Of a stretch of 64,000 bases of DNA, positions 1 to 64,000 are shown piece after piece. The DNA comes from Thauera propionica (GTDB taxonomy: Bacteria; Pseudomonadota; Gammaproteobacteria; Burkholderiales; Rhodocyclaceae). Both the position numbers and the translations under genes were made by a program. The stretch's first letter is position 1. Each line of letters opens with the position of its first letter. The notes beneath the pieces are model-generated. The model saw only the letters and a program-made list of their open reading frames with translations. It searched no databases and was not told the origin of the DNA. Location: contig NZ_NOIH01000010.1 in the NCBI RefSeq assembly GCF_002245655.1, positions 62,001-126,000 of the forward strand, written 5' to 3'.

Positions 1-21
1 GATCGCCGCCGCGGTAACGCA

Positions 22-55
22 AATGAAAAACGGGCCTTCGGGCCCGTTTTTCATT
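22..55. terminator. Bidirectional intrinsic terminator
   Basis: A perfect 15-bp inverted repeat (arms 22-36 and 41-55) closes a TTCG tetraloop. The arms contain A5 and T5 tracts, so it can terminate in either direction. It lies beyond the 3' end of lptG and probably ends that transcript and one arriving from the left of the window. Confidence 0.85.
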
Positions 56-121
56 GGTCCTGCCGCCCATCCTGCGGCGCACCGAAGCCGCACAGGGCTC
101 CCGGCGATCTGGCGCCCCGAC

Positions 122-1195
122 TCAGCGCCGCTCGACGTAGTGCAGCATGCCCGCCGCCGCAGCAAGGAAGATCAGGCTCGGCGTCAGCGCGGCAAGGATG
201 GGCGGCCACGCGTTGATCATGCCAAGGTTGGAGAACAGTCCATTGAGCAGGTGGAAGCCCACACCCAGCATCACGCCGAGGAAGATCCGTGCGCTCGCGC
301 CACCCATGCGGTCATGGATGAAGCCAAACGGCAAGGCCAGCGCCATCATCACCAGCACCGCGAAGGGATAGATGAGCTTCTTCCACAGCGCGATCTCGAA
401 GCGGTCGGCACTCTGCTGGTTGTCGCGCAGGTGCTGGATGTAGGTCCACAGCTTCGCAAGCGGCATGTGTTCAGGCCCGACCATCAGCACGCTGAGCACC
501 TCGGGCGACAGTTCGGAGCGCCAGCTGATCTCGGGCAACTGCTCGACCTCGGTCCGCTCGCCGAGGAAGCGGGTGCGCGAAACGTCCATCAGGCGCCAGT
601 GATTGCCCCCGTCATGCACGCCGCGCTTGGCCTCGCTGATCGACACCAGTGCATAGTCGGCATCGAATTCATACACCCGGGCGTTACGCATCGTGCGATC
701 CGGAAGCATCGTGCGAACATTGATGACCAACGCCCCGTCCTTGACCCACAAGCCCGAGCGCAGCTGCTGCGACACTGTGGATTGGGTCGCGGTCAGCTTC
801 CACTGCTGGGCCGCGCTCTCGGCCGGCGGCGCGACGTACTCGCCAATCAGGAAAGTCAGCACAACCAGCACACTGCCGATCATGCCCAGCGTACGCATCA
901 GCATCACATTCGACATGCCCGATGCACGCATCACCGTGATTTCGGAATGCCGCGCAAGTGTCGCGAGGGCATACAGCGTGCCGATCAGCACGGCTATCGG
1001 GAACAGCTCGTACATCCGGCCCGGCAAGGTCAGCGCGACATATACCGCCGCATCGAGCAACTGATAGCCGCTCTTGCCGACGTCCTCGAGCTCGGCAATG
1101 AAGTCGAAAAAGGCGAACAGCCCGAGGAAGGCCAACAGCACCAGCGCGGAGGCGGCATAGATTTCGCGGGCAAGATAGCGGAACAGGATACCCAT
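122..1195 (-). CDS. lptG: LPS export ABC transporter permease LptG
   Basis: LptG is an inner-membrane permease of the LptB2FG complex, which extracts lipopolysaccharide from the inner membrane and passes it to LptC/LptA. The 357-aa product has the family layout: N-terminal membrane segments (residues about 10-120), a periplasmic beta-jellyroll domain in the middle, and three hydrophobic segments at the C-terminus. The ATG at 1195 was chosen because it overlaps the lptF stop codon (GTGATGG). The longer reading frame upstream lies inside lptF and would add 22 residues unlike the family. It is translationally coupled to lptF and should be in the same operon. Confidence 0.95.
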   Translation of the reverse strand: MGILFRYLAREIYAASALVLLAFLGLFAFFDFIAELEDVGKSGYQLLDAAVYVALTLPGRMYELFPIAVLIGTLYALATLARHSEITVMRASGMSNVMLMRTLGMIGSVLVVLTFLIGEYVAPPAESAAQQWKLTATQSTVSQQLRSGLWVKDGALVINVRTMLPDRTMRNARVYEFDADYALVSISEAKRGVHDGGNHWRLMDVSRTRFLGERTEVEQLPEISWRSELSPEVLSVLMVGPEHMPLAKLWTYIQHLRDNQQSADRFEIALWKKLIYPFAVLVMMALALPFGFIHDRMGGASARIFLGVMLGVGFHLLNGLFSNLGMINAWPPILAALTPSLIFLAAAAGMLHYVERR

Positions 1196-2277
1196 CACGC
1201 CCTCGCCCGCCAGAACGGCGACACCGCCAGGCGCTTGTAGAAGAGCACGGCCAGCAGACACAACACGATCACGTGGGGCAGCAACAGCCCCACGGCAAAC
1301 CCGAACTTGCCCTGCGCGACCCAGCTCTGGAACACCGACACCGCGTTGCTGTAAAGAAGATAGGTCAGCAGCGCGATCAGCAGGTTGTTCCCGCGGCCGG
1401 CGCGCGGATTGACAAAGGACAGGGGGATCGCGAGCAGCGCAAGCAGCAGCGCCGAGACCGGCAGACCGATGCGGCCGAGCAGTTCGCCCAGGCTGCGCGA
1501 ATCGCCCTGCGCGAGCAGGACGACCGTCGGCAGGGCCCGCATGCGCGAGGGCTGGGTCGCCGCCGGCTTCTGTTCCACCTGCACCTCGTAGCGCTCGAAC
1601 TCCATGACCCGGTACTCGGGCGTACCCGGCTGCCCGTCGTAGCGCCGCCCCTTCTCGAGCACGACGAAGCGACGCCCCTCCTCGTCCGTCCGCATGAAGC
1701 CTTCGGCCGAGGCGATCACGACGAGCTTACCCGCCTCGGTTTCCTCGCTGACGAAGACGTTGCGCACGCGACCATCCTCACCCGCCCCCACTTCGACGAA
1801 GAACACCCGGCGCGCGCCGGAGGATTCACGGAAAACGCCGGGCGCCACGCGATGGGTGTCGTCGCGGCTATCGAGGCGCTCGCGATATTCGGCGCTCTTC
1901 GCCTGCGACCAGGGCGTGAGATAAAGGGCGCCCGCGCCCACGACCACGACCAGCGGCAAGGCGAACATCAGCACGGGTCGTATCCAGGCGGTCAGGGGCA
2001 CGCCCGCGGCGAACCACACCACCATCTCGGAGTCGCGATAGCTGCGCGAAAGTGACACCAGCACTGCGATGAAGAGCGTCAGCGTCAGGACGGTCGGAAG
2101 CTGGGCAAGCGCGCCGAACCCAATCAGCGCCAGCACGGCCTCCGGCGGCACTCGCCCGCCAGCGGCCTGGCCGAGCAGACGGATCAGCACGGTCGAGATC
2201 AGGATCGCGAACAGTGCAACGAAGACGGCAGCGGCGGTTTGGGTGAATTCCCGCTGAAGGGCGCGGCGGAAGATCAT
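1195..2277 (-). CDS. lptF: LPS export ABC transporter permease LptF
   Basis: LptF is the second permease of the LptB2FG lipopolysaccharide exporter. The 360-aa protein begins with a MIFRRAL-type N-terminus, followed by a long hydrophobic segment, a central periplasmic domain and three C-terminal membrane segments; this is the normal family length. The start at 2277 was chosen over an in-frame extension of 80 residues that runs back through the pepA promoter and looks non-coding. It is transcribed divergently from pepA, an arrangement common in proteobacteria, and its last base is the first base of lptG. Confidence 0.95.
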   Translation of the reverse strand: MIFRRALQREFTQTAAAVFVALFAILISTVLIRLLGQAAGGRVPPEAVLALIGFGALAQLPTVLTLTLFIAVLVSLSRSYRDSEMVVWFAAGVPLTAWIRPVLMFALPLVVVVGAGALYLTPWSQAKSAEYRERLDSRDDTHRVAPGVFRESSGARRVFFVEVGAGEDGRVRNVFVSEETEAGKLVVIASAEGFMRTDEEGRRFVVLEKGRRYDGQPGTPEYRVMEFERYEVQVEQKPAATQPSRMRALPTVVLLAQGDSRSLGELLGRIGLPVSALLLALLAIPLSFVNPRAGRGNNLLIALLTYLLYSNAVSVFQSWVAQGKFGFAVGLLLPHVIVLCLLAVLFYKRLAVSPFWRARA

Positions 2278-2317
2278 CGCGCGATAAAAGTGAGCCTGAT
2301 GGCGTTGGGAACGGTTT

Positions 2318-2347
2318 TTGACGGGCTCGTCACGAAGGCGCCATAAT
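2318..2347 (+). promoter_or_regulatory. Sigma-70 promoter for pepA
   Basis: TTGACG (2318-2323) and CATAAT (2342-2347) are separated by 18 bp, a strong match to the sigma-70 consensus. Transcription would start near 2354, giving a leader of about 36 nt before the pepA ATG at 2390. Confidence 0.7.
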
Positions 2348-2389
2348 CGGCGGCAGTCCGCAAGACGCGTCATTCCAAGGAAAAAGCTG

Positions 2390-3889
2390 ATGGAATTTAC
2401 CATAAAGACCGGTTCGCCGGCGAAGTCGAAGGCCGGGATCCTCGTGCTCGGCGCCTTTGCCGACGGCGTTCTCCCCGCCGCCACCGCCAACGTCGATGCC
2501 GCCGCCCAGGGCCGCATCGCTCACCTGCTCAAGCGCGGCGACCTGGAGGAAAAAGCTGGCGCGACGATGCTGCTGCCCGAACTCGCCGGCACCCAGGCCG
2601 AACGCGTGTTGCTGGTCAGCCTCGGCAAGCAGGACGAGTTCGGTGACAAGGCCTACCGCGACGCGCTCGGCGCAGCTGCCAAGGCGCTCGCCGCCACGCC
2701 CGCGAAGGACGCGGTGGTCACCCTCGCCGATGTCGAGATGGAGAAACGCCCGCTCGCATGGCGTCTGCAGCAGGCCGCCCGCATCCTCGCCGACGGCGCC
2801 TATCGCTTCGACACACTGAAGTCGGGCAAGGACAAGAAAGACAAGAAGGACCGTGGCGTCAGGAAGCTGACCCTGCAGGTCGAGGCAGAGCTGACAGCCG
2901 AGCTCGACACCGCCGTACGCCAGGGCCAGGCCATCGCCACCGGCATGGCGCTGGCGAAGGATCTCGGCAACCTGCCGGGCAACATCTGCACGCCCACACA
3001 CCTGGCCGAGACCGCCGAGGCGCTCGGCAAGCAGTACAAGTTCGACGTCGAGGTACTCGAACGTGCCGACATGGAAAAGCTCGGCATGGGCTCCTTCCTG
3101 TCGGTGGCGCGTGGCTCGCACCAGCCGCCCAAATTCATCGTCATGAATTACAAGGGCGGCAAGGCCAAGGCAAAGCCCATCGTGCTGGTCGGCAAGGGCA
3201 TCACCTTCGACACCGGCGGCATCTCGCTGAAGCCCGCCGCCGAGATGGACGAGATGAAGTACGACATGTGCGGCGCCGCCAGCGTGCTCGGCACCTTCAA
3301 GGCCATTGCGCAGATGGGCCTGCCGCTCAACGTCGTCGGCCTGATTCCGACCACCGAGAACATGCCGGGCGGCGGTGCGACCAAGCCGGGCGACGTCGTG
3401 ACCTCGATGTCGGGCCAGACCATCGAGGTCCTCAACACCGACGCCGAAGGCCGGCTGATCCTGTGCGACGCGCTCACCTACGCCGAACGCTTCAAGCCGG
3501 AGTGCGTGATCGACATCGCCACGCTGACTGGCGCCTGCGTGATCGCACTGGGCAAGATCCCCAGCGGCCTGCTCGCCAACGACGACGAACTCGCTGCCGA
3601 GATCCTGCGACGCGGCAGCGACTCGGGCGATCGCGCCTGGCAACTGCCGCTGTGGGACGAGTACCAGGAACTGCTCAAGAGCAACTTCGCCGACATGGGC
3701 AACATCGGCGGCCGTTACGCCGGCACCATCACCGCAGCCTGCTTCCTGTCGCGCTTCACCAAGGCCTACAAGTGGGCGCACCTCGACATCGCCGGCACCG
3801 CCTGGGTATCGGGCGACGCCAAGGGCGCGACCGGCCGGCCGGTGCCGCTGCTGTCCGAGTTCCTCATCGGCCGCGCCAGCGCGGACTGA
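2390..3889 (+). CDS. pepA: Leucyl aminopeptidase PepA
   Basis: PepA is a cytosolic M17-family zinc/manganese aminopeptidase that removes N-terminal residues from peptides; in E. coli it also binds DNA. The 499-aa product has the family length. The C-terminal catalytic half carries the metal-binding and active-site signatures GKGITFDTGG and NTDAEGRL. An N-terminal alpha/beta domain precedes it. The ATG at 2390 has a purine-rich site (AAGGAAAAAG) upstream and starts the typical MEFTIK N-terminus. An in-frame extension to 2318 would begin inside the promoter. It is followed 14 bp later by holC. Confidence 0.96.
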   Translation: MEFTIKTGSPAKSKAGILVLGAFADGVLPAATANVDAAAQGRIAHLLKRGDLEEKAGATMLLPELAGTQAERVLLVSLGKQDEFGDKAYRDALGAAAKALAATPAKDAVVTLADVEMEKRPLAWRLQQAARILADGAYRFDTLKSGKDKKDKKDRGVRKLTLQVEAELTAELDTAVRQGQAIATGMALAKDLGNLPGNICTPTHLAETAEALGKQYKFDVEVLERADMEKLGMGSFLSVARGSHQPPKFIVMNYKGGKAKAKPIVLVGKGITFDTGGISLKPAAEMDEMKYDMCGAASVLGTFKAIAQMGLPLNVVGLIPTTENMPGGGATKPGDVVTSMSGQTIEVLNTDAEGRLILCDALTYAERFKPECVIDIATLTGACVIALGKIPSGLLANDDELAAEILRRGSDSGDRAWQLPLWDEYQELLKSNFADMGNIGGRYAGTITAACFLSRFTKAYKWAHLDIAGTAWVSGDAKGATGRPVPLLSEFLIGRASAD

Positions 3890-3903
3890 GCCCCGGCACG
3901 ACG

Positions 3904-4344
3904 ATGGACACCCGCGTCCAGTTCTACCACAACGCACCGGACCGGCTCGCGCTGGTCTCGGAACTGGTCGCGCGTGCTCACGGAAAGGGACGCAAGGTGG
4001 CCGTACGCATGCCCGACGCCGCCAGTGCCCAGCAACTCGACCGCCTGCTGTGGACGAGTGAACCGCTCGCCTTCGTCCCGCACGTGATGCTCGACTCCCC
4101 GCTCGCGGCCGAAACGCCGGTGGTGCTCGGCACAGCGGGCGCCGACGCGGACTGGCCGCATGGCGACACCCTCTTCAACCTCGCGCCGGATCTGCCGCCT
4201 GCCTACGACCGCTTCCGTCTCGTGATCGAGATCGTGGGGCAATCCGAGGCCGAGAAGGTCCCGGCGCGCGCCCGCTGGAGTGCCTATCGCCAGCGCGGAC
4301 TCGAGACCAAGGCCTTCGACGCCGAACGCCGGGTGGCCCTATGA
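3904..4344 (+). CDS. holC: DNA polymerase III chi subunit HolC
   Basis: HolC (chi) belongs to the DNA polymerase III clamp-loader assembly, where with psi it contacts single-strand-binding protein. The 146-aa product matches the family: an N-terminal VQFYHN strand, a ...RMPDAASAQQLDRLLW... helix, and the LFNLA and Y-R-RG segments near the C-terminus. It sits between pepA and valS, a recurring order in proteobacteria. Its stop overlaps the next start (ATGA at 4341), so the downstream hypothetical gene is probably translated from the same mRNA. Confidence 0.93.
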   Translation: MDTRVQFYHNAPDRLALVSELVARAHGKGRKVAVRMPDAASAQQLDRLLWTSEPLAFVPHVMLDSPLAAETPVVLGTAGADADWPHGDTLFNLAPDLPPAYDRFRLVIEIVGQSEAEKVPARARWSAYRQRGLETKAFDAERRVAL

Positions 4345-5018
4345 ACGAATGGAAGCCCTTGCCGCACGACGAGGACCTCGAACGCGCCGACGACCTGCTC
4401 GATCAGGCTGACGCGCTGCTCAGGCGGCATCGCAGCACGATCGACTTCACCCCCGGCGCTCCATTCCACGATGCAGGTCGAGACCAGCCGTCCGAGAGCG
4501 ACCTGGAAAGCCTGGACCTCGAGGACGAAGACCTGCCGATCCTCACCGAGGTCGTGGAAGACCTCGAGATCGCAGACGACTGGCACCCGCCAATCAACGC
4601 CAGGCCGCTGGATTTCGGCCCCATCGCCCCGCCGGCGCTCACGCCAGTCGCCCCGGGATCGCACCCGCCGCCTGCTGCCGCGACCGAGTCCGCCGCGCCG
4701 CACTCGCCCGAGCCGCAAGCTGCGCCGGCTGTCGCTTCGCCGGATGTGTCGGCCGCCCTGCTGCGGGAACAGATCCACGAGCAGCTATCGCACCAGTTCG
4801 CCGAACAGCTCGTCGACCTCGACACCCGCATCGCGCGCGAGGTCAGCAACTGGATGGCCACCGAGTTCCCCCAGGTCGTCGGGCGTGAGCTCGACCGCCT
4901 CGTCGAGCGCCTGCATATCGAGTTGCAGGCGCACCTGCGCGCCACCCTGCTCCCGGATCTCTCGGGACGTATCAGCGAAGTGCTCGAGGACATCCAGTCG
5001 CCCCTGAAGCGCCACTGA
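4341..5018 (+). CDS. Hypothetical protein, Pro-rich linker
   Basis: A 225-aa protein that I do not recognise by family. The N-terminal third is acidic and helical (runs rich in D, E and L). The middle (about residues 95-135) is a low-complexity Pro/Ala/Ser segment, probably disordered. The last 90 residues are predicted amphipathic helix with regularly spaced hydrophobics. No signal peptide or membrane segment is visible. It overlaps holC by 4 nt, so it is co-translated with the chi subunit. A role linked to replication or to pepA/holC is only an inference from position. Confidence 0.8.
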   Translation: MNEWKPLPHDEDLERADDLLDQADALLRRHRSTIDFTPGAPFHDAGRDQPSESDLESLDLEDEDLPILTEVVEDLEIADDWHPPINARPLDFGPIAPPALTPVAPGSHPPPAAATESAAPHSPEPQAAPAVASPDVSAALLREQIHEQLSHQFAEQLVDLDTRIAREVSNWMATEFPQVVGRELDRLVERLHIELQAHLRATLLPDLSGRISEVLEDIQSPLKRH

Positions 5019-5120
5019 GCAACTCCCTTCCCCCGCCGCAAACCAGGGCACCCGCCCCTGCCCGGCCGCGTGCGGGCGAAGCTGCGCCACGCACACACCG
5101 GGGCCGGCAGGCGCATCCGC

Positions 5121-5148
5121 TATAATCCGCGCTTTGCCTTCAAGCGCG
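5121..5148 (+). promoter_or_regulatory. valS -10 element and leader hairpin
   Basis: A perfect TATAAT lies at 5121-5126, 32 bp before the valS ATG; no clear -35 box is seen 17 bp upstream. Just downstream, CGCGCTT (5128-5134) and AAGCGCG (5142-5148) can form a 7-bp hairpin at the 5' end of the leader. Confidence 0.5.
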
Positions 5149-5157
5149 TAGAACACC

Positions 5158-8142
5158 ATGGAACTGGCCAAGAGCTTCGAGCCCACCGACATCGAACGTC
5201 GCTGGTACCCGGAATGGGAATCCCGCGGCTATTTCGACGCCGGACTCGACAAGTCGAACCCCAACGCCTTCTGCATCCTGCTGCCGCCGCCCAACGTCAC
5301 CGGCACGCTGCACATGGGGCACGGCTTCAACCAGACGATCATGGATGCGCTCACGCGCTACCACCGCATGCGCGGCGACAACACGCTGTGGCAGCCGGGC
5401 ACGGACCACGCCGGCATCGCCACGCAGATCGTCGTCGAACGCCAGCTCGATGCCCAGGGCATCTCGCGCCATGACCTCGGCCGCGAGAAGTTCCTCGAGA
5501 AGGTATGGGAGTGGAAGGAATACTCCGGCGGCACCATCACCCGCCAGATGCGCCGCCTGGGCACCAGCCCGGACTGGAAGCGCGAACGCTTCACGATGGA
5601 CGAAGGCCTGTCGAAGACGGTCACCGAGACCTTCGTGCGCCTCTACAACGAGGGCCTGATCTACCGCGGCAAGCGCCTGGTGAACTGGGACCCCAAACTC
5701 GGCACTGCGGTGTCCGACCTGGAAGTGGTGTCCGAGGAAGAGGACGGCAAGCTCTATCACATCCTCTACCCCTTCTCGGAAGGCCCCATCGGTGAGCTGA
5801 AGGGCCTGACCGTCGCCACCACCCGTCCCGAGACCCTGCTCGGCGACGTCGCGGTGATGGTGCATCCCGAGGACGAACGCTACGCCCACCTGATCGGCAA
5901 GACCGTCGCCCTGCCGCTCACCGGCCGTCACATCCCGATCATCGCCGACGACTACGTCGACCGCGAGTTCGGCACCGGCTGCGTCAAGGTCACGCCCGCG
6001 CACGACTTCAACGACTACGCCGTCGGCCAGCGCCACAGGCTCGACATGATCGTGGTGCTCAAGCTCGACGGCAGCGTGCCGACCGTGGCCGAGCGCTACA
6101 CCACAGACGGCCAGGCCCTCGAAGGCGTGCCGATGCCCGGCAGCGTCGCCGGCCTCGACCGCTTCCCGGCGCGCGACCAGGTCGTCGCCGAACTCGAGAC
6201 GCTCGGCCTGATGCTGGAGATCAAGGCACACAAGATGCAGGTGCCGCGTGGCGACCGCACCGGTGTCGTCATCGAGCCGATGCTGACCGACCAGTGGTTC
6301 GTCGCCATGTCCAAGGCAGGCGCGGATGGCAAGAGCATCACACAGAAGGCGCTCGACGTCGTCGCCTCGGGCGAAATCAAGTTCTACCCCGAGAACTGGG
6401 TCAACACCTACAACCAGTGGCTCAACAACATCCAGGATTGGTGCATCTCGCGCCAGCTGTGGTGGGGCCACCGCATCCCGGCCTGGTATGACGAGGAAGG
6501 CCGCATCTACGTCGCCACCTGCGAGGAAGCCGCCATCGCCGCCTGGAAGGCCGAGCTCGAAGCCGAAATCGGTACGCTGCAGGCCGAGGTCGCCGCGCGC
6601 CAGAGCCAGGGCCAGACCGCCGAGCAGTATCCCGAACTGGCAGAGCGCCTGTCGACGCTGCACGCGCGCTACGAAGAAGGTAGGCTGCGGCAGGAAGAGG
6701 ACGTGCTCGACACGTGGTACTCCTCCGCGCTGTGGCCGTTCTCGACGCTGGACTGGACCGCCGAGTGGCCGGAGAAGAGCAACGACGCGCTCGACCTCTA
6801 CCTGCCCTCGACCGTGCTCGTCACCGGCTTCGACATCATCTTCTTCTGGGTGGCGCGCATGGTCATGATGACCAAGCACATCACCGGCAAGATCCCGTTC
6901 AAGCACGTCTACGTGCACGGCCTGATCCGCGACGCGGAAGGCCAGAAGATGAGCAAGTCCAAGGGCAACGTGCTCGACCCGATCGACCTGATCGACGGCA
7001 TCTCGCTGGACGAACTGGTCAAGAAGCGCACCTTCGGCCTGATGAACCCGAAGCAGGCGCAGAGCATCGAGAAGAAGACGCGCAAGGAATTCCCCGAAGG
7101 CATCCCCGCCTTCGGCACCGACGCGCTGCGCTTCACCTTCGCCAGCCTCGCCAGCCCGGGCCGCGACATCAAGTTCGACCTCGCGCGCTGCGAGGGCTAC
7201 CGCAACTTCTGCAACAAGCTGTGGAACGCCACCCGCTTCGTGCTGATGAACTGCGAAGGCCAGGACTGCGGCATCGGCGACAACGTCGCCTGCTCCACCG
7301 AGGTGCTCGATTTCTCCTTCGCCGACCGCTGGATCGTGTCGCGCCTGCAGCGCACCGAAGCCGAGGTCGCCGAGCAGTTCGAAGCCTACCGCTTCGACCT
7401 CGTCGCGCGCACCGTGTATGAGTTCGTGTGGGACGAATACTGCGACTGGTACCTGGAGCTCGCCAAGGTACAGATCCAGACCGGCACGCCCGCCCAGCAG
7501 CGCGCCACCCGCCGCACCCTGCTGCGCGTGCTCGAGACCGTGCTGCGCCTCGCCCACCCGCTGCTCCCCTTCATCACCGAGGAGCTGTGGCAGACCGTGG
7601 CCCCGCTCGCGGGCCGCAAGGACGGCGACAGCATCATGTGCGTGCGCTACCCGCAAGCCGACATGAGCCGCATCGACGAGACCGCCGAGGCCAAGGTCGC
7701 CGAGTTGAAGGCGATGATCTACGCCTGCCGCAACCTGCGCGGCGAGATGAACATCTCCCCGGCGCAGCGCCTGCCGCTGGTGGCCGCCGGCGACAAGGCC
7801 GCGCTGGCCGTGTATGCACCCTACCTCGCCGGCCTGGCCAAGCTGTCGGACGTGCAGGTCGTCGCCGAGATCGGTGCCGACGAACTCGCCCCGGTCGCGG
7901 TCGCCGGCGACACCCGCCTGATGCTGAAGGTGGAGATCGACGTCGCCGCCGAGCGCGAGCGCCTGGGCAAGGAGATCACCCGCCTCGAAGGCGAAATCGC
8001 CAAGGCCGAAGGCAAGCTCGGCAATGCCAGCTTCGTCGACCGCGCACCGGCCGCGGTGGTCCAGCAGGAACGCGACCGCCTGGCCGGCTTCAGGGCCACG
8101 GTCGAAAAGCTGAAGCCGCAGCTGGCGAAGCTGGGCGGATAA
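5158..8142 (+). CDS. valS: Valyl-tRNA synthetase
   Basis: ValS is a cytosolic class I aminoacyl-tRNA synthetase that charges tRNA-Val and edits mischarged threonine. The 994-aa protein has the HIGH-type motif in [13 protein letters not shown] (about residues 41-53), the KMSKS motif near residue 598, a CP1 editing domain between them, an anticodon-binding domain, and a C-terminal coiled coil (last about 70 residues, rich in E/R/L heptads). It is about 40 residues longer than the E. coli enzyme; an E/A/R-rich insertion near residues 460-520 accounts for much of this. It appears to be transcribed alone, ending in the palindromic element at 8148-8279. Confidence 0.97.
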
Positions 8143-8147
8143 GGCAA

Positions 8148-8279
8148 CGCCTGCTTGCTTCCGGCGTGCGCCGAGGCAAGCAGGCGGCGGCCGGGGTATT
8201 CGTGGCGCAGGCGAGGACTGTCTGAGCCCGCAGGGCGAGTTCCGCAGACTGCAGAACGAATACCCCGGCCGCCGCCTGC
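8148..8279. repeat. Nested palindromic (REP-like) element
   Basis: Several nested inverted repeats fill the region after valS. An 11-bp hairpin has arms 8148-8158 and 8176-8186. A perfect 24-bp repeat has arms 8180-8203 and 8256-8279. Inside its 52-nt loop are GTCTG/CAGAC (8220-8224, 8245-8249) and GCCC-GCA-GGGC (8226-8236). The first hairpin and the 24-bp stem share 8180-8186, so they are mutually exclusive. The layout is that of a dispersed palindromic element; whether other copies exist cannot be seen here. Confidence 0.75.
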
Positions 8280-8306
8280 GATTAACCCGAGATCGCCGTA
8301 AACAAG

Positions 8307-8341
8307 AAACGGGCTGCCCGACTTAACGTGGCAGCCCGTTT
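8307..8341. terminator. Bidirectional terminator between valS and the TusA-like gene
   Basis: A 12-bp perfect stem (8307-8318 with 8330-8341) closes an 11-nt loop. The arms end in AAA/TTT. It lies between two convergent genes and probably serves mainly the minus-strand TusA-like gene. Confidence 0.7.
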
Positions 8342-8369
8342 CACATCCAACGCAGAAAGCGCGAAATTC

Positions 8370-8600
8370 TTATTTCCGCTTCAGGAAGAACTCGAACGCC
8401 TTGTCCGCCGTCTCGCCCTGCTTCAGCAATTCATTGCCGGTCTGCTTGGCGAACGCCTGGAAATCCTTCACCGAACCCGGATCGGTCGCCACGACGCGCA
8501 GCACCTGACCCGCCTGCATCTCGGCCAGCGCCTTCTTCGCACGCAGGATCGGCAGCGGGCAATTCAGGCCACGCGCGTCCACTTCCTTCTCGAAATTCAT
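8370..8600 (-). CDS. TusA/SirA-family sulfurtransferase-like protein
   Basis: A 76-aa cytosolic protein of the TusA (SirA/YeeD) family. It has the family signature DARGLNCPLPILRAKKAL near the N-terminus, with the sulfur-carrying Cys at residue 14 in a CPxP motif. Family members carry persulfide sulfur for tRNA thiolation, molybdenum-cofactor or dissimilatory sulfur pathways. The proximity of moaC and a W-enzyme operon makes a molybdopterin-related role possible, but this is inference. The gene appears monocistronic and is followed by a strong terminator. Confidence 0.9.
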   Translation of the reverse strand: MNFEKEVDARGLNCPLPILRAKKALAEMQAGQVLRVVATDPGSVKDFQAFAKQTGNELLKQGETADKAFEFFLKRK

Positions 8601-8702
8601 CCCTTGCTCTCTCCGTTATCGGTATCTGGGAAAAGACGGCATTCTAATGGATGCCCCCCACAGCCGAAAGACGCACCCGCCGCAAACGCCCCGCGCCGGG
8701 CA

Positions 8703-10136
8703 TCAACCCTCGCGCTCCCTGCGTTCCTCCAGCAGGCGCTGCTTCAGTTCGCGCATGCGCGCATCGACCGCCGACAATTCATAGAAATCCCCGTCTCCCG
8801 CCTTGCGCGCGATCTCCAGCTGCTCGATCGCCGCCGGCAGGCTGCCGCGCAGCAGATAGACTTCGGCCTGCGCACGATGCTGCGCAGTACGCTTGCCCAG
8901 CGCCGCATAGCCCCGCGACAGCAAGGCCCACAGGCGCGGATCGCCCTGGCGGTTGTCGAGCGCACGACGCACGCCCTCGACTGCCGCACCGGGCTGGCCG
9001 CCCAGGATGCGCGCGTCGGCGAGGGAATACACCAGGCTGCGGTTCGACGGGAAATCGCGTACCGCAGCCTCGAGCGTACGGATGGCGCCGACGCCGTCCT
9101 TGCGCGCCAGTCGGATGCCCGCCTCCAGCGTGTCCAACCAGGGCGAGGGCGGCGCCTTCGCCCGCACGGCCTCGAGGCGCTTTGCCGCCTCATCCAGCCG
9201 CCCGGCTCGGAACAGCGCACGCGCCAGCCCGTAACCGGCCGCCGGATCGTCCGGCGCCTGCGCGACAAGGTTCTCCATGTCCCTCACCGCGTCCGCCGCC
9301 TGGCCGGCGTTGGCACGCAACTTGGCACGCGCATAACCGAAGTCCGGTGAATCAACGACCTGACGGTAACGCATCGACGCCGCACGGTTCTCCATGTCGG
9401 CGATGCGTTCCGTGGTCAACGGGTGGGTGCGCAGATAGGCCGGCGCATTGTTCTCGTACATGCGTGTCGCACGCTGCAAGCGCTCGAAGAAGCCGGGCAT
9501 GCCGCGCACGTCGAAGCCAGCGTTCTCCAGCGTCTCCAGCCCGGCGCGGTCGGCCTCGCGCTCGAAGGCGCGTGTGTAGCCCAGTTGCGACTGGATCGCC
9601 CCCGCCTGGCCCGCCGCGATCGCCGCCTGGCTCACGTCCGAATTGCTGCGCGCCGCCAGCACCGCCACCAGCAGCGAGGCCATCATCAGCATCGCCGACT
9701 GGCTCTGCTTGCCGACGATCTGCGCGATATGGCGCTGCGTGACGTGCGCGATCTCATGCCCCAGCACCGAAGCGAACTCGGATTCGGTCTCCGCCGCCAG
9801 CAGCAGGCCGGTGTGCACGCCGATGAAACCGCCGGGCAGCGCGAAGGCGTTGAGCGTCGGATCATTGACGACGAAGAAATCGAAATCCAGGCCCGGATTG
9901 CTGCTCACCGCCGCGAGCTTGTGGCCGATGCGGTTGATGTACTCCTCCACCTCCGGATCATCCAGGTAGGCGGCATCGCGCCAGCGGATCTGGCTGATGA
10001 TCTGCTCGCCGATGCGGCGCTCGGCCGCCGGCGAAAGCTCGGATGCCGCCACGTCGCCCAGGTCGGGCAGATCGTAGGCGTTGACGGGAAAGGCCAGCGC
10101 GAGGCTGAGCAGCAGGGCAAGAGGTCGGCGCATCAT
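8703..10136 (-). CDS. bepA: Periplasmic M48 metalloprotease/chaperone BepA
   Basis: BepA-like proteins act in the periplasm as zinc proteases and chaperones in outer-membrane assembly (LptD maturation, BAM quality control). The 477-aa product has an N-terminal signal peptide ([20 protein letters not shown]), a family M48 domain with the zinc motif HEIAH at residues 127-131 and a downstream EREAD glutamate, and a C-terminal TPR-like region from about residue 270. Length and order match the family. The two Met codons at the start are equivalent. It is divergent from moaC. Confidence 0.93.
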
Positions 10137-10143
10137 CGGGTGC

Positions 10144-10149
10144 TATGAT
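10144..10149 (+). promoter_or_regulatory. Candidate moaC -10 box
   Basis: TATGAT at 10144-10149 lies about 100 bp before the moaC ATG at 10249, just past the bepA start. A convincing -35 is not seen. It is the only -10-like hexamer I noticed in this GC-rich gap. Confidence 0.35.
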
Positions 10150-10248
10150 ACCCGCCGTTTCCAAAGCGTTCCCGCGCGCATGTATCCGCCTGTAGCGGGC
10201 GCCGGGAAGCGCCCTCCCCCAGCGCCTGCGAGCGAATTCCGAAGCACC

Positions 10249-10737
10249 ATGACCGCACCCTCCCCCAATCCGCTGACCCATTTCGATGCCGATGGCCAGG
10301 CCCACATGGTCGATGTCGGCGGCAAGTCCGAAACGCGCCGCGTCGCCGTCGCCACCGGCCGCATCCTGATGCTGCCCGACACCTTCGCCATGGTCCGCTC
10401 GGGCACGGCGAAGAAGGGCGACGTGCTCGGCATCGCCCGCATCGCCGCCATCCAGGCATCCAAGCGAACCAGCGAGCTGATCCCGCTGTGCCACCCCATC
10501 CCGCTCACCCGCGTGGCGGTCGAGTTCGAACTCGACGACGCCGAGCACGCGGTACGCTGCACCGTCACCGCCGAAACCGTCGGCCGCACCGGGGTCGAGA
10601 TGGAGGCGCTGACCGCGGTGAATGTCGGCCTGCTCACGATCTACGACATGTGCAAGGCGGTCGATCGCGGCATGCGCATGGACGGCATCCAGTTGCTGGA
10701 AAAGCTCGGCGGCAAGTCGGGGCACTGGCGGGCCTGA
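10249..10737 (+). CDS. moaC: Cyclic pyranopterin monophosphate synthase MoaC
   Basis: MoaC acts with MoaA in the first step of molybdopterin synthesis, converting the MoaA product (3',8-cyclo-GTP) to cyclic pyranopterin monophosphate. The 162-aa protein has the family motifs ...[15 protein letters not shown] near the N-terminus, PLCHPIPLT in the middle and the [11 protein letters not shown] / YDMCKA segment, which carry the active-site His and Lys/Asp residues. The start at 10249 gives the family N-terminus; an upstream in-frame extension runs into the promoter. Its position beside tungstate transport and AOR genes suggests it supports the W-pterin enzyme as well as Mo enzymes. Confidence 0.95.
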
Positions 10738-10753
10738 AGCACCCGGCGCAGGC

Positions 10754-10999
10754 TCAGGCTGCATCCTCGTCGCGCTGCGCCAGGCGCGACATCACGAGCG
10801 GAAACGCACCCGACCCCGCCAGGGCGATCGCCGACACCAGAAAGGCGAGCCCCGCCATGGGGTCGGCGAGCGCCGGATGCAGGCGTGCCCCTTCTCCAGC
10901 GAAGCACGCCACCGCAGGCAGCAGGCACAGCCCGGCCAGCATGAAGAGCACGCGCGCAGTCAGCGGCACAGGACGGCGGTTCACAGTCTCATCCGCCAT
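10754..10999 (-). CDS. Small two-TM membrane protein
   Basis: An 81-aa protein with two hydrophobic segments (about residues 14-35 and 46-70) separated by a short loop, and a charged C-terminus. I do not recognise the family. The ATG at 10999 lies 19 nt inside the 3' end of the preceding ABC-ATPase gene, so it is likely translationally coupled as the last gene of the tungstate transporter operon. Its C-terminal coding region converges with moaC, 16 bp away. An accessory role in the transporter is only suggested by position. Confidence 0.6.
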   Translation of the reverse strand: MADETVNRRPVPLTARVLFMLAGLCLLPAVACFAGEGARLHPALADPMAGLAFLVSAIALAGSGAFPLVMSRLAQRDEDAA

Positions 11000-11706
11000 G
11001 GCAACTCGCCCTGGATGAACAACCGCGCCTCGTCGGACTGCGGCCGGGCGAAAAAGCGCTGTACCGGCGTATGCTCGCGCACGCGTCCGCCGGACATGAA
11101 CACGATGTCGTCGCCCAGGCGGGTGGCCTGGCCGAGGTTGTGGGTGACCATGAGGATGCGGGTGCCGTCGGTACGGATCTCGCGGATGATGCGTTCGACC
11201 TCGCCGCTGGCCGAGGGGTCGAGGCTGGCGGTGGGCTCGTCGAGCAGCAGCAGGCGCGGCTTCGTCAGCCACGCGCGCGCCAGCGCGAGGCGTTGCTGCT
11301 CGCCGCCGGAGAGTTGGCGGGCGCTGTCCTCGGCACGGTCGGCCAGGCCGACACGCTCGAGCATCGCCAGCCCCTGCCGGCGGCGTTCGGCGGCGGACAG
11401 CCCAAGGGGTTTCAGCCCCAGCGCCACGTTCTGCAGTACAGAGGCACGCAGCATCATCGGCCGCTGGAACACCATCATCACGCCCTGCTCCGGCCGGCGC
11501 GCGCCCTCGTCGCCCCAGGCCATGCTGCCGGCGCCTGGTTCGATCAGGCCGCAGATCACCCGCAGCAGCACGCTCTTGCCCGCCCCGTTGGGGCCCAGCA
11601 CCAGGGTGATGCCTTCGTCGCCCAGTTCCAGGTCGATGCCGGCCAGCACCTCGCGGCCGTTGGGCTGGTAGCGCAGGTCGCGGACACGAAGGGGAAAGAT
11701 CGCCAT
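10981..11706 (-). CDS. tupC: Tungstate-type ABC transporter ATPase (TupC-like)
   Basis: A 241-aa cytoplasmic ATPase subunit of an oxyanion importer. Walker A (GPNGAGKS), the Q-loop (MVFQRP), the ABC signature (LSGGEQQR), Walker B (LLLLDEPTA) and the switch His (MVTHN) are all visible. The ATG at 11706 gives the normal length; the longer reading frame is the permease gene in another frame. It follows the permease by 8 bp. The pairing with a TupB-like permease and with W-enzyme genes supports tungstate rather than molybdate or phosphate. Substrate is inferred, not shown. Confidence 0.85.
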   Translation of the reverse strand: MAIFPLRVRDLRYQPNGREVLAGIDLELGDEGITLVLGPNGAGKSVLLRVICGLIEPGAGSMAWGDEGARRPEQGVMMVFQRPMMLRASVLQNVALGLKPLGLSAAERRRQGLAMLERVGLADRAEDSARQLSGGEQQRLALARAWLTKPRLLLLDEPTASLDPSASGEVERIIREIRTDGTRILMVTHNLGQATRLGDDIVFMSGGRVREHTPVQRFFARPQSDEARLFIQGELPWRMRL

Positions 11707-11714
11707 CGTCCGTC

Positions 11715-12419
11715 TCAGCCGTAGCGCCGCATCGCCCAGTGGCGCAGCATGAAGGCCAGCGCGTTGAGCGCGAGGATGATGACGATGAGCACCGCGCCGA
11801 GCGCGATCGCCAGCGCAAGGTCGCCCTTGCTGGTCTCGAGCGCGATCGCGGTGGTCATCACGCGCGTCGCCCGGTCGATGTTGCCGCCGACGATCATCAC
11901 CGCCCCCACCTCGCTCATCGCGCGCCCCAGGCCCGCCAGCACCGCCACCAGCAAGGAGTGGCGACAGTCGTAGAGCAGCGTGGTGACGCTGTCCCACCAC
12001 GAAAAGCGCATCAACTGCAGTTCTTCTGCGTAGCGCTGCCACACGTCCTCCACCACCTGGCGCGTGATCGCCGTCATCAGCGGAATCACCAGCAGGGTCT
12101 GCGCGATGACCATCGCCAGCGGCGTGTACAGTAGGCCGAAGCCACCGAACGGCCCCGAGCGCGACAGCAGCAGGTACACCACCACCCCCACCACCACCGA
12201 AGGCAGGCCCATCAGTCCGTTGACCAGCACCGACATCGTGCTCTTGCCCGGGAAGCGCCCCACCGCGATGCAGGCGCCGAGTGGCAGCCCGATCAGCGTA
12301 CCCAGCAACACCGCGCCACCACTGACCTGCAGCGACAGCACCACGATCTCGGCCACGGTGTGGTCGAAGGTGGCGAGCAGCGAAAAGGCGTCGGAGAAGG
12401 TGGCGGCGAAGGCGGACAT
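11715..12419 (-). CDS. tupB: Tungstate-type ABC transporter permease (TupB-like)
   Basis: A 234-aa integral membrane permease with about five membrane helices and the EAA-type cytoplasmic loop of binding-protein-dependent importers. The GLPSVVVGVVVYLLLSR segment is typical of the TupB/WtpB group. The ATG at 12419 is preferred over an upstream start that adds 11 residues. It is directly followed by the ATPase gene. No TupA-like binding protein lies on either side, which is unusual, so the binding component must be elsewhere or the system borrows one. Confidence 0.85.
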   Translation of the reverse strand: MSAFAATFSDAFSLLATFDHTVAEIVVLSLQVSGGAVLLGTLIGLPLGACIAVGRFPGKSTMSVLVNGLMGLPSVVVGVVVYLLLSRSGPFGGFGLLYTPLAMVIAQTLLVIPLMTAITRQVVEDVWQRYAEELQLMRFSWWDSVTTLLYDCRHSLLVAVLAGLGRAMSEVGAVMIVGGNIDRATRVMTTAIALETSKGDLALAIALGAVLIVIILALNALAFMLRHWAMRRYG

Positions 12420-12475
12420 CGGCGGGGAGCATACCCGAAAGGCCGGCAGCACCGGAACGGCGGATGCCCTGTCCG

Positions 12476-12505
12476 GCGGGGGCCGGCCCCTGGGCCCGCC
12501 CCCGC
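12476..12505. other. GC-rich stem-loop between DUF1330 and tupB
   Basis: GCGGGGGC (12476-12483) pairs with GCCCCCGC (12498-12505) around a GC-rich 14-nt loop that can itself fold. No T-tract follows on the minus strand. It lies in the 91-bp gap between the aor-linked DUF1330 gene and tupB and could attenuate transcription between them. Confidence 0.4.
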
Positions 12506-12510
12506 TGCTG

Positions 12511-12801
12511 CTACACGGACTCGTAATTCAGCAGCACCACCTCGGCCGCCTGCTCGCGCAGCGGAATCAGCGCCTGATAGGCGGGCGAAGCGAACCATCC
12601 GTGCGCTGCCGCGACACTCGGGAAGCCGATGACAACCACGTCCGCATGCGGGCTCTCGCCCGCGAACGCCGCCACCTGATGGCCACGAAAGACGAGTTCC
12701 GCCCCCCACGGGGCGAGGGTTTCGGGTACCCGGCTACGGTACTCGGCCCACTTGTCCGCATCCTTCACCGTGATATGACCGACTACGTATCCCTTGCTCA
12801 C
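12511..12801 (-). CDS. DUF1330 (dimeric alpha-beta barrel) protein
   Basis: A 96-aa cytosolic protein of the DUF1330 family, a ferredoxin-like dimeric alpha-beta barrel of unknown function. The family pattern is seen in the N-terminal GYVVGHITVKD-W-Y strand/helix, the central GESPHADVVVIGFPS segment and the C-terminal helix. The GTG at 12801 is chosen because GGAGG sits 7 nt upstream; no ATG gives a family-like N-terminus. It is 61 bp downstream of the aor cluster on the same strand and probably its last member. No catalytic role can be assigned. Confidence 0.85.
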   Translation of the reverse strand: MSKGYVVGHITVKDADKWAEYRSRVPETLAPWGAELVFRGHQVAAFAGESPHADVVVIGFPSVAAAHGWFASPAYQALIPLREQAAEVVLLNYESV

Positions 12802-12862
12802 CCGTGCGCCTCCATTGCCGCATCCGAACCGAACGATCGAGTGGCGATCGCGACCTCGCCGC

Positions 12863-13171
12863 TCACCCCCCACCCTTCTGCATCGCCCGGTCGAGACGCG
12901 CCAGCAGCACGCGGCGCACGGCTTCTTCACCGGGCCCGAAGCGGTAGCGTACGATCAACTGCGGCAACTCGAACAGCCCCAGGCGACGCACGCCGGCCGG
13001 CTCCAGTTCGATGACGAGCATTTGCGCCCCCTCCTGCAGGCTCAGGCGCCGAGCTTCCGCGCTGCCCTGCACCGCGGGCCAGGCCTGGCGCAGGTCGCGC
13101 TCGAATTCACGCGCGGTGGCGGTGACCCGGCGCTCGAAGGACTCGGGCACCGGGCCATTGATGAAGGCCAC
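12863..13171 (-). CDS. Small conserved protein of the aor operon
   Basis: A 102-aa protein without signal peptide or membrane segment; I do not recognise a domain. It has alternating charged and hydrophobic residues, a central strand-rich part and an Arg-rich helical C-terminus. It begins 3 nt after the MoaD-like gene and is therefore almost certainly co-translated. An accessory gene is found at the corresponding place in the Aromatoleum aor operon (aorE, as I recall), so it may be the counterpart. A role in W-cofactor insertion or AOR assembly is inference from position. Confidence 0.7.
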   Translation of the reverse strand: MAFINGPVPESFERRVTATAREFERDLRQAWPAVQGSAEARRLSLQEGAQMLVIELEPAGVRRLGLFELPQLIVRYRFGPGEEAVRRVLLARLDRAMQKGGG

Positions 13172-13174
13172 GCC

Positions 13175-13444
13175 TCAGCCGCCGGCGATCGGCGGCCAGA
13201 TGGCGAGCTCGTCGCCGTCCTGCAAGCGGCGCCTGGCGCGCTCGGCCGGCGGCACGAAATGGCCGTTGACCAGCACCAGGTGGGCGCTGCGCTCGGGCAC
13301 GCGGTAGCGGTGAATCATTTCCGCCACGGTCGTGCCCTCGTCCACGTCCAGTTCCAGCCGGTTGCCGCGGTGGCCGTCGGGCAGGTAGTCCGACAGCGAG
13401 GCAAAGAGCTTGAAGGCGATGCGGATCGTCACACGGGTCTCCAT
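13175..13444 (-). CDS. MoaD/ThiS-like sulfur carrier (AorD-type)
   Basis: An 89-aa ubiquitin-fold protein ending in the diagnostic C-terminal Gly-Gly that is adenylated and thiocarboxylated in MoaD and ThiS proteins. The ...GDELAIWPPIAGG tail is MoaD-like (compare VAFFPPVAGG). It probably donates sulfur to the dithiolene of a pterin cofactor. It follows aorC by 9 bp in the W-enzyme operon, so a dedicated version for tungstopterin synthesis is likely. No MoaE or MoeB partner lies in the window, so it must use chromosomal ones. Confidence 0.88.
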   Translation of the reverse strand: METRVTIRIAFKLFASLSDYLPDGHRGNRLELDVDEGTTVAEMIHRYRVPERSAHLVLVNGHFVPPAERARRRLQDGDELAIWPPIAGG

Positions 13445-13453
13445 GCGCCGCCC

Positions 13454-14746
13454 TCAGCGCGCCAGCGCCATCGGTTGCTGGCTGCGGGCAACGTAGGCAT
13501 CGACGAAGGACAGCGGGTTGGCGAGCAAACGGTCCTTCCAGTCGCCAAGCCTGACCTGGCCGTGGATCAGGCCGCGCAGCGCGCCGACGTGCTGGGTCAG
13601 GCCGATGGAGGTGGCGCCGATCAGCACGTCGTCCTTGAACTGCAGGCTGAGGTAGCGGTAGCGCGCCTCGTCGACCAGCTCGACACCGCTGCCACCGGCG
13701 TCCGGCTTCTCGCCCCACCACTGGCCGAAGGACGAGGAGATCAGGCCCAGCGTGTCGAGCACGTTGATCGCCAGCACACCATTGAGCTTCGTGTCCCTGG
13801 CGATGGCGCCGCGCGCCATGTTCATCGCCGCGATGCGCGCCTGGTCGGCGGCGTTGGGCTGGATCGCGGCGACGAGGTGCGCGCCGGTGAAGAGATCCGG
13901 CGCCTCGGCCACATCACCGGCGGCGAAGATGCCGGACACGCTCGTCTCCATGCGGTCGTCGACAAGCACGCCCTTGGCGACATGCACCGGGGTTTCCTCC
14001 AGGAAGCCGACATTGGGCGCGACACCCGCGGCGACGATGACCAGGTCGCAGTCCAGACGATCGCCGGTGGACAGGGTCACCGCCAGCGGTGCGTCGGCAC
14101 CCACTTCGCTGCCGCGGTCGATACGCTGCACGCCCGCGGAGGTGACGACCCGGATGCCCTTCTCCTCGACCCAGCGCTTGATCATGCCGCCGGCCTTGGG
14201 CGTCATCATGCGCGGCACCATGCGGTCGCCCATTTCCACCACGGTGAGCTGCACGCCGCGTTTGGCCAGCGCCTCCATGATGATGCAGCCGATGAAACCC
14301 GCACCGAGCTGCAACACGCGCGCGCCCGGCCTGGCATGGGCGGCGATCGCGCGTGCGTCGGCCAGCGTCCAGCAGGTCTGCACCTCGGGCAGGTCCACGC
14401 CGGGGATCGGCGGGCGCACCGGATGCGAGCCAGTGGCGATCAGCAGGCGGTCATAGCTTTCGAAATGGCCGTCGTCGAACAGCACGGTGCACTTTTCGGT
14501 GTTGAGCGCCACCGCGCGGCCACGCATCTGGCGGACGCGCAGGCGTTCGAAATGGTCGGCGCCCTTGCGCAGATACGTGCCCGATTCGTCGATGTTGCCT
14601 TCGAGCAGGTAGGGGATCGCCATGCGCGAATACGGTGGCGCGTCCTCATGGCCAACCATGACGATCTCGTCGTGCGGCGCGGCCTTGCGCAGCGTTTCGG
14701 CAGCAACGACGCCTGCCGGGCCGTTGCCGAGAATAAGGTGTTTCAT
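13454..14746 (-). CDS. aorC: AOR FAD/NADH subunit AorC
   Basis: A 430-aa pyridine-nucleotide-disulfide-type oxidoreductase, the FAD subunit that links the W-containing aldehyde oxidoreductase to NAD. An N-terminal FAD Rossmann motif (GNGPAGVVAAETL) is followed by an NAD-binding GAGFIG segment near residue 150 and the second FAD motif (GIFAAGDVAE) near residue 275. There is no redox CxxxxC pair, as expected for the NADH:acceptor type. It is separated from aorB by 59 bp containing a strong hairpin, unlike the tight spacing elsewhere in the operon. In Aromatoleum AorC caps a filament of AorAB units. Confidence 0.88.
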   Translation of the reverse strand: MKHLILGNGPAGVVAAETLRKAAPHDEIVMVGHEDAPPYSRMAIPYLLEGNIDESGTYLRKGADHFERLRVRQMRGRAVALNTEKCTVLFDDGHFESYDRLLIATGSHPVRPPIPGVDLPEVQTCWTLADARAIAAHARPGARVLQLGAGFIGCIIMEALAKRGVQLTVVEMGDRMVPRMMTPKAGGMIKRWVEEKGIRVVTSAGVQRIDRGSEVGADAPLAVTLSTGDRLDCDLVIVAAGVAPNVGFLEETPVHVAKGVLVDDRMETSVSGIFAAGDVAEAPDLFTGAHLVAAIQPNAADQARIAAMNMARGAIARDTKLNGVLAINVLDTLGLISSSFGQWWGEKPDAGGSGVELVDEARYRYLSLQFKDDVLIGATSIGLTQHVGALRGLIHGQVRLGDWKDRLLANPLSFVDAYVARSQQPMALAR

Positions 14747-14767
14747 TGGAGCATCCTCGAACGAAAG

Positions 14768-14791
14768 GCGGGCGCCCCGAAGGGCGCCCGC
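14768..14791. other. Intercistronic hairpin between aorB and aorC
   Basis: A perfect 10-bp GC stem (14768-14777 with 14782-14791) closes a CGAA loop in the 59-bp gap between aorB and aorC. On the minus strand only a short CTTTCGTT tract follows, so it is at best a leaky terminator, or an mRNA processing/stability element. Confidence 0.7.
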
Positions 14792-14805
14792 TCAGGCTTG
14801 CACCG

Positions 14806-16653
14806 TTACAGTCCCAGACGGGCCCGCGTCTCGGCCGTCGGCTGGCCTTCGGGCGTCCAGCCGCGCACCTGGTAATACTCGGGCAGCATCTTCGCCAGGC
14901 CGTTGACCATGCCCTTGGCCGGACCGGTCTTGGCCGGTTCCTGCGTCAGACGCGGCGGCAGGTTGTCGTCCTTGGCGGTGAAGCCGGCGGCGTTGTTGAA
15001 CATGCGCTCCATGTTCCAGATGCGCTCACCCACCTCGTTCAACTTCTCCATGCTCCAGTCGCCCTCGCAGGCGGCGGCCACCTGCGGCTGCACGTCGGCC
15101 AGGGTCCATGCGAAGCTGGTGAAGACGCAGATGCCGGCCGAGTCGAACACCGCGGTGGCGTCCTGGAAGGCCTTGACCAGCTCGGGCTTGCCGTCGGTGG
15201 CCAGCGGGTCGGTCTTGACCGGAATGCCGAGCACTTCGGACGCCACCGTATAGCCGCGCAGGTGGCAGGCGCCACGGTTGGAGGTGGCGTAGGCCAGGCC
15301 CATGCCCTGAATGCCGCGCGAATCGTAGGCAGGGAACTCCTGGCCCTTCACGCTCATCGACAGCTCGGGACGGCCGTACTTCTCGCACAGGCGCTTGCTG
15401 CCCATGCCGAGCTCCTTGCCGAAACCCTCGCCCACCGCGGTCATCTCGACCATCTTCGCCAGCGCCTCGGCCGAACCGAAGGGCGCCGCCATCCCGATGA
15501 TGTCGTCGTTGAGGATGCCCAGCTCGTACAACTCCATCGCCGCGCCGACCGTGGCGCCGAAGGAGATCGGGTCCATGCCCTGCTCGTTGCAGATCAGGTT
15601 GGCGTACTGCAGCGCCTCGAGGTCGCCGACACCGTTGGCCGCACCCAGCGCCCAAGCGGCCTCATACTCCAGGCCGCCGGAGGCGCCCCAGTACTTCGGG
15701 CTGTTCTTGACGGTGAAGTGCCCCTTGTCGATTTCCGAGATGCGCCCGCAGGCGATGGTGCAGCCGAAGCAGGCGGCGTTTGTGACCAGGTGGGTCTTGC
15801 CATCGGACTCGCGCTTCTCGTGCATTGCCTCGGCGGAGATCTTGGACGCATCCTCGAACTGCACGTCGCGGTGGTTGCGGGTCGGCAGCGCGCCAATCTC
15901 GTTGATCACGTTCATCAGCACCTGGGTGCCGTACTTGGGCAGACCCTGGCCGGTGACCGCGTTGTCGGCGAGCACCTTCTTGGCGTCGTTGGTCGCCTTC
16001 AGGAAGGCGCCGAAATCCTTGATGCCCGACACGCCCTTGGTGCCACGGATGGCCACCGCCTTGAGGTTCTTCGAGCCCATCACCGCGCCAACGCCGGAAC
16101 GGCCGGCCGCGCGATGCAGGTCATTGACCACGCAGGCATACAGCACCTGGTTCTCGCCCGCCTTGCCGATCGACGAGATGCGCACGAGCGGGTCCTGCAG
16201 TTCGTCCTTGATCTGCTCCTCGGTCTCCCAGCAACTCTTGCCCCACAACCCGGCGGCGTCGCGCAGTTCGGCCTTGTCGTTCTCGATGTAGAGCCACACC
16301 GGTTTCGCCGATTTGCCCTCGAAGATCACCATGTCCCAGCCGGCGAACTTCATCTCGGCGCCGAAGAAACCGCCCGAGTTCGAACAGGCGATGGCGCCCG
16401 TCAGTGGCCCCTTGGTGACGACGGTGTAGCGGCCTCCGGTCGAGGCCATGGTGCCGGTGAGCGGCCCGGTGGCCATGATCATCTTGTTGTCGGGCGACAG
16501 CGGATCGACCTTGGGGTCGATCTCGGACACCAGATACTTGGTGGCCAGGCCGCGCGAGCCGAGGTACTCGTCGGCCCACTGCATGTTGAGCGGCTCCACC
16601 GAGCAGGTGCCGGCCGTGAGGTTCACCCGCAGGAGTTTTCGATTCCAACCCAT
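14806..16653 (-). CDS. aorB: Tungsten aldehyde oxidoreductase catalytic subunit AorB
   Basis: A 615-aa protein of the aldehyde:ferredoxin oxidoreductase family, which oxidises aldehydes to acids at a tungsten bis-pyranopterin site in the cytoplasm. The N-terminal domain (residues 1-210) carries the pterin-binding stretch TGPLTGTMASTGGRYTV and the GRSGVGAVMGSKNLKA segment. A [4Fe-4S] motif ACFGCTIAC (Cys295, Cys298, Cys302) and the DSAGIC motif near residue 490 complete the cofactor ligands. Length matches bacterial AORs. It starts 12 bp after aorA and forms with it and aorC the AorABC enzyme described in Aromatoleum. The bacterial enzyme also catalyses hydrogen-dependent acid reduction. Confidence 0.95.
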   Translation of the reverse strand: MGWNRKLLRVNLTAGTCSVEPLNMQWADEYLGSRGLATKYLVSEIDPKVDPLSPDNKMIMATGPLTGTMASTGGRYTVVTKGPLTGAIACSNSGGFFGAEMKFAGWDMVIFEGKSAKPVWLYIENDKAELRDAAGLWGKSCWETEEQIKDELQDPLVRISSIGKAGENQVLYACVVNDLHRAAGRSGVGAVMGSKNLKAVAIRGTKGVSGIKDFGAFLKATNDAKKVLADNAVTGQGLPKYGTQVLMNVINEIGALPTRNHRDVQFEDASKISAEAMHEKRESDGKTHLVTNAACFGCTIACGRISEIDKGHFTVKNSPKYWGASGGLEYEAAWALGAANGVGDLEALQYANLICNEQGMDPISFGATVGAAMELYELGILNDDIIGMAAPFGSAEALAKMVEMTAVGEGFGKELGMGSKRLCEKYGRPELSMSVKGQEFPAYDSRGIQGMGLAYATSNRGACHLRGYTVASEVLGIPVKTDPLATDGKPELVKAFQDATAVFDSAGICVFTSFAWTLADVQPQVAAACEGDWSMEKLNEVGERIWNMERMFNNAAGFTAKDDNLPPRLTQEPAKTGPAKGMVNGLAKMLPEYYQVRGWTPEGQPTAETRARLGL

Positions 16654-16665
16654 GATCCGTCCTCC

Positions 16666-17145
16666 TCAGGCTGCGGCCGAAGCCGGGGTGTTGGCCTTGG
16701 CGGCCCAGGCGCGCATCTTGTCGATGCCGGTCCAGTCGGCATCCACATAGGTGATGGCGCCGGTCGGACAGGCGCTGGCGCAGGCGGGGTTGCCCTCGCA
16801 CAGGTCGCACTTCTGCACCTTGCCGGAGTCCTGGTTGTAATTGATGGTGCCGAACGGACAGGCGATCGTGCACACCTTGCAGCCGACACAGGTGTCCTCG
16901 AACACCATCTTGGCGCCGGTGCTCAGGTCGATGCGGATCGCGTCGACAGGACAGGAATTCAGGCACCAGGCTTCGGTGCATTGCGTACAGGTGTAGGGCA
17001 CCTTGCGGCCCTCGTGTTCGAAGTTGAACACCTTGATGCGCGACTTGCTCGGATTGATGACCCCGGTGTGCTCGTAGGAACAGGCCATCTCGCATTGCAG
17101 ACAGCCGGTGCACTTCGCGGGATCAATGTGCAGTGCTTTCCACAT
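16666..17145 (-). CDS. aorA: AOR polyferredoxin subunit AorA
   Basis: A 159-aa electron-transfer subunit with four Cys clusters for four [4Fe-4S] centres: CTGCLQCEMAC near residue 12, CTQCTEAWCLNSC near 53, CVGCKVCTIAC near 86 and CDLCEGNPACASAC near 112. It passes electrons between the W subunit AorB and the FAD subunit AorC. The ATG at 17145 is chosen since GAGGAG lies 9 nt upstream; the upstream GTG at 17160 overlaps that site. First gene of the aor operon, behind a candidate sigma-54 promoter and downstream of a sigma-54 activator gene on the same strand. Confidence 0.93.
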   Translation of the reverse strand: MWKALHIDPAKCTGCLQCEMACSYEHTGVINPSKSRIKVFNFEHEGRKVPYTCTQCTEAWCLNSCPVDAIRIDLSTGAKMVFEDTCVGCKVCTIACPFGTINYNQDSGKVQKCDLCEGNPACASACPTGAITYVDADWTGIDKMRAWAAKANTPASAAA

Positions 17146-17190
17146 CGATCGTCTCCTCACTGATTATTGGTCTTGCAGCCGCTCTATGCA

Positions 17191-17209
17191 TGCGGCGGAA
17201 TCCGCCGCA
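17191..17209. other. 19-bp palindrome in the aorA leader
   Basis: TGCGGCGGA (17191-17199) and TCCGCCGCA (17201-17209) form a perfect palindrome around one base. It falls just after the start predicted from the sigma-54 element at 17223-17238, so it would be a 5'-end hairpin of the aor mRNA or an operator. Confidence 0.55.
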
Positions 17210-17222
17210 CACAGGCGGGTCG

Positions 17223-17238
17223 AGCATCCGGCCCACCT
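17223..17238 (-). promoter_or_regulatory. Candidate sigma-54 promoter of the aor operon
   Basis: On the minus strand, AGG-N10-GCT has the invariant GG (17237-17236) and GC (17225-17224) at the required 10-nt separation, but the flanking bases match the consensus poorly. A degenerate TGGAACA/TGCTCTG pair, resembling the sites near the other sigma-54 promoters, lies just upstream (about 17248-17262). Start would be near 17212. Confidence 0.45.
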
Positions 17239-17308
17239 ATGAAACTCAGAGCATATGTTCCATCTTTCAAAGGTCAACACGGGAATACCCCTTTACGAGT
17301 CAAAGGAA

Positions 17309-19327
17309 TCAGAAGTCGCGGCCGAGCTTGCGGTACAGCGTGTTGCGCGCAATGCCCAGCGCCCGGGCGGCCGCGGACACGTTGCCGTCGTACTCGGCCA
17401 GCACCCGCAGGATCGTGTCCTCCTGCACGTCCTTCAGCCGCTGGCCACGTGTCTTCGGCGGGGTGCATCCGACCGGCGGCGTCAGACGCGCGGGCGCGGG
17501 CAAGCCCTCCGCCGTGGTCGCCTCGGCGCTGAAGATCTCCTCCGGCAGATGGCGCGGCTGGATCACGTCCTCGTCGTCGTCGAGCAAGGCCAGCGCTACC
17601 CGCAGCACGTTCTGCAACTGGCGGATGTTGCCGGGCCAGGCGTAGCGCTCGAAGAAACGCATGACTTCATCGCTCACCGTGACGCTGCCCGGCGCGCGGC
17701 CATCCAGGTCTTCGTCGATGAGGCGCTCGACGATGATTCGGATGTCACTGCGCTCGCGCAGTGGCGGCAGATAGACCGTCAGGCCATTGACGCGGTAATA
17801 CAGGTCCTCGCGGAAGCTGCCCGCCTTGACCGACTCGCTCAGCACCCGGTGCGTGGCGCACACCAGCGCGATATCCACCGGCACCGCCTCGCTGGCGCCT
17901 ATCGGCAGCACGCGCCGCTCCTGCAGCACGCGCAGCAGCCGGGCCTGCATCGACAACGGCATGTCGCCGATCTCGTCGAGAAACAGCGTGCCGCCGTGCG
18001 CCTGCTGGATACGGCCGACCGCCCCCTCGCGCCGCGCGCCGGTGAAGGCGCCGCCGACGTAGCCGAACAGTTCGGACTCGATCAGGTTCTCCGGGATGGC
18101 CGCGCAGTTCAGCGCGACGAAAGGGCCGCTCGCGCGCGGCCCGCTGTTGTGGCAGGCCTGGGCCAGCAGTTCCTTGCCCACGCCCGATTCTCCCTGGATC
18201 AGCAGCGGGATGTTGCGCCCGATGACCTTGCCGGCGCGGTCGAGCGCCAGTTGCAGCGCGGCATCGCCGGTAGCGAGGTGTTCGAGCGTGATGCGTCCCT
18301 CCGCCGCAACGGCAGTGGTCCGGGCACGCGCAGTGGCCCGCGACGCGGTCGAACGCGCCGGAGACGACACCGCCGAACGCGACAGGTGAAACGCCATGCT
18401 TGCCCGTGCGCGCGCGAAGACCACCGCACCATTGCGCAACTCGAGCTCGAGCAAGGCTTCGGGCGAACGCGCCGCGCGATCGAGCATCGTCCCCAGTGCC
18501 GTGCGGAACAGATTGGCGAAGCCGCCGAGGCTGGTGCAAGGGCGTTCGTCGATGCCCAGCAGGGCGCGCGCAAGACGATCCGCGCCCATGATCTCGCCCT
18601 CGCCCGACACAGCAAGCAGGCCTTCCTGCAGGCCGCCCACGCCTTCGGGCCGGTCGTGGAACGCAATCAGGATGTGACGGGCGTGGTCGGCCTCGAACAG
18701 CCTGCGCTCCAGCAGCCCCGCGCCGACCCGAGCGAGCCCGAGCGTATGCGGCTGGTAGGCGCGCTGGTCGCCGGAGATATCCAGCACGCCCAGCATCTGC
18801 CCGCAGGGATCGAAGATCGGCGCCGCACTGCAGGTGAGGATGCTGTTGCGCTGCAGATAGTGCTCGCCGCCAAAGATCTCCACCGGACTGCGTTCGATCA
18901 GGGCGGAGCCGACGGCGTTGGTGCCACGGTGCTTCTCGCTCCAGTCCGCCCCCGGCTGCAAGGCGACACGGCTGGCGCTGTCAACGAAGCCGGGATCGCC
19001 AATGGCGTGCAGGATCATCCCTTGGGCGTCGGCCAGCACCACCATGCTGCCGGAGGCACGGATCTGCTCGTAGAGATGCTCCATGACGCCGCTCGCGTGG
19101 CTCAGCAGGCGGCCGTTGCGTTCCCGTGCCATCGCAAATTCGCTACGCGTCGCGTTGTCGACCCGCCTCATGTCGCACTCGTCGAGTCCGCTCTTGCGGC
19201 AACGCTGCCACGAACGCATCACCGGGGCGGGCAGGCCCGCTTCCGGCACCCGCCCGAGTTCGAAGAATTGCCGCCGCAAGGACTCCAGCGCGGCAGCCTG
19301 CGCAGCCCGCGTGAGGGTCTGACCCAT
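17309..19327 (-). CDS. Sigma-54-dependent activator, AcoR-type
   Basis: A 672-aa transcription activator of the GAF-AAA+-Fis type. The N-terminal domain has the AcoR-like PVMRSWQRCRKSGLD segment and a GAF sensor region (about residues 60-220). The AAA+ domain has Walker A (GESGVGKE), the sigma-54-contacting GAFTGA loop and Walker B (LFLDEIGD). A Fis-type helix-turn-helix ends the protein. The ATG at 19327 was chosen because GTGGAGA precedes it; an ATG at 19396 lacks a ribosome site. It has its own sigma-54 promoter and upstream repeats, so autoactivation is likely. Probable targets are aor, exaC, pedF and the PQQ dehydrogenase. The effector is unknown, perhaps an alcohol or aldehyde. Confidence 0.92.
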   Translation of the reverse strand: MGQTLTRAAQAAALESLRRQFFELGRVPEAGLPAPVMRSWQRCRKSGLDECDMRRVDNATRSEFAMARERNGRLLSHASGVMEHLYEQIRASGSMVVLADAQGMILHAIGDPGFVDSASRVALQPGADWSEKHRGTNAVGSALIERSPVEIFGGEHYLQRNSILTCSAAPIFDPCGQMLGVLDISGDQRAYQPHTLGLARVGAGLLERRLFEADHARHILIAFHDRPEGVGGLQEGLLAVSGEGEIMGADRLARALLGIDERPCTSLGGFANLFRTALGTMLDRAARSPEALLELELRNGAVVFARARASMAFHLSRSAVSSPARSTASRATARARTTAVAAEGRITLEHLATGDAALQLALDRAGKVIGRNIPLLIQGESGVGKELLAQACHNSGPRASGPFVALNCAAIPENLIESELFGYVGGAFTGARREGAVGRIQQAHGGTLFLDEIGDMPLSMQARLLRVLQERRVLPIGASEAVPVDIALVCATHRVLSESVKAGSFREDLYYRVNGLTVYLPPLRERSDIRIIVERLIDEDLDGRAPGSVTVSDEVMRFFERYAWPGNIRQLQNVLRVALALLDDDEDVIQPRHLPEEIFSAEATTAEGLPAPARLTPPVGCTPPKTRGQRLKDVQEDTILRVLAEYDGNVSAAARALGIARNTLYRKLGRDF

Positions 19328-19450
19328 GCTCTTGTCTCCACCATCGGCCGCTGCACCGTGCGTGATCGCCGGCACTGCCACCTGTCCTTTGGACATTGTT
19401 CGGACCGGATCGCGTCACGTGGATGCTTCCGATTCTTTGTAGGAGAGTAA

Positions 19451-19466
19451 TGCAAGACCCTTGCCA
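19451..19466 (-). promoter_or_regulatory. Sigma-54 promoter of the activator gene
   Basis: On the minus strand, TGGCAAGGGTCTTGCA has GG and GC separated by 10 nt and an almost complete -24/-12 consensus. The start would lie near 19440, about 110 nt before the chosen ATG. Confidence 0.8.
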
Positions 19467-19496
19467 GCAGTGCACGGTTGCGTCCTGCGTGCGCCA

Positions 19497-19547
19497 TGGA
19501 GCACATGGAGCAAATCATGAATTGCTCCATGTGCTCCATATGCTCCA
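19497..19547. promoter_or_regulatory. Activator-site cluster upstream of the regulator
   Basis: A central palindrome TGGAGCAA-N8-TTGCTCCA (19506-19529) is flanked by further copies of the half-site: TGGAGCA at 19497-19503 and TGCTCCA at 19532-19538 and 19541-19547. It starts 31 bp beyond the -24 box of the activator gene, in the position of a sigma-54 upstream activating sequence. Confidence 0.75.
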
Positions 19548-19567
19548 AGCTGGCAACACAGAGACGA

Positions 19568-19948
19568 TCAGCGGCCCCGCAAGCGGTCCTCGCTGAGGAT
19601 GTCCGCCATCTCCGCATCGTCGAACAGCCGAGACCGGGTGTGAAAGGCCTTGCCGGTGTTGCCTTCCAGCGAGAAGGTGCCACCGTGCCCGTCGACGACG
19701 TCGATGATCAGTTGCGTGTGCTTCCAGTATTCGTACTGCGATGCGCTGATGTAGAACGGCACGCCGCCGATGTCGCCCAGATGCACGTCGTGGGGGCCGA
19801 TCGTGAGGTCGGTGGGCAGGTAGCAGTTCGCCGCGCTGTTGTCGCAACAGCCGCCGGACTGGTGGAACATCAGCTCGGGGCCATACTCGGCCTTGAGCTG
19901 CGCGATCAGCTCCAGCGCCGCCGGCGTGGCAATGACGCGTTCGACCAT
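19568..19948 (-). CDS. DUF779 domain protein
   Basis: A 126-aa cytosolic protein of the DUF779 family, which regularly follows AcoD/ExaC-type aldehyde dehydrogenases. The sequence has the family segment MFHQSGGCCDNSAANCY with adjacent cysteines (about residues 27-42), which look suited to metal or thiol chemistry, and the later SQYEYWKHTQLIIDVV strand. Start at 19948 is supported by GGAGG upstream; an in-frame extension to 20257 overlaps exaC and is not real. It is 89 bp downstream of exaC on the same strand and probably co-transcribed. Its biochemical role is not known to me. Confidence 0.9.
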   Translation of the reverse strand: MVERVIATPAALELIAQLKAEYGPELMFHQSGGCCDNSAANCYLPTDLTIGPHDVHLGDIGGVPFYISASQYEYWKHTQLIIDVVDGHGGTFSLEGNTGKAFHTRSRLFDDAEMADILSEDRLRGR

Positions 19949-20037
19949 GGCTTCGTCCTCCGCAATGCAAAAAAGGGGGCGGTTGCCCGCCCCCGAGGAG
20001 ATGCCCCGGACAGGGCATGGGGAGAGAGGACGGTCGC

Positions 20038-21558
<1,521 letters not shown>

Positions 21559-21613
21559 TCTCAGTCTCCTCGTGTGATGTGTAAGCGGGCGTCGAACGCC
21601 ACAATCAACATTC

Positions 21614-21629
21614 AGCACGGGCCGTGCCA
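21614..21629 (-). promoter_or_regulatory. Sigma-54 promoter of exaC
   Basis: On the minus strand, TGGCACGGCCCGTGCT keeps the complete TGGCACG -24 block and the invariant GC 10 nt after GG. The start would fall near 21603, giving a leader of about 45 nt before the ATG at 21558. Confidence 0.85.
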
Positions 21630-21698
21630 GGAAAAACTCACCTTTAAATATCAATTACTTAGAATTTTCTCACGGTTATTCTGCTGTTTCGCCCGCAT

Positions 21699-21835
21699 TT
21701 GGAGCACGTCAGTCCTGAACACCTGCTCCAGAAGACCGATGTCGATGGAGCAGTCATACGGCTGCTCCACGGTGCTCCATCCCGCCCCGAGGTAGCAGGT
21801 GCTCCGGAGGCGTACGGAACGCATGGAGCACAGCG
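21699..21835. promoter_or_regulatory. Activator-site cluster between exaC and pedF
   Basis: At least six TGGAGCA/TGCTCCA half-sites lie here. The best is TGGAGCAG-N8-CTGCTCCA at 21746-21769, with the same 8-8-8 geometry as the site upstream of the activator gene. Others are near 21700, 21724, 21772, 21800 and 21824. They lie between two divergent sigma-54 promoters and can serve both. Confidence 0.75.
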
Positions 21836-21957
21836 CGCCTGTCTCTGCCGCCGCTCGTACATCACCCATCGGCGATCTCCCGACGCACCGCAAAGCGCTC
21901 CAGCACAGGCCTTGCGGCACGGGCGCCCGGTTCCTGCGCTCAAGGTTGGCATCCGAG

Positions 21958-21973
21958 TGGCACAGCCATTGCA
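21958..21973 (+). promoter_or_regulatory. Sigma-54 promoter of pedF
   Basis: TGGCACAGCCATTGCA is nearly the full -24/-12 consensus, with GG and GC 10 nt apart. The start would be near 21984, about 75 nt before the pedF ATG. With the exaC promoter and the repeat cluster it fills the 500-bp gap between the two genes; no further gene is seen in that gap. Confidence 0.88.
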
Positions 21974-22058
21974 CCCCTGCGGCAGGCCGGCCGTCGCGGG
22001 GTCGAGACTTCGCTCCCGCGGCTGCTCCAGATCATCCAGTACAACAACGGAGGAAGAC

Positions 22059-22496
22059 ATGACCCAATCCCACAAGCGACTCCACAGCCTGCGAACGGCA
22101 ACCCTCGCAGCCGCACTGTCGGTCAGCGCCGCCCTCGTCCATGCCCACGGCGACGTCACGCCGCAGGCGGTCGACACCTCGGCGCTCAAGCAGATCGGCG
22201 GTGACTGGCTGGAACAGAACCCCTACCGCCAGAACGCCGACGCCATCCGCATCGGCGACTCGGCCTACAACCAGAACTGTGCCCGCTGCCACGGCCTCGG
22301 CGGGGTTTCCGGCGGCATCGCGCCCGACCTGCGCATGCTGCCGCTCGGCGACGAAGGCGACGAGTACTTCATCCAGCGCATCCGCAACGGCGTGACCCGC
22401 AACGGCGCGGTCTACATGCCGCCGTTCGAGGGCACGCTGACGCAGGAGGCGATGTGGGCGATCCGCGCCTGGCTGGAGACCGTCCATGAAGAATGA
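22059..22496 (+). CDS. pedF: Cytochrome c-550 PedF
   Basis: A 145-aa periplasmic monohaem cytochrome c of the PedF type, the electron acceptor for PQQ alcohol dehydrogenases. A signal peptide ends near AHAH (about residue 30). One CxxCH haem site (CARCHG) lies near residue 71, and the distal Met ligand is probably in the VYMPPFEG segment. The ATG at 22059 follows GGAGGAAG. It overlaps the next gene by 11 nt. Its sigma-54 promoter and repeats link it to the PQQ dehydrogenase at 37.4 kb, which has the same kind of promoter. Confidence 0.92.
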   Translation: MTQSHKRLHSLRTATLAAALSVSAALVHAHGDVTPQAVDTSALKQIGGDWLEQNPYRQNADAIRIGDSAYNQNCARCHGLGGVSGGIAPDLRMLPLGDEGDEYFIQRIRNGVTRNGAVYMPPFEGTLTQEAMWAIRAWLETVHEE

Positions 22497-23343
22497 GCGC
22501 CGCCGCCTCCTGCTGGCCGCCGGCGCCGTACTCGCCCAGGCCGCCCTGCCCGGCGCGGCCCGTGCGCTGGCCGCCGACACCGCTTTCGAAACGCAGCAAC
22601 CGGGGGCGCTTCGAATCGCCCTGTATGCCGACTTCCCGCCCTACTCGGCGCGCGGCAAGGGCGTGGATGTCGCGCTCGGCAAGGCGCTGGCCGAAAAGCT
22701 CGGACTGCGCGCCGAATTCGTCGAGTTTCCCCCCGGCGAGGATATGGGCGACGACCTGCGCAACATGGTGTGGCGCGGCCACTACCTCGGCACGCGCCCG
22801 GGCGACGTGATGCTGCACGTGCCCGTCGATGCTCGCTTTGCCGCACAGCACGACAAGGTGCGGATCTTCGGCCCCTACCACCTCGAGACCATGGCCATCG
22901 CCCGCAACCCGGCACGCGTGCCACCGGTCGCGGGATCGGCCGCGGTGGGGCTGGAGGTCTTCACCCGCGAAGCGATCGGCGCCGAAGTGGATACCCATGC
23001 CAGCGACTTCCTGCTCCACGTGCTGAACGGCCGCCTGCGTGAGCAGGTGCGGCACTACCGCAGCGCAGCCGAAGCCGTCGAGGCGATGCGGCGCGGCGAG
23101 ATCGCTGCCGTGATGGGCACGCACACCGAACTGCAGGGCGCGCTGGGGGGCGACGGCGCCTTCGCGCTCGACCGCCTGACCTTGCCCGAGATGCGCGCCA
23201 GCCAATGGCCGATCGGCATGGCGGTGAAGGCCGACGCCGGACCGCTGGCCGATGCGCTGGCCCGCGCACTCGCCGAGTTGCAGCGCTCGGGTGCGCTCGC
23301 CCGGCTGTATGCCGAACATGGCCTGAACCTCAACACGCCCTGA
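22486..23343 (+). CDS. Quinoprotein-associated periplasmic binding protein (XoxJ/MxaJ-like)
   Basis: A 285-aa type-2 periplasmic binding-fold protein. It starts with a Tat-like or Sec signal (KNERRRLLLAAGAVLAQAALPGAA) and continues with the LRIALYADFPPYS strand typical of the group. Members accompany methanol and ethanol quinoproteins (MxaJ, XoxJ) and are thought to help activate the dehydrogenase rather than feed an ABC transporter; no permease or ATPase is adjacent. The start overlaps the end of pedF, indicating co-translation. The assignment to the quinoprotein-associated subfamily rests on context and overall similarity. Confidence 0.85.
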   Translation: MKNERRRLLLAAGAVLAQAALPGAARALAADTAFETQQPGALRIALYADFPPYSARGKGVDVALGKALAEKLGLRAEFVEFPPGEDMGDDLRNMVWRGHYLGTRPGDVMLHVPVDARFAAQHDKVRIFGPYHLETMAIARNPARVPPVAGSAAVGLEVFTREAIGAEVDTHASDFLLHVLNGRLREQVRHYRSAAEAVEAMRRGEIAAVMGTHTELQGALGGDGAFALDRLTLPEMRASQWPIGMAVKADAGPLADALARALAELQRSGALARLYAEHGLNLNTP

Positions 23344-23397
23344 CACAACGCACTTTCCACCCGCAGCAAAACCACAACATCAAGAGGAGACAACACG

Positions 23398-24291
23398 ATG
23401 AACCCACCCAGGCACCTGCGCACCGCTCTCGCCCGCACCGCCCTCGCCGGCTGTGCGCTGGCCGCGTCCGGCGCCGCCTCGGCCCTCGACGTCGATGCCG
23501 GCGACTACACCGCGCTGCCCGAAGGCACCCAACTCGCGCTGGTGTACTACCAGCACGCCGACATCGACCACCTGTACGCCGACGGCCGCAAGGGGCCGGG
23601 CAAGCTCAGCACCGATGCGGCATTGTTCCGCTACGTCTATTTCACCCGCATCGGCGACTACGTCATCGACCCGCAGATCATCGTCCCCTACGTCGGCATC
23701 GACGCCAAGGGCGCGCTGGCCGATGCCGGCGTCAACAGCCCGAGCGGCTTCGGCGACACCCTGCTCGGCGCCACGCTGTGGCTGCACAACGATCCGAAGG
23801 CGGGCGACTACTTCGGCCTCACCTATTTCCTGTCGGTACCCACCGGCGACTACGACCGCAACGACGCCCTCAACATCGGCGCCGACCGCTACAGCCACAT
23901 CCTGCAGGCCGGCTACATCAAGCGCCTGAGCCCGAAATGGACGATGGACCTGGTGCTGGACGCCACGATTCACGGCGACAACAAGAGGGCCAACGCCGCC
24001 GGCGACACGCTGGAGCAGGACACGACCTGGCAAGCCCAGGCCTGGCTGCGCTACCACGTATCCGACGCGCTCGACCTGCGTGCCAGCGTGTCGCGCTACT
24101 GGGGCGGCGAGACGAAGCTGGGCGGCGTGTCGCAGGACGATGAAACGAACCGCTCGAAGTTCACGATTGGCGCGGCATGGTTCGTCGAACCCAGCCTGCA
24201 GCTGATCGCCAACGTCGGCCGCGACATCTCGGTGGACAACGGCGCCAAGGAAGACAGCCGGCTCAATCTGCGCTTGCTGAAGGTGTTCTGA
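23398..24291 (+). CDS. Outer-membrane MetA-type transporter-like protein
   Basis: A 297-aa protein with a signal peptide (cleavage near residue 30, ASA-L) followed by alternating short amphipathic strands and turns, typical of a beta-barrel. It resembles the phenol-degradation meta-pathway (MetA) transporter-like group, members of which often sit beside PQQ alcohol dehydrogenase genes. Repeated Y-G/W-D turn motifs and a terminal aromatic (Phe) fit outer-membrane insertion. It follows the binding-protein gene by 54 bp and is probably in the pedF operon. Uptake of the alcohol substrate is possible but unproven. Confidence 0.8.
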   Translation: MNPPRHLRTALARTALAGCALAASGAASALDVDAGDYTALPEGTQLALVYYQHADIDHLYADGRKGPGKLSTDAALFRYVYFTRIGDYVIDPQIIVPYVGIDAKGALADAGVNSPSGFGDTLLGATLWLHNDPKAGDYFGLTYFLSVPTGDYDRNDALNIGADRYSHILQAGYIKRLSPKWTMDLVLDATIHGDNKRANAAGDTLEQDTTWQAQAWLRYHVSDALDLRASVSRYWGGETKLGGVSQDDETNRSKFTIGAAWFVEPSLQLIANVGRDISVDNGAKEDSRLNLRLLKVF

Positions 24292-24328
24292 GCGCCCGTC
24301 GGCGGATCATGCATCGGTCCGCCCCACT

Positions 24329-24360
24329 CTGCACGGGCCGCAAGCCTACAGCCCGTGCAG
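24329..24360. terminator. Convergent stem-loop after the pedF operon
   Basis: CTGCACGGGC (24329-24338) pairs with GCCCGTGCAG (24351-24360); a smaller hairpin GGCGGA/TCCGCC (24301-24323) precedes it. No T-tract follows on either strand. It lies between convergent genes and may act as a weak or factor-dependent terminator. Confidence 0.5.
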
Positions 24361-24381
24361 GGCCTTCTGCCTGGCCGACCT

Positions 24382-24960
24382 TCAGTCGTCCGCGCGCATC
24401 CGCCCAACCACCGTCAGCACATCGCCGTTTGCGCGCAACACCACGATCTCGCCCGAAGCCGGGTAGATGCCGCTGAGCGCGGTGACGTTGACCTGATGCG
24501 TGACGAGCACCAGCGGCCCCTGCGCGGGCACGCCAGATGCCAGCTCGCGCGCGATCAGCGCGCGCACTTCCGCTGTCTGCGCGGCTTCGCGCCCCCCGTC
24601 ACGGAAGAAAGAGTTCAACCCGGCGAAGGGCGTGATCTCACCCAGGCCCAGCATGCGCGCCGTATCGAGGCAGCGGCACCACTGGCTGGAGTACACACGC
24701 GCGGCGGCGATGCCCCGCGCCCGAAACCGCTCGCCGATGCGCCGCGCCTGCTCGCGCCCCGCGGCCGAAAGATTGCGCTGGGTGGCGCAGTCCTCCACCT
24801 TGAACCCGGCCGGATCGCCCACCCCCGGGGCCGTGGCATGACGCATCAGCGCGACATGCCCGCCCCCGCGCAGCGCGGCCCACAGCGTATCGTCCGCCAG
24901 CGCGGGGGCGGATGCGACGAGACCGACAAGGAAGAGGAAGGTGAGGACGAGCGCGTTCAT
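24382..24960 (-). CDS. Exported histidine-phosphatase-family protein
   Basis: A 192-aa protein of the histidine phosphatase (phosphoglycerate mutase-like) superfamily. A signal peptide covers about the first 22 residues (cleavage after ALA). The catalytic RHG-type motif appears as LMRHATAPG near residue 40, with the second His in LVTHQVNVTALSG near residue 155. Export suggests action on a periplasmic or surface phosphate ester; the substrate is unknown. The start codon overlaps the stop of the acyltransferase gene (ATGA), so it is the last gene of a three-gene operon with that gene and the bactofilin-like gene. Confidence 0.88.
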   Translation of the reverse strand: MNALVLTFLFLVGLVASAPALADDTLWAALRGGGHVALMRHATAPGVGDPAGFKVEDCATQRNLSAAGREQARRIGERFRARGIAAARVYSSQWCRCLDTARMLGLGEITPFAGLNSFFRDGGREAAQTAEVRALIARELASGVPAQGPLVLVTHQVNVTALSGIYPASGEIVVLRANGDVLTVVGRMRADD

Positions 24961-25688
24961 GCGTCCTCAGACAGGACAAGACTCGCGGAGTTTTCCGATC
25001 CGCGCAGCAGGCTGCTTGCCTTCGCGCGACCGAGGCTCCAGCGCGCGCCGAACAGGATCATGCGCGTGTTCAGATCCTCCCGCAGGCGAGGCTCGACCTC
25101 GGTCCCAAGGTCATGCAGGCGTTTGTCGACGATGGCGACGTAGCGCAGCGGATGCCGGCGCCCCAATGCGCGCCACAGGGCGTGGGCGCCGACCGACTGG
25201 CGCGCGCCACTGACGAGGCAGATGCCTTGTGCCAGCGCCCATTCATAGACCGCGGTGGCAATGCCGCGCCCCTGGTAAGCAGGAGCGTACTTCGAGTGGG
25301 GGGCCCGCACGTGGCGATCGGTGCGGCGGTCGACTTCAATCAGCCGATTGAAGACGGTGTAGCCGGCGAGGCGGCCTGCGGCGGGGTCCTCGACGTAGAT
25401 GTAATGCTCGCCGTCAGCCTCGCGGTGGCGAAAGATCAGGCCGGGCAAGAGGATGGGCAGCGTGGCGCAGGCGCTCACGGGGTCTGCGGCGGTATGGAGG
25501 CGCCGGTAGAGGGTGTCGAGCTCGGTTTCGATGCTCTCCTCCGGGTGCTGGACGTCGATGCGCAGTTCCATGCGAGCAGCCCGGGCGGGCGCCGGAAGCC
25601 GGCGAAACAGCAGATCGCGCAGCCTGCGCAGCGGTGGCGGCTGCGGGAAGGCACCCGATGCGCGCGGGGAAAGAACCAGTGCGTTCAT
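24957..25688 (-). CDS. GNAT-like N-acyltransferase
   Basis: A 243-aa protein with a GNAT-type acyl-CoA-binding signature (YAPAYQGRGIATAVYEWA) near residues 145-165 and a following GARQSVGAHALWRALGRRH segment. The first 45 residues are basic and Pro-rich. Closest in style to acyltransferases of the N-acyl-amino-acid synthase or autoinducer type, but I cannot assign a substrate. Of two candidate ATGs, the one at 25688 has GGAGG with 8-nt spacing; the one at 25694 is too close. It is 14 bp downstream of the bactofilin-like gene and overlaps the phosphatase gene. Confidence 0.75.
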   Translation of the reverse strand: MNALVLSPRASGAFPQPPPLRRLRDLLFRRLPAPARAARMELRIDVQHPEESIETELDTLYRRLHTAADPVSACATLPILLPGLIFRHREADGEHYIYVEDPAAGRLAGYTVFNRLIEVDRRTDRHVRAPHSKYAPAYQGRGIATAVYEWALAQGICLVSGARQSVGAHALWRALGRRHPLRYVAIVDKRLHDLGTEVEPRLREDLNTRMILFGARWSLGRAKASSLLRGSENSASLVLSEDA

Positions 25689-25702
25689 GTGCATGCCCTC
25701 CC

Positions 25703-26575
25703 TCAGCACGGCGCCGGGCCGGCCCACCAGCCGCTCATCAGCCCTTCGGGCTTCTCCGGCGCGCTGACACGGGCACTGCTTTCCCACGACTCGATCTGCA
25801 CGTCGAGGCCGGCGAATACGCCATAGCCGCTTCCCGCACGGATGCCCTCGCCCGCCTGCAGGCTCTCGCCGGCGCGGATCGCAGCGTCGGCGCTGATCAG
25901 CCCGCCTGCCTTGATGCCCCAGCCCGCCTCCAGATGCATGGCGCCGTGGATCGAACCGCCGGCAGCAATGCCCTGAGCGACGCGGACATTCGCCTCGGCG
26001 CGGATGTCGCCCCCCACCTGCAGCCCCTTGGCGCAACGCAACACACCTTCGCTGTGCAGGTCGAGTCCGATGAAGGCGTTGCCGTCCAGCCGCAGGCGGC
26101 CGCCGCAACGCAGATCCCAGCCGATGCGCGCCTCGCCACCGCAGCGCAGGTCGCCAGCCGACTCCACGCCCCAGCCGGCACGCAGGTCGCCGTCGATGAC
26201 GACACGGCCTTCACCGCGCACATTGCCCTCGACGCGGAGATCGCCGCCGACGATCAGGTCGCCGCCGACGCGCACGCCCCCGTCAACCTGCAGCCCGCCG
26301 CCGACATGCAGCTTGCCCTCGACGTCGACATTGCCGCGCACCTGCAGCGTGCCGGCGAACACGAGGGCATCGGCCTCGATCGCATCGACCACGCGGACCT
26401 CGCCGGTCGGCCCGAACTGCTCGAGCAGCCAGCATGCATCGCCGACGCGGCCAGCGGCCACCATCGTGTCGAGCAGTTCCTGATAATTCCCGCCTTCGTC
26501 GAACTGGCGCACGAACCAGCGGAACCCGTCGGTGCAGGGACGCTTTGCCCTGACAAAACTACGTGTGAGAACCAT
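25703..26575 (-). CDS. Bactofilin-like beta-helix repeat protein
   Basis: A 290-aa protein in which residues about 58-265 are an almost continuous run of short repeats of the form VxGxLxVGG, with hydrophobics at every second position and Gly at turns. This predicts a beta-helix like the bactofilin (DUF583) core but roughly twice as long. The N-terminal 57 residues form a separate small helical domain with conserved Cys, Trp and Phe. There is no signal peptide or membrane segment. It heads an operon with an acyltransferase and an exported phosphatase. A cytoskeletal or scaffold role is inferred from the fold only. Confidence 0.8.
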   Translation of the reverse strand: MVLTRSFVRAKRPCTDGFRWFVRQFDEGGNYQELLDTMVAAGRVGDACWLLEQFGPTGEVRVVDAIEADALVFAGTLQVRGNVDVEGKLHVGGGLQVDGGVRVGGDLIVGGDLRVEGNVRGEGRVVIDGDLRAGWGVESAGDLRCGGEARIGWDLRCGGRLRLDGNAFIGLDLHSEGVLRCAKGLQVGGDIRAEANVRVAQGIAAGGSIHGAMHLEAGWGIKAGGLISADAAIRAGESLQAGEGIRAGSGYGVFAGLDVQIESWESSARVSAPEKPEGLMSGWWAGPAPC

Positions 26576-26807
26576 GAGACATCACCCAAGTGCAGATCTC
26601 CACCGCGCGGTGCGCGGCGATTCGGTTGCAGCCCGGGCTGGGAAAGCGTTCCGCCTGAAAATGTTCTCGTCCCCGAATGAGTCAGGGAAGTGGCCGGTCA
26701 AGGCCTTGAATTGTCGGGGGAGGCTTCAGGTTCCCGCACTGGCTGCACGTTGATCAGGGCACGAACGACATGTGCCCTGGCAAGGTGCCGTGCGGGGTGG
26801 CCTGGGA

Positions 26808-26984
26808 TCAGTCCCGGTTCCGGCCCCGCACGGCCGAGAAAAGCACGGCCGGAGACCCCGTAACCTTGAATGCCTGCGCCAGCCTGAGGGCGTCGCGCGC
26901 CGATTCGGCGCTCAGCCGGCTGCCCACGCGCGGTCCCGCGGCGTCGAGCGCGTGCGAGAACGGGTTCGCAGCGAAAAGCGGCAT
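26808..26984 (-). CDS. Possible small ORF downstream of katG
   Basis: A 58-codon reading frame beginning MPLFAANPF, with an in-frame extension to an ATG at 27032. The C-terminal part has plausible amino-acid composition (Ala/Arg/Leu-rich helix), but there is no good ribosome site and I recognise no family. The TATACT hexamer just upstream is the only support for expression. May be spurious. Confidence 0.25.
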   Translation of the reverse strand: MPLFAANPFSHALDAAGPRVGSRLSAESARDALRLAQAFKVTGSPAVLFSAVRGRNRD

Positions 26985-27089
26985 GGCGAATGGAAAGTAA
27001 TGCAGTGACAAACAGCCCAAAGTATACGCCATAGTCCGCGCCCGGTCCGCCCGCAGCGGCCGAAGCGGATGCGCGCCCCGGAATGAAAA

Positions 27090-27109
27090 GGGGCACCCGA
27101 GGGTGCCCC
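27090..27109 (-). terminator. katG terminator
   Basis: GGGGCACC (27090-27097) pairs with GGTGCCCC (27102-27109) around CGAG. On the minus strand the stem is followed by TTTTCATT, making an intrinsic terminator about 75 bp past the katG stop. Confidence 0.8.
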
Positions 27110-27184
27110 ATGTCGGCTTTCGCCCGCCGTGCGCCGGTCAGCGCGGCCCGGATGGCCGCAGCGACCGGCGCAGGCTCGCCGCGA

Positions 27185-29374
<2,190 letters not shown>

Positions 29375-29528
29375 TCACGTCGTTGGCTGAAGTCCGCGAA
29401 TAACACGATCGCCCCGATTGGGCTCCGGGCCAGGCGCGATCGTTCCCGTTCGCACGCATTCCTTCGTCTTCGTCATCTGCTGCCCACGACCTCAATGTAG
29501 CAAAGCGCCATGGTCGCCACAGCAATGA

Positions 29529-29586
29529 GGAGTATTGAGTGAAGCTATTAGATTGTTTTTATAAACATCAATATCAACTATTGAAC
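29529..29586. promoter_or_regulatory. AT-rich candidate OxyR-type region upstream of katG
   Basis: An unusually AT-rich stretch in a GC-rich genome. On the minus strand it has ATAG-N7-TGAT and, further on, ATAG-N7-CAAT, resembling OxyR half-sites (ATAG-N7-CTAT) with altered spacing. It lies about 170-225 bp before the katG start. The rest of the 405-bp katG-bioA gap holds only the operator described at 29710. Confidence 0.35.
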
Positions 29587-29709
29587 GACCCGTGGTACAG
29601 CACAAAGCCTTCCCTGGGCAGGTAGCGGGCGCGGCGGGAGCTTGATATCGCGCACCGTGTATCGCGCCCCGGCGGGGACATCGCGCTGACTTGGTCGCGT
29701 ATTCCCATT

Positions 29710-29729
29710 TTGTGTCACTGCTGACACAA
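29710..29729. promoter_or_regulatory. Operator-like palindrome upstream of bioA
   Basis: TTGTGTCA-CTGC-TGACACAA is a perfect 20-bp interrupted palindrome 36 bp before the bioA ATG. It overlaps a possible -35 (CTGACA) for a promoter with a TATGTA -10 near 29745. The geometry suits a repressor of the biotin operon. It does not resemble the BirA or BioR sites I know. Confidence 0.6.
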
Positions 29730-29764
29730 TCGCGCCTTCGTAATTATGTATTCAAAATCACGAA

Positions 29765-31204
29765 ATGCTGATCGACCCCGCCTTGCGACAGTCCGACGGT
29801 CGCGCGGAAACGCAGGCTGCGTGGCAGCGCCGCAGCATCGACAACGTGTGGCACCCCTGTACCCAGATGCAACGCCTGGGCACCGTGCCGCCCCTGCCGA
29901 TCGCCCGCGGCGAAGGCGCGTGGCTGCATGACTACGCGGGAGCCCGCTACTTCGACGCCAACAGTTCGTGGTGGGTGAACCTTTTCGGTCACGCGGACGC
30001 CCGCATCAATGCGGCGCTGCGCGACCAACTGGAAACCCTGCCGCACGTGATGCTCGCAGGCTGCACGCATGCGCCCGCGGTCGAGCTGGCCGAGCGCCTG
30101 CGGACCATGACCGGCGGCGTGCTCGGCCATGCCTTCTATGCCAGCGATGGCGCCTCGGCGGTCGAGATCGCGCTCAAGATGAGCTTCCACGCCTGGCGCA
30201 ACCAGGGGCGAAGCGACAAGAACGAGTTCGTCTGTGTGCGGCAAGGTTATCACGGTGAAACACTCGGGGCCCTGGCCGTCACCGACGTCGCCGTGTTCCG
30301 CAACACCTACGATCCGCTGCTGATGCGGGCCCATCTCGTGATGTCGCCCGATGCGCGCCAGGCCTTGGATGGCGAGACGGCAGCGGACGTGGCCGCCCGT
30401 GCGCTCGGCGACGTACGGGTACTGTTCGAGGCGCGGCACGAACACATCGCCGCCTTCATCGTCGAGCCGCTGGTGCAGTGCGCAGCCGGCATGGCGATGC
30501 ACGACCCCGCTTACCTGCGCGGCGTGCGCGCCCTGTGCGACGAATTCGAAGTCCACCTGATCGCCGACGAGATCGCCGTGGGCTGCGGCCGCACCGGCAG
30601 CTTCTTCGCCTTCGAGCAGGCGGCACGCCCCGGCGAGGCGCCGCTGTGGCCCGACTTCGTCTGCCTGTCGAAAGGCATCAGCGGCGGCTACCTGCCCTTG
30701 TCGCTGGTGCTGACGCGCGATGCGATCTACGAGGTCTTTCTCGATGACGACGTGGCGCGCGGCTTCCTGCATTCGCACTCCTACACCGGCAACGCGCTCG
30801 CCTGCCGCGCCGCGCTGGCCGTGCTCGACCGCTTTGCGGAAGACGATGTGCTGGCGCGCAACCGCGCCACCGCCCCCCTGCTCAGCGCCGCGCTTGCGCC
30901 GCTTGCCGACGACACGCGCATCGAACACCTGCGCCACAAAGGCATGATCTGGGCCTTCGACGTGCCCCCAGACGTGGCGGGCGAGCGTTTCGCCGAGCGC
31001 TTCCATCTCGCCGGCCGCGCCAACGGCCTGCTGATCCGGCCGATCGGCCGCACGGTCTACCTGATGCCGCCCTACGTGCTCGACGACGACCTGGCCGCCT
31101 GGCTGGCGGCGCGCGTGCGGGCGACGCTCGACGAGACGCTCGGCGGGCACACCTCCACCCGGAGCGACAATGCTGCTTGCGCATCTGACCCGGCGACGGC
31201 TTGA
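29765..31204 (+). CDS. bioA: DAPA aminotransferase BioA
   Basis: BioA is a PLP enzyme that converts 7-keto-8-aminopelargonate to 7,8-diaminopelargonate using S-adenosylmethionine as amino donor. The 479-aa protein has the class III aminotransferase layout, with WHPCTQM near the N-terminus, the cofactor Asp in LIADEIAVGCGRTG and the PLP Lys in CLSKGISGGYLP near residue 300. It is about 40 residues longer than usual, with an extra N-terminus and a Ser/Thr/Asp tail. The gene starts the operon bioA-F-H-C-D-B and overlaps bioF by 35 nt. Confidence 0.95.
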   Translation: MLIDPALRQSDGRAETQAAWQRRSIDNVWHPCTQMQRLGTVPPLPIARGEGAWLHDYAGARYFDANSSWWVNLFGHADARINAALRDQLETLPHVMLAGCTHAPAVELAERLRTMTGGVLGHAFYASDGASAVEIALKMSFHAWRNQGRSDKNEFVCVRQGYHGETLGALAVTDVAVFRNTYDPLLMRAHLVMSPDARQALDGETAADVAARALGDVRVLFEARHEHIAAFIVEPLVQCAAGMAMHDPAYLRGVRALCDEFEVHLIADEIAVGCGRTGSFFAFEQAARPGEAPLWPDFVCLSKGISGGYLPLSLVLTRDAIYEVFLDDDVARGFLHSHSYTGNALACRAALAVLDRFAEDDVLARNRATAPLLSAALAPLADDTRIEHLRHKGMIWAFDVPPDVAGERFAERFHLAGRANGLLIRPIGRTVYLMPPYVLDDDLAAWLAARVRATLDETLGGHTSTRSDNAACASDPATA

Positions 31205-32396
31205 GCGCGAGGCGGCGGCACTGCTGCGCCGCCGGCGTGTGGCCGCCTCGCCCTGCGCGCCCCTGCAGACCGTCGAGGACGGACGGGGCCGCTCGCGCCA
31301 ACTGCTGAATTTCGGCAGCAACGACTATCTCGGCCTCGCCAGCCACCCCGTCATCGCCGCGGCACTGGCCGAAGGCGCGCAGCGCTGGGGCGCAGGCAGC
31401 GGGGCGTCGCATCTGGTCACCGGCCACAGTCTGGCCCATGCCCGGCTTGAAGGCGAACTGGCGCGGCTGCTCTCACCTTGGGTGCCGGACGCGGCGGCGT
31501 TGCTGTTCTGCAGCGGGTTCATGGCCAACCTGGCGCTGCTCACCACGCTCGGCGACGGCGAGGCCGCAATCTTCGCCGACAAGCTCAACCACGCCTCGCT
31601 GGTCGATGGCGGTCTGCTCGCCGCCGCCCGCATGCGGCGCTATCCGCATGGCCGGCTCGACCTGCTCGACGCCATGCTGCGCGACTGCGAGCAACCGATC
31701 CGGCTGATCGTCACCGACGCGGTGTTCAGCATGGACGGCGACATCGCGCCCCTGCCCGCACTGCTGGAACTGGCCGAACGCCACGACGCCTGGCTGATCA
31801 TCGACGACGCTCACGGCTTCGGCGTGCTCGGTCCGAACGGAGAAGGCGCGCTGGCGCATTACGACCTGAGCAGCACGCGCCTGATCTACATGGGCACGCT
31901 GGGCAAGGCCGCCGGCGTCGCGGGCGCTTTCGTCGCCGCCCATCCGGCCATCGTCGATGCGCTGGTGCAGAGTGGGCGCAGCTACATCTACACCACCGCG
32001 ATGCCGCCGGCGCTGGCGCATGCGTTGAGCGCCAGCCTGAAGCTGATTACCGGCGAGGAAGGCGCGTCACGGCGGCGACAGCTCGCCACGCTGACGGCTG
32101 CGCTGCGTGACCGCCTGTCCGGCTTGATCGCCCGCGACCCGGGCAGAGGCTGGCAACTGGCGGATTCCGCCACGCCCATCCAGCCGCTGATCGTCGGCGA
32201 CAATGCCGCCGCGCTGGCGCTGGCTTCGACGCTCGACGCGGCAGGCCTGTGGGTGCCTGCGATCCGCCCGCCCACCGTGCCGGCCAATACGGCGCGGCTG
32301 CGCATCACGCTCAGCGCGGCGCACACGCTGGACGACGTCGAACGCTTATCCACAACACTGGCCGCATGCCGGCCCGGGGGGAACGGCCATGCATAA
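31170..32396 (+). CDS. bioF: 8-amino-7-oxononanoate synthase BioF
   Basis: BioF condenses pimeloyl-ACP (or -CoA) with L-alanine to give 7-keto-8-aminopelargonate, with PLP. The 408-aa product shows the alpha-oxoamine synthase signatures: NFGSNDYLGLASHP near residue 48, GSGASHLVTGHS, the cofactor-binding DDAHGFGVLG and the PLP Lys in YMGTLGKAAGVAG near residue 250. It overlaps both neighbours (35 nt with bioA, 8 nt with bioH), so translation is coupled. Which pimeloyl donor is used follows from BioC/BioH in the same operon, which indicates pimeloyl-ACP. Confidence 0.96.
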   Translation: MLLAHLTRRRLEREAAALLRRRRVAASPCAPLQTVEDGRGRSRQLLNFGSNDYLGLASHPVIAAALAEGAQRWGAGSGASHLVTGHSLAHARLEGELARLLSPWVPDAAALLFCSGFMANLALLTTLGDGEAAIFADKLNHASLVDGGLLAAARMRRYPHGRLDLLDAMLRDCEQPIRLIVTDAVFSMDGDIAPLPALLELAERHDAWLIIDDAHGFGVLGPNGEGALAHYDLSSTRLIYMGTLGKAAGVAGAFVAAHPAIVDALVQSGRSYIYTTAMPPALAHALSASLKLITGEEGASRRRQLATLTAALRDRLSGLIARDPGRGWQLADSATPIQPLIVGDNAAALALASTLDAAGLWVPAIRPPTVPANTARLRITLSAAHTLDDVERLSTTLAACRPGGNGHA

Positions 32397-33120
32397 GCAC
32401 CTGATCCTGCTGCAGGGCTGGGGTCTGGGTAGCGCGCCGCTGGCACCGCTGGCCGAAACCCTGCGCGTGCTCGATCCGATGCTGCGGGTGGACATCGAAC
32501 CCCTGCCCGAACGGGCCAGTGGCGACCCGCGGGATTGGCTGCAGGAACTGGACGAGCGCCTTCCGCCGCAGACCTGGCTGGGCGGCTGGTCGCTCGGCGG
32601 CATGCTCGCCAGTGAACTGGCGGCGCTGCGCGGCGAACGCTGCCGCGGCCTGCTGACCCTGGCCAGCAACCCACGTTTCGTGGCGGGCGCCGACTGGTCG
32701 CACGGGATGGGCGAGGTGACCTTCAACGCCTTCGTCGAGGGCTGCCGCGCCGATCCCGCCGCCACCCTCAGACGCTTCTGCCTGCTCTGCGCGCAGGGTT
32801 CGGTGGAAGCCCGCGGCTTGGCGCGCCAACTGCAGGCCGCGGTGTCCGAGGCCGCGCCACAGGTGCTGCTGGCCGGACTGCAGGTACTCGGCAGCCTGGA
32901 TGGGCGCAGTGCGCTGCAAGGCTTCGCCGGGCCGCAGTTGCACCTGTTTGCCGGTGCCGACGCCCTGGTGCCAGCCGAGGTGGCCGGCGACCTGCTGGCC
33001 TTACGGCAGAACACCGGGATCGGGCTGATCGAGGACGTCAGCCACGCCTTCCCGCTGGAACAGCCAGGCGAGGTCGCGGCGGCGATCCAGGCCTTCATCG
33101 GCGGGGACGGCGATGCTTGA
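32389..33120 (+). CDS. bioH: Pimeloyl-ACP methyl ester carboxylesterase BioH
   Basis: BioH removes the methyl group from pimeloyl-ACP methyl ester, ending the BioC/BioH route to pimelate. The 243-aa alpha/beta hydrolase has the oxyanion-loop LLQGWGLGS near the N-terminus, the nucleophile in [10 protein letters not shown] (Ser near residue 70), and the catalytic His in [10 protein letters not shown] near the C-terminus. The ATG at 32389 overlaps the end of bioF; the long upstream in-frame region is bioF in another frame. It overlaps bioC by 8 nt. Confidence 0.92.
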
Positions 33121-33907
33121 GCAACTGCCTGTCGTACCGGACAAGCGTCGGGTGGCCGCCTCCTTCTCCCGTTCGGCGGGCAGCTACGACGCGGTCGCCT
33201 CGCTGCAGCGCCAGGTTGGTGCACAGTTGCTGGCGCGCCTTCCGCATCTGACCTCCCCCCGCTGGCTCGACCTGGGCTGTGGCACCGGACACTTCACCCG
33301 GCTGCTGGCCGAGCGCTTCGGCGCCGATTCGGGCGCGGCCCTGGATCTGGCCGAAGGCATGCTGCACCATGCCCGACCCCGGGGCGGTGCGCGTCATTTC
33401 ATCGTCGGCGATGCCGAGGCCCTGCCGCTGCGCGACGCCAGCCTGGACCTGATCTACTCCAGCCTCGCGGTGCAGTGGTGTGGCGACTTCGCCGCCGTGC
33501 TGGGCGAGGCGCAGCGGGTGCTGCGGCCCGGCGGCGTACTGGCCTTCAGCAGCCTGTGCGCGGGCACCCTGGGCGAACTGCGCGACAGCTGGCGGGCGGT
33601 GGACGGCTTCACCCACGTCAACCGCTTCCGCGCATTCCGCGACTACGAGACCTTGTGCGCGGAAAGCGGGCTCGAGGTGAGCACGCTTGAACGCCGGGCG
33701 CAGACGCTGCACTTTACCGACCTGCGTGCGCTGACCCGTTCGCTCAAGGATCTCGGTGCGCACAACCTCAACCCCGGTCGTCCGGACGGGCTCACCAGTC
33801 CGGCGCGGATCCGCGCGCTGGCCGCTGCGTACGAGCGCTTGCGCACTCCCGAGGGTTTGCCGGCCACCTATCAGGTGGTGTACGCCGTTCTGAACAAGCG
33901 CCTGTAA
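33113..33907 (+). CDS. bioC: Malonyl-ACP O-methyltransferase BioC
   Basis: BioC methylates malonyl-ACP so that the fatty-acid synthesis enzymes can elongate it to pimeloyl-ACP methyl ester. The 264-aa class I SAM methyltransferase begins with the BioC-type [16 protein letters not shown] segment, followed by the SAM motif [11 protein letters not shown] near residue 48 and the [12 protein letters not shown] segment typical of BioC. Start overlaps bioH, as expected for a coupled pair. The gap to bioD is 91 bp, the only sizeable gap in the operon. Confidence 0.94.
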
Positions 33908-33998
33908 GGGCCCGCAATAGAGGATGAAGGAACATGAGCCGAGCCCCGCGCCATCGTCCAGGTTTCAACGCTTTCATCGAATTTCGGGAGACGCCGTA

Positions 33999-34724
33999 AT
34001 GGTCCGTGGCTGTTTCATCACCGGCACCGACACCGAGATCGGCAAGACCACCATCGCCGCCGCCATCGTCAGCCTGCTGGGCAAGACCGGGCTGCGCGTC
34101 GCCGGACTGAAGCCGGTCGCCGCCGGCATGAGTGCGATCGATGGCGAGCGCATCAACGAAGACGTCCATGCGCTGCGTGCGGCGAGCAGTGTGCCACTCG
34201 GCGTCGATGAGATCGCGCCTTTCCAGTTCGAGGCCGCCTGCGCGCCGCACGTCGCCGCGGCGCTCGAAGGTCGCAGCATCGACCGCGACCGCATACTCGC
34301 GACCATCCAGGCTGCGGCGGCGCGCTGCGACCGGGTGGTGGTCGAAGGCGTCGGCGGTTTCCGCGTACCTTTCGACGCCGCCGGCGACTGGGACAGCGCC
34401 GACCTGGCACGCGACCTGGGCCTGCCGGTGCTGCTGGTCGTCGGCCTGCGCCTGGGCGCGATCAACCATGCCCTGCTCACCGCCGAAGCCGTGCGTGCGC
34501 GCGGACTACGGCTGTGCGGCTGGGTCGCCAACACAGTCGACCCGGCCATGGCCCAGGCCTCCGCCACGATTGATGCCCTGACCGTCGGGCTGGGCAATGC
34601 GCCCTGCCTGGGCCTGGTGCCCCGCCTGCCGGCACCGTCACCCGAAGCCATCGCCCCGTACCTGAACGTGCCCGCGCTGCATCACCTTTTCGATTCCGAT
34701 TCCACCCTCAAGGAGAGCCCATGA
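33999..34724 (+). CDS. bioD: Dethiobiotin synthetase BioD
   Basis: BioD closes the ureido ring of dethiobiotin from 7,8-diaminopelargonate, CO2 and ATP. The 241-aa protein has the N-terminal P-loop [13 protein letters not shown], the GLKPVAAG segment and the [13 protein letters not shown] motif near residue 110. The ATG at 33999 has GGGAG 8 nt upstream; an in-frame start at 33924 would add 25 residues without family similarity. The stop overlaps the bioB start (ATGA). Confidence 0.95.
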
Positions 34725-35734
34725 CCACTGTCGCCACCGTGTCACCCGACGCCCTGCGCCGTACCGCACCCCAGCCCGCCCCGGTCGCCACCGGCCCCTG
34801 GCGCGTCGAAGACGTCGAGGCGCTGTTCGCCCTGCCCTTCATGGACCTGGTGTTCCGCGCCCAGCAAGTGCATCGCGAGCACTTCGACCCGAGCGAGATC
34901 CAGCTTTCGACCCTGCTGTCGATCAAGACCGGCGGCTGCGCCGAGGACTGCGGCTACTGCTCGCAATCCGCGCATTTCGACACCGGACTGAAGGCCGAGA
35001 AGCTGATGCCGGTCGACGAGGTGCTGGAAGCCGCCCGTGCCGCCAAGGCGCAGGGCGCCAGCCGCTTCTGCATGGGCGCGGCCTGGCGCTCGCCCAAGGC
35101 GCGTGACATGGAGCGCGTGACGACGATGGTGCGCGAGGTAAAGGCGCTCGGCCTCGAGACCTGCATGACGCTCGGCATGCTCGACGCCGAACAGGCCAAC
35201 TCCCTGAAGGACGCCGGCCTCGACTACTACAACCACAACCTCGACACCGCACCGGAGTACTACGGCAAGGTCATCGGCACGCGGACCTACCAGGACCGCC
35301 TCGACACGCTGGACAACGTGCGCTCGGCCGGCATCAACGTCTGCAGCGGCGGCATCGTCGGCATGGGCGAGACGCGTGCGCACCGCGCTGGCCTCATCGC
35401 TCAGCTCGCCAACCTCGAGCCCTATCCCGAGTCCGTGCCCATCAACAACCTCGTCCCCATCCCGGGCACGCCGCTGGCCGACGTCGAGCCCATCGACCCC
35501 TTCGAGTTCGTACGTACCATCGCCGTCGCGCGCATCACCATGCCGCGCACCTACGTGCGCCTGTCGGCCGGGCGGGAGAAGATGGACGATGCGCTGCAGG
35601 CGCTGTGCCTGATGGCGGGCGCCAATTCGATCTTCTACGGCGACCACCTGCTGACGACCTCCAACCCGCGCACCGGACGCGACCGCAGCCTGCTCGAACG
35701 CCTCGACATGCGCATCCAGGGTCAGGGCGACTGA
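34721..35734 (+). CDS. bioB: Biotin synthase BioB
   Basis: BioB is a radical-SAM enzyme that inserts sulfur into dethiobiotin to form biotin. The 337-aa protein has the radical-SAM [4Fe-4S] motif C73-x3-C77-x2-C80 ([12 protein letters not shown]), the [13 protein letters not shown] segment, and the [10 protein letters not shown] and SAGREKM motifs of the barrel. It ends the bio operon; the next gene begins 88 bp later and belongs to another family. Confidence 0.97.
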
Positions 35735-35822
35735 GACCGGCACGGCAAGGCTGGCCGCGCACGCGCCACTCGGTTAGCATGCGCGGCCCCACCCGCCCTG
35801 CGGCCCGACGCCGCCCGCCCCC

Positions 35823-37082
35823 ATGCACGCTCCCGCCCGCGCCTGCGGCATCGACTTCGGCACCTCCAACTCCACTGTCGGCTGGCTGCGCCCCGATGCG
35901 AGCACCCTGCTCGTGCTGGAGGACGACAAACCGACCCTGCCGTCCGCGGTGTTCTTCAATGCCGACGAGGACAGCACCCATTTCGGCCGTGACGCGCTGG
36001 AACAGTACCTCGAGGGCTACGAAGGCCGGCTGATGCGCGCGCTGAAGAGCCTGCTCGGCTCCAGCCTGATCGACGGCCAGACCGAGGTCGGCGGGCGGGC
36101 GCTGCGCTTCCGCGATCTGCTGGCGAGCTTCATCGGCGAACTCAAGTGCCGCGCCGAGATGCAGGCGGGCCGCGCGTTCGACCAGGCCGTTTTCGGGCGC
36201 CCGGTGCACTTCGTCGATGACGACGAGGCCGCCGACCGCAAGGCGCAGGACACGCTGGAAGCCATTGCCCGCCAGGTCGGCTTCAGCGAGGTGAGCTTCC
36301 AGTTCGAGCCGATCGGCGCCGCGCTGCACTACGAGCGCTCGCTGACTGCCGAGGAGGTCGTGCTGATCGCCGACATCGGCGGCGGCACCGCCGACTTCTC
36401 GCTGGTTCGCCTTTCGCCCGAGCGCGCGCGGCGCGACGAGCGTGCCGACGACCTGCTCGGCAACGCCGGCGTGCACATCGGCGGCACCGATTTCGACCGC
36501 GCGCTGAGCCTGGACTGCGTGATGCCCTTGCTCGGCTACCGCGGCCTGATGAAGAACGGCGCCCATATCCCCGCCAGCCTCTACTTCCAGCTCGCCACCT
36601 GGCACACCATCAACTTCGCCTACAGTCGCCAGGCCTGGGCCGACCTGCAGAACATCTACCGCGACGCCGCGGCCCGCACCGAACTCGACCGCCTGGCACG
36701 CCTCGTCAGCCAGCGCGAGGGCCACTGGCTGGCGCTGCAGGTGGAGCAGGCCAAGATCGACCTGTCGACCGCCGCCGCCGCCCACCTCGATCTCAACCGG
36801 CTGGAAGACGGCCTGCAGCACACGATCACCACGGCGGACTTCGTCGCCGCCACCGCCACGCTGGTCGAGCGCGTCGGCGAATGCGTGGGGCAGTTGCTGC
36901 AGGACGCCGGCCTGCGGCGCGACCAGGTCGACACCGTGTACTTCACCGGCGGCGCCAGCGGCGTCGCGCAGCTGCGTGCCCGCATCGCCGCCGAACTGCC
37001 CGCTGCGCGCAGCGTGGAGGGCGACCTCTACGGCAGCATCGGCGCCGGCCTCGCGGTGGAAGCCGCGCGCCGCTACGGCTGA
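35823..37082 (+). CDS. yegD: Hsp70-family protein, YegD type
   Basis: A 419-aa protein with the actin-like ATPase domain of Hsp70 but no substrate-binding domain, as in E. coli YegD. The phosphate-1 loop CGIDFGTSNSTVG lies at residues 8-20, and the phosphate-2 segment IADIGGGTADFSLVRL and the adenosine motif TGGASGVAQL are in the expected order. The start at 35823 leaves a standard N-terminus. No co-chaperone gene is adjacent. It lies 88 bp after bioB on the same strand; a functional link to biotin is not indicated. Confidence 0.9.
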   Translation: MHAPARACGIDFGTSNSTVGWLRPDASTLLVLEDDKPTLPSAVFFNADEDSTHFGRDALEQYLEGYEGRLMRALKSLLGSSLIDGQTEVGGRALRFRDLLASFIGELKCRAEMQAGRAFDQAVFGRPVHFVDDDEAADRKAQDTLEAIARQVGFSEVSFQFEPIGAALHYERSLTAEEVVLIADIGGGTADFSLVRLSPERARRDERADDLLGNAGVHIGGTDFDRALSLDCVMPLLGYRGLMKNGAHIPASLYFQLATWHTINFAYSRQAWADLQNIYRDAAARTELDRLARLVSQREGHWLALQVEQAKIDLSTAAAAHLDLNRLEDGLQHTITTADFVAATATLVERVGECVGQLLQDAGLRRDQVDTVYFTGGASGVAQLRARIAAELPAARSVEGDLYGSIGAGLAVEAARRYG

Positions 37083-37163
37083 CCGCCCCGCCCGTCCCCA
37101 CGACGGGCTCCCGCCCGCTCCCCTCCTCGGCCGCCGCTCCGCGTCGCCACCCGCCTGCTCTAC

Positions 37164-37214
37164 GGAGCGCTCCGCTCCAGCGTCCGCATGGCGCGCTGGA
37201 GCATGTGGAGCAGC
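37164..37214. promoter_or_regulatory. Activator-site cluster upstream of the PQQ dehydrogenase
   Basis: GCTCCAGCG (37174-37182) and CGCTGGAGC (37194-37202) form an inverted repeat, followed at once by TGGAGCA-type half-sites near 37197 and 37206; GGAGCGCTCC lies at 37164-37173. These share the TGGAGC core of the sites near exaC/pedF, and lie about 45-95 bp before the -24 box at 37258. Confidence 0.65.
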
Positions 37215-37257
37215 CCATGTAGCAGCGTCGGCACGCGATTGCGGGCCTGCGGGCCGA

Positions 37258-37273
37258 TGGCATGGTGCTTGCG
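37258..37273 (+). promoter_or_regulatory. Sigma-54 promoter of the PQQ dehydrogenase
   Basis: TGGCATGGTGCTTGCG keeps TGGCA-N7-TTGC with GG and GC 10 nt apart. The start would be near 37284, giving a leader of about 72 nt. With the repeat cluster it accounts for the 273-bp gap after yegD. Confidence 0.85.
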
Positions 37274-37355
37274 CTTGGTGCTCCCAGGCCCGGACGCGCA
37301 CGTCGCAACCGGGCTCCCGAATGGCAAACGCGCCAAACCACAAGAGGAGACCACC

Positions 37356-39155
37356 ATGCACACCCCACTGCGCAGCGCACGCCGTCCGCGGCTGCTCGCC
37401 AGCTTCGCCGCCACGGCCTTCGCCCTCGCCGCGCTCAACGCCCAGGCCAAGGGCGTGAGCGACGACGACATCGTCAACGACGCCACCATCACCACCCAGG
37501 TCGTCACCCACGGCCTTGGCACCAAGGGGCAGCGTTACAGCCCGCTCGACCAGGTCAACATCGAGACGGTGAAGAACCTCGTGCCCGTCTGGTCCTTTTC
37601 CTTCGGCGGCGAGAAGCAGCGCGGCCAGCAGTCGCAGCCGCTGATCCACGACGGCAAGATGTACGTCACCGCCTCCTACAGCCGCATCTTCGCCCTCGAC
37701 GCCACGACCGGCCAGAAGCTTTGGAAGTACGAGCATCGCCTGCCAGACGGCATCATGCCCTGCTGTGATGTGATCAACCGCGGCGCCGCGCTGTACGACG
37801 ACCTGGTCATCTTCGGCACGCTCGACGCCCAGCTCGTCGCGCTGAACAAGGACACCGGCAAGGTCGTGTGGCGGCAGAAGATCGAGGACTACAAGGCGGG
37901 CTACTCCTTCACCGCCGCACCGCAGATCGTCAAGGGCATGGTCATCACCGGCAACTCGGGCGGCGAATTCGGCATCGTCGGTCGCGTCGATGCGCGCGAC
38001 GCGAAGACCGGCAAGCTGATCTGGACCCGCCCGACCGTCGAAGGTCACATGGGCTACACCTACGACGCCGAAGGCAAGCCGGTGGACAACGGCATCTCCG
38101 GCACCACCAATGCCACCTGGCCGGGCGACCTGTGGAAGACCGGCGGCGCGGCACCCTGGCAGGCCGCCTACTACGACCCCGACGTCGACCTGATCTACAT
38201 CGGCACCGGCAACCCCGCGCCGTGGAACAGCTGGCTGCGCCCGGGCGACAACCTGTACTCGTCGTCCACGATCGCGATCGACCCCGACACCGGCAAGATC
38301 GTGTGGCACTACCAGAGCACGCCGCACGACGGCTGGGACTTCGACGGCGTCAACGAATTCATCTCCTTCGAGTACAACGACCCCGCCACCGGCAAGCTGG
38401 TGAAGGCCGGCGGCAAGGCCGACCGCAACGGCTTCTTCTTCGTCAATGACCGCACCGACGGCAAACTGCTCAACGCCTTCCCCTTCGTGAACCGCATCGA
38501 CTGGGCCAAGGGCATCGACCTCAAGACCGGGCGTCCGATCTACGACGAGGAGAAGCGTCCCGGCAACCCCTTCGCCGAAGGCGTGGGCGAGGACAAGAAG
38601 GGCAAGGTGGTGTTCAACGCGCCCTCCTTCCTCGGCGGCAAGAACCAGATGCCGATGGCCTTCAGCCCGAAGACCGGCTACTTCTACGTGCCCGCCAACG
38701 AATGGGGCATGGACATCTGGAACGAGCCCATCTCGTACAAGCGCGGCGCGGCCTACCTCGGCGCGGGCTTCACCATCAAGCCGCTGCACGAGGACTTCAT
38801 CGGCGCGATGCGTGCGGTGGACCCGGTGAGCGGCAAGATCGTGTGGGAGGTGAAGAACAACGCGCCGCTGTGGGGTGGCGTGATGACCACCGGTGGCGAC
38901 CTGGTGTTCTATGGCACGCCCGAGGGCTACCTGAAGGCGATCGACGCCCGCAACGGCAAGGAGCTGTGGCAGTTCCAGACCGGTTCGGGCGTGATCGCGC
39001 CGCCGGTGACCTGGGAGCAGGACGGCGAGCAGTACGTCGCCGTCGTCTCGGGCTGGGGCGGCGCCGTGCCGCTGTGGGGCGGCGACGTGGCCAAGCGGGT
39101 GAACATGCTCGAGCAGGGGGGCTCCGTCTGGGTGTTCAAGCTGCACAAGTCCTGA
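37356..39155 (+). CDS. PQQ-dependent alcohol dehydrogenase, lanthanide-type metal site
   Basis: A 599-aa periplasmic type I quinoprotein alcohol dehydrogenase, an eight-bladed propeller that oxidises alcohols to aldehydes. The signal peptide ends near QAKG (about residue 32). The adjacent disulfide Cys136-Cys137 (IMPCCDV) and several W-motifs ([26 protein letters not shown]) are present. The catalytic Asp is D328 in HDGWDFDG, with a second Asp at D330; that extra Asp is the recognised mark of lanthanide-dependent (ExaF/PedH/XoxF) enzymes, where Ca types have Ser or Ala. ATG 37356 follows AGAGGAG. Downstream are a Cache protein, a SoxYZ-like carrier and a hydrolase; expression is probably sigma-54 dependent. 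Confidence 0.94.
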
Positions 39156-39221
39156 GCCTGCCGGCCGGGCCGCGCCCGCCGCGCGGCCCGGCGCCATTTC
39201 TTCCACGAAGGAGTCCCCGCA

Positions 39222-39689
39222 ATGAAGACCCGCATCCTCAACGGCGCACTCGCCGCCGCGCTCGCTGTAACGGTCGCCGGCAGCGCCCTGGCCGCCGACC
39301 GCGGCACGCCGGCCGAAGCCCGCGCCATGTTCGACCAGGCCGTGCAGTACATGGAGACAAACGGCGCCGAACGCGCCTTCGCCGCCTTCAACAACCAGAA
39401 AGGCCAGTTCGTCCGCAAGGACCTGTACGTGTTCGTGATCGACGACCAGGGCGTCTACCACGCCAGCGGCGCCGCGCCCGAGGCGCTGGTCGGTCTGAAG
39501 GTGCTCGACACCACCGACGCCGCCGGCACGCCACTGTTCCGCGAGATGATCGACGCCACGCGCAAGGCGCCCGAAGCCACGGTGCGCTACGTATGGCTGA
39601 ACCGGACCACCAACAAGGTCGAGCCCAAGGCGAGCTACGTGCGCAAGATCGGCGACTACGTGCTCGGTGTGGGGCACTACCTCGAATGA
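39222..39689 (+). CDS. Periplasmic single Cache-domain protein
   Basis: A 155-aa exported protein: signal peptide to about residue 24 (SALA-A), then a Cache_2-like sensory fold (helix AEARAMFDQAVQYME, strands LYVFVIDDQGVYHAS, and the C-terminal KIGDYVLGVGHYL). Free-standing Cache proteins bind small carboxylates or similar ligands in the periplasm. There is no kinase or methyl-accepting domain. Its place between the quinoprotein and SoxYZ-like genes, overlapping the latter by 4 nt, suggests a role in the same alcohol-oxidation module; ligand unknown. Confidence 0.85.
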   Translation: MKTRILNGALAAALAVTVAGSALAADRGTPAEARAMFDQAVQYMETNGAERAFAAFNNQKGQFVRKDLYVFVIDDQGVYHASGAAPEALVGLKVLDTTDAAGTPLFREMIDATRKAPEATVRYVWLNRTTNKVEPKASYVRKIGDYVLGVGHYLE

Positions 39690-40507
39690 AGCCCGCCCAC
39701 CCCGCGCGACGGACCGTGTGCGCCGCGCTCGGCCTCGCCTGCGCGGCCGCCCTGCCGTTCGTTGCCGCGGGGCGGGTGCTCGCCGCCGCGCCGGCGTTGC
39801 AGCCCGGCGCGGACCCGCTCGACTCCTCGCGCTGGGACGACATGCGGCGCGCCTTCTTCGCCGACGCGCCGGTGGTGTTCGACGACCGCATCGCGGTCAC
39901 CGCGCCGTTCAGCGCCGAAGACCCGCTCAACGTGCCGGTGGCCATCGACGCCACCGCGCTGGGTGCGGTGCGCGAGGTGCTGGTGTTCGCCGACTTCAAT
40001 CCCATCGTCAAGGCGCTGCGGGTGGAACCGCTGGCCGCGCCGGCCGCCTTCGGCCTGCGCCTGAAGCTGCAGCAGTCGAGCCCGGTACGTGCCGCCGCGC
40101 GCACCGCCGATGGCACCTGGCACCTCGGCGGCGCCTGGGTGCGCACCAGCGGCGGCGGCTGCACCCTGCCTTCGCTCGGCTCGGGCTCGGCCGAATGGCA
40201 GCAGCGCCTCAACGAGGTCGGCGCCCGCCTGTGGCCGGGCGTGGGCCATGGTGACCGTCTGCGGCTGCGCATCGTGCATCCGATGGACACCGGACTCGCA
40301 CCGGGCATCCCCGCCTTCCACATCGAGACGCTCGAGATCGCCGACGGCGCCGGCCGCGTGCTGGTGCGCGCCGAAGCCTTTGAACCGGTGTCGGAGAACC
40401 CCGTGTTCAGCTTCGACCTGCCGGCAGGGATCGGCGCGGCCGGCCCGCTGCGCATCCGCGGACGCGACAACAACGGCAACCTCATCGACGCCGAGGTGAG
40501 ACCGTGA
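39686..40507 (+). CDS. Quinoprotein-associated SoxYZ-like carrier
   Basis: A 273-aa exported protein fusing a SoxY-like N-terminal domain and a SoxZ-like C-terminal domain. The signal peptide spans about residues 1-34. The SoxY carrier Cys is preserved in the SGGGCTLP motif near residue 156; classical SoxY has GGCGG at its C-terminus, so the Cys here is internal. A group of such fusions accompanies PQQ dehydrogenases in the quinoprotein relay system. Start and stop both overlap their neighbours (ATGA), so the three genes after the dehydrogenase form a translation-coupled set. Confidence 0.88.
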   Translation: MKPAHPARRTVCAALGLACAAALPFVAAGRVLAAAPALQPGADPLDSSRWDDMRRAFFADAPVVFDDRIAVTAPFSAEDPLNVPVAIDATALGAVREVLVFADFNPIVKALRVEPLAAPAAFGLRLKLQQSSPVRAAARTADGTWHLGGAWVRTSGGGCTLPSLGSGSAEWQQRLNEVGARLWPGVGHGDRLRLRIVHPMDTGLAPGIPAFHIETLEIADGAGRVLVRAEAFEPVSENPVFSFDLPAGIGAAGPLRIRGRDNNGNLIDAEVRP

Positions 40508-41484
40508 AGCGGCTCGGCTCCACCGCCCGCAGCTGGCGGTATGTCTTGCTGGCTTTCATGCTCGCCCCGTTGCTGCTCGCGCTTGCCCTCGATCGCGCTC
40601 ACGCCCGGGACTCGGCCGCCTTCGACTACGGCCTCGTGCCGCGCCAGATCGCCGACGGCGTGTATGTGCTGGAGGGCCGCAAGGAGGACTTCTCCACCGC
40701 CAATGGCGGCGACATCGCCAACACCGGCTTCATCGTCGGCACGGCCGGGGTGATCGTCATCGACACGGGTTCCTCGCGCCGCTACGGCGAGCAGATGCGC
40801 GTCGCCATTGCCCGCATCACCCCGCTGCCGGTGGTGCTGACGATCAACACCCACCACCACCCCGACCACTTTCTCGGCAACCAGGCCTTCCCGCCCGACA
40901 CGCTCGCCGCCCTGCCTGCCACCATCGCCGGCATCGAGGCCGAAGGCGGCGCCTTCAACGACAACCTCTACCGCCTGGTCGGCGACTGGATGCGCGACAC
41001 CGAGGTGGTGGTGCCACGCCGCCGTCTTGCCGCCGGCCGGCAGCTTGTCGCCGGGCGTGACATCGAGCTGCTGGCGCTCGGTGGCCACACCGCGGCCGAC
41101 CTGGTGGTGATCGACCACGTCAGCGGCACGGTGTTCGCGGCCGATCTCGTCTTCAACGGCCGTGCCCCGACCACGCCACACGCCGACATTCCGCGCTGGA
41201 TGGAGGCAATCGCGCAGCTTGAGCGGCTACCGGCCCGTCGCTGGGTGCCCGGCCACGGCGCGGTCCACGAGGACACCGAGCCGCTCCGCCAGACACGCGC
41301 CTATCTCGACTGGCTGTCCCGCACACTGCAGGCCGCGGCGGAAAGCGGGCTGGACATGGCCGAAGCGATGACGCTGCCGGTCGCGGCGGAATTCCGCACG
41401 CTCGCGCTCGTCGAACACGAGTACCGACGTTCGGTCGTGCATCTCTTCCCGGCGGCGGAGCGCGCCGCACTCGGCAGCCGCTGA
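40504..41484 (+). CDS. Metallo-beta-lactamase-fold hydrolase of the quinoprotein relay
   Basis: A 326-aa exported zinc hydrolase. A signal segment (RYVLLAFMLAPLLLALALD) precedes the metallo-beta-lactamase domain, with the zinc motif TINTHHHPDHFLGN near residue 115, the LGGHTAADLVV His near 200 and the VPGHGAVH His near 248. These hydrolases accompany SoxYZ-like carriers next to PQQ dehydrogenases; the substrate is unknown, perhaps an adduct on the carrier Cys or a toxic aldehyde adduct. Last gene of the module, followed by a 100-bp gap. Confidence 0.88.
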   Translation: MKRLGSTARSWRYVLLAFMLAPLLLALALDRAHARDSAAFDYGLVPRQIADGVYVLEGRKEDFSTANGGDIANTGFIVGTAGVIVIDTGSSRRYGEQMRVAIARITPLPVVLTINTHHHPDHFLGNQAFPPDTLAALPATIAGIEAEGGAFNDNLYRLVGDWMRDTEVVVPRRRLAAGRQLVAGRDIELLALGGHTAADLVVIDHVSGTVFAADLVFNGRAPTTPHADIPRWMEAIAQLERLPARRWVPGHGAVHEDTEPLRQTRAYLDWLSRTLQAAAESGLDMAEAMTLPVAAEFRTLALVEHEYRRSVVHLFPAAERAALGSR

Positions 41485-41584
41485 ACCGGTCGTGGCGTCA
41501 TCCGGGCGCGCCTTGCAAGACGCGCCCGTGGCGTGCAGCATGCAGCCGTGCCGAGATCATGCGGAATCCTTCAGGGAATCAGCC

Positions 41585-42472
41585 ATGTCCCCGTCCCCGC
41601 TCGCTCAAAATCCACGCAAGCCGTCGTCTGCCGGCCGCCGGTTCGCCATTGTCTTGCTCGCCGGCCTGTCGCTGCTCGCCCTGCCTGCGCTGGGCAACGT
41701 CTTCGGCGAGGACGGCCGCGCCTACAAGCCGGCAACCGAGCCGGTGCTGCGCGCGGTCGGCATGCTGAGCAAGGGCGAACGACAGGTCGGCAGCGCCTTC
41801 CTGGTGGGGGAGTGCCACGCCGTCACCGCCCATCACTCCGCCTTTCTCGGCGACGACGAAGGTCGCGGGCTGACGCTGCACATCGGCCCCGACCCGCTCA
41901 ACGCCGGCCGCTTCTCCGAGCACATCCCCGCCCGGCCGGTGCTCGCCGGCCGCTACTTCCCCGGCTCCGCGGTCGGCATGCGCGGCGACTGGGCGGTGCT
42001 GGAACTGGACGACTGTGCCGGGCGCCGCTATGGCTACCTGCCGGTGGCCGACGACGGCGAGGCCGACCGTCCGCCGGCCGGGCCGCTGATGACGGTCAGC
42101 TTCCCGCGCGACAAGCGCCGGCCCGGCGTAGCCGTCGAGGAAGGCTGTCGCGCGCGGGAGAGCGGGCCGGTATTCGGCCTCATCGGCGTCGATTGCGCCT
42201 TCGGTGCTGGGATGTCGGGCGGCCCGGTGCTCGAGCGCCAGGCCAACGGGCAGTGGAAGGTGATCGGGCTGATCCAGTTGCGCCACGCGCCGACCGAGCG
42301 CGTGCTGCCCGCCTACAGCCATCGCCACCGCAACCAGATGCTGCACGCCGCCACTTTCGTGCGGCAGGTGCAGCAACTCATCGGTCAGCGCGGCACTTCG
42401 GCACTGCCCAGGTCGGCACTGCCGACACTGGTGCCATCGAGCGCCTCGATCAGCGCGAACAAGCGGCGGTAG
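41585..42472 (+). CDS. Secreted trypsin-like serine protease
   Basis: A 295-aa protein with a signal peptide (IVLLAGLSLLALPALG) and a chymotrypsin-fold domain. The catalytic triad is visible as His in AVTAHHSAF (about residue 80), Asp in RGDWAVLEL (about 138) and Ser in GAGMSGGPVL (about 215). The conserved GxSGGP sequence supports an active enzyme. The C-terminal 25 residues are Ser-rich and run 88 nt into the convergent DUF2242 gene. No partner gene is evident; it is not obviously linked to the quinoprotein module. Confidence 0.85.
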   Translation: MSPSPLAQNPRKPSSAGRRFAIVLLAGLSLLALPALGNVFGEDGRAYKPATEPVLRAVGMLSKGERQVGSAFLVGECHAVTAHHSAFLGDDEGRGLTLHIGPDPLNAGRFSEHIPARPVLAGRYFPGSAVGMRGDWAVLELDDCAGRRYGYLPVADDGEADRPPAGPLMTVSFPRDKRRPGVAVEEGCRARESGPVFGLIGVDCAFGAGMSGGPVLERQANGQWKVIGLIQLRHAPTERVLPAYSHRHRNQMLHAATFVRQVQQLIGQRGTSALPRSALPTLVPSSASISANKRR

Positions 42473-42948
42473 AAATCGGGATCGGTCACGGTTTCCTCGC
42501 CGACCTTCACCATCGCCTCCTTGTCCGCCGACCACGGCAGCGAGATCGAGCCGAGGCCGGCCACGCTGACGCCGGTGCTGGTCGAGGCGGCCTTCAGCGC
42601 AAAGCGCGTTTGCAGCGCGTTGGCGTAGACCACCGCGCCGACGTTGCTCGGCAGGCAGACCAGGGTGATGTCGAGGCTCACGCCCTGATCCGGCTTGGGC
42701 TGGAACAGCTTCTGCCCCTTCACCCGCACCGGGTCGGTGCCGTCGATCTGGTAGCCCTGGCTCAGCAGTGCGCGCTTGCCCAGTTCGCAGGCACCGGCCG
42801 GCTCGCGCGTGCTCCAGGTCACGAAGGGCGACTCGCGCTGGAAGGATTCGGACTGATACACCGCCGGGGGTGCCGACGCGCAACCTGCACCCACCAAGGT
42901 GACGGCAGAAGCAAGAAACGGGACGAGACGACGGCGGGCGCAGGACAT
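42385..42948 (-). CDS. DUF2242-type lipoprotein
   Basis: A 187-aa predicted lipoprotein: a signal peptide with lipobox VGAGC (Cys near residue 23) followed by a DUF2242-like domain with the CELGKRALLSQGY segment, the KPDQGVSLDITLVCLPS strand and a helical C-terminus. The GA residue after the lipid Cys gives no Asp+2 inner-membrane retention signal, so the outer membrane is likely. Function unknown. Its last 88 nt overlap the convergent protease gene. Confidence 0.82.
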   Translation of the reverse strand: MSCARRRLVPFLASAVTLVGAGCASAPPAVYQSESFQRESPFVTWSTREPAGACELGKRALLSQGYQIDGTDPVRVKGQKLFQPKPDQGVSLDITLVCLPSNVGAVVYANALQTRFALKAASTSTGVSVAGLGSISLPWSADKEAMVKVGEETVTDPDFYRRLFALIEALDGTSVGSADLGSAEVPR

Positions 42949-43044
42949 GAAGCAGGCTTCCGGGCAGATCGGGAAAGTCGGAGCCCGAATGTTAGAGCAT
43001 CCGGCCCCCGCCTGCGCGGCGCCTGTCGCCGCGTTAACAGGAAC

Positions 43045-44553
43045 TTACATCCGCTCGCCGCGCAGCGCACGCAGGTGCCAGTCGAAGACCTCGCCCAGCA
43101 GGTGCGGCGTGTGGCGACCCGGCCCATGGGCAAGCGCGCGCTCGTGATAGTCGCGCAGCGCGGGACGAAAGTCGGGATGCGCGCAGTTGTCGATGACCAC
43201 CTTGGCGCGCTGGCGCGGCGACAGCCCGCGCAGGTCGGCGAGGCCTTGCTCGGTCACCAGCACCTGCACGTCGTGCTCGGTGTGATCGACGTGCGACACC
43301 ATCGGCACGATGCACGAGATCGCGCCGCCCTTGGCCTGCGACGGCGTCATGAAGATCGACAGGTAGGCGTTGCGCGCGAAGTCGCCCGAGCCGCCGATGC
43401 CGTTCATGATCTTCGAGCCCATCACATGGGTCGAATTGACGTTGCCGTAGATGTCGGCCTCGATCAAGCCGTTCATTGCGATCACGCCCAGGCGCCGGAT
43501 CACCTCGGGGTGGTTGCTGATCTCCTGCGGGCGCAGCACGATGCGCTCGCGGTAACGGTCGAGGTCGGCGTTGAGCTCGGCCAGCGCCTCGTTGCTGAGC
43601 GAGAAGGCGGTGGCCGAGGCGTGCGCGAGCTTGCCCGACTTGATCATCTCCAGCATGCCGTCCTGCAGCACCTCGGTGTAGGCGGTGAGGTTCTCGAACG
43701 GCCCCTCGTTGAGCCCGGCCATCACCGCGTTGGCGATGTTGCCCACGCCCGACTGCAGCGGCAGCAGATCGGCGGGCAGGCGGCCCTTCTTCACCTCGTG
43801 CTGCAGGAACTCGAGGATGTGGCCGGCGATGCGGCGCGAGTTCTCGTCCGGCGCAGAGAAGGCCGAGTTGCGGTCCGGGCTATGGGTTTCGACCACCGCG
43901 ATGACCTTGCCCGGGTCACAGCGCAGGTAAGGCTCGCCGATGCGGTCGGCCGCGCCCACCAGCGGAATCGGCTTGCGGTGCGGCGGCAGCTGGGTGCCGT
44001 AGTAGATGTCGTGCATGCCCTCGAGCCTGGAGTTCTGCCACGAATTGACCTCGAGGATGACCTTGTCCGCCTGCTCCAGCCAGGTCTTGTTGTTGCCCAC
44101 CGACGAGGACGGGATCAGCCGGCCGTCGGGCAGGATACCCGCCACCTCGACCACCGCCACGTCGAGCTTGCCGAGGAAGCCGAACCACACGAACTGCGCC
44201 ACGTGCGACAGGTGGATGTCGATGTATTCCATCTCGCCGGCGTTGATGCGCTCGCGGCACACCGGGTCGGACTGGTAGGGCAGGCGCATCTCGATGCCGT
44301 CGACCTTAGCCAGCGCGCCGTCGAGTTCGGGCGCGGTCGACGCCCCGGTCCACACCCCGATGCGGAAGCGCTGGCCGCGCGCATTCTCGGCCTCGATACG
44401 CCGCGCGAGCGCCGCCGGCACCGCCTTCGGGTAGCCGGAGCCGGTGAAGCCGCTCATGCCGACATTGACGCCGGAGGGGATCAGGGCCGCGGCCTCGTCG
44501 GCCGACATGATCTTGGCGCCCAGGGCGGCGCAGTGGATGCGGGATTCGCTCAT
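43045..44553 (-). CDS. Acetyl-CoA hydrolase / CoA-transferase family enzyme
   Basis: A 502-aa enzyme of the acetyl-CoA hydrolase/transferase (Ach1/SCACT) family, which moves CoA between acetate and succinate or related acids. The N-terminal half has GMSGFTGSGYPKAVP; the C-terminal half has EADIYGNVNSTHVMGSKIMNG with the Glu that forms the acyl-enzyme, and GIGGSGDFARNA. The ATG at 44553 gives the family N-terminus; an in-frame start at 44604 lacks similarity. It could help activate or dispose of acetate formed from alcohol oxidation. Divergent from the LysR gene, which may regulate it. Confidence 0.9.
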   Translation of the reverse strand: MSESRIHCAALGAKIMSADEAAALIPSGVNVGMSGFTGSGYPKAVPAALARRIEAENARGQRFRIGVWTGASTAPELDGALAKVDGIEMRLPYQSDPVCRERINAGEMEYIDIHLSHVAQFVWFGFLGKLDVAVVEVAGILPDGRLIPSSSVGNNKTWLEQADKVILEVNSWQNSRLEGMHDIYYGTQLPPHRKPIPLVGAADRIGEPYLRCDPGKVIAVVETHSPDRNSAFSAPDENSRRIAGHILEFLQHEVKKGRLPADLLPLQSGVGNIANAVMAGLNEGPFENLTAYTEVLQDGMLEMIKSGKLAHASATAFSLSNEALAELNADLDRYRERIVLRPQEISNHPEVIRRLGVIAMNGLIEADIYGNVNSTHVMGSKIMNGIGGSGDFARNAYLSIFMTPSQAKGGAISCIVPMVSHVDHTEHDVQVLVTEQGLADLRGLSPRQRAKVVIDNCAHPDFRPALRDYHERALAHGPGRHTPHLLGEVFDWHLRALRGERM

Positions 44554-44770
44554 CGGATGGCTCTCAAAAGAAACGCGCCAGTCCTTGCGGAAAATGGCGC
44601 GCAAACCCGGTCGCCCGAAGGGGGTCCGGCGCCCCGCCCAAGGAGAGGAGGGAGGGACGGGGTGCCGGGGGGCATTACCGATACATGAGCGCGCAGTCTA
44701 GTCGGCGGCTGGCTGCGCCACAAACGACGATTTATTATTCGATGATTAAGCTCCACTTAACCATCGCGCC

Positions 44771-45694
44771 ATGACCTACCGTCTCCCCAGCCTGCCCCTG
44801 CTGCGCACCTTCGAGGCTGCGGCACGCCACCTGAGCTTCAAGAAGGCGGCCGCCGAGGTGTGCGTGACGCCGGCCGCCGTCAGCCAGCAGATCCGCGCGC
44901 TGGAGGCCTATCTGGGCGTGCCGCTGTTCCATCGCAAGGTGCGCGCGCTGGCCCTCACCGAGCACGGCGCGGCGATGCTGCCGGGCATCCGCAAGGGCTT
45001 CGACTGCCTCGCCGCCGCGGTGGAAAGCACGCGGCAAGCGTCGGCCGGCCCGCTGGTCGTCACCGCGCCGCCCTCCTTCGCCAGCCACTGGCTCGTGCCC
45101 CGTCTGCCCCGCTTTGCCGCCGCACATCCCGATGTTGACCTGCGGCTCGCCAGCACCTCCGACACGGTGGATGGCCCGCGCGAGGCCAGCGTGCTCGACA
45201 GCCTGCGCACCGACCCGCGCGAGGCACGCAGCGACGTGGCAATCCTCTACGGCAAGGGGCGTTATCCCGGTTTTCGTGTCGTACCCCTGTTCGCCCCAGA
45301 CTACGTGCCGGTGTGCGCCCCTTCGCTGGTCGAGGCCGGCTTGCACGCACCGCCAGACCTCCCGCGCTTCGCGCTGATCCACGACGACACCCTCAGCGAC
45401 GTCGGCTGGACCGCCTGGCTGCACAAGGCCGGGCTGGACCCGCAACTCGCACGCCGCGGACGCCATTTTTCCAACGCTGCGCTCGCGCTGGCCGCCACCC
45501 TCGACGGCCAGGGCGTCGTGCTCGCCCCACGGCCGCTGGTGGCAGAGCGCATCCGCGCCGGCCACCTCGTCATTCCCTTCGATCTCGGCCTGCCCTCGCC
45601 CAGCGCCTACTACCTGGTGATGCACGAGCGCGTGGCGAACCGCCCCGCGCCGCAGGCCCTGGAACGCTGGCTGCTGCATGAAGCGGCACAATAG
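44771..45694 (+). CDS. LysR-family regulator, GcvA-like
   Basis: A 307-aa LysR-type transcription factor. The N-terminal winged helix is of the GcvA/AmpR kind (LPLLRTFEAAARHLSFKKAA...VTPAAVSQQIRALE), followed by the periplasmic-binding-like effector domain from about residue 90. It is divergent from the acetyl-CoA hydrolase gene with a 217-bp gap that includes an AT-rich stretch (44725-44760), so autoregulation and control of that gene are likely. Effector unknown. Confidence 0.9.
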   Translation: MTYRLPSLPLLRTFEAAARHLSFKKAAAEVCVTPAAVSQQIRALEAYLGVPLFHRKVRALALTEHGAAMLPGIRKGFDCLAAAVESTRQASAGPLVVTAPPSFASHWLVPRLPRFAAAHPDVDLRLASTSDTVDGPREASVLDSLRTDPREARSDVAILYGKGRYPGFRVVPLFAPDYVPVCAPSLVEAGLHAPPDLPRFALIHDDTLSDVGWTAWLHKAGLDPQLARRGRHFSNAALALAATLDGQGVVLAPRPLVAERIRAGHLVIPFDLGLPSPSAYYLVMHERVANRPAPQALERWLLHEAAQ

Positions 45695-45743
45695 CGCCCG
45701 TCGCCATCAGTCCTCACCGCCACGAGACAGGAGAGCCGCCACA

Positions 45744-46658
45744 ATGACCGTCGCACCCGATACGCCCCGCCCGCACTACCCCATTGCGATCGTCGGCGCG
45801 GGAGCGCTTGGCCTCGCCTTCGCCGCGCGGCTTGTCGCCACCGGCCGGGTGGCGGTGATCGCGCGCAATGCGGCGCGCGCAGCCGAGCTGGCGCGCGGTG
45901 TGCAGATCGGCGGCCAGTCACGCCGGCTCGACGTCTTCGCCCCCGACACCCTGCCCACCGCCGACTGGGCGGTGCTGCTGGTGAAGACCGGCGACACCGC
46001 CGACGCCGCCCGGCTCGCCGGCGCGCTGCAGCCGCGCGGCCTGCTGTCGCTGCAGAACGGACTGATCGAGGCGCAGTTGCGCGCGGCCTGCCCGGCGGTG
46101 ACAGTCGGCCAGGGCGTGACGACCGAAGGCGCCTACCGCGACGCGGCCGGCATCCACCCGTCGGGCGCCGGCGAAACCCTCTTGCCGCCCGGCTTCGAGG
46201 ACCTCGCGGCGCTGTTCGTGCGCGCCGGCTTCGTCGCCCGCGTCGATCCCGACATCGTCCGTGCCCGGCTCGCCAAGCTGCTGATCAACCTCGCCATCAA
46301 CCCGCTCGCGGCGCTGTTCCGCGTGCCCAACGGCGCCCTGCTCGAACCGCCGCACCGCGCACTGCTCGACGCCCTGGTGCGCGAGGCGCTGCCGGTACTG
46401 CGCGCCAACGGCCTCGAGCTCGACGAAGCGGCAGCACTCGCGCGAGTGCATGGCGTCGCCCGCGCCACCGCCGCCAACCGCGCCAGCATGCTGCAAGACG
46501 TGCTTGCCGGCCGCCGCACCGAGATCGACGCCATCACCGGCGCGCTGCTCCCAATGGCCGAGGCGGCCGGACTCGAAGTGCCGACGCATCGCGCGGTGCA
46601 TACCCTGGTGCGCACGATCGAACGCGGCACGTTTGACAGCGCCGGGGGCCAGGGCTAA
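45744..46658 (+). CDS. panE: Ketopantoate reductase PanE/ApbA
   Basis: A 304-aa 2-dehydropantoate 2-reductase, which reduces ketopantoate to pantoate with NADPH in coenzyme A synthesis. The N-terminal Rossmann motif VGAGALGLAFAARL, the SLQNGLIEA region and the catalytic Lys in RLAKLLINLAINPLAALF near residue 175 are visible. The ATG at 45744 was chosen; an upstream in-frame start inside the LysR end adds 22 unrelated residues. Stand-alone between LysR and the riboswitch. Several paralogues of this family act on other substrates, so panE is the likely but not certain identity. Confidence 0.82.
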   Translation: MTVAPDTPRPHYPIAIVGAGALGLAFAARLVATGRVAVIARNAARAAELARGVQIGGQSRRLDVFAPDTLPTADWAVLLVKTGDTADAARLAGALQPRGLLSLQNGLIEAQLRAACPAVTVGQGVTTEGAYRDAAGIHPSGAGETLLPPGFEDLAALFVRAGFVARVDPDIVRARLAKLLINLAINPLAALFRVPNGALLEPPHRALLDALVREALPVLRANGLELDEAAALARVHGVARATAANRASMLQDVLAGRRTEIDAITGALLPMAEAAGLEVPTHRAVHTLVRTIERGTFDSAGGQG

Positions 46659-46671
46659 CCTCCGCCCCTGT

Positions 46672-46846
46672 TCATGGTTGTCCGCTGTCATCGGCGGACA
46701 TGAAAAGGGAATCCGGTGCCGCGCCCAGCGCGAAACCCGGAGCTGCCCCCGCAACTGTAATCGGCGAGTCCTGCGCCCTCTCTGCCACTGGAAATCTTCC
46801 GGGAAGGCTGGCGCAAGGCGATGACCCGTGAGCCAGGAGACCTGCC
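46672..46846 (+). ncRNA. Cobalamin (AdoCbl) riboswitch
   Basis: The order of conserved blocks identifies a B12 riboswitch: GGGAATCCGGTG near 46708, GAAACCCGGAGCTGCCCCCGC, AACTGTAATCGGCGAGTCC, the GCCACTG box (46784-46790), GGGAAGGC, GATGACCCGTGAGCCAGGAGACC near the 3' end. It lies between panE and the GNAT-nrdAB operon on the plus strand. No clear intrinsic terminator follows. In bacteria with both B12-dependent and B12-independent reductases, such a switch represses class I nrd genes when B12 is plentiful. Confidence 0.93.
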
Positions 46847-46930
46847 ATGCACATCACCTTCAACAGTTTGGGGCGGGGTGTCCCTGACAAGAGGCATGGC
46901 TCACACCATTTCACTTGCTCGTTTTCCTGA
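46847..46930 (+). CDS. Possible 27-codon leader ORF after the riboswitch
   Basis: An ATG 7 nt after AGGAG, where AGGAG is part of the conserved 3' strand of the aptamer, opens a 27-codon frame (starts MHITF) ending TGA at 46928. The overlap of aptamer and ribosome site makes a regulated leader peptide conceivable, but the conserved 3' strand of this RNA often contains AGGAG by nature. Low confidence. Confidence 0.25.
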   Translation: MHITFNSLGRGVPDKRHGSHHFTCSFS

Positions 46931-46932
46931 TG

Positions 46933-47017
46933 GCACGGCAGCACCGCATGGCATTGCCATGCGCGTGACGCATCACGCCCGTGCGTCGGAGATCCGCCCT
47001 GCCCGCACCGGATCTCC
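46933..47017 (+). other. Structured leader before the GNAT-nrdAB genes
   Basis: Four helices fit the strand: GCACGG/CCGTGC (46933-46938 with 46979-46984) enclosing GCATGGC-ATT-GCCATGC (46946-46962) and GCGTGA-CGCA-TCACGC (46963-46978), a three-way junction, then GGAGATCCG/CGGATCTCC (46988-46996 with 47009-47017). The last ends 3 nt before the GNAT ATG. It may be the expression platform of the riboswitch or a separate control element. Confidence 0.55.
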
Positions 47018-47020
47018 GCC

Positions 47021-47593
47021 ATGTCCACCGCCGACCGCCCCGCTGCAACGCTGACACCGCCGACCGATTCCACGGGCGCCGTTCTGAGGCCGATGTTCCG
47101 CTTCGGCCCCGCCGACGCCCCCCGCATCCTCGAACACCTTCTTGCGCTGGATGCCGATGACCGCCTGCTGCGCTTCAGCCACGGCATCCGCGACGAAGGC
47201 ATCGCCGCCTACGTCGCCACGCTCGATTTCGCACGCGACCATGTGCATGGTCTGGGCACCGCACAAGGCGACATCGTCGCCCTCGCCCATGTCGCGGTGC
47301 GCGATGGGGAGGTCGACTTCGGGCTCAGCGTCACCGCAACTCATCGCCAGCGCGGACTGGGCCGAGCACTGTTCAACCACGTCATTGCACTGGCCCGCCT
47401 GCACGGCGCAGGCCGGATCGTGTGTCACAGCGTCAGCCCGGCGGTACTCCACATGGCTGCCGCCAGCGGCTTCCGTCGGCCTGGCGGCAGCCACACCGCC
47501 CCCCTGACGCTGGATCTGCGGGCCGAGTCCCACGCCGGCGACGACGCCCATCCTTGCCCGGCCCCCAGCGCAGTCAGCCTCGCGGCCGCCTGA
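47021..47593 (+). CDS. GNAT-family acetyltransferase
   Basis: A 190-aa cytosolic GNAT protein. Strands and the acyl-CoA loop are visible in DFGLSVTATHRQRGLGRALFNHVIALARLHGA (motif A with the Q/RxxGxG/A signature near residue 110). The first 25 residues and the last 30 are low-complexity. No good Shine-Dalgarno sequence precedes the ATG, which lies directly after a hairpin; an internal Met at residue 25 could be the real start. Between the riboswitch and nrdA, so probably co-regulated. Substrate unknown. Confidence 0.75.
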   Translation: MSTADRPAATLTPPTDSTGAVLRPMFRFGPADAPRILEHLLALDADDRLLRFSHGIRDEGIAAYVATLDFARDHVHGLGTAQGDIVALAHVAVRDGEVDFGLSVTATHRQRGLGRALFNHVIALARLHGAGRIVCHSVSPAVLHMAAASGFRRPGGSHTAPLTLDLRAESHAGDDAHPCPAPSAVSLAAA

Positions 47594-47650
47594 AGCTCGC
47601 CTTCCCTCAGAAACCCGTTTCATCCGCACTCACCCAGACGAGGACCACCC

Positions 47651-50476
47651 GTGGACCGACTTCCCGCCGAAGCACTTGATAGCGCCATGCAACTCGCCGC
47701 TTTCCAGATCATCCGCCGCAATGGCGCCGTCGTTGCCTTCGATCCGAACAAGATCGCCGTCGCCATGACCAAGGCCTTTCTCGCCGTCGAGGGCCGCCAG
47801 GGCGCGGCGTCCTCACGCGTACGCGACATCGTGGCCCGACTCACCGATACCGTGGTCGGCGCCCTCACCCGTCGCCTGCCCGACGGCGGCATACTGCACA
47901 TCGAGGACATCCAGGACCAGGTCGAGCTGGCGCTGATGCGCTCGGGCGAGCACGACGTCGCGCGCGCCTACGTGCTCTACCGCGAACGCCGCGCCGCCGA
48001 ACGCGCCGCGCAGCAGGACACCGAAGCGCAGGCGGGCGGCACCGGCCCCGTGCTGCACGTCGTCGATGGCGAAGCGCGCCGCCCGCTCGACCGCGCCGCC
48101 CTGCTCGCCGTGTGCCGCGAGGCCTGCGAAGGGCTGGACGGCGTGTCCGCCGACACCGTGCTCGAACACGCCCTGCACAACCTCTACGACGGCGTGCCGA
48201 TTGCCGCTGTGCGCCAGGCATTGGTGCTGGCAGCACGCACGCTGATCGAGCGCGAGCCGGACTACGGCCACGTCGCCGCGCGCCTGCTGTTGTCGGCCAT
48301 CCGCGTCGAGGTGATCGGGCACGAGATCTCGCAGGCCGACATGGCCGACCCCGATCGAGGCTACGCCGCCTGCCTGCCCGCCTTCATCCGCCAAGGCATC
48401 GAGGCGGAGCTGCTCGATCCCCGGCTGGCCGACTTCGACCTCGCCCGCCTGGCGGCGGCGATCCGGCCCGAGCGCGACCTGCAGTTCGACTACCTCGGCC
48501 TGCAGACGCTGTACGACCGCTACTTCCTGCATGTCGACGACCGCCGCATCGAGCTTCCGCAGACCTTCTTCATGCGGGTGGCGATGGGCCTGGCGATCAA
48601 CGAGATCGACCGCGAGGCACAGGCCATCGCGTTCTACGAGCTGCTGTCGAGCTTCGACTTCATGAGCAGCACGCCGACGCTGTTCAACAGCGGCACCCGC
48701 CATTCGCAGCTGTCGTCCTGCTACCTGACGACGGTGGCCGACAGCCTCGAGGACATCTACCAGTCGATCAAGGAAAACGCCCTGCTGCAGAAGTTTGCCG
48801 GCGGTCTGGGCAATGACTGGACGCCCGTGCGTGCGCTCGGCAGCCGCATCAAGGGCACCAACGGCCAGAGCCAGGGCGTGATCCCCTTCCTCAAGGTGGT
48901 CAACGACACCGCGGTGGCGGTGAACCAGGGCGGCAAGCGCAAGGGCGCGGTGTGCGCCTATCTCGAAACCTGGCACCTCGATATCGAGGAATTCCTCGAG
49001 CTGCGCAAGAACACCGGCGACGAGCGCCGCCGCACGCACGACATGAACACCGCGAACTGGATCCCCGACCTGTTCATGAAACGCGTGCTGGAGAACGCCG
49101 AGTGGACCCTGTTCTCGCCGGTCGACGTGCCCGACCTGCACGAGCGCTACGGCCAGGACTTCGAGGCGGCCTACCGCGCGTATGAGGAAAAGGCCGAGCG
49201 CGGCGAGATCCGCCTCTTCAAGCGCCTGCCCGCCCTCCAGCTGTGGCGCAAGATGCTGACCATGCTGTTCGAGACCGGGCATCCGTGGCTCACCTTCAAG
49301 GACGCCTGCAACCTGCGCTCGCCGCAGCAGCACGTGGGCGTGGTGCATGGCTCCAACCTGTGCACCGAGATCACGCTCAACACCTCGGCCGACGAGACCG
49401 CGGTGTGCAACCTCGGCTCGGTGAACCTGCCCGCCCATCTGGTGCGCGACGGCGACGGGCGCTGGACGCTCGACCACGACAAGCTGCAGCGCACCGTGCG
49501 CGTCGCGATGCGCCTGCTCGACAACGTCATCGACCTCAACTACTACGCCACGCCCAAGGCGCGCGCCGCCAACCTGCGCCACCGCCCGGTGGGCCTGGGC
49601 ATCATGGGCTTTGCCGACGCCTTGCACATGATGGGCCTGGCCTACGCATCGGATGCCGCTATCGAGTTCGCCGACCGTTCGATGGAAGCCGTGTGCCACG
49701 CCGCCTACTGGGCCTCGACCGAGCTGGCCGAGGCGCGCGGGCCGTATTCCAGCTTCCGCGGCAGCCTGTGGGACCGGGGCATCCTGCCGCAGGACAGCCT
49801 CGCGCTGCTGGCCGAGGGCCGTGGCCGCAGCAGCGCCGGCGGCGGCGCCCTGCTCGAAGTCGACCGCTCGTCCGCGCTCGACTGGGGCCCGCTGCGCGAA
49901 CGCATCGCCCGCCATGGCATGCGCAACTCGAACTGCGTCGCCATCGCGCCGACCGCGACGATCTCCAACATCGTCGGCGTGTCCGCCTCGATCGAGCCGG
50001 ACTACCAGAACCTGTACGTCAAATCCAACCTGTCGGGCGAGTTCACCGTGGTCAATGCGCATCTCGTGCGCGAGCTGAAGGCGCTCGGCCTGTGGGACGA
50101 AGTGATGGTGGCCGACCTCAAGTATTTCGACGGCTCGCTCGCCCCGATCGAGCGCATTCCCGCCGAACTCAAGGCGCGCTACGCCACCGCCTTCGAGATC
50201 GAGCCGCACTGGCTGGTTGAAGCCGCCTCGCGCCGGCAGAAGTGGATCGACCAGGCGCAGTCGCTGAATCTCTATGTCGCCGCCGCGTCGGGTCGCAAGC
50301 TCGACGAACTCTACCGCCTGGCCTGGCTGCGCGGGCTCAAGACCACCTACTACCTGCGCACGCTGGGCGCCACCGCCATGGAGAAGACCGGCACCACCAC
50401 GCCGTCCGCCGCCAGCGCCGGCCCGGTGCCCAAGACCTGCTCCATTCTCGACCCCGACTGCGAGGCCTGCCAATGA
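47651..50476 (+). CDS. nrdA: Class Ia ribonucleotide reductase large subunit NrdA
   Basis: A 941-aa catalytic subunit that reduces ribonucleoside diphosphates to deoxyribonucleotides, oxygen- and B12-independent. An N-terminal ATP-cone (IIRRNGAVVAFDPNKIA..., residues about 18-110) gives allosteric control; a second cone-like segment may follow (140-230). The catalytic domain has SSCYL, NLCTEITLN, CNLGSVNLP and the Tyr-pair region, and the C-terminal redox Cys pair is in DPDCEAC. The GTG at 47651 has GAGG with suitable spacing; an ATG at 47687 is an alternative. Longer than the E. coli protein owing to the N-terminal cones. It overlaps nrdB by 4 nt and lies behind the B12 riboswitch. Confidence 0.96.
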   Translation: MDRLPAEALDSAMQLAAFQIIRRNGAVVAFDPNKIAVAMTKAFLAVEGRQGAASSRVRDIVARLTDTVVGALTRRLPDGGILHIEDIQDQVELALMRSGEHDVARAYVLYRERRAAERAAQQDTEAQAGGTGPVLHVVDGEARRPLDRAALLAVCREACEGLDGVSADTVLEHALHNLYDGVPIAAVRQALVLAARTLIEREPDYGHVAARLLLSAIRVEVIGHEISQADMADPDRGYAACLPAFIRQGIEAELLDPRLADFDLARLAAAIRPERDLQFDYLGLQTLYDRYFLHVDDRRIELPQTFFMRVAMGLAINEIDREAQAIAFYELLSSFDFMSSTPTLFNSGTRHSQLSSCYLTTVADSLEDIYQSIKENALLQKFAGGLGNDWTPVRALGSRIKGTNGQSQGVIPFLKVVNDTAVAVNQGGKRKGAVCAYLETWHLDIEEFLELRKNTGDERRRTHDMNTANWIPDLFMKRVLENAEWTLFSPVDVPDLHERYGQDFEAAYRAYEEKAERGEIRLFKRLPALQLWRKMLTMLFETGHPWLTFKDACNLRSPQQHVGVVHGSNLCTEITLNTSADETAVCNLGSVNLPAHLVRDGDGRWTLDHDKLQRTVRVAMRLLDNVIDLNYYATPKARAANLRHRPVGLGIMGFADALHMMGLAYASDAAIEFADRSMEAVCHAAYWASTELAEARGPYSSFRGSLWDRGILPQDSLALLAEGRGRSSAGGGALLEVDRSSALDWGPLRERIARHGMRNSNCVAIAPTATISNIVGVSASIEPDYQNLYVKSNLSGEFTVVNAHLVRELKALGLWDEVMVADLKYFDGSLAPIERIPAELKARYATAFEIEPHWLVEAASRRQKWIDQAQSLNLYVAAASGRKLDELYRLAWLRGLKTTYYLRTLGATAMEKTGTTTPSAASAGPVPKTCSILDPDCEACQ

Positions 50477-51651
50477 CCGCCTTCTTCGACGACTGGGACA
50501 CGCCGGTTCGCCCTCGGGTAGCCACTGCTCCAGCCACTACGCCAGCCTCCCGCCAGGCAGGCTCCCCGGCGCCCTCGGTGACGCCCACGGCACCGGCATC
50601 CCGCCCCGACGCGGCCCTGTCCGCCACCGATGCACGGCCGGGCGCGCTGGCGCCGGTGCGTGCTGCCGACAAGCGCATCGTCAATGGCAAGGGTGACATC
50701 AACCAGCTCGCGCCCTTCAAGTACCCCTGGGCGTGGGAGTTCTTCCTCAACGCCAACAAGAACCACTGGACGCCGCTGGAAATCTCCATGGCGCAGGACG
50801 TTCACGACTACCACCATCGCCTGACGCCGGCCGAGCGCCATGTGTTCGAGAACGTGTTGTCCTATCTGACCACCTCGGACATCCTCGCCATGCGCAACAT
50901 CGGCCTGGCGGTGATGGAAAAGATGACCGCGCCCGAACTGCAGATCTACCAGGCCCGCCAGGTGTATGAGGAAGCCCTGCACACCTGGACCTACCAGCAC
51001 TGCATCGAAAGCCTGGGCCTGGACCAGCAGGAGATCTACAACCGCTACCGCGTCGTGCCCGAGATCCACGGCAAGATCGCGCTCGCCAACCGCCGCCTCG
51101 AGCGTGTGATGCGGGCCGACTTCGACCTCACCGACCGCGACAACCTGCACGAATTCGCGCTCTCCTACCTCTTCTTCGCGGCCATCTTCGAGGGCTGCTG
51201 GTTCTACAACGGCTTCACGCCCATCTTCGCGCTGCAGCGGCGCGGGCTGATGAAGGGCACGGCCGAGCAGCTGCAGTACATCATGCGCGACGAGGTGCTG
51301 CACTGCGCCTTCGGCATCCGCACCGTGCGCACGCTCATCGCCGAGGAAAACCTGCAGCTCGATCCCGCGGCGCTCGCCCGCCTGTGGGAAGAGGCCGAGG
51401 CCGCCGAAGCCGCCTACGCCGGCTATCTGCTGCGCGAGCCCATCCTCGGCTACTCGGCCGCGCAGCACATGGGCCAGTTCCGCTACATCGCCAACCGCCG
51501 CGCCCGCCAGCTCGGGCTGGCCGAGCCCTTCCCCGGTGCGGAAAACGTGCTGCCCTGGCTGGACGAGCAGGCCAACCTACGCAAGGAGAAGAACTTCTTC
51601 GAGACGCGGGTCACGGAGTACCAGACCGGCGGCGCACTGAGCTGGGAGTGA
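50473..51651 (+). CDS. nrdB: Class Ia ribonucleotide reductase small subunit NrdB
   Basis: A 392-aa diiron radical subunit that generates the tyrosyl radical used by NrdA. Metal and radical residues fit the family: D136 (YLTTSDIL), E167 and H170 (YEEALH), Y174 as the radical Tyr (WTYQHC), and later Glu and His ligands in FAAIFEGCWF and MRDEVLHCAFG. The first 65 residues are a Pro/Ala/Ser-rich, probably disordered extension that the E. coli protein lacks. The ATG overlaps the nrdA stop. Confidence 0.96.
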   Translation: MTAFFDDWDTPVRPRVATAPATTPASRQAGSPAPSVTPTAPASRPDAALSATDARPGALAPVRAADKRIVNGKGDINQLAPFKYPWAWEFFLNANKNHWTPLEISMAQDVHDYHHRLTPAERHVFENVLSYLTTSDILAMRNIGLAVMEKMTAPELQIYQARQVYEEALHTWTYQHCIESLGLDQQEIYNRYRVVPEIHGKIALANRRLERVMRADFDLTDRDNLHEFALSYLFFAAIFEGCWFYNGFTPIFALQRRGLMKGTAEQLQYIMRDEVLHCAFGIRTVRTLIAEENLQLDPAALARLWEEAEAAEAAYAGYLLREPILGYSAAQHMGQFRYIANRRARQLGLAEPFPGAENVLPWLDEQANLRKEKNFFETRVTEYQTGGALSWE

Positions 51652-51782
51652 GTCGCTGCCGGGTAGCAGACGCGGGCATCGGGCCGCGCTGCACCCGGCG
51701 CCCGGCGGTTTCGTTAATCCCATTCACACACCCGCAGCCTGCATTAGCAATTCTCCGGCCGCCGTTAACCCGTGCGGCGGAA

Positions 51783-51830
51783 GATCACGCTCAACAGGAC
51801 CGCCGACCTTCGTCGGACGGGAGCGTGATC
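51783..51830 (+). other. Stem-loop adjoining the torA-like ribosome site
   Basis: GATCACGCTC (51783-51792) pairs with GAGCGTGATC (51821-51830). The 28-nt loop holds a second hairpin CCG(C)CGAC-CTTC-GTCGGACGG. The next base begins AAGGAG, the ribosome site of the torA-like gene at 51844. It may limit or protect translation initiation. The remaining gap to nrdB has only two CGTTAAYCC repeats (51712 and 51763). Confidence 0.65.
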
Positions 51831-51843
51831 AAGGAGAAGCATC

Positions 51844-54489
51844 ATGTCGTTCAGCCGCCGCGCCTTTCTGAAGTCCACCGCCGCCTTCGCCGTCGCCAGC
51901 GGCGGGCTCAAGCTGTTCGGGGTCCACGAGGTGTTCGGCGCGGACACCGTGCTGATCCCCCACGCCTCGCACTACGGCCCGTTCAAGGCGGTGGTGAAGA
52001 ACGGGGTCCTGGTCGGCGTGCAACCGCTGAAGCACTTCGACCCGATGCCCACGCAGATGCTGCTCGAAGGGGTGCTGAGCCGCACCTACCACCCGACCCG
52101 GGTGCAGTATCCGATGGTGCGCCGTTCCTACCTCGCCAACCCGCGCGGCGACATCAAGGGGCATCTGCGCGGCAAGGAACCCTTCGTGCGCGTGTCGTGG
52201 GAAGACGCGCTCGCGCTGGTCGCCGACGCCAGCCTGCGCACGATCGAGCAGCACGGCAATGACGCGGTGTTCAGCTCGTCCTACGGCGGCTGGTCGCACG
52301 CCGGCGTACTGCGCCCGCAGGTGCTGCAGGGGCGGCTGTTCGGCCTCATCGGCGGCCACAGCGTCACCACCGGCGACTATTCCGGCGGCGCCTCGCAGGT
52401 CAGCCTCCCGCACATCATCGGCGACATGGAGGTGTACTCACCGCAGACGTCCTGAGAAGTGATCCGCGACCACACCGAGGTCTTCGTGCTGGTCGGTTGC
52501 GACCCGTGGAAGAACAACCGCATCGAATACACGGTGGCCGACCACCAGATGTACTCGCGCTGGGAGGCAATCCGCGATGCCGGCGTGAAGTTCGTGTCCA
52601 TCAACCCGCAGCGCACCACCACCGACGAGGCCATGCGCGCCGAGTGGGTGAAGATCATCCCCAACACCGACACCGCGCTGTTCCTGGCGATGTGCTGGCA
52701 CGTCTATACCACAGGCAAGTACGACAAGACCTACCTCGACAAGTACACGGTGGGCTTCGACAGGTTCCTGCCTTACCTGCTCGGCAAGGACGCCGACGGG
52801 ACCCCGCCCAAGACGCCGGAATGGGCCGCGAAGATAACCGGCATCCCGGCGGCGAAGATCGTCGAGATGGCCGACCTCTTCGCCAGCAAGCGCACGGAGT
52901 TCGCCGGCGCGTGGTCGCTGCAGCGCGCCCACCACGGCGAGATGACGCACTGGGCGATCATCGCCTTCGCCGCCATGACCGGCAAGATCGGCAAGCCGGG
53001 CGAAGGCGTGGGCTTCTCCTGGCACTACGGTGGTGGCGGCATGCCGGTCTCCGGCAAGCGTGGCGCGGTGGGCATTCCGCAGGGGCGCAACCCGGCCAAG
53101 GGCCGCTGCCCGGCCTCGCGCATCTCGGAGATGCTGCTCAACCCCGGCAGGCCCTACACCCGCGATGGTGCGAACTTCACCTTCCCCGACGTGCACATGA
53201 TCTACAACGCCGGCAACAACTTCGTCCATCACCAGCAGAACACCAACGAGCTGATCGAGGCGATGGCGAAGAAGGTGCACACCGTGGTGAACCAGGACCC
53301 GTGGTGGTGCGCCTCTTCGCGCTACGCCGACATCGTGCTGCCGGCCACCAGCCACCTCGAGCGCAACGACATCAGCACCGGCGGCACCTACAGCAACGAC
53401 AAGATCTGGGCGATGCGCCAGGTGATCCAGCCCTACGGCGAGAGCCTGGACGACTTCGAGATCTTCCGCCGCCTGGCCGAACTGTTCGGCGTCGAATACG
53501 GCTTCACCGAAGGCCTGACGGTGATGGACATCGTCAAGAACAGCTACGCCAGCACCGACGCCACGATCCCGTTCGAGGAATTCTGGGAAACCGGCGTGGC
53601 CGAGATGGAAGTGCCCGAGGCCGCCCGGCGCTGGGTGCGCCATGGCGATTTCTACGCCGACCCGGTCAAGAACCCGCTGCACACCGCCACCGGCAAGATC
53701 GGCCTGTATGTTGAAGCCTTCGAGCGCTTCGGCACCAAGGAATGCCCGCCGATCCCGAAGTACCTCGAGCCGGCCGAGTTCCTCGGCAACGCCAAGCCGG
53801 GCCAGGTGCATGTGGTCAGCCCGCACCCCTTCATGCGCGTGCATTCGCAGATGGCCAACGCCGAATGCTCGAAGCACCTCAACATCCAGGGCCGCGAATT
53901 CGCGCTGGTGAGCGAGGAGGACGCGCGCGAGCGCGGCGTCAAGGACGGCGACCTGATCGAGGTCTACAACGATCGCGGCGCGGTCATCGTCGGCGCCCGG
54001 GTGTCGCCCAACATCATGAAGGGCGTGATCAGCATCTACGAAGGCGCCTGGCTGTCGAAGGACAGCAAGGGCCGCTGCAACAGCGGCGCGATCAACGTGC
54101 TGACCACGAGCGTGGCGGCGAGCGACCTCAGCCAGGCCACCAGCGCCAACACCTGCCTCGCCTCGTTCCGCAAATGCACCGACGCCGAAGGCCCGAACCG
54201 CGCTTACGAGCCGCCGGTGGTCGAGAACAGCACAGCCCGCATCGAAGCCGCCGCACTGAGCCTCACCGAGCGCGCGCAGAAGGCCAAGGCCGCCTCCACC
54301 GCCGGCCTGACGCCGGGTGAAAAGCTCTTCTACGAGCGCTGCACGCTGTGCCACGTGCCGCGCGAACCGGGCGACTACACCGTGAAGCAGTGGCACGGCA
54401 TCACCGAGAGCATGTTCCCGCGCGCAGGCCTGACCGACGACGAGCGCAAGCTGGTGCTGGAATTCCTCGAGAAGAACGCGAAGAAGTAA
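51844..54489 (+). pseudogene. torA: TorA-type molybdopterin reductase with in-frame TGA and C-terminal haem-c domain
   Basis: One frame of 882 codons including the final stop, interrupted at codon 204 by TGA (52453-52455). The parts are 51844-52455 and the downstream frame, open from 52456 to 54489. The product is a periplasmic DMSO/TMAO-reductase-type enzyme: Tat signal SRRAFLK, the SSYGGWSHAG region, and the Mo-ligand Ser in TGDYSGG (S180). After the TGA come VLVGCDPWKNN, the SLQRAHHGEMTHW segment and a C-terminal haem site CTLCH (C833, C836, H837) like the TorC C-terminal domain. In TorA and DorA, as I recall, the residue after QQTS or QQTA is Trp, so TGG to TGA fits. Selenocysteine or an assembly error remain possible. 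torT, torS and torR follow. Confidence 0.85.
52467..52495 (+). other. SECIS-like stem-loop after the in-frame TGA
   Basis: The stem CGACCA (52467-52472) with TGGTCG (52490-52495) continues as CA(C)CGA with TCGTG(C), giving 11 pairs, two bulged C and the loop GGTCT (52479-52483). The loop begins 23 nt after the TGA, within the usual bacterial SECIS range, and AGGTCT matches the apical part of the E. coli fdhF element. It lies within coding DNA of high GC content, so chance folding is likely enough to require a test. Confidence 0.4.
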
Positions 54490-54529
54490 GCCCTTCCAAC
54501 CCCAACCCCTAAGCGGCGCAAGCCGGCAT

Positions 54530-54564
54530 GGCGCCGGCCCGGTCCTCAAGGCCGGGTCGGCGCC
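54530..54564. terminator. Stem-loop at the convergent torA/torT ends
   Basis: GGCGCCGGCCCGG (54530-54542) pairs with CCGGGTCGGCGCC (54552-54564), one mismatch, and overlaps the torT stop codon. No T-tract on either strand, so any termination would be weak or factor-dependent. Confidence 0.4.
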
Positions 54565-55664
54565 ACTTCGTAGACCGGCACGAAGCCCGCCGGCGGCAGC
54601 ATCCAGTGCGCCGGGAAACGCTTCAGCGTGGCGGCATCGACCAGTTCCACGCCGGGGCCGACGTGAGGTTCGATCTCCATGCCTTCCAGCGCGCGCAGCG
54701 CCTGCCGTACCGCCATGCGCCCCTGCAGCACCGGAAAATCGCTGACCGACACCAGGATGCGCCCGCGCAGCAACCCGCTATACACGCCGGGCGTCACGTA
54801 GGACGACACGATGCCGACCTCGCCCTCGCGAGCGCGCCGCCGCAACTCGGCAATCGCCGCCTCCGCCATCGGTGCGTTGCCCACCAGGTAATCGAGCCGG
54901 GAATGGGCGTCGAGGACCTCCTCGACCAGCTGGCGCTGGATCGAGCGCCCGGTATCGCCGCCGCGCACCGCGACGATGCGCACCGCGCTGTCCGCGATCG
55001 CGTCGCGAAAGCCACGGTCGATGAAGTCCACCCAGCCCGCATCCTGCGGCCCGGGCAGCCAGGCGATGTCGGCCCCGGCGGACCCCGCCGGGTGGCGCTC
55101 GGCCAGCCAGCGGCCGATCTTCCAGCCGAGCTGGTACCAGGGCACGCCGACCTTGCCCTGCACCGCGCTGGCGTCGATGTCGTTCACCAGGGCCAGCACC
55201 GGCCGCCGCGCCGCCTCGGGCGCGAGCAGGTCGTTGAGGCCGGCGTAGCTCACCGTGCCCACCAGCAGCGCATCGCTGCCTTCGTCCGCAAGGCAGGCGC
55301 GGACGCGCTCGCGCTGGCGCTCGAGATGCTCGTAGCCGGCCGACTCGAGCACCTGCAGGCCCAGGCCCAGCGCACGCGCCTCCTCCACCATGCCGAAGTT
55401 AACCGCCAGCCAGTAGCTGTCCTTCAGGTGCGGATAGACGGCGCACAGCCGCCACGGCCGCGACGCCGCGACATGCTCGAAGATGCCCGACGCCTGCCCT
55501 GCGCCTTCCGGCGCGCGCTGGTCGCCGCGCCAGCGCTCGACGGGCCAGCGCTCGACGGGCCAGCGCTCCGCCAGCCAGTCGGCGTACCCTGCCGCGGGGG
55601 ACGCCAGCGCGGCGGACGAGACGACACCTGCGGCGAAGAGCGTCGCAAGCAGCGCGGTTTGCAT
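54546..55664 (-). CDS. torT: Periplasmic TMAO-binding protein TorT
   Basis: A 372-aa periplasmic binding protein of the TorT type, which binds TMAO and contacts the sensor kinase TorS. A signal peptide (MQTALLATLFAAGVVSSAALA) begins at 55664; the family WRLCAVYPHLKDSYWLAVNFGMVEEARALG segment follows, and the type-1 binding-protein fold fills the rest. The ATG at 55664 was chosen over one at 55733, which would extend into the torS start. Near residues 33-45 the 5-residue unit PVERW is repeated in tandem from a 15-bp repeat. Divergent from torS, convergent with the torA-like gene. Confidence 0.9.
   Translation of the reverse strand: MQTALLATLFAAGVVSSAALASPAAGYADWLAERWPVERWPVERWRGDQRAPEGAGQASGIFEHVAASRPWRLCAVYPHLKDSYWLAVNFGMVEEARALGLGLQVLESAGYEHLERQRERVRACLADEGSDALLVGTVSYAGLNDLLAPEAARRPVLALVNDIDASAVQGKVGVPWYQLGWKIGRWLAERHPAGSAGADIAWLPGPQDAGWVDFIDRGFRDAIADSAVRIVAVRGGDTGRSIQRQLVEEVLDAHSRLDYLVGNAPMAEAAIAELRRRAREGEVGIVSSYVTPGVYSGLLRGRILVSVSDFPVLQGRMAVRQALRALEGMEIEPHVGPGVELVDAATLKRFPAHWMLPPAGFVPVYEVAPTRP
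55531..55568. repeat. 15-bp tandem repeat within torT
   Basis: CAGCGCTCGACGGGC occurs at 55531-55545 and 55546-55560, followed by a partial copy (CAGCGCTC) to 55568. In frame it repeats Pro-Val-Glu-Arg-Trp. It may expand or contract by slippage without changing frame. Confidence 0.85.
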
Positions 55665-55750
55665 CACCCGGCGGGCACCTCGCCGGTAAGATGAGGGCCA
55701 GCCCGGTCTGGCAAGGGCACGAAGCGGATCCACGACGACATCACCTCAAT

Positions 55751-58708
55751 ATGGACGCCCCATCTTACGTGAAAGCCCCGCCACGGCGCCGCTTCGGCCT
55801 GCGCGAACGGCTGATGCTCGGCCTGCTGCTCGGGGCGCTGGGCACGATCATCGTCGCCGTCGTCGGCTGGGCCAGTTTCCAGCGCGTGGTCGACAGCCAG
55901 CAGATCATCGTCCGCGAGACCCTGCCCACCGCCGACGCCCTGCACGACGCGGTGCGCGGCAACGCCCGCCTGGCCGCCCTGGCCCCGCGCCTGGCGCGCG
56001 CCGACACGACCGGCGAACTCGCGCAGCTGCGCGCGACCCTGGACGCCGAGCTGCCACTGATCCGCGACCGCCTCGCGCGGCTCGACTCGCCGCACGTCGA
56101 ACCCGAGTTGCGCGCGCGCCTGCAGGCAACCGGCGACACCCTGGCCGCCCGCCTCGGCATCATGGCCGACACCATCGCGGCCCGCCTGCAGGTTCGCGAC
56201 GCACGCCTCGCCGCCACACACGCCCTGCGCGACAGCATCGACGAGCTCGATGCGCTCGCACGGGCGCAGACCGACAACGCCATCGCCCTGCTGGTGTCGA
56301 CGCTGACCATGCTGCTGCAGGCCGGGACGGGCGCCCCCTCGACGCCAGCCCCCCCAACCGATCGCGCGACGGCAAGCGACCGCCTGCTCGACGTCGACCT
56401 CGACACCCTCGAGCGCATGCATGAACTCGTGCTCACCGCCCACGCCCTCGGCAGCCTCGTCGACCGTCTCGACGAAGTCGACACCCCTGCACGGCTGCAG
56501 GAGGCGCGTACCGCGTTCGACACCCAGCTTGCCTTGCTGGCGCGCCGGGTGCGCGACGTCGCCGACCCGGGTGCCCGCGCGCAGGGCGAGACGCTGCACG
56601 CCGCGCTCGCCGGCGCGACGGGGCCTGGCGGCGCCTTCGACATGCGCGGTGCAGAACTTGAACTGCGCGCCCGCAGCGACGCCTCCCAGGCCGAGGTCGG
56701 TAAGCTGACCACCGAACTCGACGCGCTGGCCGGCGAGCTCATCCATCGTGGCGGCCGCATCCTCGCCGAAGCAGGCCTGAGCGCCGAGCGCAGCGCCAGC
56801 TCCGGCGTGCTGGCCTTCGGCGTGATCGGCGCCGCGCTGTTGCTGGTCACGGCACTGGTCCTCGTCCAGGTCCTGCGCCGGCACACCCTCGGCCGCCTGC
56901 TGGCGCTGGAGGAGGCGACGCTGGCGCTGGCCGGCGGCAAGCGCGACGTGCGCATCGACACCGACGGCGACGACGAACTGGCTTCGCTGTCCCGTGCACT
57001 CGCCCGCTTCCGAGACGACGCCATCGAACGCGACCAGCTCGCTGCCGCCCTGCGCGTGCAGCAACAGCAACTGGAGCACGAGGTCGCCGCCCGCACCGCC
57101 GAGCTGCGCGACAGCAATGCCGCACTGGCGCGCGAAACCGCCGAGCACGCCGCGGCGCGCCTCACCGCGGAGAAGGCCGACCACGCCAAGACCGCCTTCC
57201 TCGGCACGGTGAGCCACGAGCTGCGCACGCCGATGGCGGGCATCCTCGGCCTGCTGGAATTGCTCGACGACACCCGCCCTGCGCCCGGGCAGCAGAAGTA
57301 CCTCGAGCAGATCCGCTCCGCCGCGGTCCTGCTGCTCGAGCTGCTGGAGGACATGCTGGACTTCGCCCGCATCGAGGCCGGCGGGGTGCAGGTGGAGAAC
57401 ACGCCCTTCAGCCTGCGCGACACGGTCAACGACGTGTTTGCGGTGCAGGGCACGCGGGCGGCGTCGCGCGGCCTGGCGCTGGTGGCCGACATCGCCCCCG
57501 GCGTGCCCGACGCCCTGCTCGGCGACCGGCGCAAGCTCAGCCAGATCCTGCTGAACCTCGTCGGCAACGCGATCAAGTTCAGCGACGAAGGCGCCGTCAC
57601 CGTGCATATCGCACCGGGCATCAGGCCCGATGGCCTGCGCTTCGCGGTGCAGGACCACGGGATCGGCATCGACCCGGCGCGCCAGCGCGAGGTGCTCGAA
57701 CCCTTCGTGCAGGTACGCGACAGCGGCCGCCACCACGGCGGCACCGGCCTCGGCCTGGCGGTGTGCAAGCGCCTGATCGAAGCCATGGGCGGCGAGATCG
57801 CCATCGACAGCGCGCCCGGGCAAGGCACGACGGTGAGCTTCGAGCTCACCTTCGCGCCGGCGCCGGCGCCCGCCGAGGCAAGGGCCAGCGCATCGTCGGC
57901 GCATCTGGCGCCAGGACACAGCGTGCTGGTGGTGGAAGACGACGCCGTCAACCGCATGGTGGTCGAGCGCTTCCTGCAGGCGCTCGGCCAGCATCCGCTG
58001 TGCGCCGGCGACATCCAGGCCGCGCTCGCTGCCGTTGGTCGGCAGGTGCCGGACCTGGCCCTCGTGGACATGAACCTGCCGGACGGCGACGGCCGCGAGT
58101 TGCTGACACGCCTGCGCGCCCTGCCCGGCGTGCCACAGCTGCCCGCTGTGCTGATGTCCGCGCACGTGCCAGCCAGCGAAGTCCAGGCCCTTCTCGACGC
58201 CGGTTTCGCCGCCTTCCTGTCCAAACCCTTCTCGCGCGCACAACTGCAGGCCCTGCTCGCACGGCTGCTGGGCGACGGCGCGGCGCCAGCGCCCGTCCCG
58301 CACACCCGCGACGCGGTGCCATCGGACGCAACGGATACGCCACCGCCGGACCGGGTCAGCGAAGACTTCCTGCGCGCCGAACAGGCGGCGCTCGGCGAAG
58401 CGGTGCTCGGCCAGATCGCCGCGGTATTCGAATCGCAGGGCGATGCGCTGATCGACGCGCTGCTTGCCGCCGCGCACGCGGGCGATGCGGAGGAATGCCG
58501 CAAGCTGGCGCACAAGCTGCGCGGCGCGGCGTCAAACCTCGGGCTGGAAGGCCTCCGGGCGCAGGCGGGTGGCCTGGAACAGGACCTGCTAGGCGCGGCG
58601 CCCGACCTCCGCCTGCCCGATCGCGCCCGTGCGCTGCAGCAGACCTACCACGACACCGTCGAGGCGCTGCGAGCCACGCTGGCCCGGCTGGCTGAAGGCA
58701 GATCCTGA
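55751..58708 (+). CDS. torS: Hybrid sensor kinase TorS
   Basis: A 985-aa membrane hybrid histidine kinase for TMAO sensing through TorT. Order: first membrane helix (about residues 25-45), a long periplasmic sensor region, second membrane helix (about 355-375), HAMP, coiled coil, phospho-acceptor domain with His489 (VSHELRTP), ATPase domain with DHGIGID and GTGLGLAV, receiver domain with Asp773 (LVDMNLPDGDG), and C-terminal HPt with His921 (LAHKLRGAASNLG). This three-step phosphorelay is the TorS architecture. The ATG at 55751 is preferred to 55691. torR is convergent with a 5-bp gap. Confidence 0.92.
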   Translation: MDAPSYVKAPPRRRFGLRERLMLGLLLGALGTIIVAVVGWASFQRVVDSQQIIVRETLPTADALHDAVRGNARLAALAPRLARADTTGELAQLRATLDAELPLIRDRLARLDSPHVEPELRARLQATGDTLAARLGIMADTIAARLQVRDARLAATHALRDSIDELDALARAQTDNAIALLVSTLTMLLQAGTGAPSTPAPPTDRATASDRLLDVDLDTLERMHELVLTAHALGSLVDRLDEVDTPARLQEARTAFDTQLALLARRVRDVADPGARAQGETLHAALAGATGPGGAFDMRGAELELRARSDASQAEVGKLTTELDALAGELIHRGGRILAEAGLSAERSASSGVLAFGVIGAALLLVTALVLVQVLRRHTLGRLLALEEATLALAGGKRDVRIDTDGDDELASLSRALARFRDDAIERDQLAAALRVQQQQLEHEVAARTAELRDSNAALARETAEHAAARLTAEKADHAKTAFLGTVSHELRTPMAGILGLLELLDDTRPAPGQQKYLEQIRSAAVLLLELLEDMLDFARIEAGGVQVENTPFSLRDTVNDVFAVQGTRAASRGLALVADIAPGVPDALLGDRRKLSQILLNLVGNAIKFSDEGAVTVHIAPGIRPDGLRFAVQDHGIGIDPARQREVLEPFVQVRDSGRHHGGTGLGLAVCKRLIEAMGGEIAIDSAPGQGTTVSFELTFAPAPAPAEARASASSAHLAPGHSVLVVEDDAVNRMVVERFLQALGQHPLCAGDIQAALAAVGRQVPDLALVDMNLPDGDGRELLTRLRALPGVPQLPAVLMSAHVPASEVQALLDAGFAAFLSKPFSRAQLQALLARLLGDGAAPAPVPHTRDAVPSDATDTPPPDRVSEDFLRAEQAALGEAVLGQIAAVFESQGDALIDALLAAAHAGDAEECRKLAHKLRGAASNLGLEGLRAQAGGLEQDLLGAAPDLRLPDRARALQQTYHDTVEALRATLARLAEGRS

Positions 58709-58713
58709 AGGCT

Positions 58714-58719
<6 letters not shown>
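58703..58719. other. Hairpin containing both torS and torR stop codons
   Basis: TCCTGAA-GGC-TTCAGGA: the TGA of torS and the complementary TGA of torR lie in opposite arms. A compact 7-bp hairpin at a convergent gene end; it may act as weak terminator. Confidence 0.55.
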
Positions 58720-59460
<741 letters not shown>

Positions 59461-59476
59461 GGTGTTGCCTTTCGAA

Positions 59477-59497
59477 CGGTAAGACCCAATCTTACCG
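59477..59497. promoter_or_regulatory. Operator-like inverted repeat upstream of torR
   Basis: CGGTAAGA (59477-59484) and TCTTACCG (59490-59497) around CCCAA, centred 27 bp before the torR ATG (minus strand, 59460). It could be an autoregulatory site or a leader hairpin. Confidence 0.5.
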
Positions 59498-59528
59498 ATT
59501 AAGCGCCGCGCCGACGTCCCCGCGCGAC

Positions 59529-60877
<1,349 letters not shown>

Positions 60878-60881
<4 letters not shown>

Positions 60882-62686
60882 GCTGCTGTTTCCTCGGTCG
60901 ATTGTCGGGCTTCAGGCGCAAGCGGCCAGCTCGCCCGCATCAGCGCGCCGCCGCCCGGGCGATCCAGCACCTCGAGCCGTCCCCCCGCGGCCTCGACCAG
61001 GTCGCCGACGATGGACAGGCCCAGGCCCAGCCCCTGGCCCAGCGGCTTGGTGGAAAAGAAGGGTTGCAGGATGCGGTCGCGCACTTCGGCGGCGATGCCC
61101 GGCCCATTGTCCGCCACTTCGAGACACAGGCGCCCGCCCGCCACGCGCGTGCGCAGCTCGATCAGCCCGTCAGCGCGGCCGGCCAGCGCATCGAGCGCAT
61201 TGCCGACCAGGTTCGAAAGCACCTGCTCCAGCGCCTGTGGCTGCAGCGGGAACTGCAGGCCCGCATCGTCGACGACGAGGCGCACGCCGGCCTTCGCCAG
61301 ACGCTCGCGGAACCAGCCCGCCACCACCTCCATCGCCTGCGCCGCCGGCGCGGTGCCACCGCTCGCCTGCTGGCGCGAGGCGAACACCTTGAGCTGCGAG
61401 GTGAGCCGCGCCATGCGCTCGACCAGACCGATGATCTGCTGCAGGTTGTCACGCAGCGCATCGAGCCGGCCACGCTCGAGGAAGGTCAGCGCATTGCCGG
61501 CGAAGCTGCGCATCGCCGCCAGCGGCTGGTTGATCTCGTGCGCGACACCGGCCGCCATCTGGCCGAGCGCGGCCAGGCGGTTGGCCTCGATCAGCGCGCG
61601 CTGCGCGCCGCGCAGCTTCTGTTCGGCCACGGTGCGTTCGGAGATCTCGCGCAGCAGTTGCTGGTTGCTCGCGGCGAGGTCGGCCGTGCGTTCGGCCACG
61701 GTGCGCTCGAGCTCGGCCTGCGCCGCAAGCCGCTCGCGCAGGCGGCGCACGCGCTGGCGCCAGTAGAGCCCGGCGGCCAGCAGGGCGCTCAGCACCAGGC
61801 ACACGCCGGCCACCGCCTGCCATGCCGCGGCATGCACGGGTCGGGTGTCCTGCAACATCAGCATGCGCCAGTCCAGCCAGTCGAGCGCGCGGCTGCCGAC
61901 CACGTACTCCGGACCGCCGAGGCGGGCGCGCTGGTCGTCCGTCCATTCCAGCGGCAAGGGGCGCAGCCCGGCCGTGTAGTACTGGCGCGTGGCCTGCAGC
62001 TCGCGCTGCGACACATCGTTCAGAGGCGCGAGCGTGCCGAACTTCCACGCGGCGTTCGAGGTCAGCGCGATCACGCCGTGGCGGTCGACGACCATCACCG
62101 CTTCGCCGCTGTCCGACCAGGTCTGTTCGAGCTGGGTGAGCTCCACCTTGACCGCGAGCACGCCGATCACGCCCTGCGGCCCCTGTACCGGATGGGCGAA
62201 GAAGAAGCCCGGCACCCGGGTGGTGGCGCCGACAGCGAAGAAGCGCCCCGCCCGGCCGGCCAGGGCATCGCGGAAGTAAGGGCGGAAGGCATAGTTCTCA
62301 CCGACGAAGGAGTCCGGCCGACGCCAGTTGCTCGCGGCCAGCGTGTTGCCGTCGGCGGCGATCAGATACAGCATACCGGCCCCGGCACGGTCGTTAACCT
62401 GCTCGAGCAAGGCGTTGGCGCGCCCGAGCAGGACCGGGTCCTGCGGATCGGCCAGCAGCGCCGGCAGCAGGGGGTGCTGCGCGAGCACCGAGGGCAGGCT
62501 CTCGAAACGCAGCAACTGCGCATCGAGGCTCGCCGACAGCAGGGCCAGGCGCTGCGCCGCATGGTGCGACAGCTCGTCGATGCCGGACTTGAGCCGGTAG
62601 GCGTGGGCCGCCCACGCCAGCGGCAGCACGAGCGCGAGCAGCGCCAGCGCGCGTGCGAGGGGGTGCCGGTGGGAGCGGCTGCTCAT
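60878..62686 (-). CDS. Sensor histidine kinase, DctB type
   Basis: A 602-aa membrane sensor kinase: short cytoplasmic N-terminus, first membrane helix (about residues 8-28), periplasmic double-Cache-like domain (YAFRPYFRDALAGRAGRFFAVG is the DctB dicarboxylate-binding type segment), second membrane helix (about 280-300), coiled coil, phospho-acceptor in GVAHEINQPLAAM and ATPase domain with DNGPGI and GLGLGLSIV. The ATG at 62686 was chosen; a longer in-frame extension overlaps the DUF1850 gene. Pair with the regulator downstream. A ligand related to carboxylates is inferred. Confidence 0.9.
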
Positions 62687-62702
62687 GCGGATGCGTCTCC
62701 GA

Positions 62703-63101
62703 TCAACGCGGCGGGCCAGGCGCCGCCGGGTCTGCGATTGTGCATGGGCGCAGCTCGGTGACGCCACCATCGGAAGGCAGCACGGCCGCCATCGGCCGGC
62801 ACGCGCCGGTCTCGTCGCACCAGTAGTAGTCGGCAGTGTGCTCGGAGCGCGTGAGACGCAGCCGCGCATGGCGCGTGCGCGGATGCCACACCCACACGCC
62901 GTCCTGCAGAACGGCGCCGGGGGGCGGCTCCATGCCGGCGCCGTGACCACGCACGCGCACGGCCTCGAGTACCAGCACCTCGCCTTCGACGCGCCAGCTC
63001 TCCTCCCAGCGCACGCGCTCGATCGAATGCGTCCACCCCAGCGTGAAGGCGTTTGCCGCCAGCGCCGCGGTGGCGACGCTGGTGGAGAGGCACACAGGCA
63101 T
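62703..63101 (-). CDS. DUF1850 protein of the TAXI-TRAP operon
   Basis: A 132-aa protein with a short hydrophobic N-terminus (signal-like), the FTLGWTHSIERVRWEESWRVEG segment typical of DUF1850, and the DYYWCDETGAC region with two Cys. DUF1850 genes regularly accompany fused TRAP transporters with TAXI binding proteins. Role unknown. It starts 13 bp after the TRAP gene and is followed by the kinase gene after 16 bp, so one operon. Confidence 0.85.
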   Translation of the reverse strand: MPVCLSTSVATAALAANAFTLGWTHSIERVRWEESWRVEGEVLVLEAVRVRGHGAGMEPPPGAVLQDGVWVWHPRTRHARLRLTRSEHTADYYWCDETGACRPMAAVLPSDGGVTELRPCTIADPAAPGPPR

Positions 63102-63114
63102 GATCAGGCCGCCG

Positions 63115-64000
<886 letters not shown>

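Follow-up and report, generated by a model that had tools for sequence, protein, structure and literature searches.

An in-frame TGA in a torA-like reductase gene of Thauera propionica is probably a recent nonsense mutation

Three kinds of described system bear on a gene of the DMSO reductase (MopB) family that carries a TGA within its reading frame: the TorA/BisC/DorA branch of that family, the formate dehydrogenases that contain selenocysteine (Sec), and the recent pseudogene that arises by a single nonsense substitution, which is a general kind of lesion. According to PMC10100899, the metal of formate dehydrogenases is coordinated by Sec or Cys, and the ligand in DorA/TorA is Ser. PMC12013277 states that homologues with Cys seem to exist for every known selenoprotein, and that bSECIS-like structures are predicted more often as GC content increases. 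The locus described here lies in a window of 64,000 nucleotides from Thauera propionica, which is the whole stretch of DNA analyzed and to which all coordinates refer. Its relevant features are as follows.

51844 to 54489, plus strand: torA-like molybdopterin N-/S-oxide reductase gene with one TGA inside and a C-terminal haem-binding (CxxCH) segment (ORF, Pfam, NCBIfam)
52453 to 52455, plus strand: in-frame TGA, codon 204 (ORF reading; all 63 distinct readable orthologues have TGG, Trp, here)
51844 to 52455, plus strand: short frame whose product, expected if the TGA is a stop, has 203 residues and a twin-arginine motif (ORF; motif read from the sequence)
52467 to 52495, plus strand: hairpin resembling a SECIS element, at chance level (folding, shuffles, orthologue comparison)
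54546 to 55733, minus strand: TorT-like periplasmic protein (scores above cut-off with both TorT models)
55691 to 58708, plus strand: TorS-like hybrid sensor kinase (TIGR02956, 587.3 bits; cut-off of 676.5 not reached)
58714 to 59460, minus strand: TorR-like response regulator (NF008034, 272.1 bits, just below the cut-off of 275)

The interrupted gene and its orthologues

The torA-like gene has 882 codons, the final TAA counted, and encodes 881 residues when the TGA is read through; after codon 204 a further 677 residues follow in the same frame, with no second in-frame stop. An earlier reading made from the sequence alone had reported a TGA at codon 204 of an otherwise open torA-like frame and a long downstream frame in agreement with the enzyme family, and both observations were borne out, the C-terminal CxxCH segment being present as well, but the A of the TGA, which had been placed at 52454, is one base further on, at 52455. 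The stop does not fall in a frame that is open by chance, because both of its flanks belong to one conserved protein. Near its start the protein has the sequence SRRAFLK, which we take to be a twin-arginine motif. In a Pfam search with the TGA read as Trp, PF18364, PF00384, and PF01568 exceed their curated cut-offs, and the best NCBIfam models are bisC_fam and TorA, both below cut-off (819.4 versus 1017.55 bits for bisC_fam and 598.1 versus 1465 bits for the TorA equivalog, TIGR02164). Residues 825–880 align with the final part of the TorC model (positions 325–380 of 387), so that the reductase ends in a CxxCH segment, at window positions 54260–54489, that resembles the end of TorC. In all 62 loci of the genome_contigs set a CxxCH motif is found less than 100 residues from where the match ends; their names are those of beta-, gamma-, and alphaproteobacteria, plus one Saprospiraceae MAG. 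The family and the TorTSR-like neighbors suggest that the substrates of the enzyme would be of the TMAO/DMSO class (N-/S-oxides).

Some match to the protein is present in 94 of the 101 genomes searched (its own and 100 relatives). The 12 orthologues from the same genus, which are 73–99% identical, are without internal stops, and codon 204 is TGG in each of them. It is also TGG in 61 of the 62 genome_contigs loci; the remaining one, L109, begins downstream of the codon and was dropped from the counts. As 10 of the 12 same-genus orthologues duplicate genome_contigs loci, there are 63 distinct readable orthologues (61 plus 2). The comparison of this codon in homologues, which the sequence-only reading had proposed as a check, gives Trp (TGG) in all 63, with neither a Sec (TGA) nor a Cys codon at position 204 in any of them. 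These counts leave out plasmid records, of which a separate search returned 29, the best gene-covering match among those listed having 73.2% identity over 96% of the gene. Six more distant relatives (36–40% identity), including the second torA-like frame of the same genome, were aligned, and TGG stands opposite codon 204 in all six. Stops were flagged by the homologue search in several matches of at most 40% identity. Four were inspected, with lower-identity matches and those lacking a locus left out (L041, L047, L039, and the paralogue in L119); each has a single stop 11–38 residues before the matched stretch ends and TGG facing codon 204, and these stops look like natural gene ends.

One target enzyme of the TorT/S/R-like sensing system encoded at 54546–59460 may therefore be missing. 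The genome contains a second torA-like gene, of 38% identity, on contig C55 (L119, G000:C55:414000-418500), which is uninterrupted over 839 codons of the matched stretch, where its only stop lies close to the end; CxxCH motifs are seen in another frame of this locus, which perhaps holds a torC-torA pair. Since a second gene of this type is present, the loss of the interrupted one may be tolerable.

Nonsense substitution or one-base error

The reading that we favor, and consider probable, is that a point mutation of very recent date has put a simple premature stop, the TGA, into a gene for a torA-like N-/S-oxide reductase. The mutation would have turned codon 204, TGG for Trp in relatives, into TGA, and translation would end after 203 residues, so that no complete enzyme would be made from this locus; the gene would be too young a wreck for further decay to have set in. 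From the evidence given here and below, we infer that base 52455 is real and that codon 204 is not read through.

The state of the rest of the gene can be judged from its nearest orthologue, in G017, whose protein is 99% identical. Between the two genes 83 codons differ, 14 of them non-synonymously with the stop counted, and the NG86 estimates are dN 0.0070 and dS 0.124 (dN/dS about 0.06), those from YN00 being dN 0.0058 and dS 0.44. When the residue changes are polarized with three outgroups, 5 fall on the lineage of the window (the stop included), 4 fall on that of G017, and 5 are ambiguous. Judged by these rates, the gene is otherwise conserved and under strong purifying selection relative to the G017 orthologue, with no relaxation of selection.

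The same observations bear on a second explanation, in which the TGA is a one-base sequencing or assembly error and the gene of the strain is intact, as in its relatives. An otherwise perfectly conserved gene under strong purifying selection is also what such an error would leave, which counts against certainty that a mutation occurred, and the assembly is a draft of 57 contigs (3.93 Mb, rated 100% complete). Signs of further errors were sought by comparing the window with 64 kb of G017, to which it is collinear only at about 11.0–32.3 and 34.0–59.5 kb. A first listing of stops over all G017 frames was dominated by antisense and off-frame ORFs, and was replaced by a third-position rule for coding frames (identity of 80% or more, 15 or more differences, and more than 60% of these at third positions) that kept 21 frames. 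Among these 21 there is no other convincing interior stop relative to G017; the other stops seen are confined to residues 1–17 of an open frame and to a 153-residue frame that overlaps a longer frame on the opposite strand. A frameshift scan against G017 gave a single candidate, at 39178. The frame concerned, 39168–39686, whose match spans only part of the query, was rejected as a broken gene: it reads out of frame over the end of a gene, and the one-base indel falls in the space separating two genes. A family search with both of its halves returned nothing over a cut-off.

As no other convincing interior stop or gene frameshift occurs in the collinear part, the assembly does not look rich in errors in this region, which argues against an error but is still compatible with a single one: an isolated one-base error at 52455 is possible, but its surroundings do not suggest it, and we regard this explanation as rather unlikely. 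Three explanations had been offered in the sequence-only reading, and two of them, a nonsense mutation and an assembly error, still stand, the third, a new Sec-containing TorA, being unsupported. The best reading of the evidence is thus a nonsense substitution, with a one-base error less likely, and nothing points to a new recoding event.

It should be noted that three parts of the window, 1–10990, 32340–34008, and 59474–64000, have no collinear counterpart in the 64 kb of G017 compared. The exceptions are an 89-base identical match at 10640–10728 and a 74% match at 60088–60373, both of which lie elsewhere in the G017 stretch.

Decoding of the UGA: selenium machinery, tRNAs, and the hairpin

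A search of the genome for selA, selB, selC, and selD, which had been proposed together with the Sec explanation, found SelD but not SelA, a SelB over cut-off, or a tRNA-Sec; the lack of selA, selB, and selC had been named in the sequence-only reading as speaking against Sec. The search gave no match to SelA and no candidate for it in this genome, and the same search detected SelA in 13 of the 29 genomes of the genus (this one included) with E values of 1.2e-157 or better. For SelB there are ten matches, all below the cut-off of 242.25 bits (best 108.9), and 13 of the 29 genomes have SelB over the cut-off. With RF01852, the tRNA-Sec model, one match (49.3 bits) exceeded the gathering score of 47 bits when the best 150 of 667 candidates from this genome were scored; it was rejected as selC because ARAGORN calls it tRNA-Ser(TGA). 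In another run, in which the best 100 of 675 candidates were scored, 15 of the 29 genomes had a match of at least 72 bits, and the two of these loci that were run in ARAGORN were both called tRNA-SeC(TCA). None of the 54 tRNAs that ARAGORN calls in the genome has the anticodon TCA (UCA); RF00005 has 55 matches there, leaving one weak match of 29.5 bits. SelD (426.2 bits) adjoins SelU on contig C55 and is therefore accounted for by tRNA 2-selenouridine without Sec. The genome has 13 stretches that match Fdh-alpha, two of which are pieces of the torA-like gene beyond its stop; an in-frame TGA is absent from all 13. By these counts the Sec trait is patchy in the genus, and of the selenium genes SelD and SelU alone were found in this genome.

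In G028, a stretch of about 3.3 kb takes in selA, selB, and selC, so that one gap in the draft could in principle hide all three. The nearest relative, G017, is assembled as one contig of 4.17 Mb, and it too lacks a SelA match, a SelB over cut-off (best 187.7 bits), and a selC match of at least 72 bits (best 47.5, by score alone, with the best 100 of 675 candidates scored). Of the 12 orthologues from the genus, eight come from genomes in which there is evidence of Sec machinery, and these still have TGG at codon 204: G002, G006, G013, G021, G026, and G028 have SelA and SelB, and G010 and G016 have a selC match of at least 72 bits and part of SelB, without a SelA match. The other four orthologue-bearing genomes (G003, G005, G017, and G027) are without such evidence. 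As TGG is found in the genomes with Sec evidence too, these orthologues do not use Sec at codon 204 even where it could be inserted.

UGA is a leaky stop, and it might be partly read through here by an ordinary tRNA such as tRNA-Trp, so that some full-length enzyme is made. A tRNA-Trp(CCA) is called in the genome by ARAGORN and the downstream frame is intact, but this intactness is explained by the recency of the mutation, no called tRNA has the matching anticodon, and none of the orthologues read has TGA at codon 204; readthrough is accordingly very improbable. More speculative still, and to be given hardly any weight, is decoding of the UGA at a low or regulated level, by near-cognate tRNA-Trp or by Sec machinery hidden in a gap, to yield a full-length TorA-like enzyme under translational control at codon 204.

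The hairpin to which the sequence-only reading had drawn attention is present as it was described, in its 11 pairs, two bulged C residues, GGTCT loop, and distances. When the 43 nt from the TGA onward are folded, they form a stem of 11 pairs that has a single unpaired C in either arm and is closed by a GGUCU loop, the spacing from the TGA being 11 nt to the stem and 23 nt to the loop. The energy of this fold is −11.1 kcal/mol, compared with a mean of −10.91 for shuffled sequences (z −0.07; 79 of 200 shuffles as good). When 60 nt from the TGA are folded another structure wins (z −0.01), and the 61-nt interval originally singled out folds worse than its shuffles (z +1.69). Under a loose SECIS-like rule of our own (at least 9 pairs, and a loop of 3–8 nt that starts 16–37 nt past the codon and has G in its first two bases), such hairpins follow 167 of 868 codon positions in the torA-like gene, about one in five, and 228 of 928, 54 of 456, 304 of 992, and 72 of 294 positions in four other large plus-strand ORFs (12–31%). 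Four matches appeared in an Rfam scan of 52300–52700 with E values of 10 or less; they fall far short of their gathering scores, and none overlaps the hairpin.

At the corresponding place in the 12 TGG orthologues of the genus, fold energies range from −7.3 to −15.0 kcal/mol, and 7 of the 12 fold at least as stably as the window. The same hairpin occurs in G003 and a close variant in G017; the others pair differently. Hairpins in TGG orthologues indicate that the structure goes with the coding sequence and is not tied to the TGA. The combination that had been named as speaking against Sec, TGG in homologues with no conserved stem-loop, is thus found in its first part, and the second is mixed: hairpins also occur in TGG orthologues, mostly with different pairings. 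The hairpin is of an ordinary kind that GC-rich coding sequence commonly forms by chance, and no SECIS hairpin beyond chance and linked to the TGA was found by shuffles, the loose rule, or the 12 orthologues. SECIS-like hairpins in GC-rich DNA are therefore weak evidence, as this gene illustrates.

The remaining explanation, a new member of the TorA family that contains Sec and depends on a SECIS element, which the in-frame TGA, a hairpin with a fitting distance and loop base, and the presence of SelD might suggest, is so improbable that we reject it on the machinery (SelA, SelB over cut-off, and tRNA-Sec not found in the draft genome), the homologues (Trp in every distinct readable orthologue, eight of them in genomes with Sec evidence), and the chance level of the hairpin.

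Comparison with described systems

The protein resembles the TorA/BisC/DorA branch of the DMSO reductase (MopB) family in its three Pfam domains, in having bisC_fam and TorA as its best models, and in its TorT/S/R-like neighbors, but differs in scoring below the cut-offs of both models and in having a C-terminal segment that is like the end of TorC. With the Sec-containing formate dehydrogenases it shares the superfamily and an in-frame TGA; in those enzymes, however, Sec or Cys binds the metal, whereas the position of the TGA in the window is Trp in the readable orthologues. If this UGA were decoded as Sec, it would stand at a conserved Trp position in an N-/S-oxide reductase and depart from the rule of Cys-containing homologues given in PMC12013277. 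The third comparison is with the recent pseudogene made by a single nonsense substitution. The locus, whose putative stop base is read from a draft assembly, agrees with that kind in having one stop and no other lesion in the gene, an unrelaxed dN/dS, and an intact orthologue whose protein is 99% identical.
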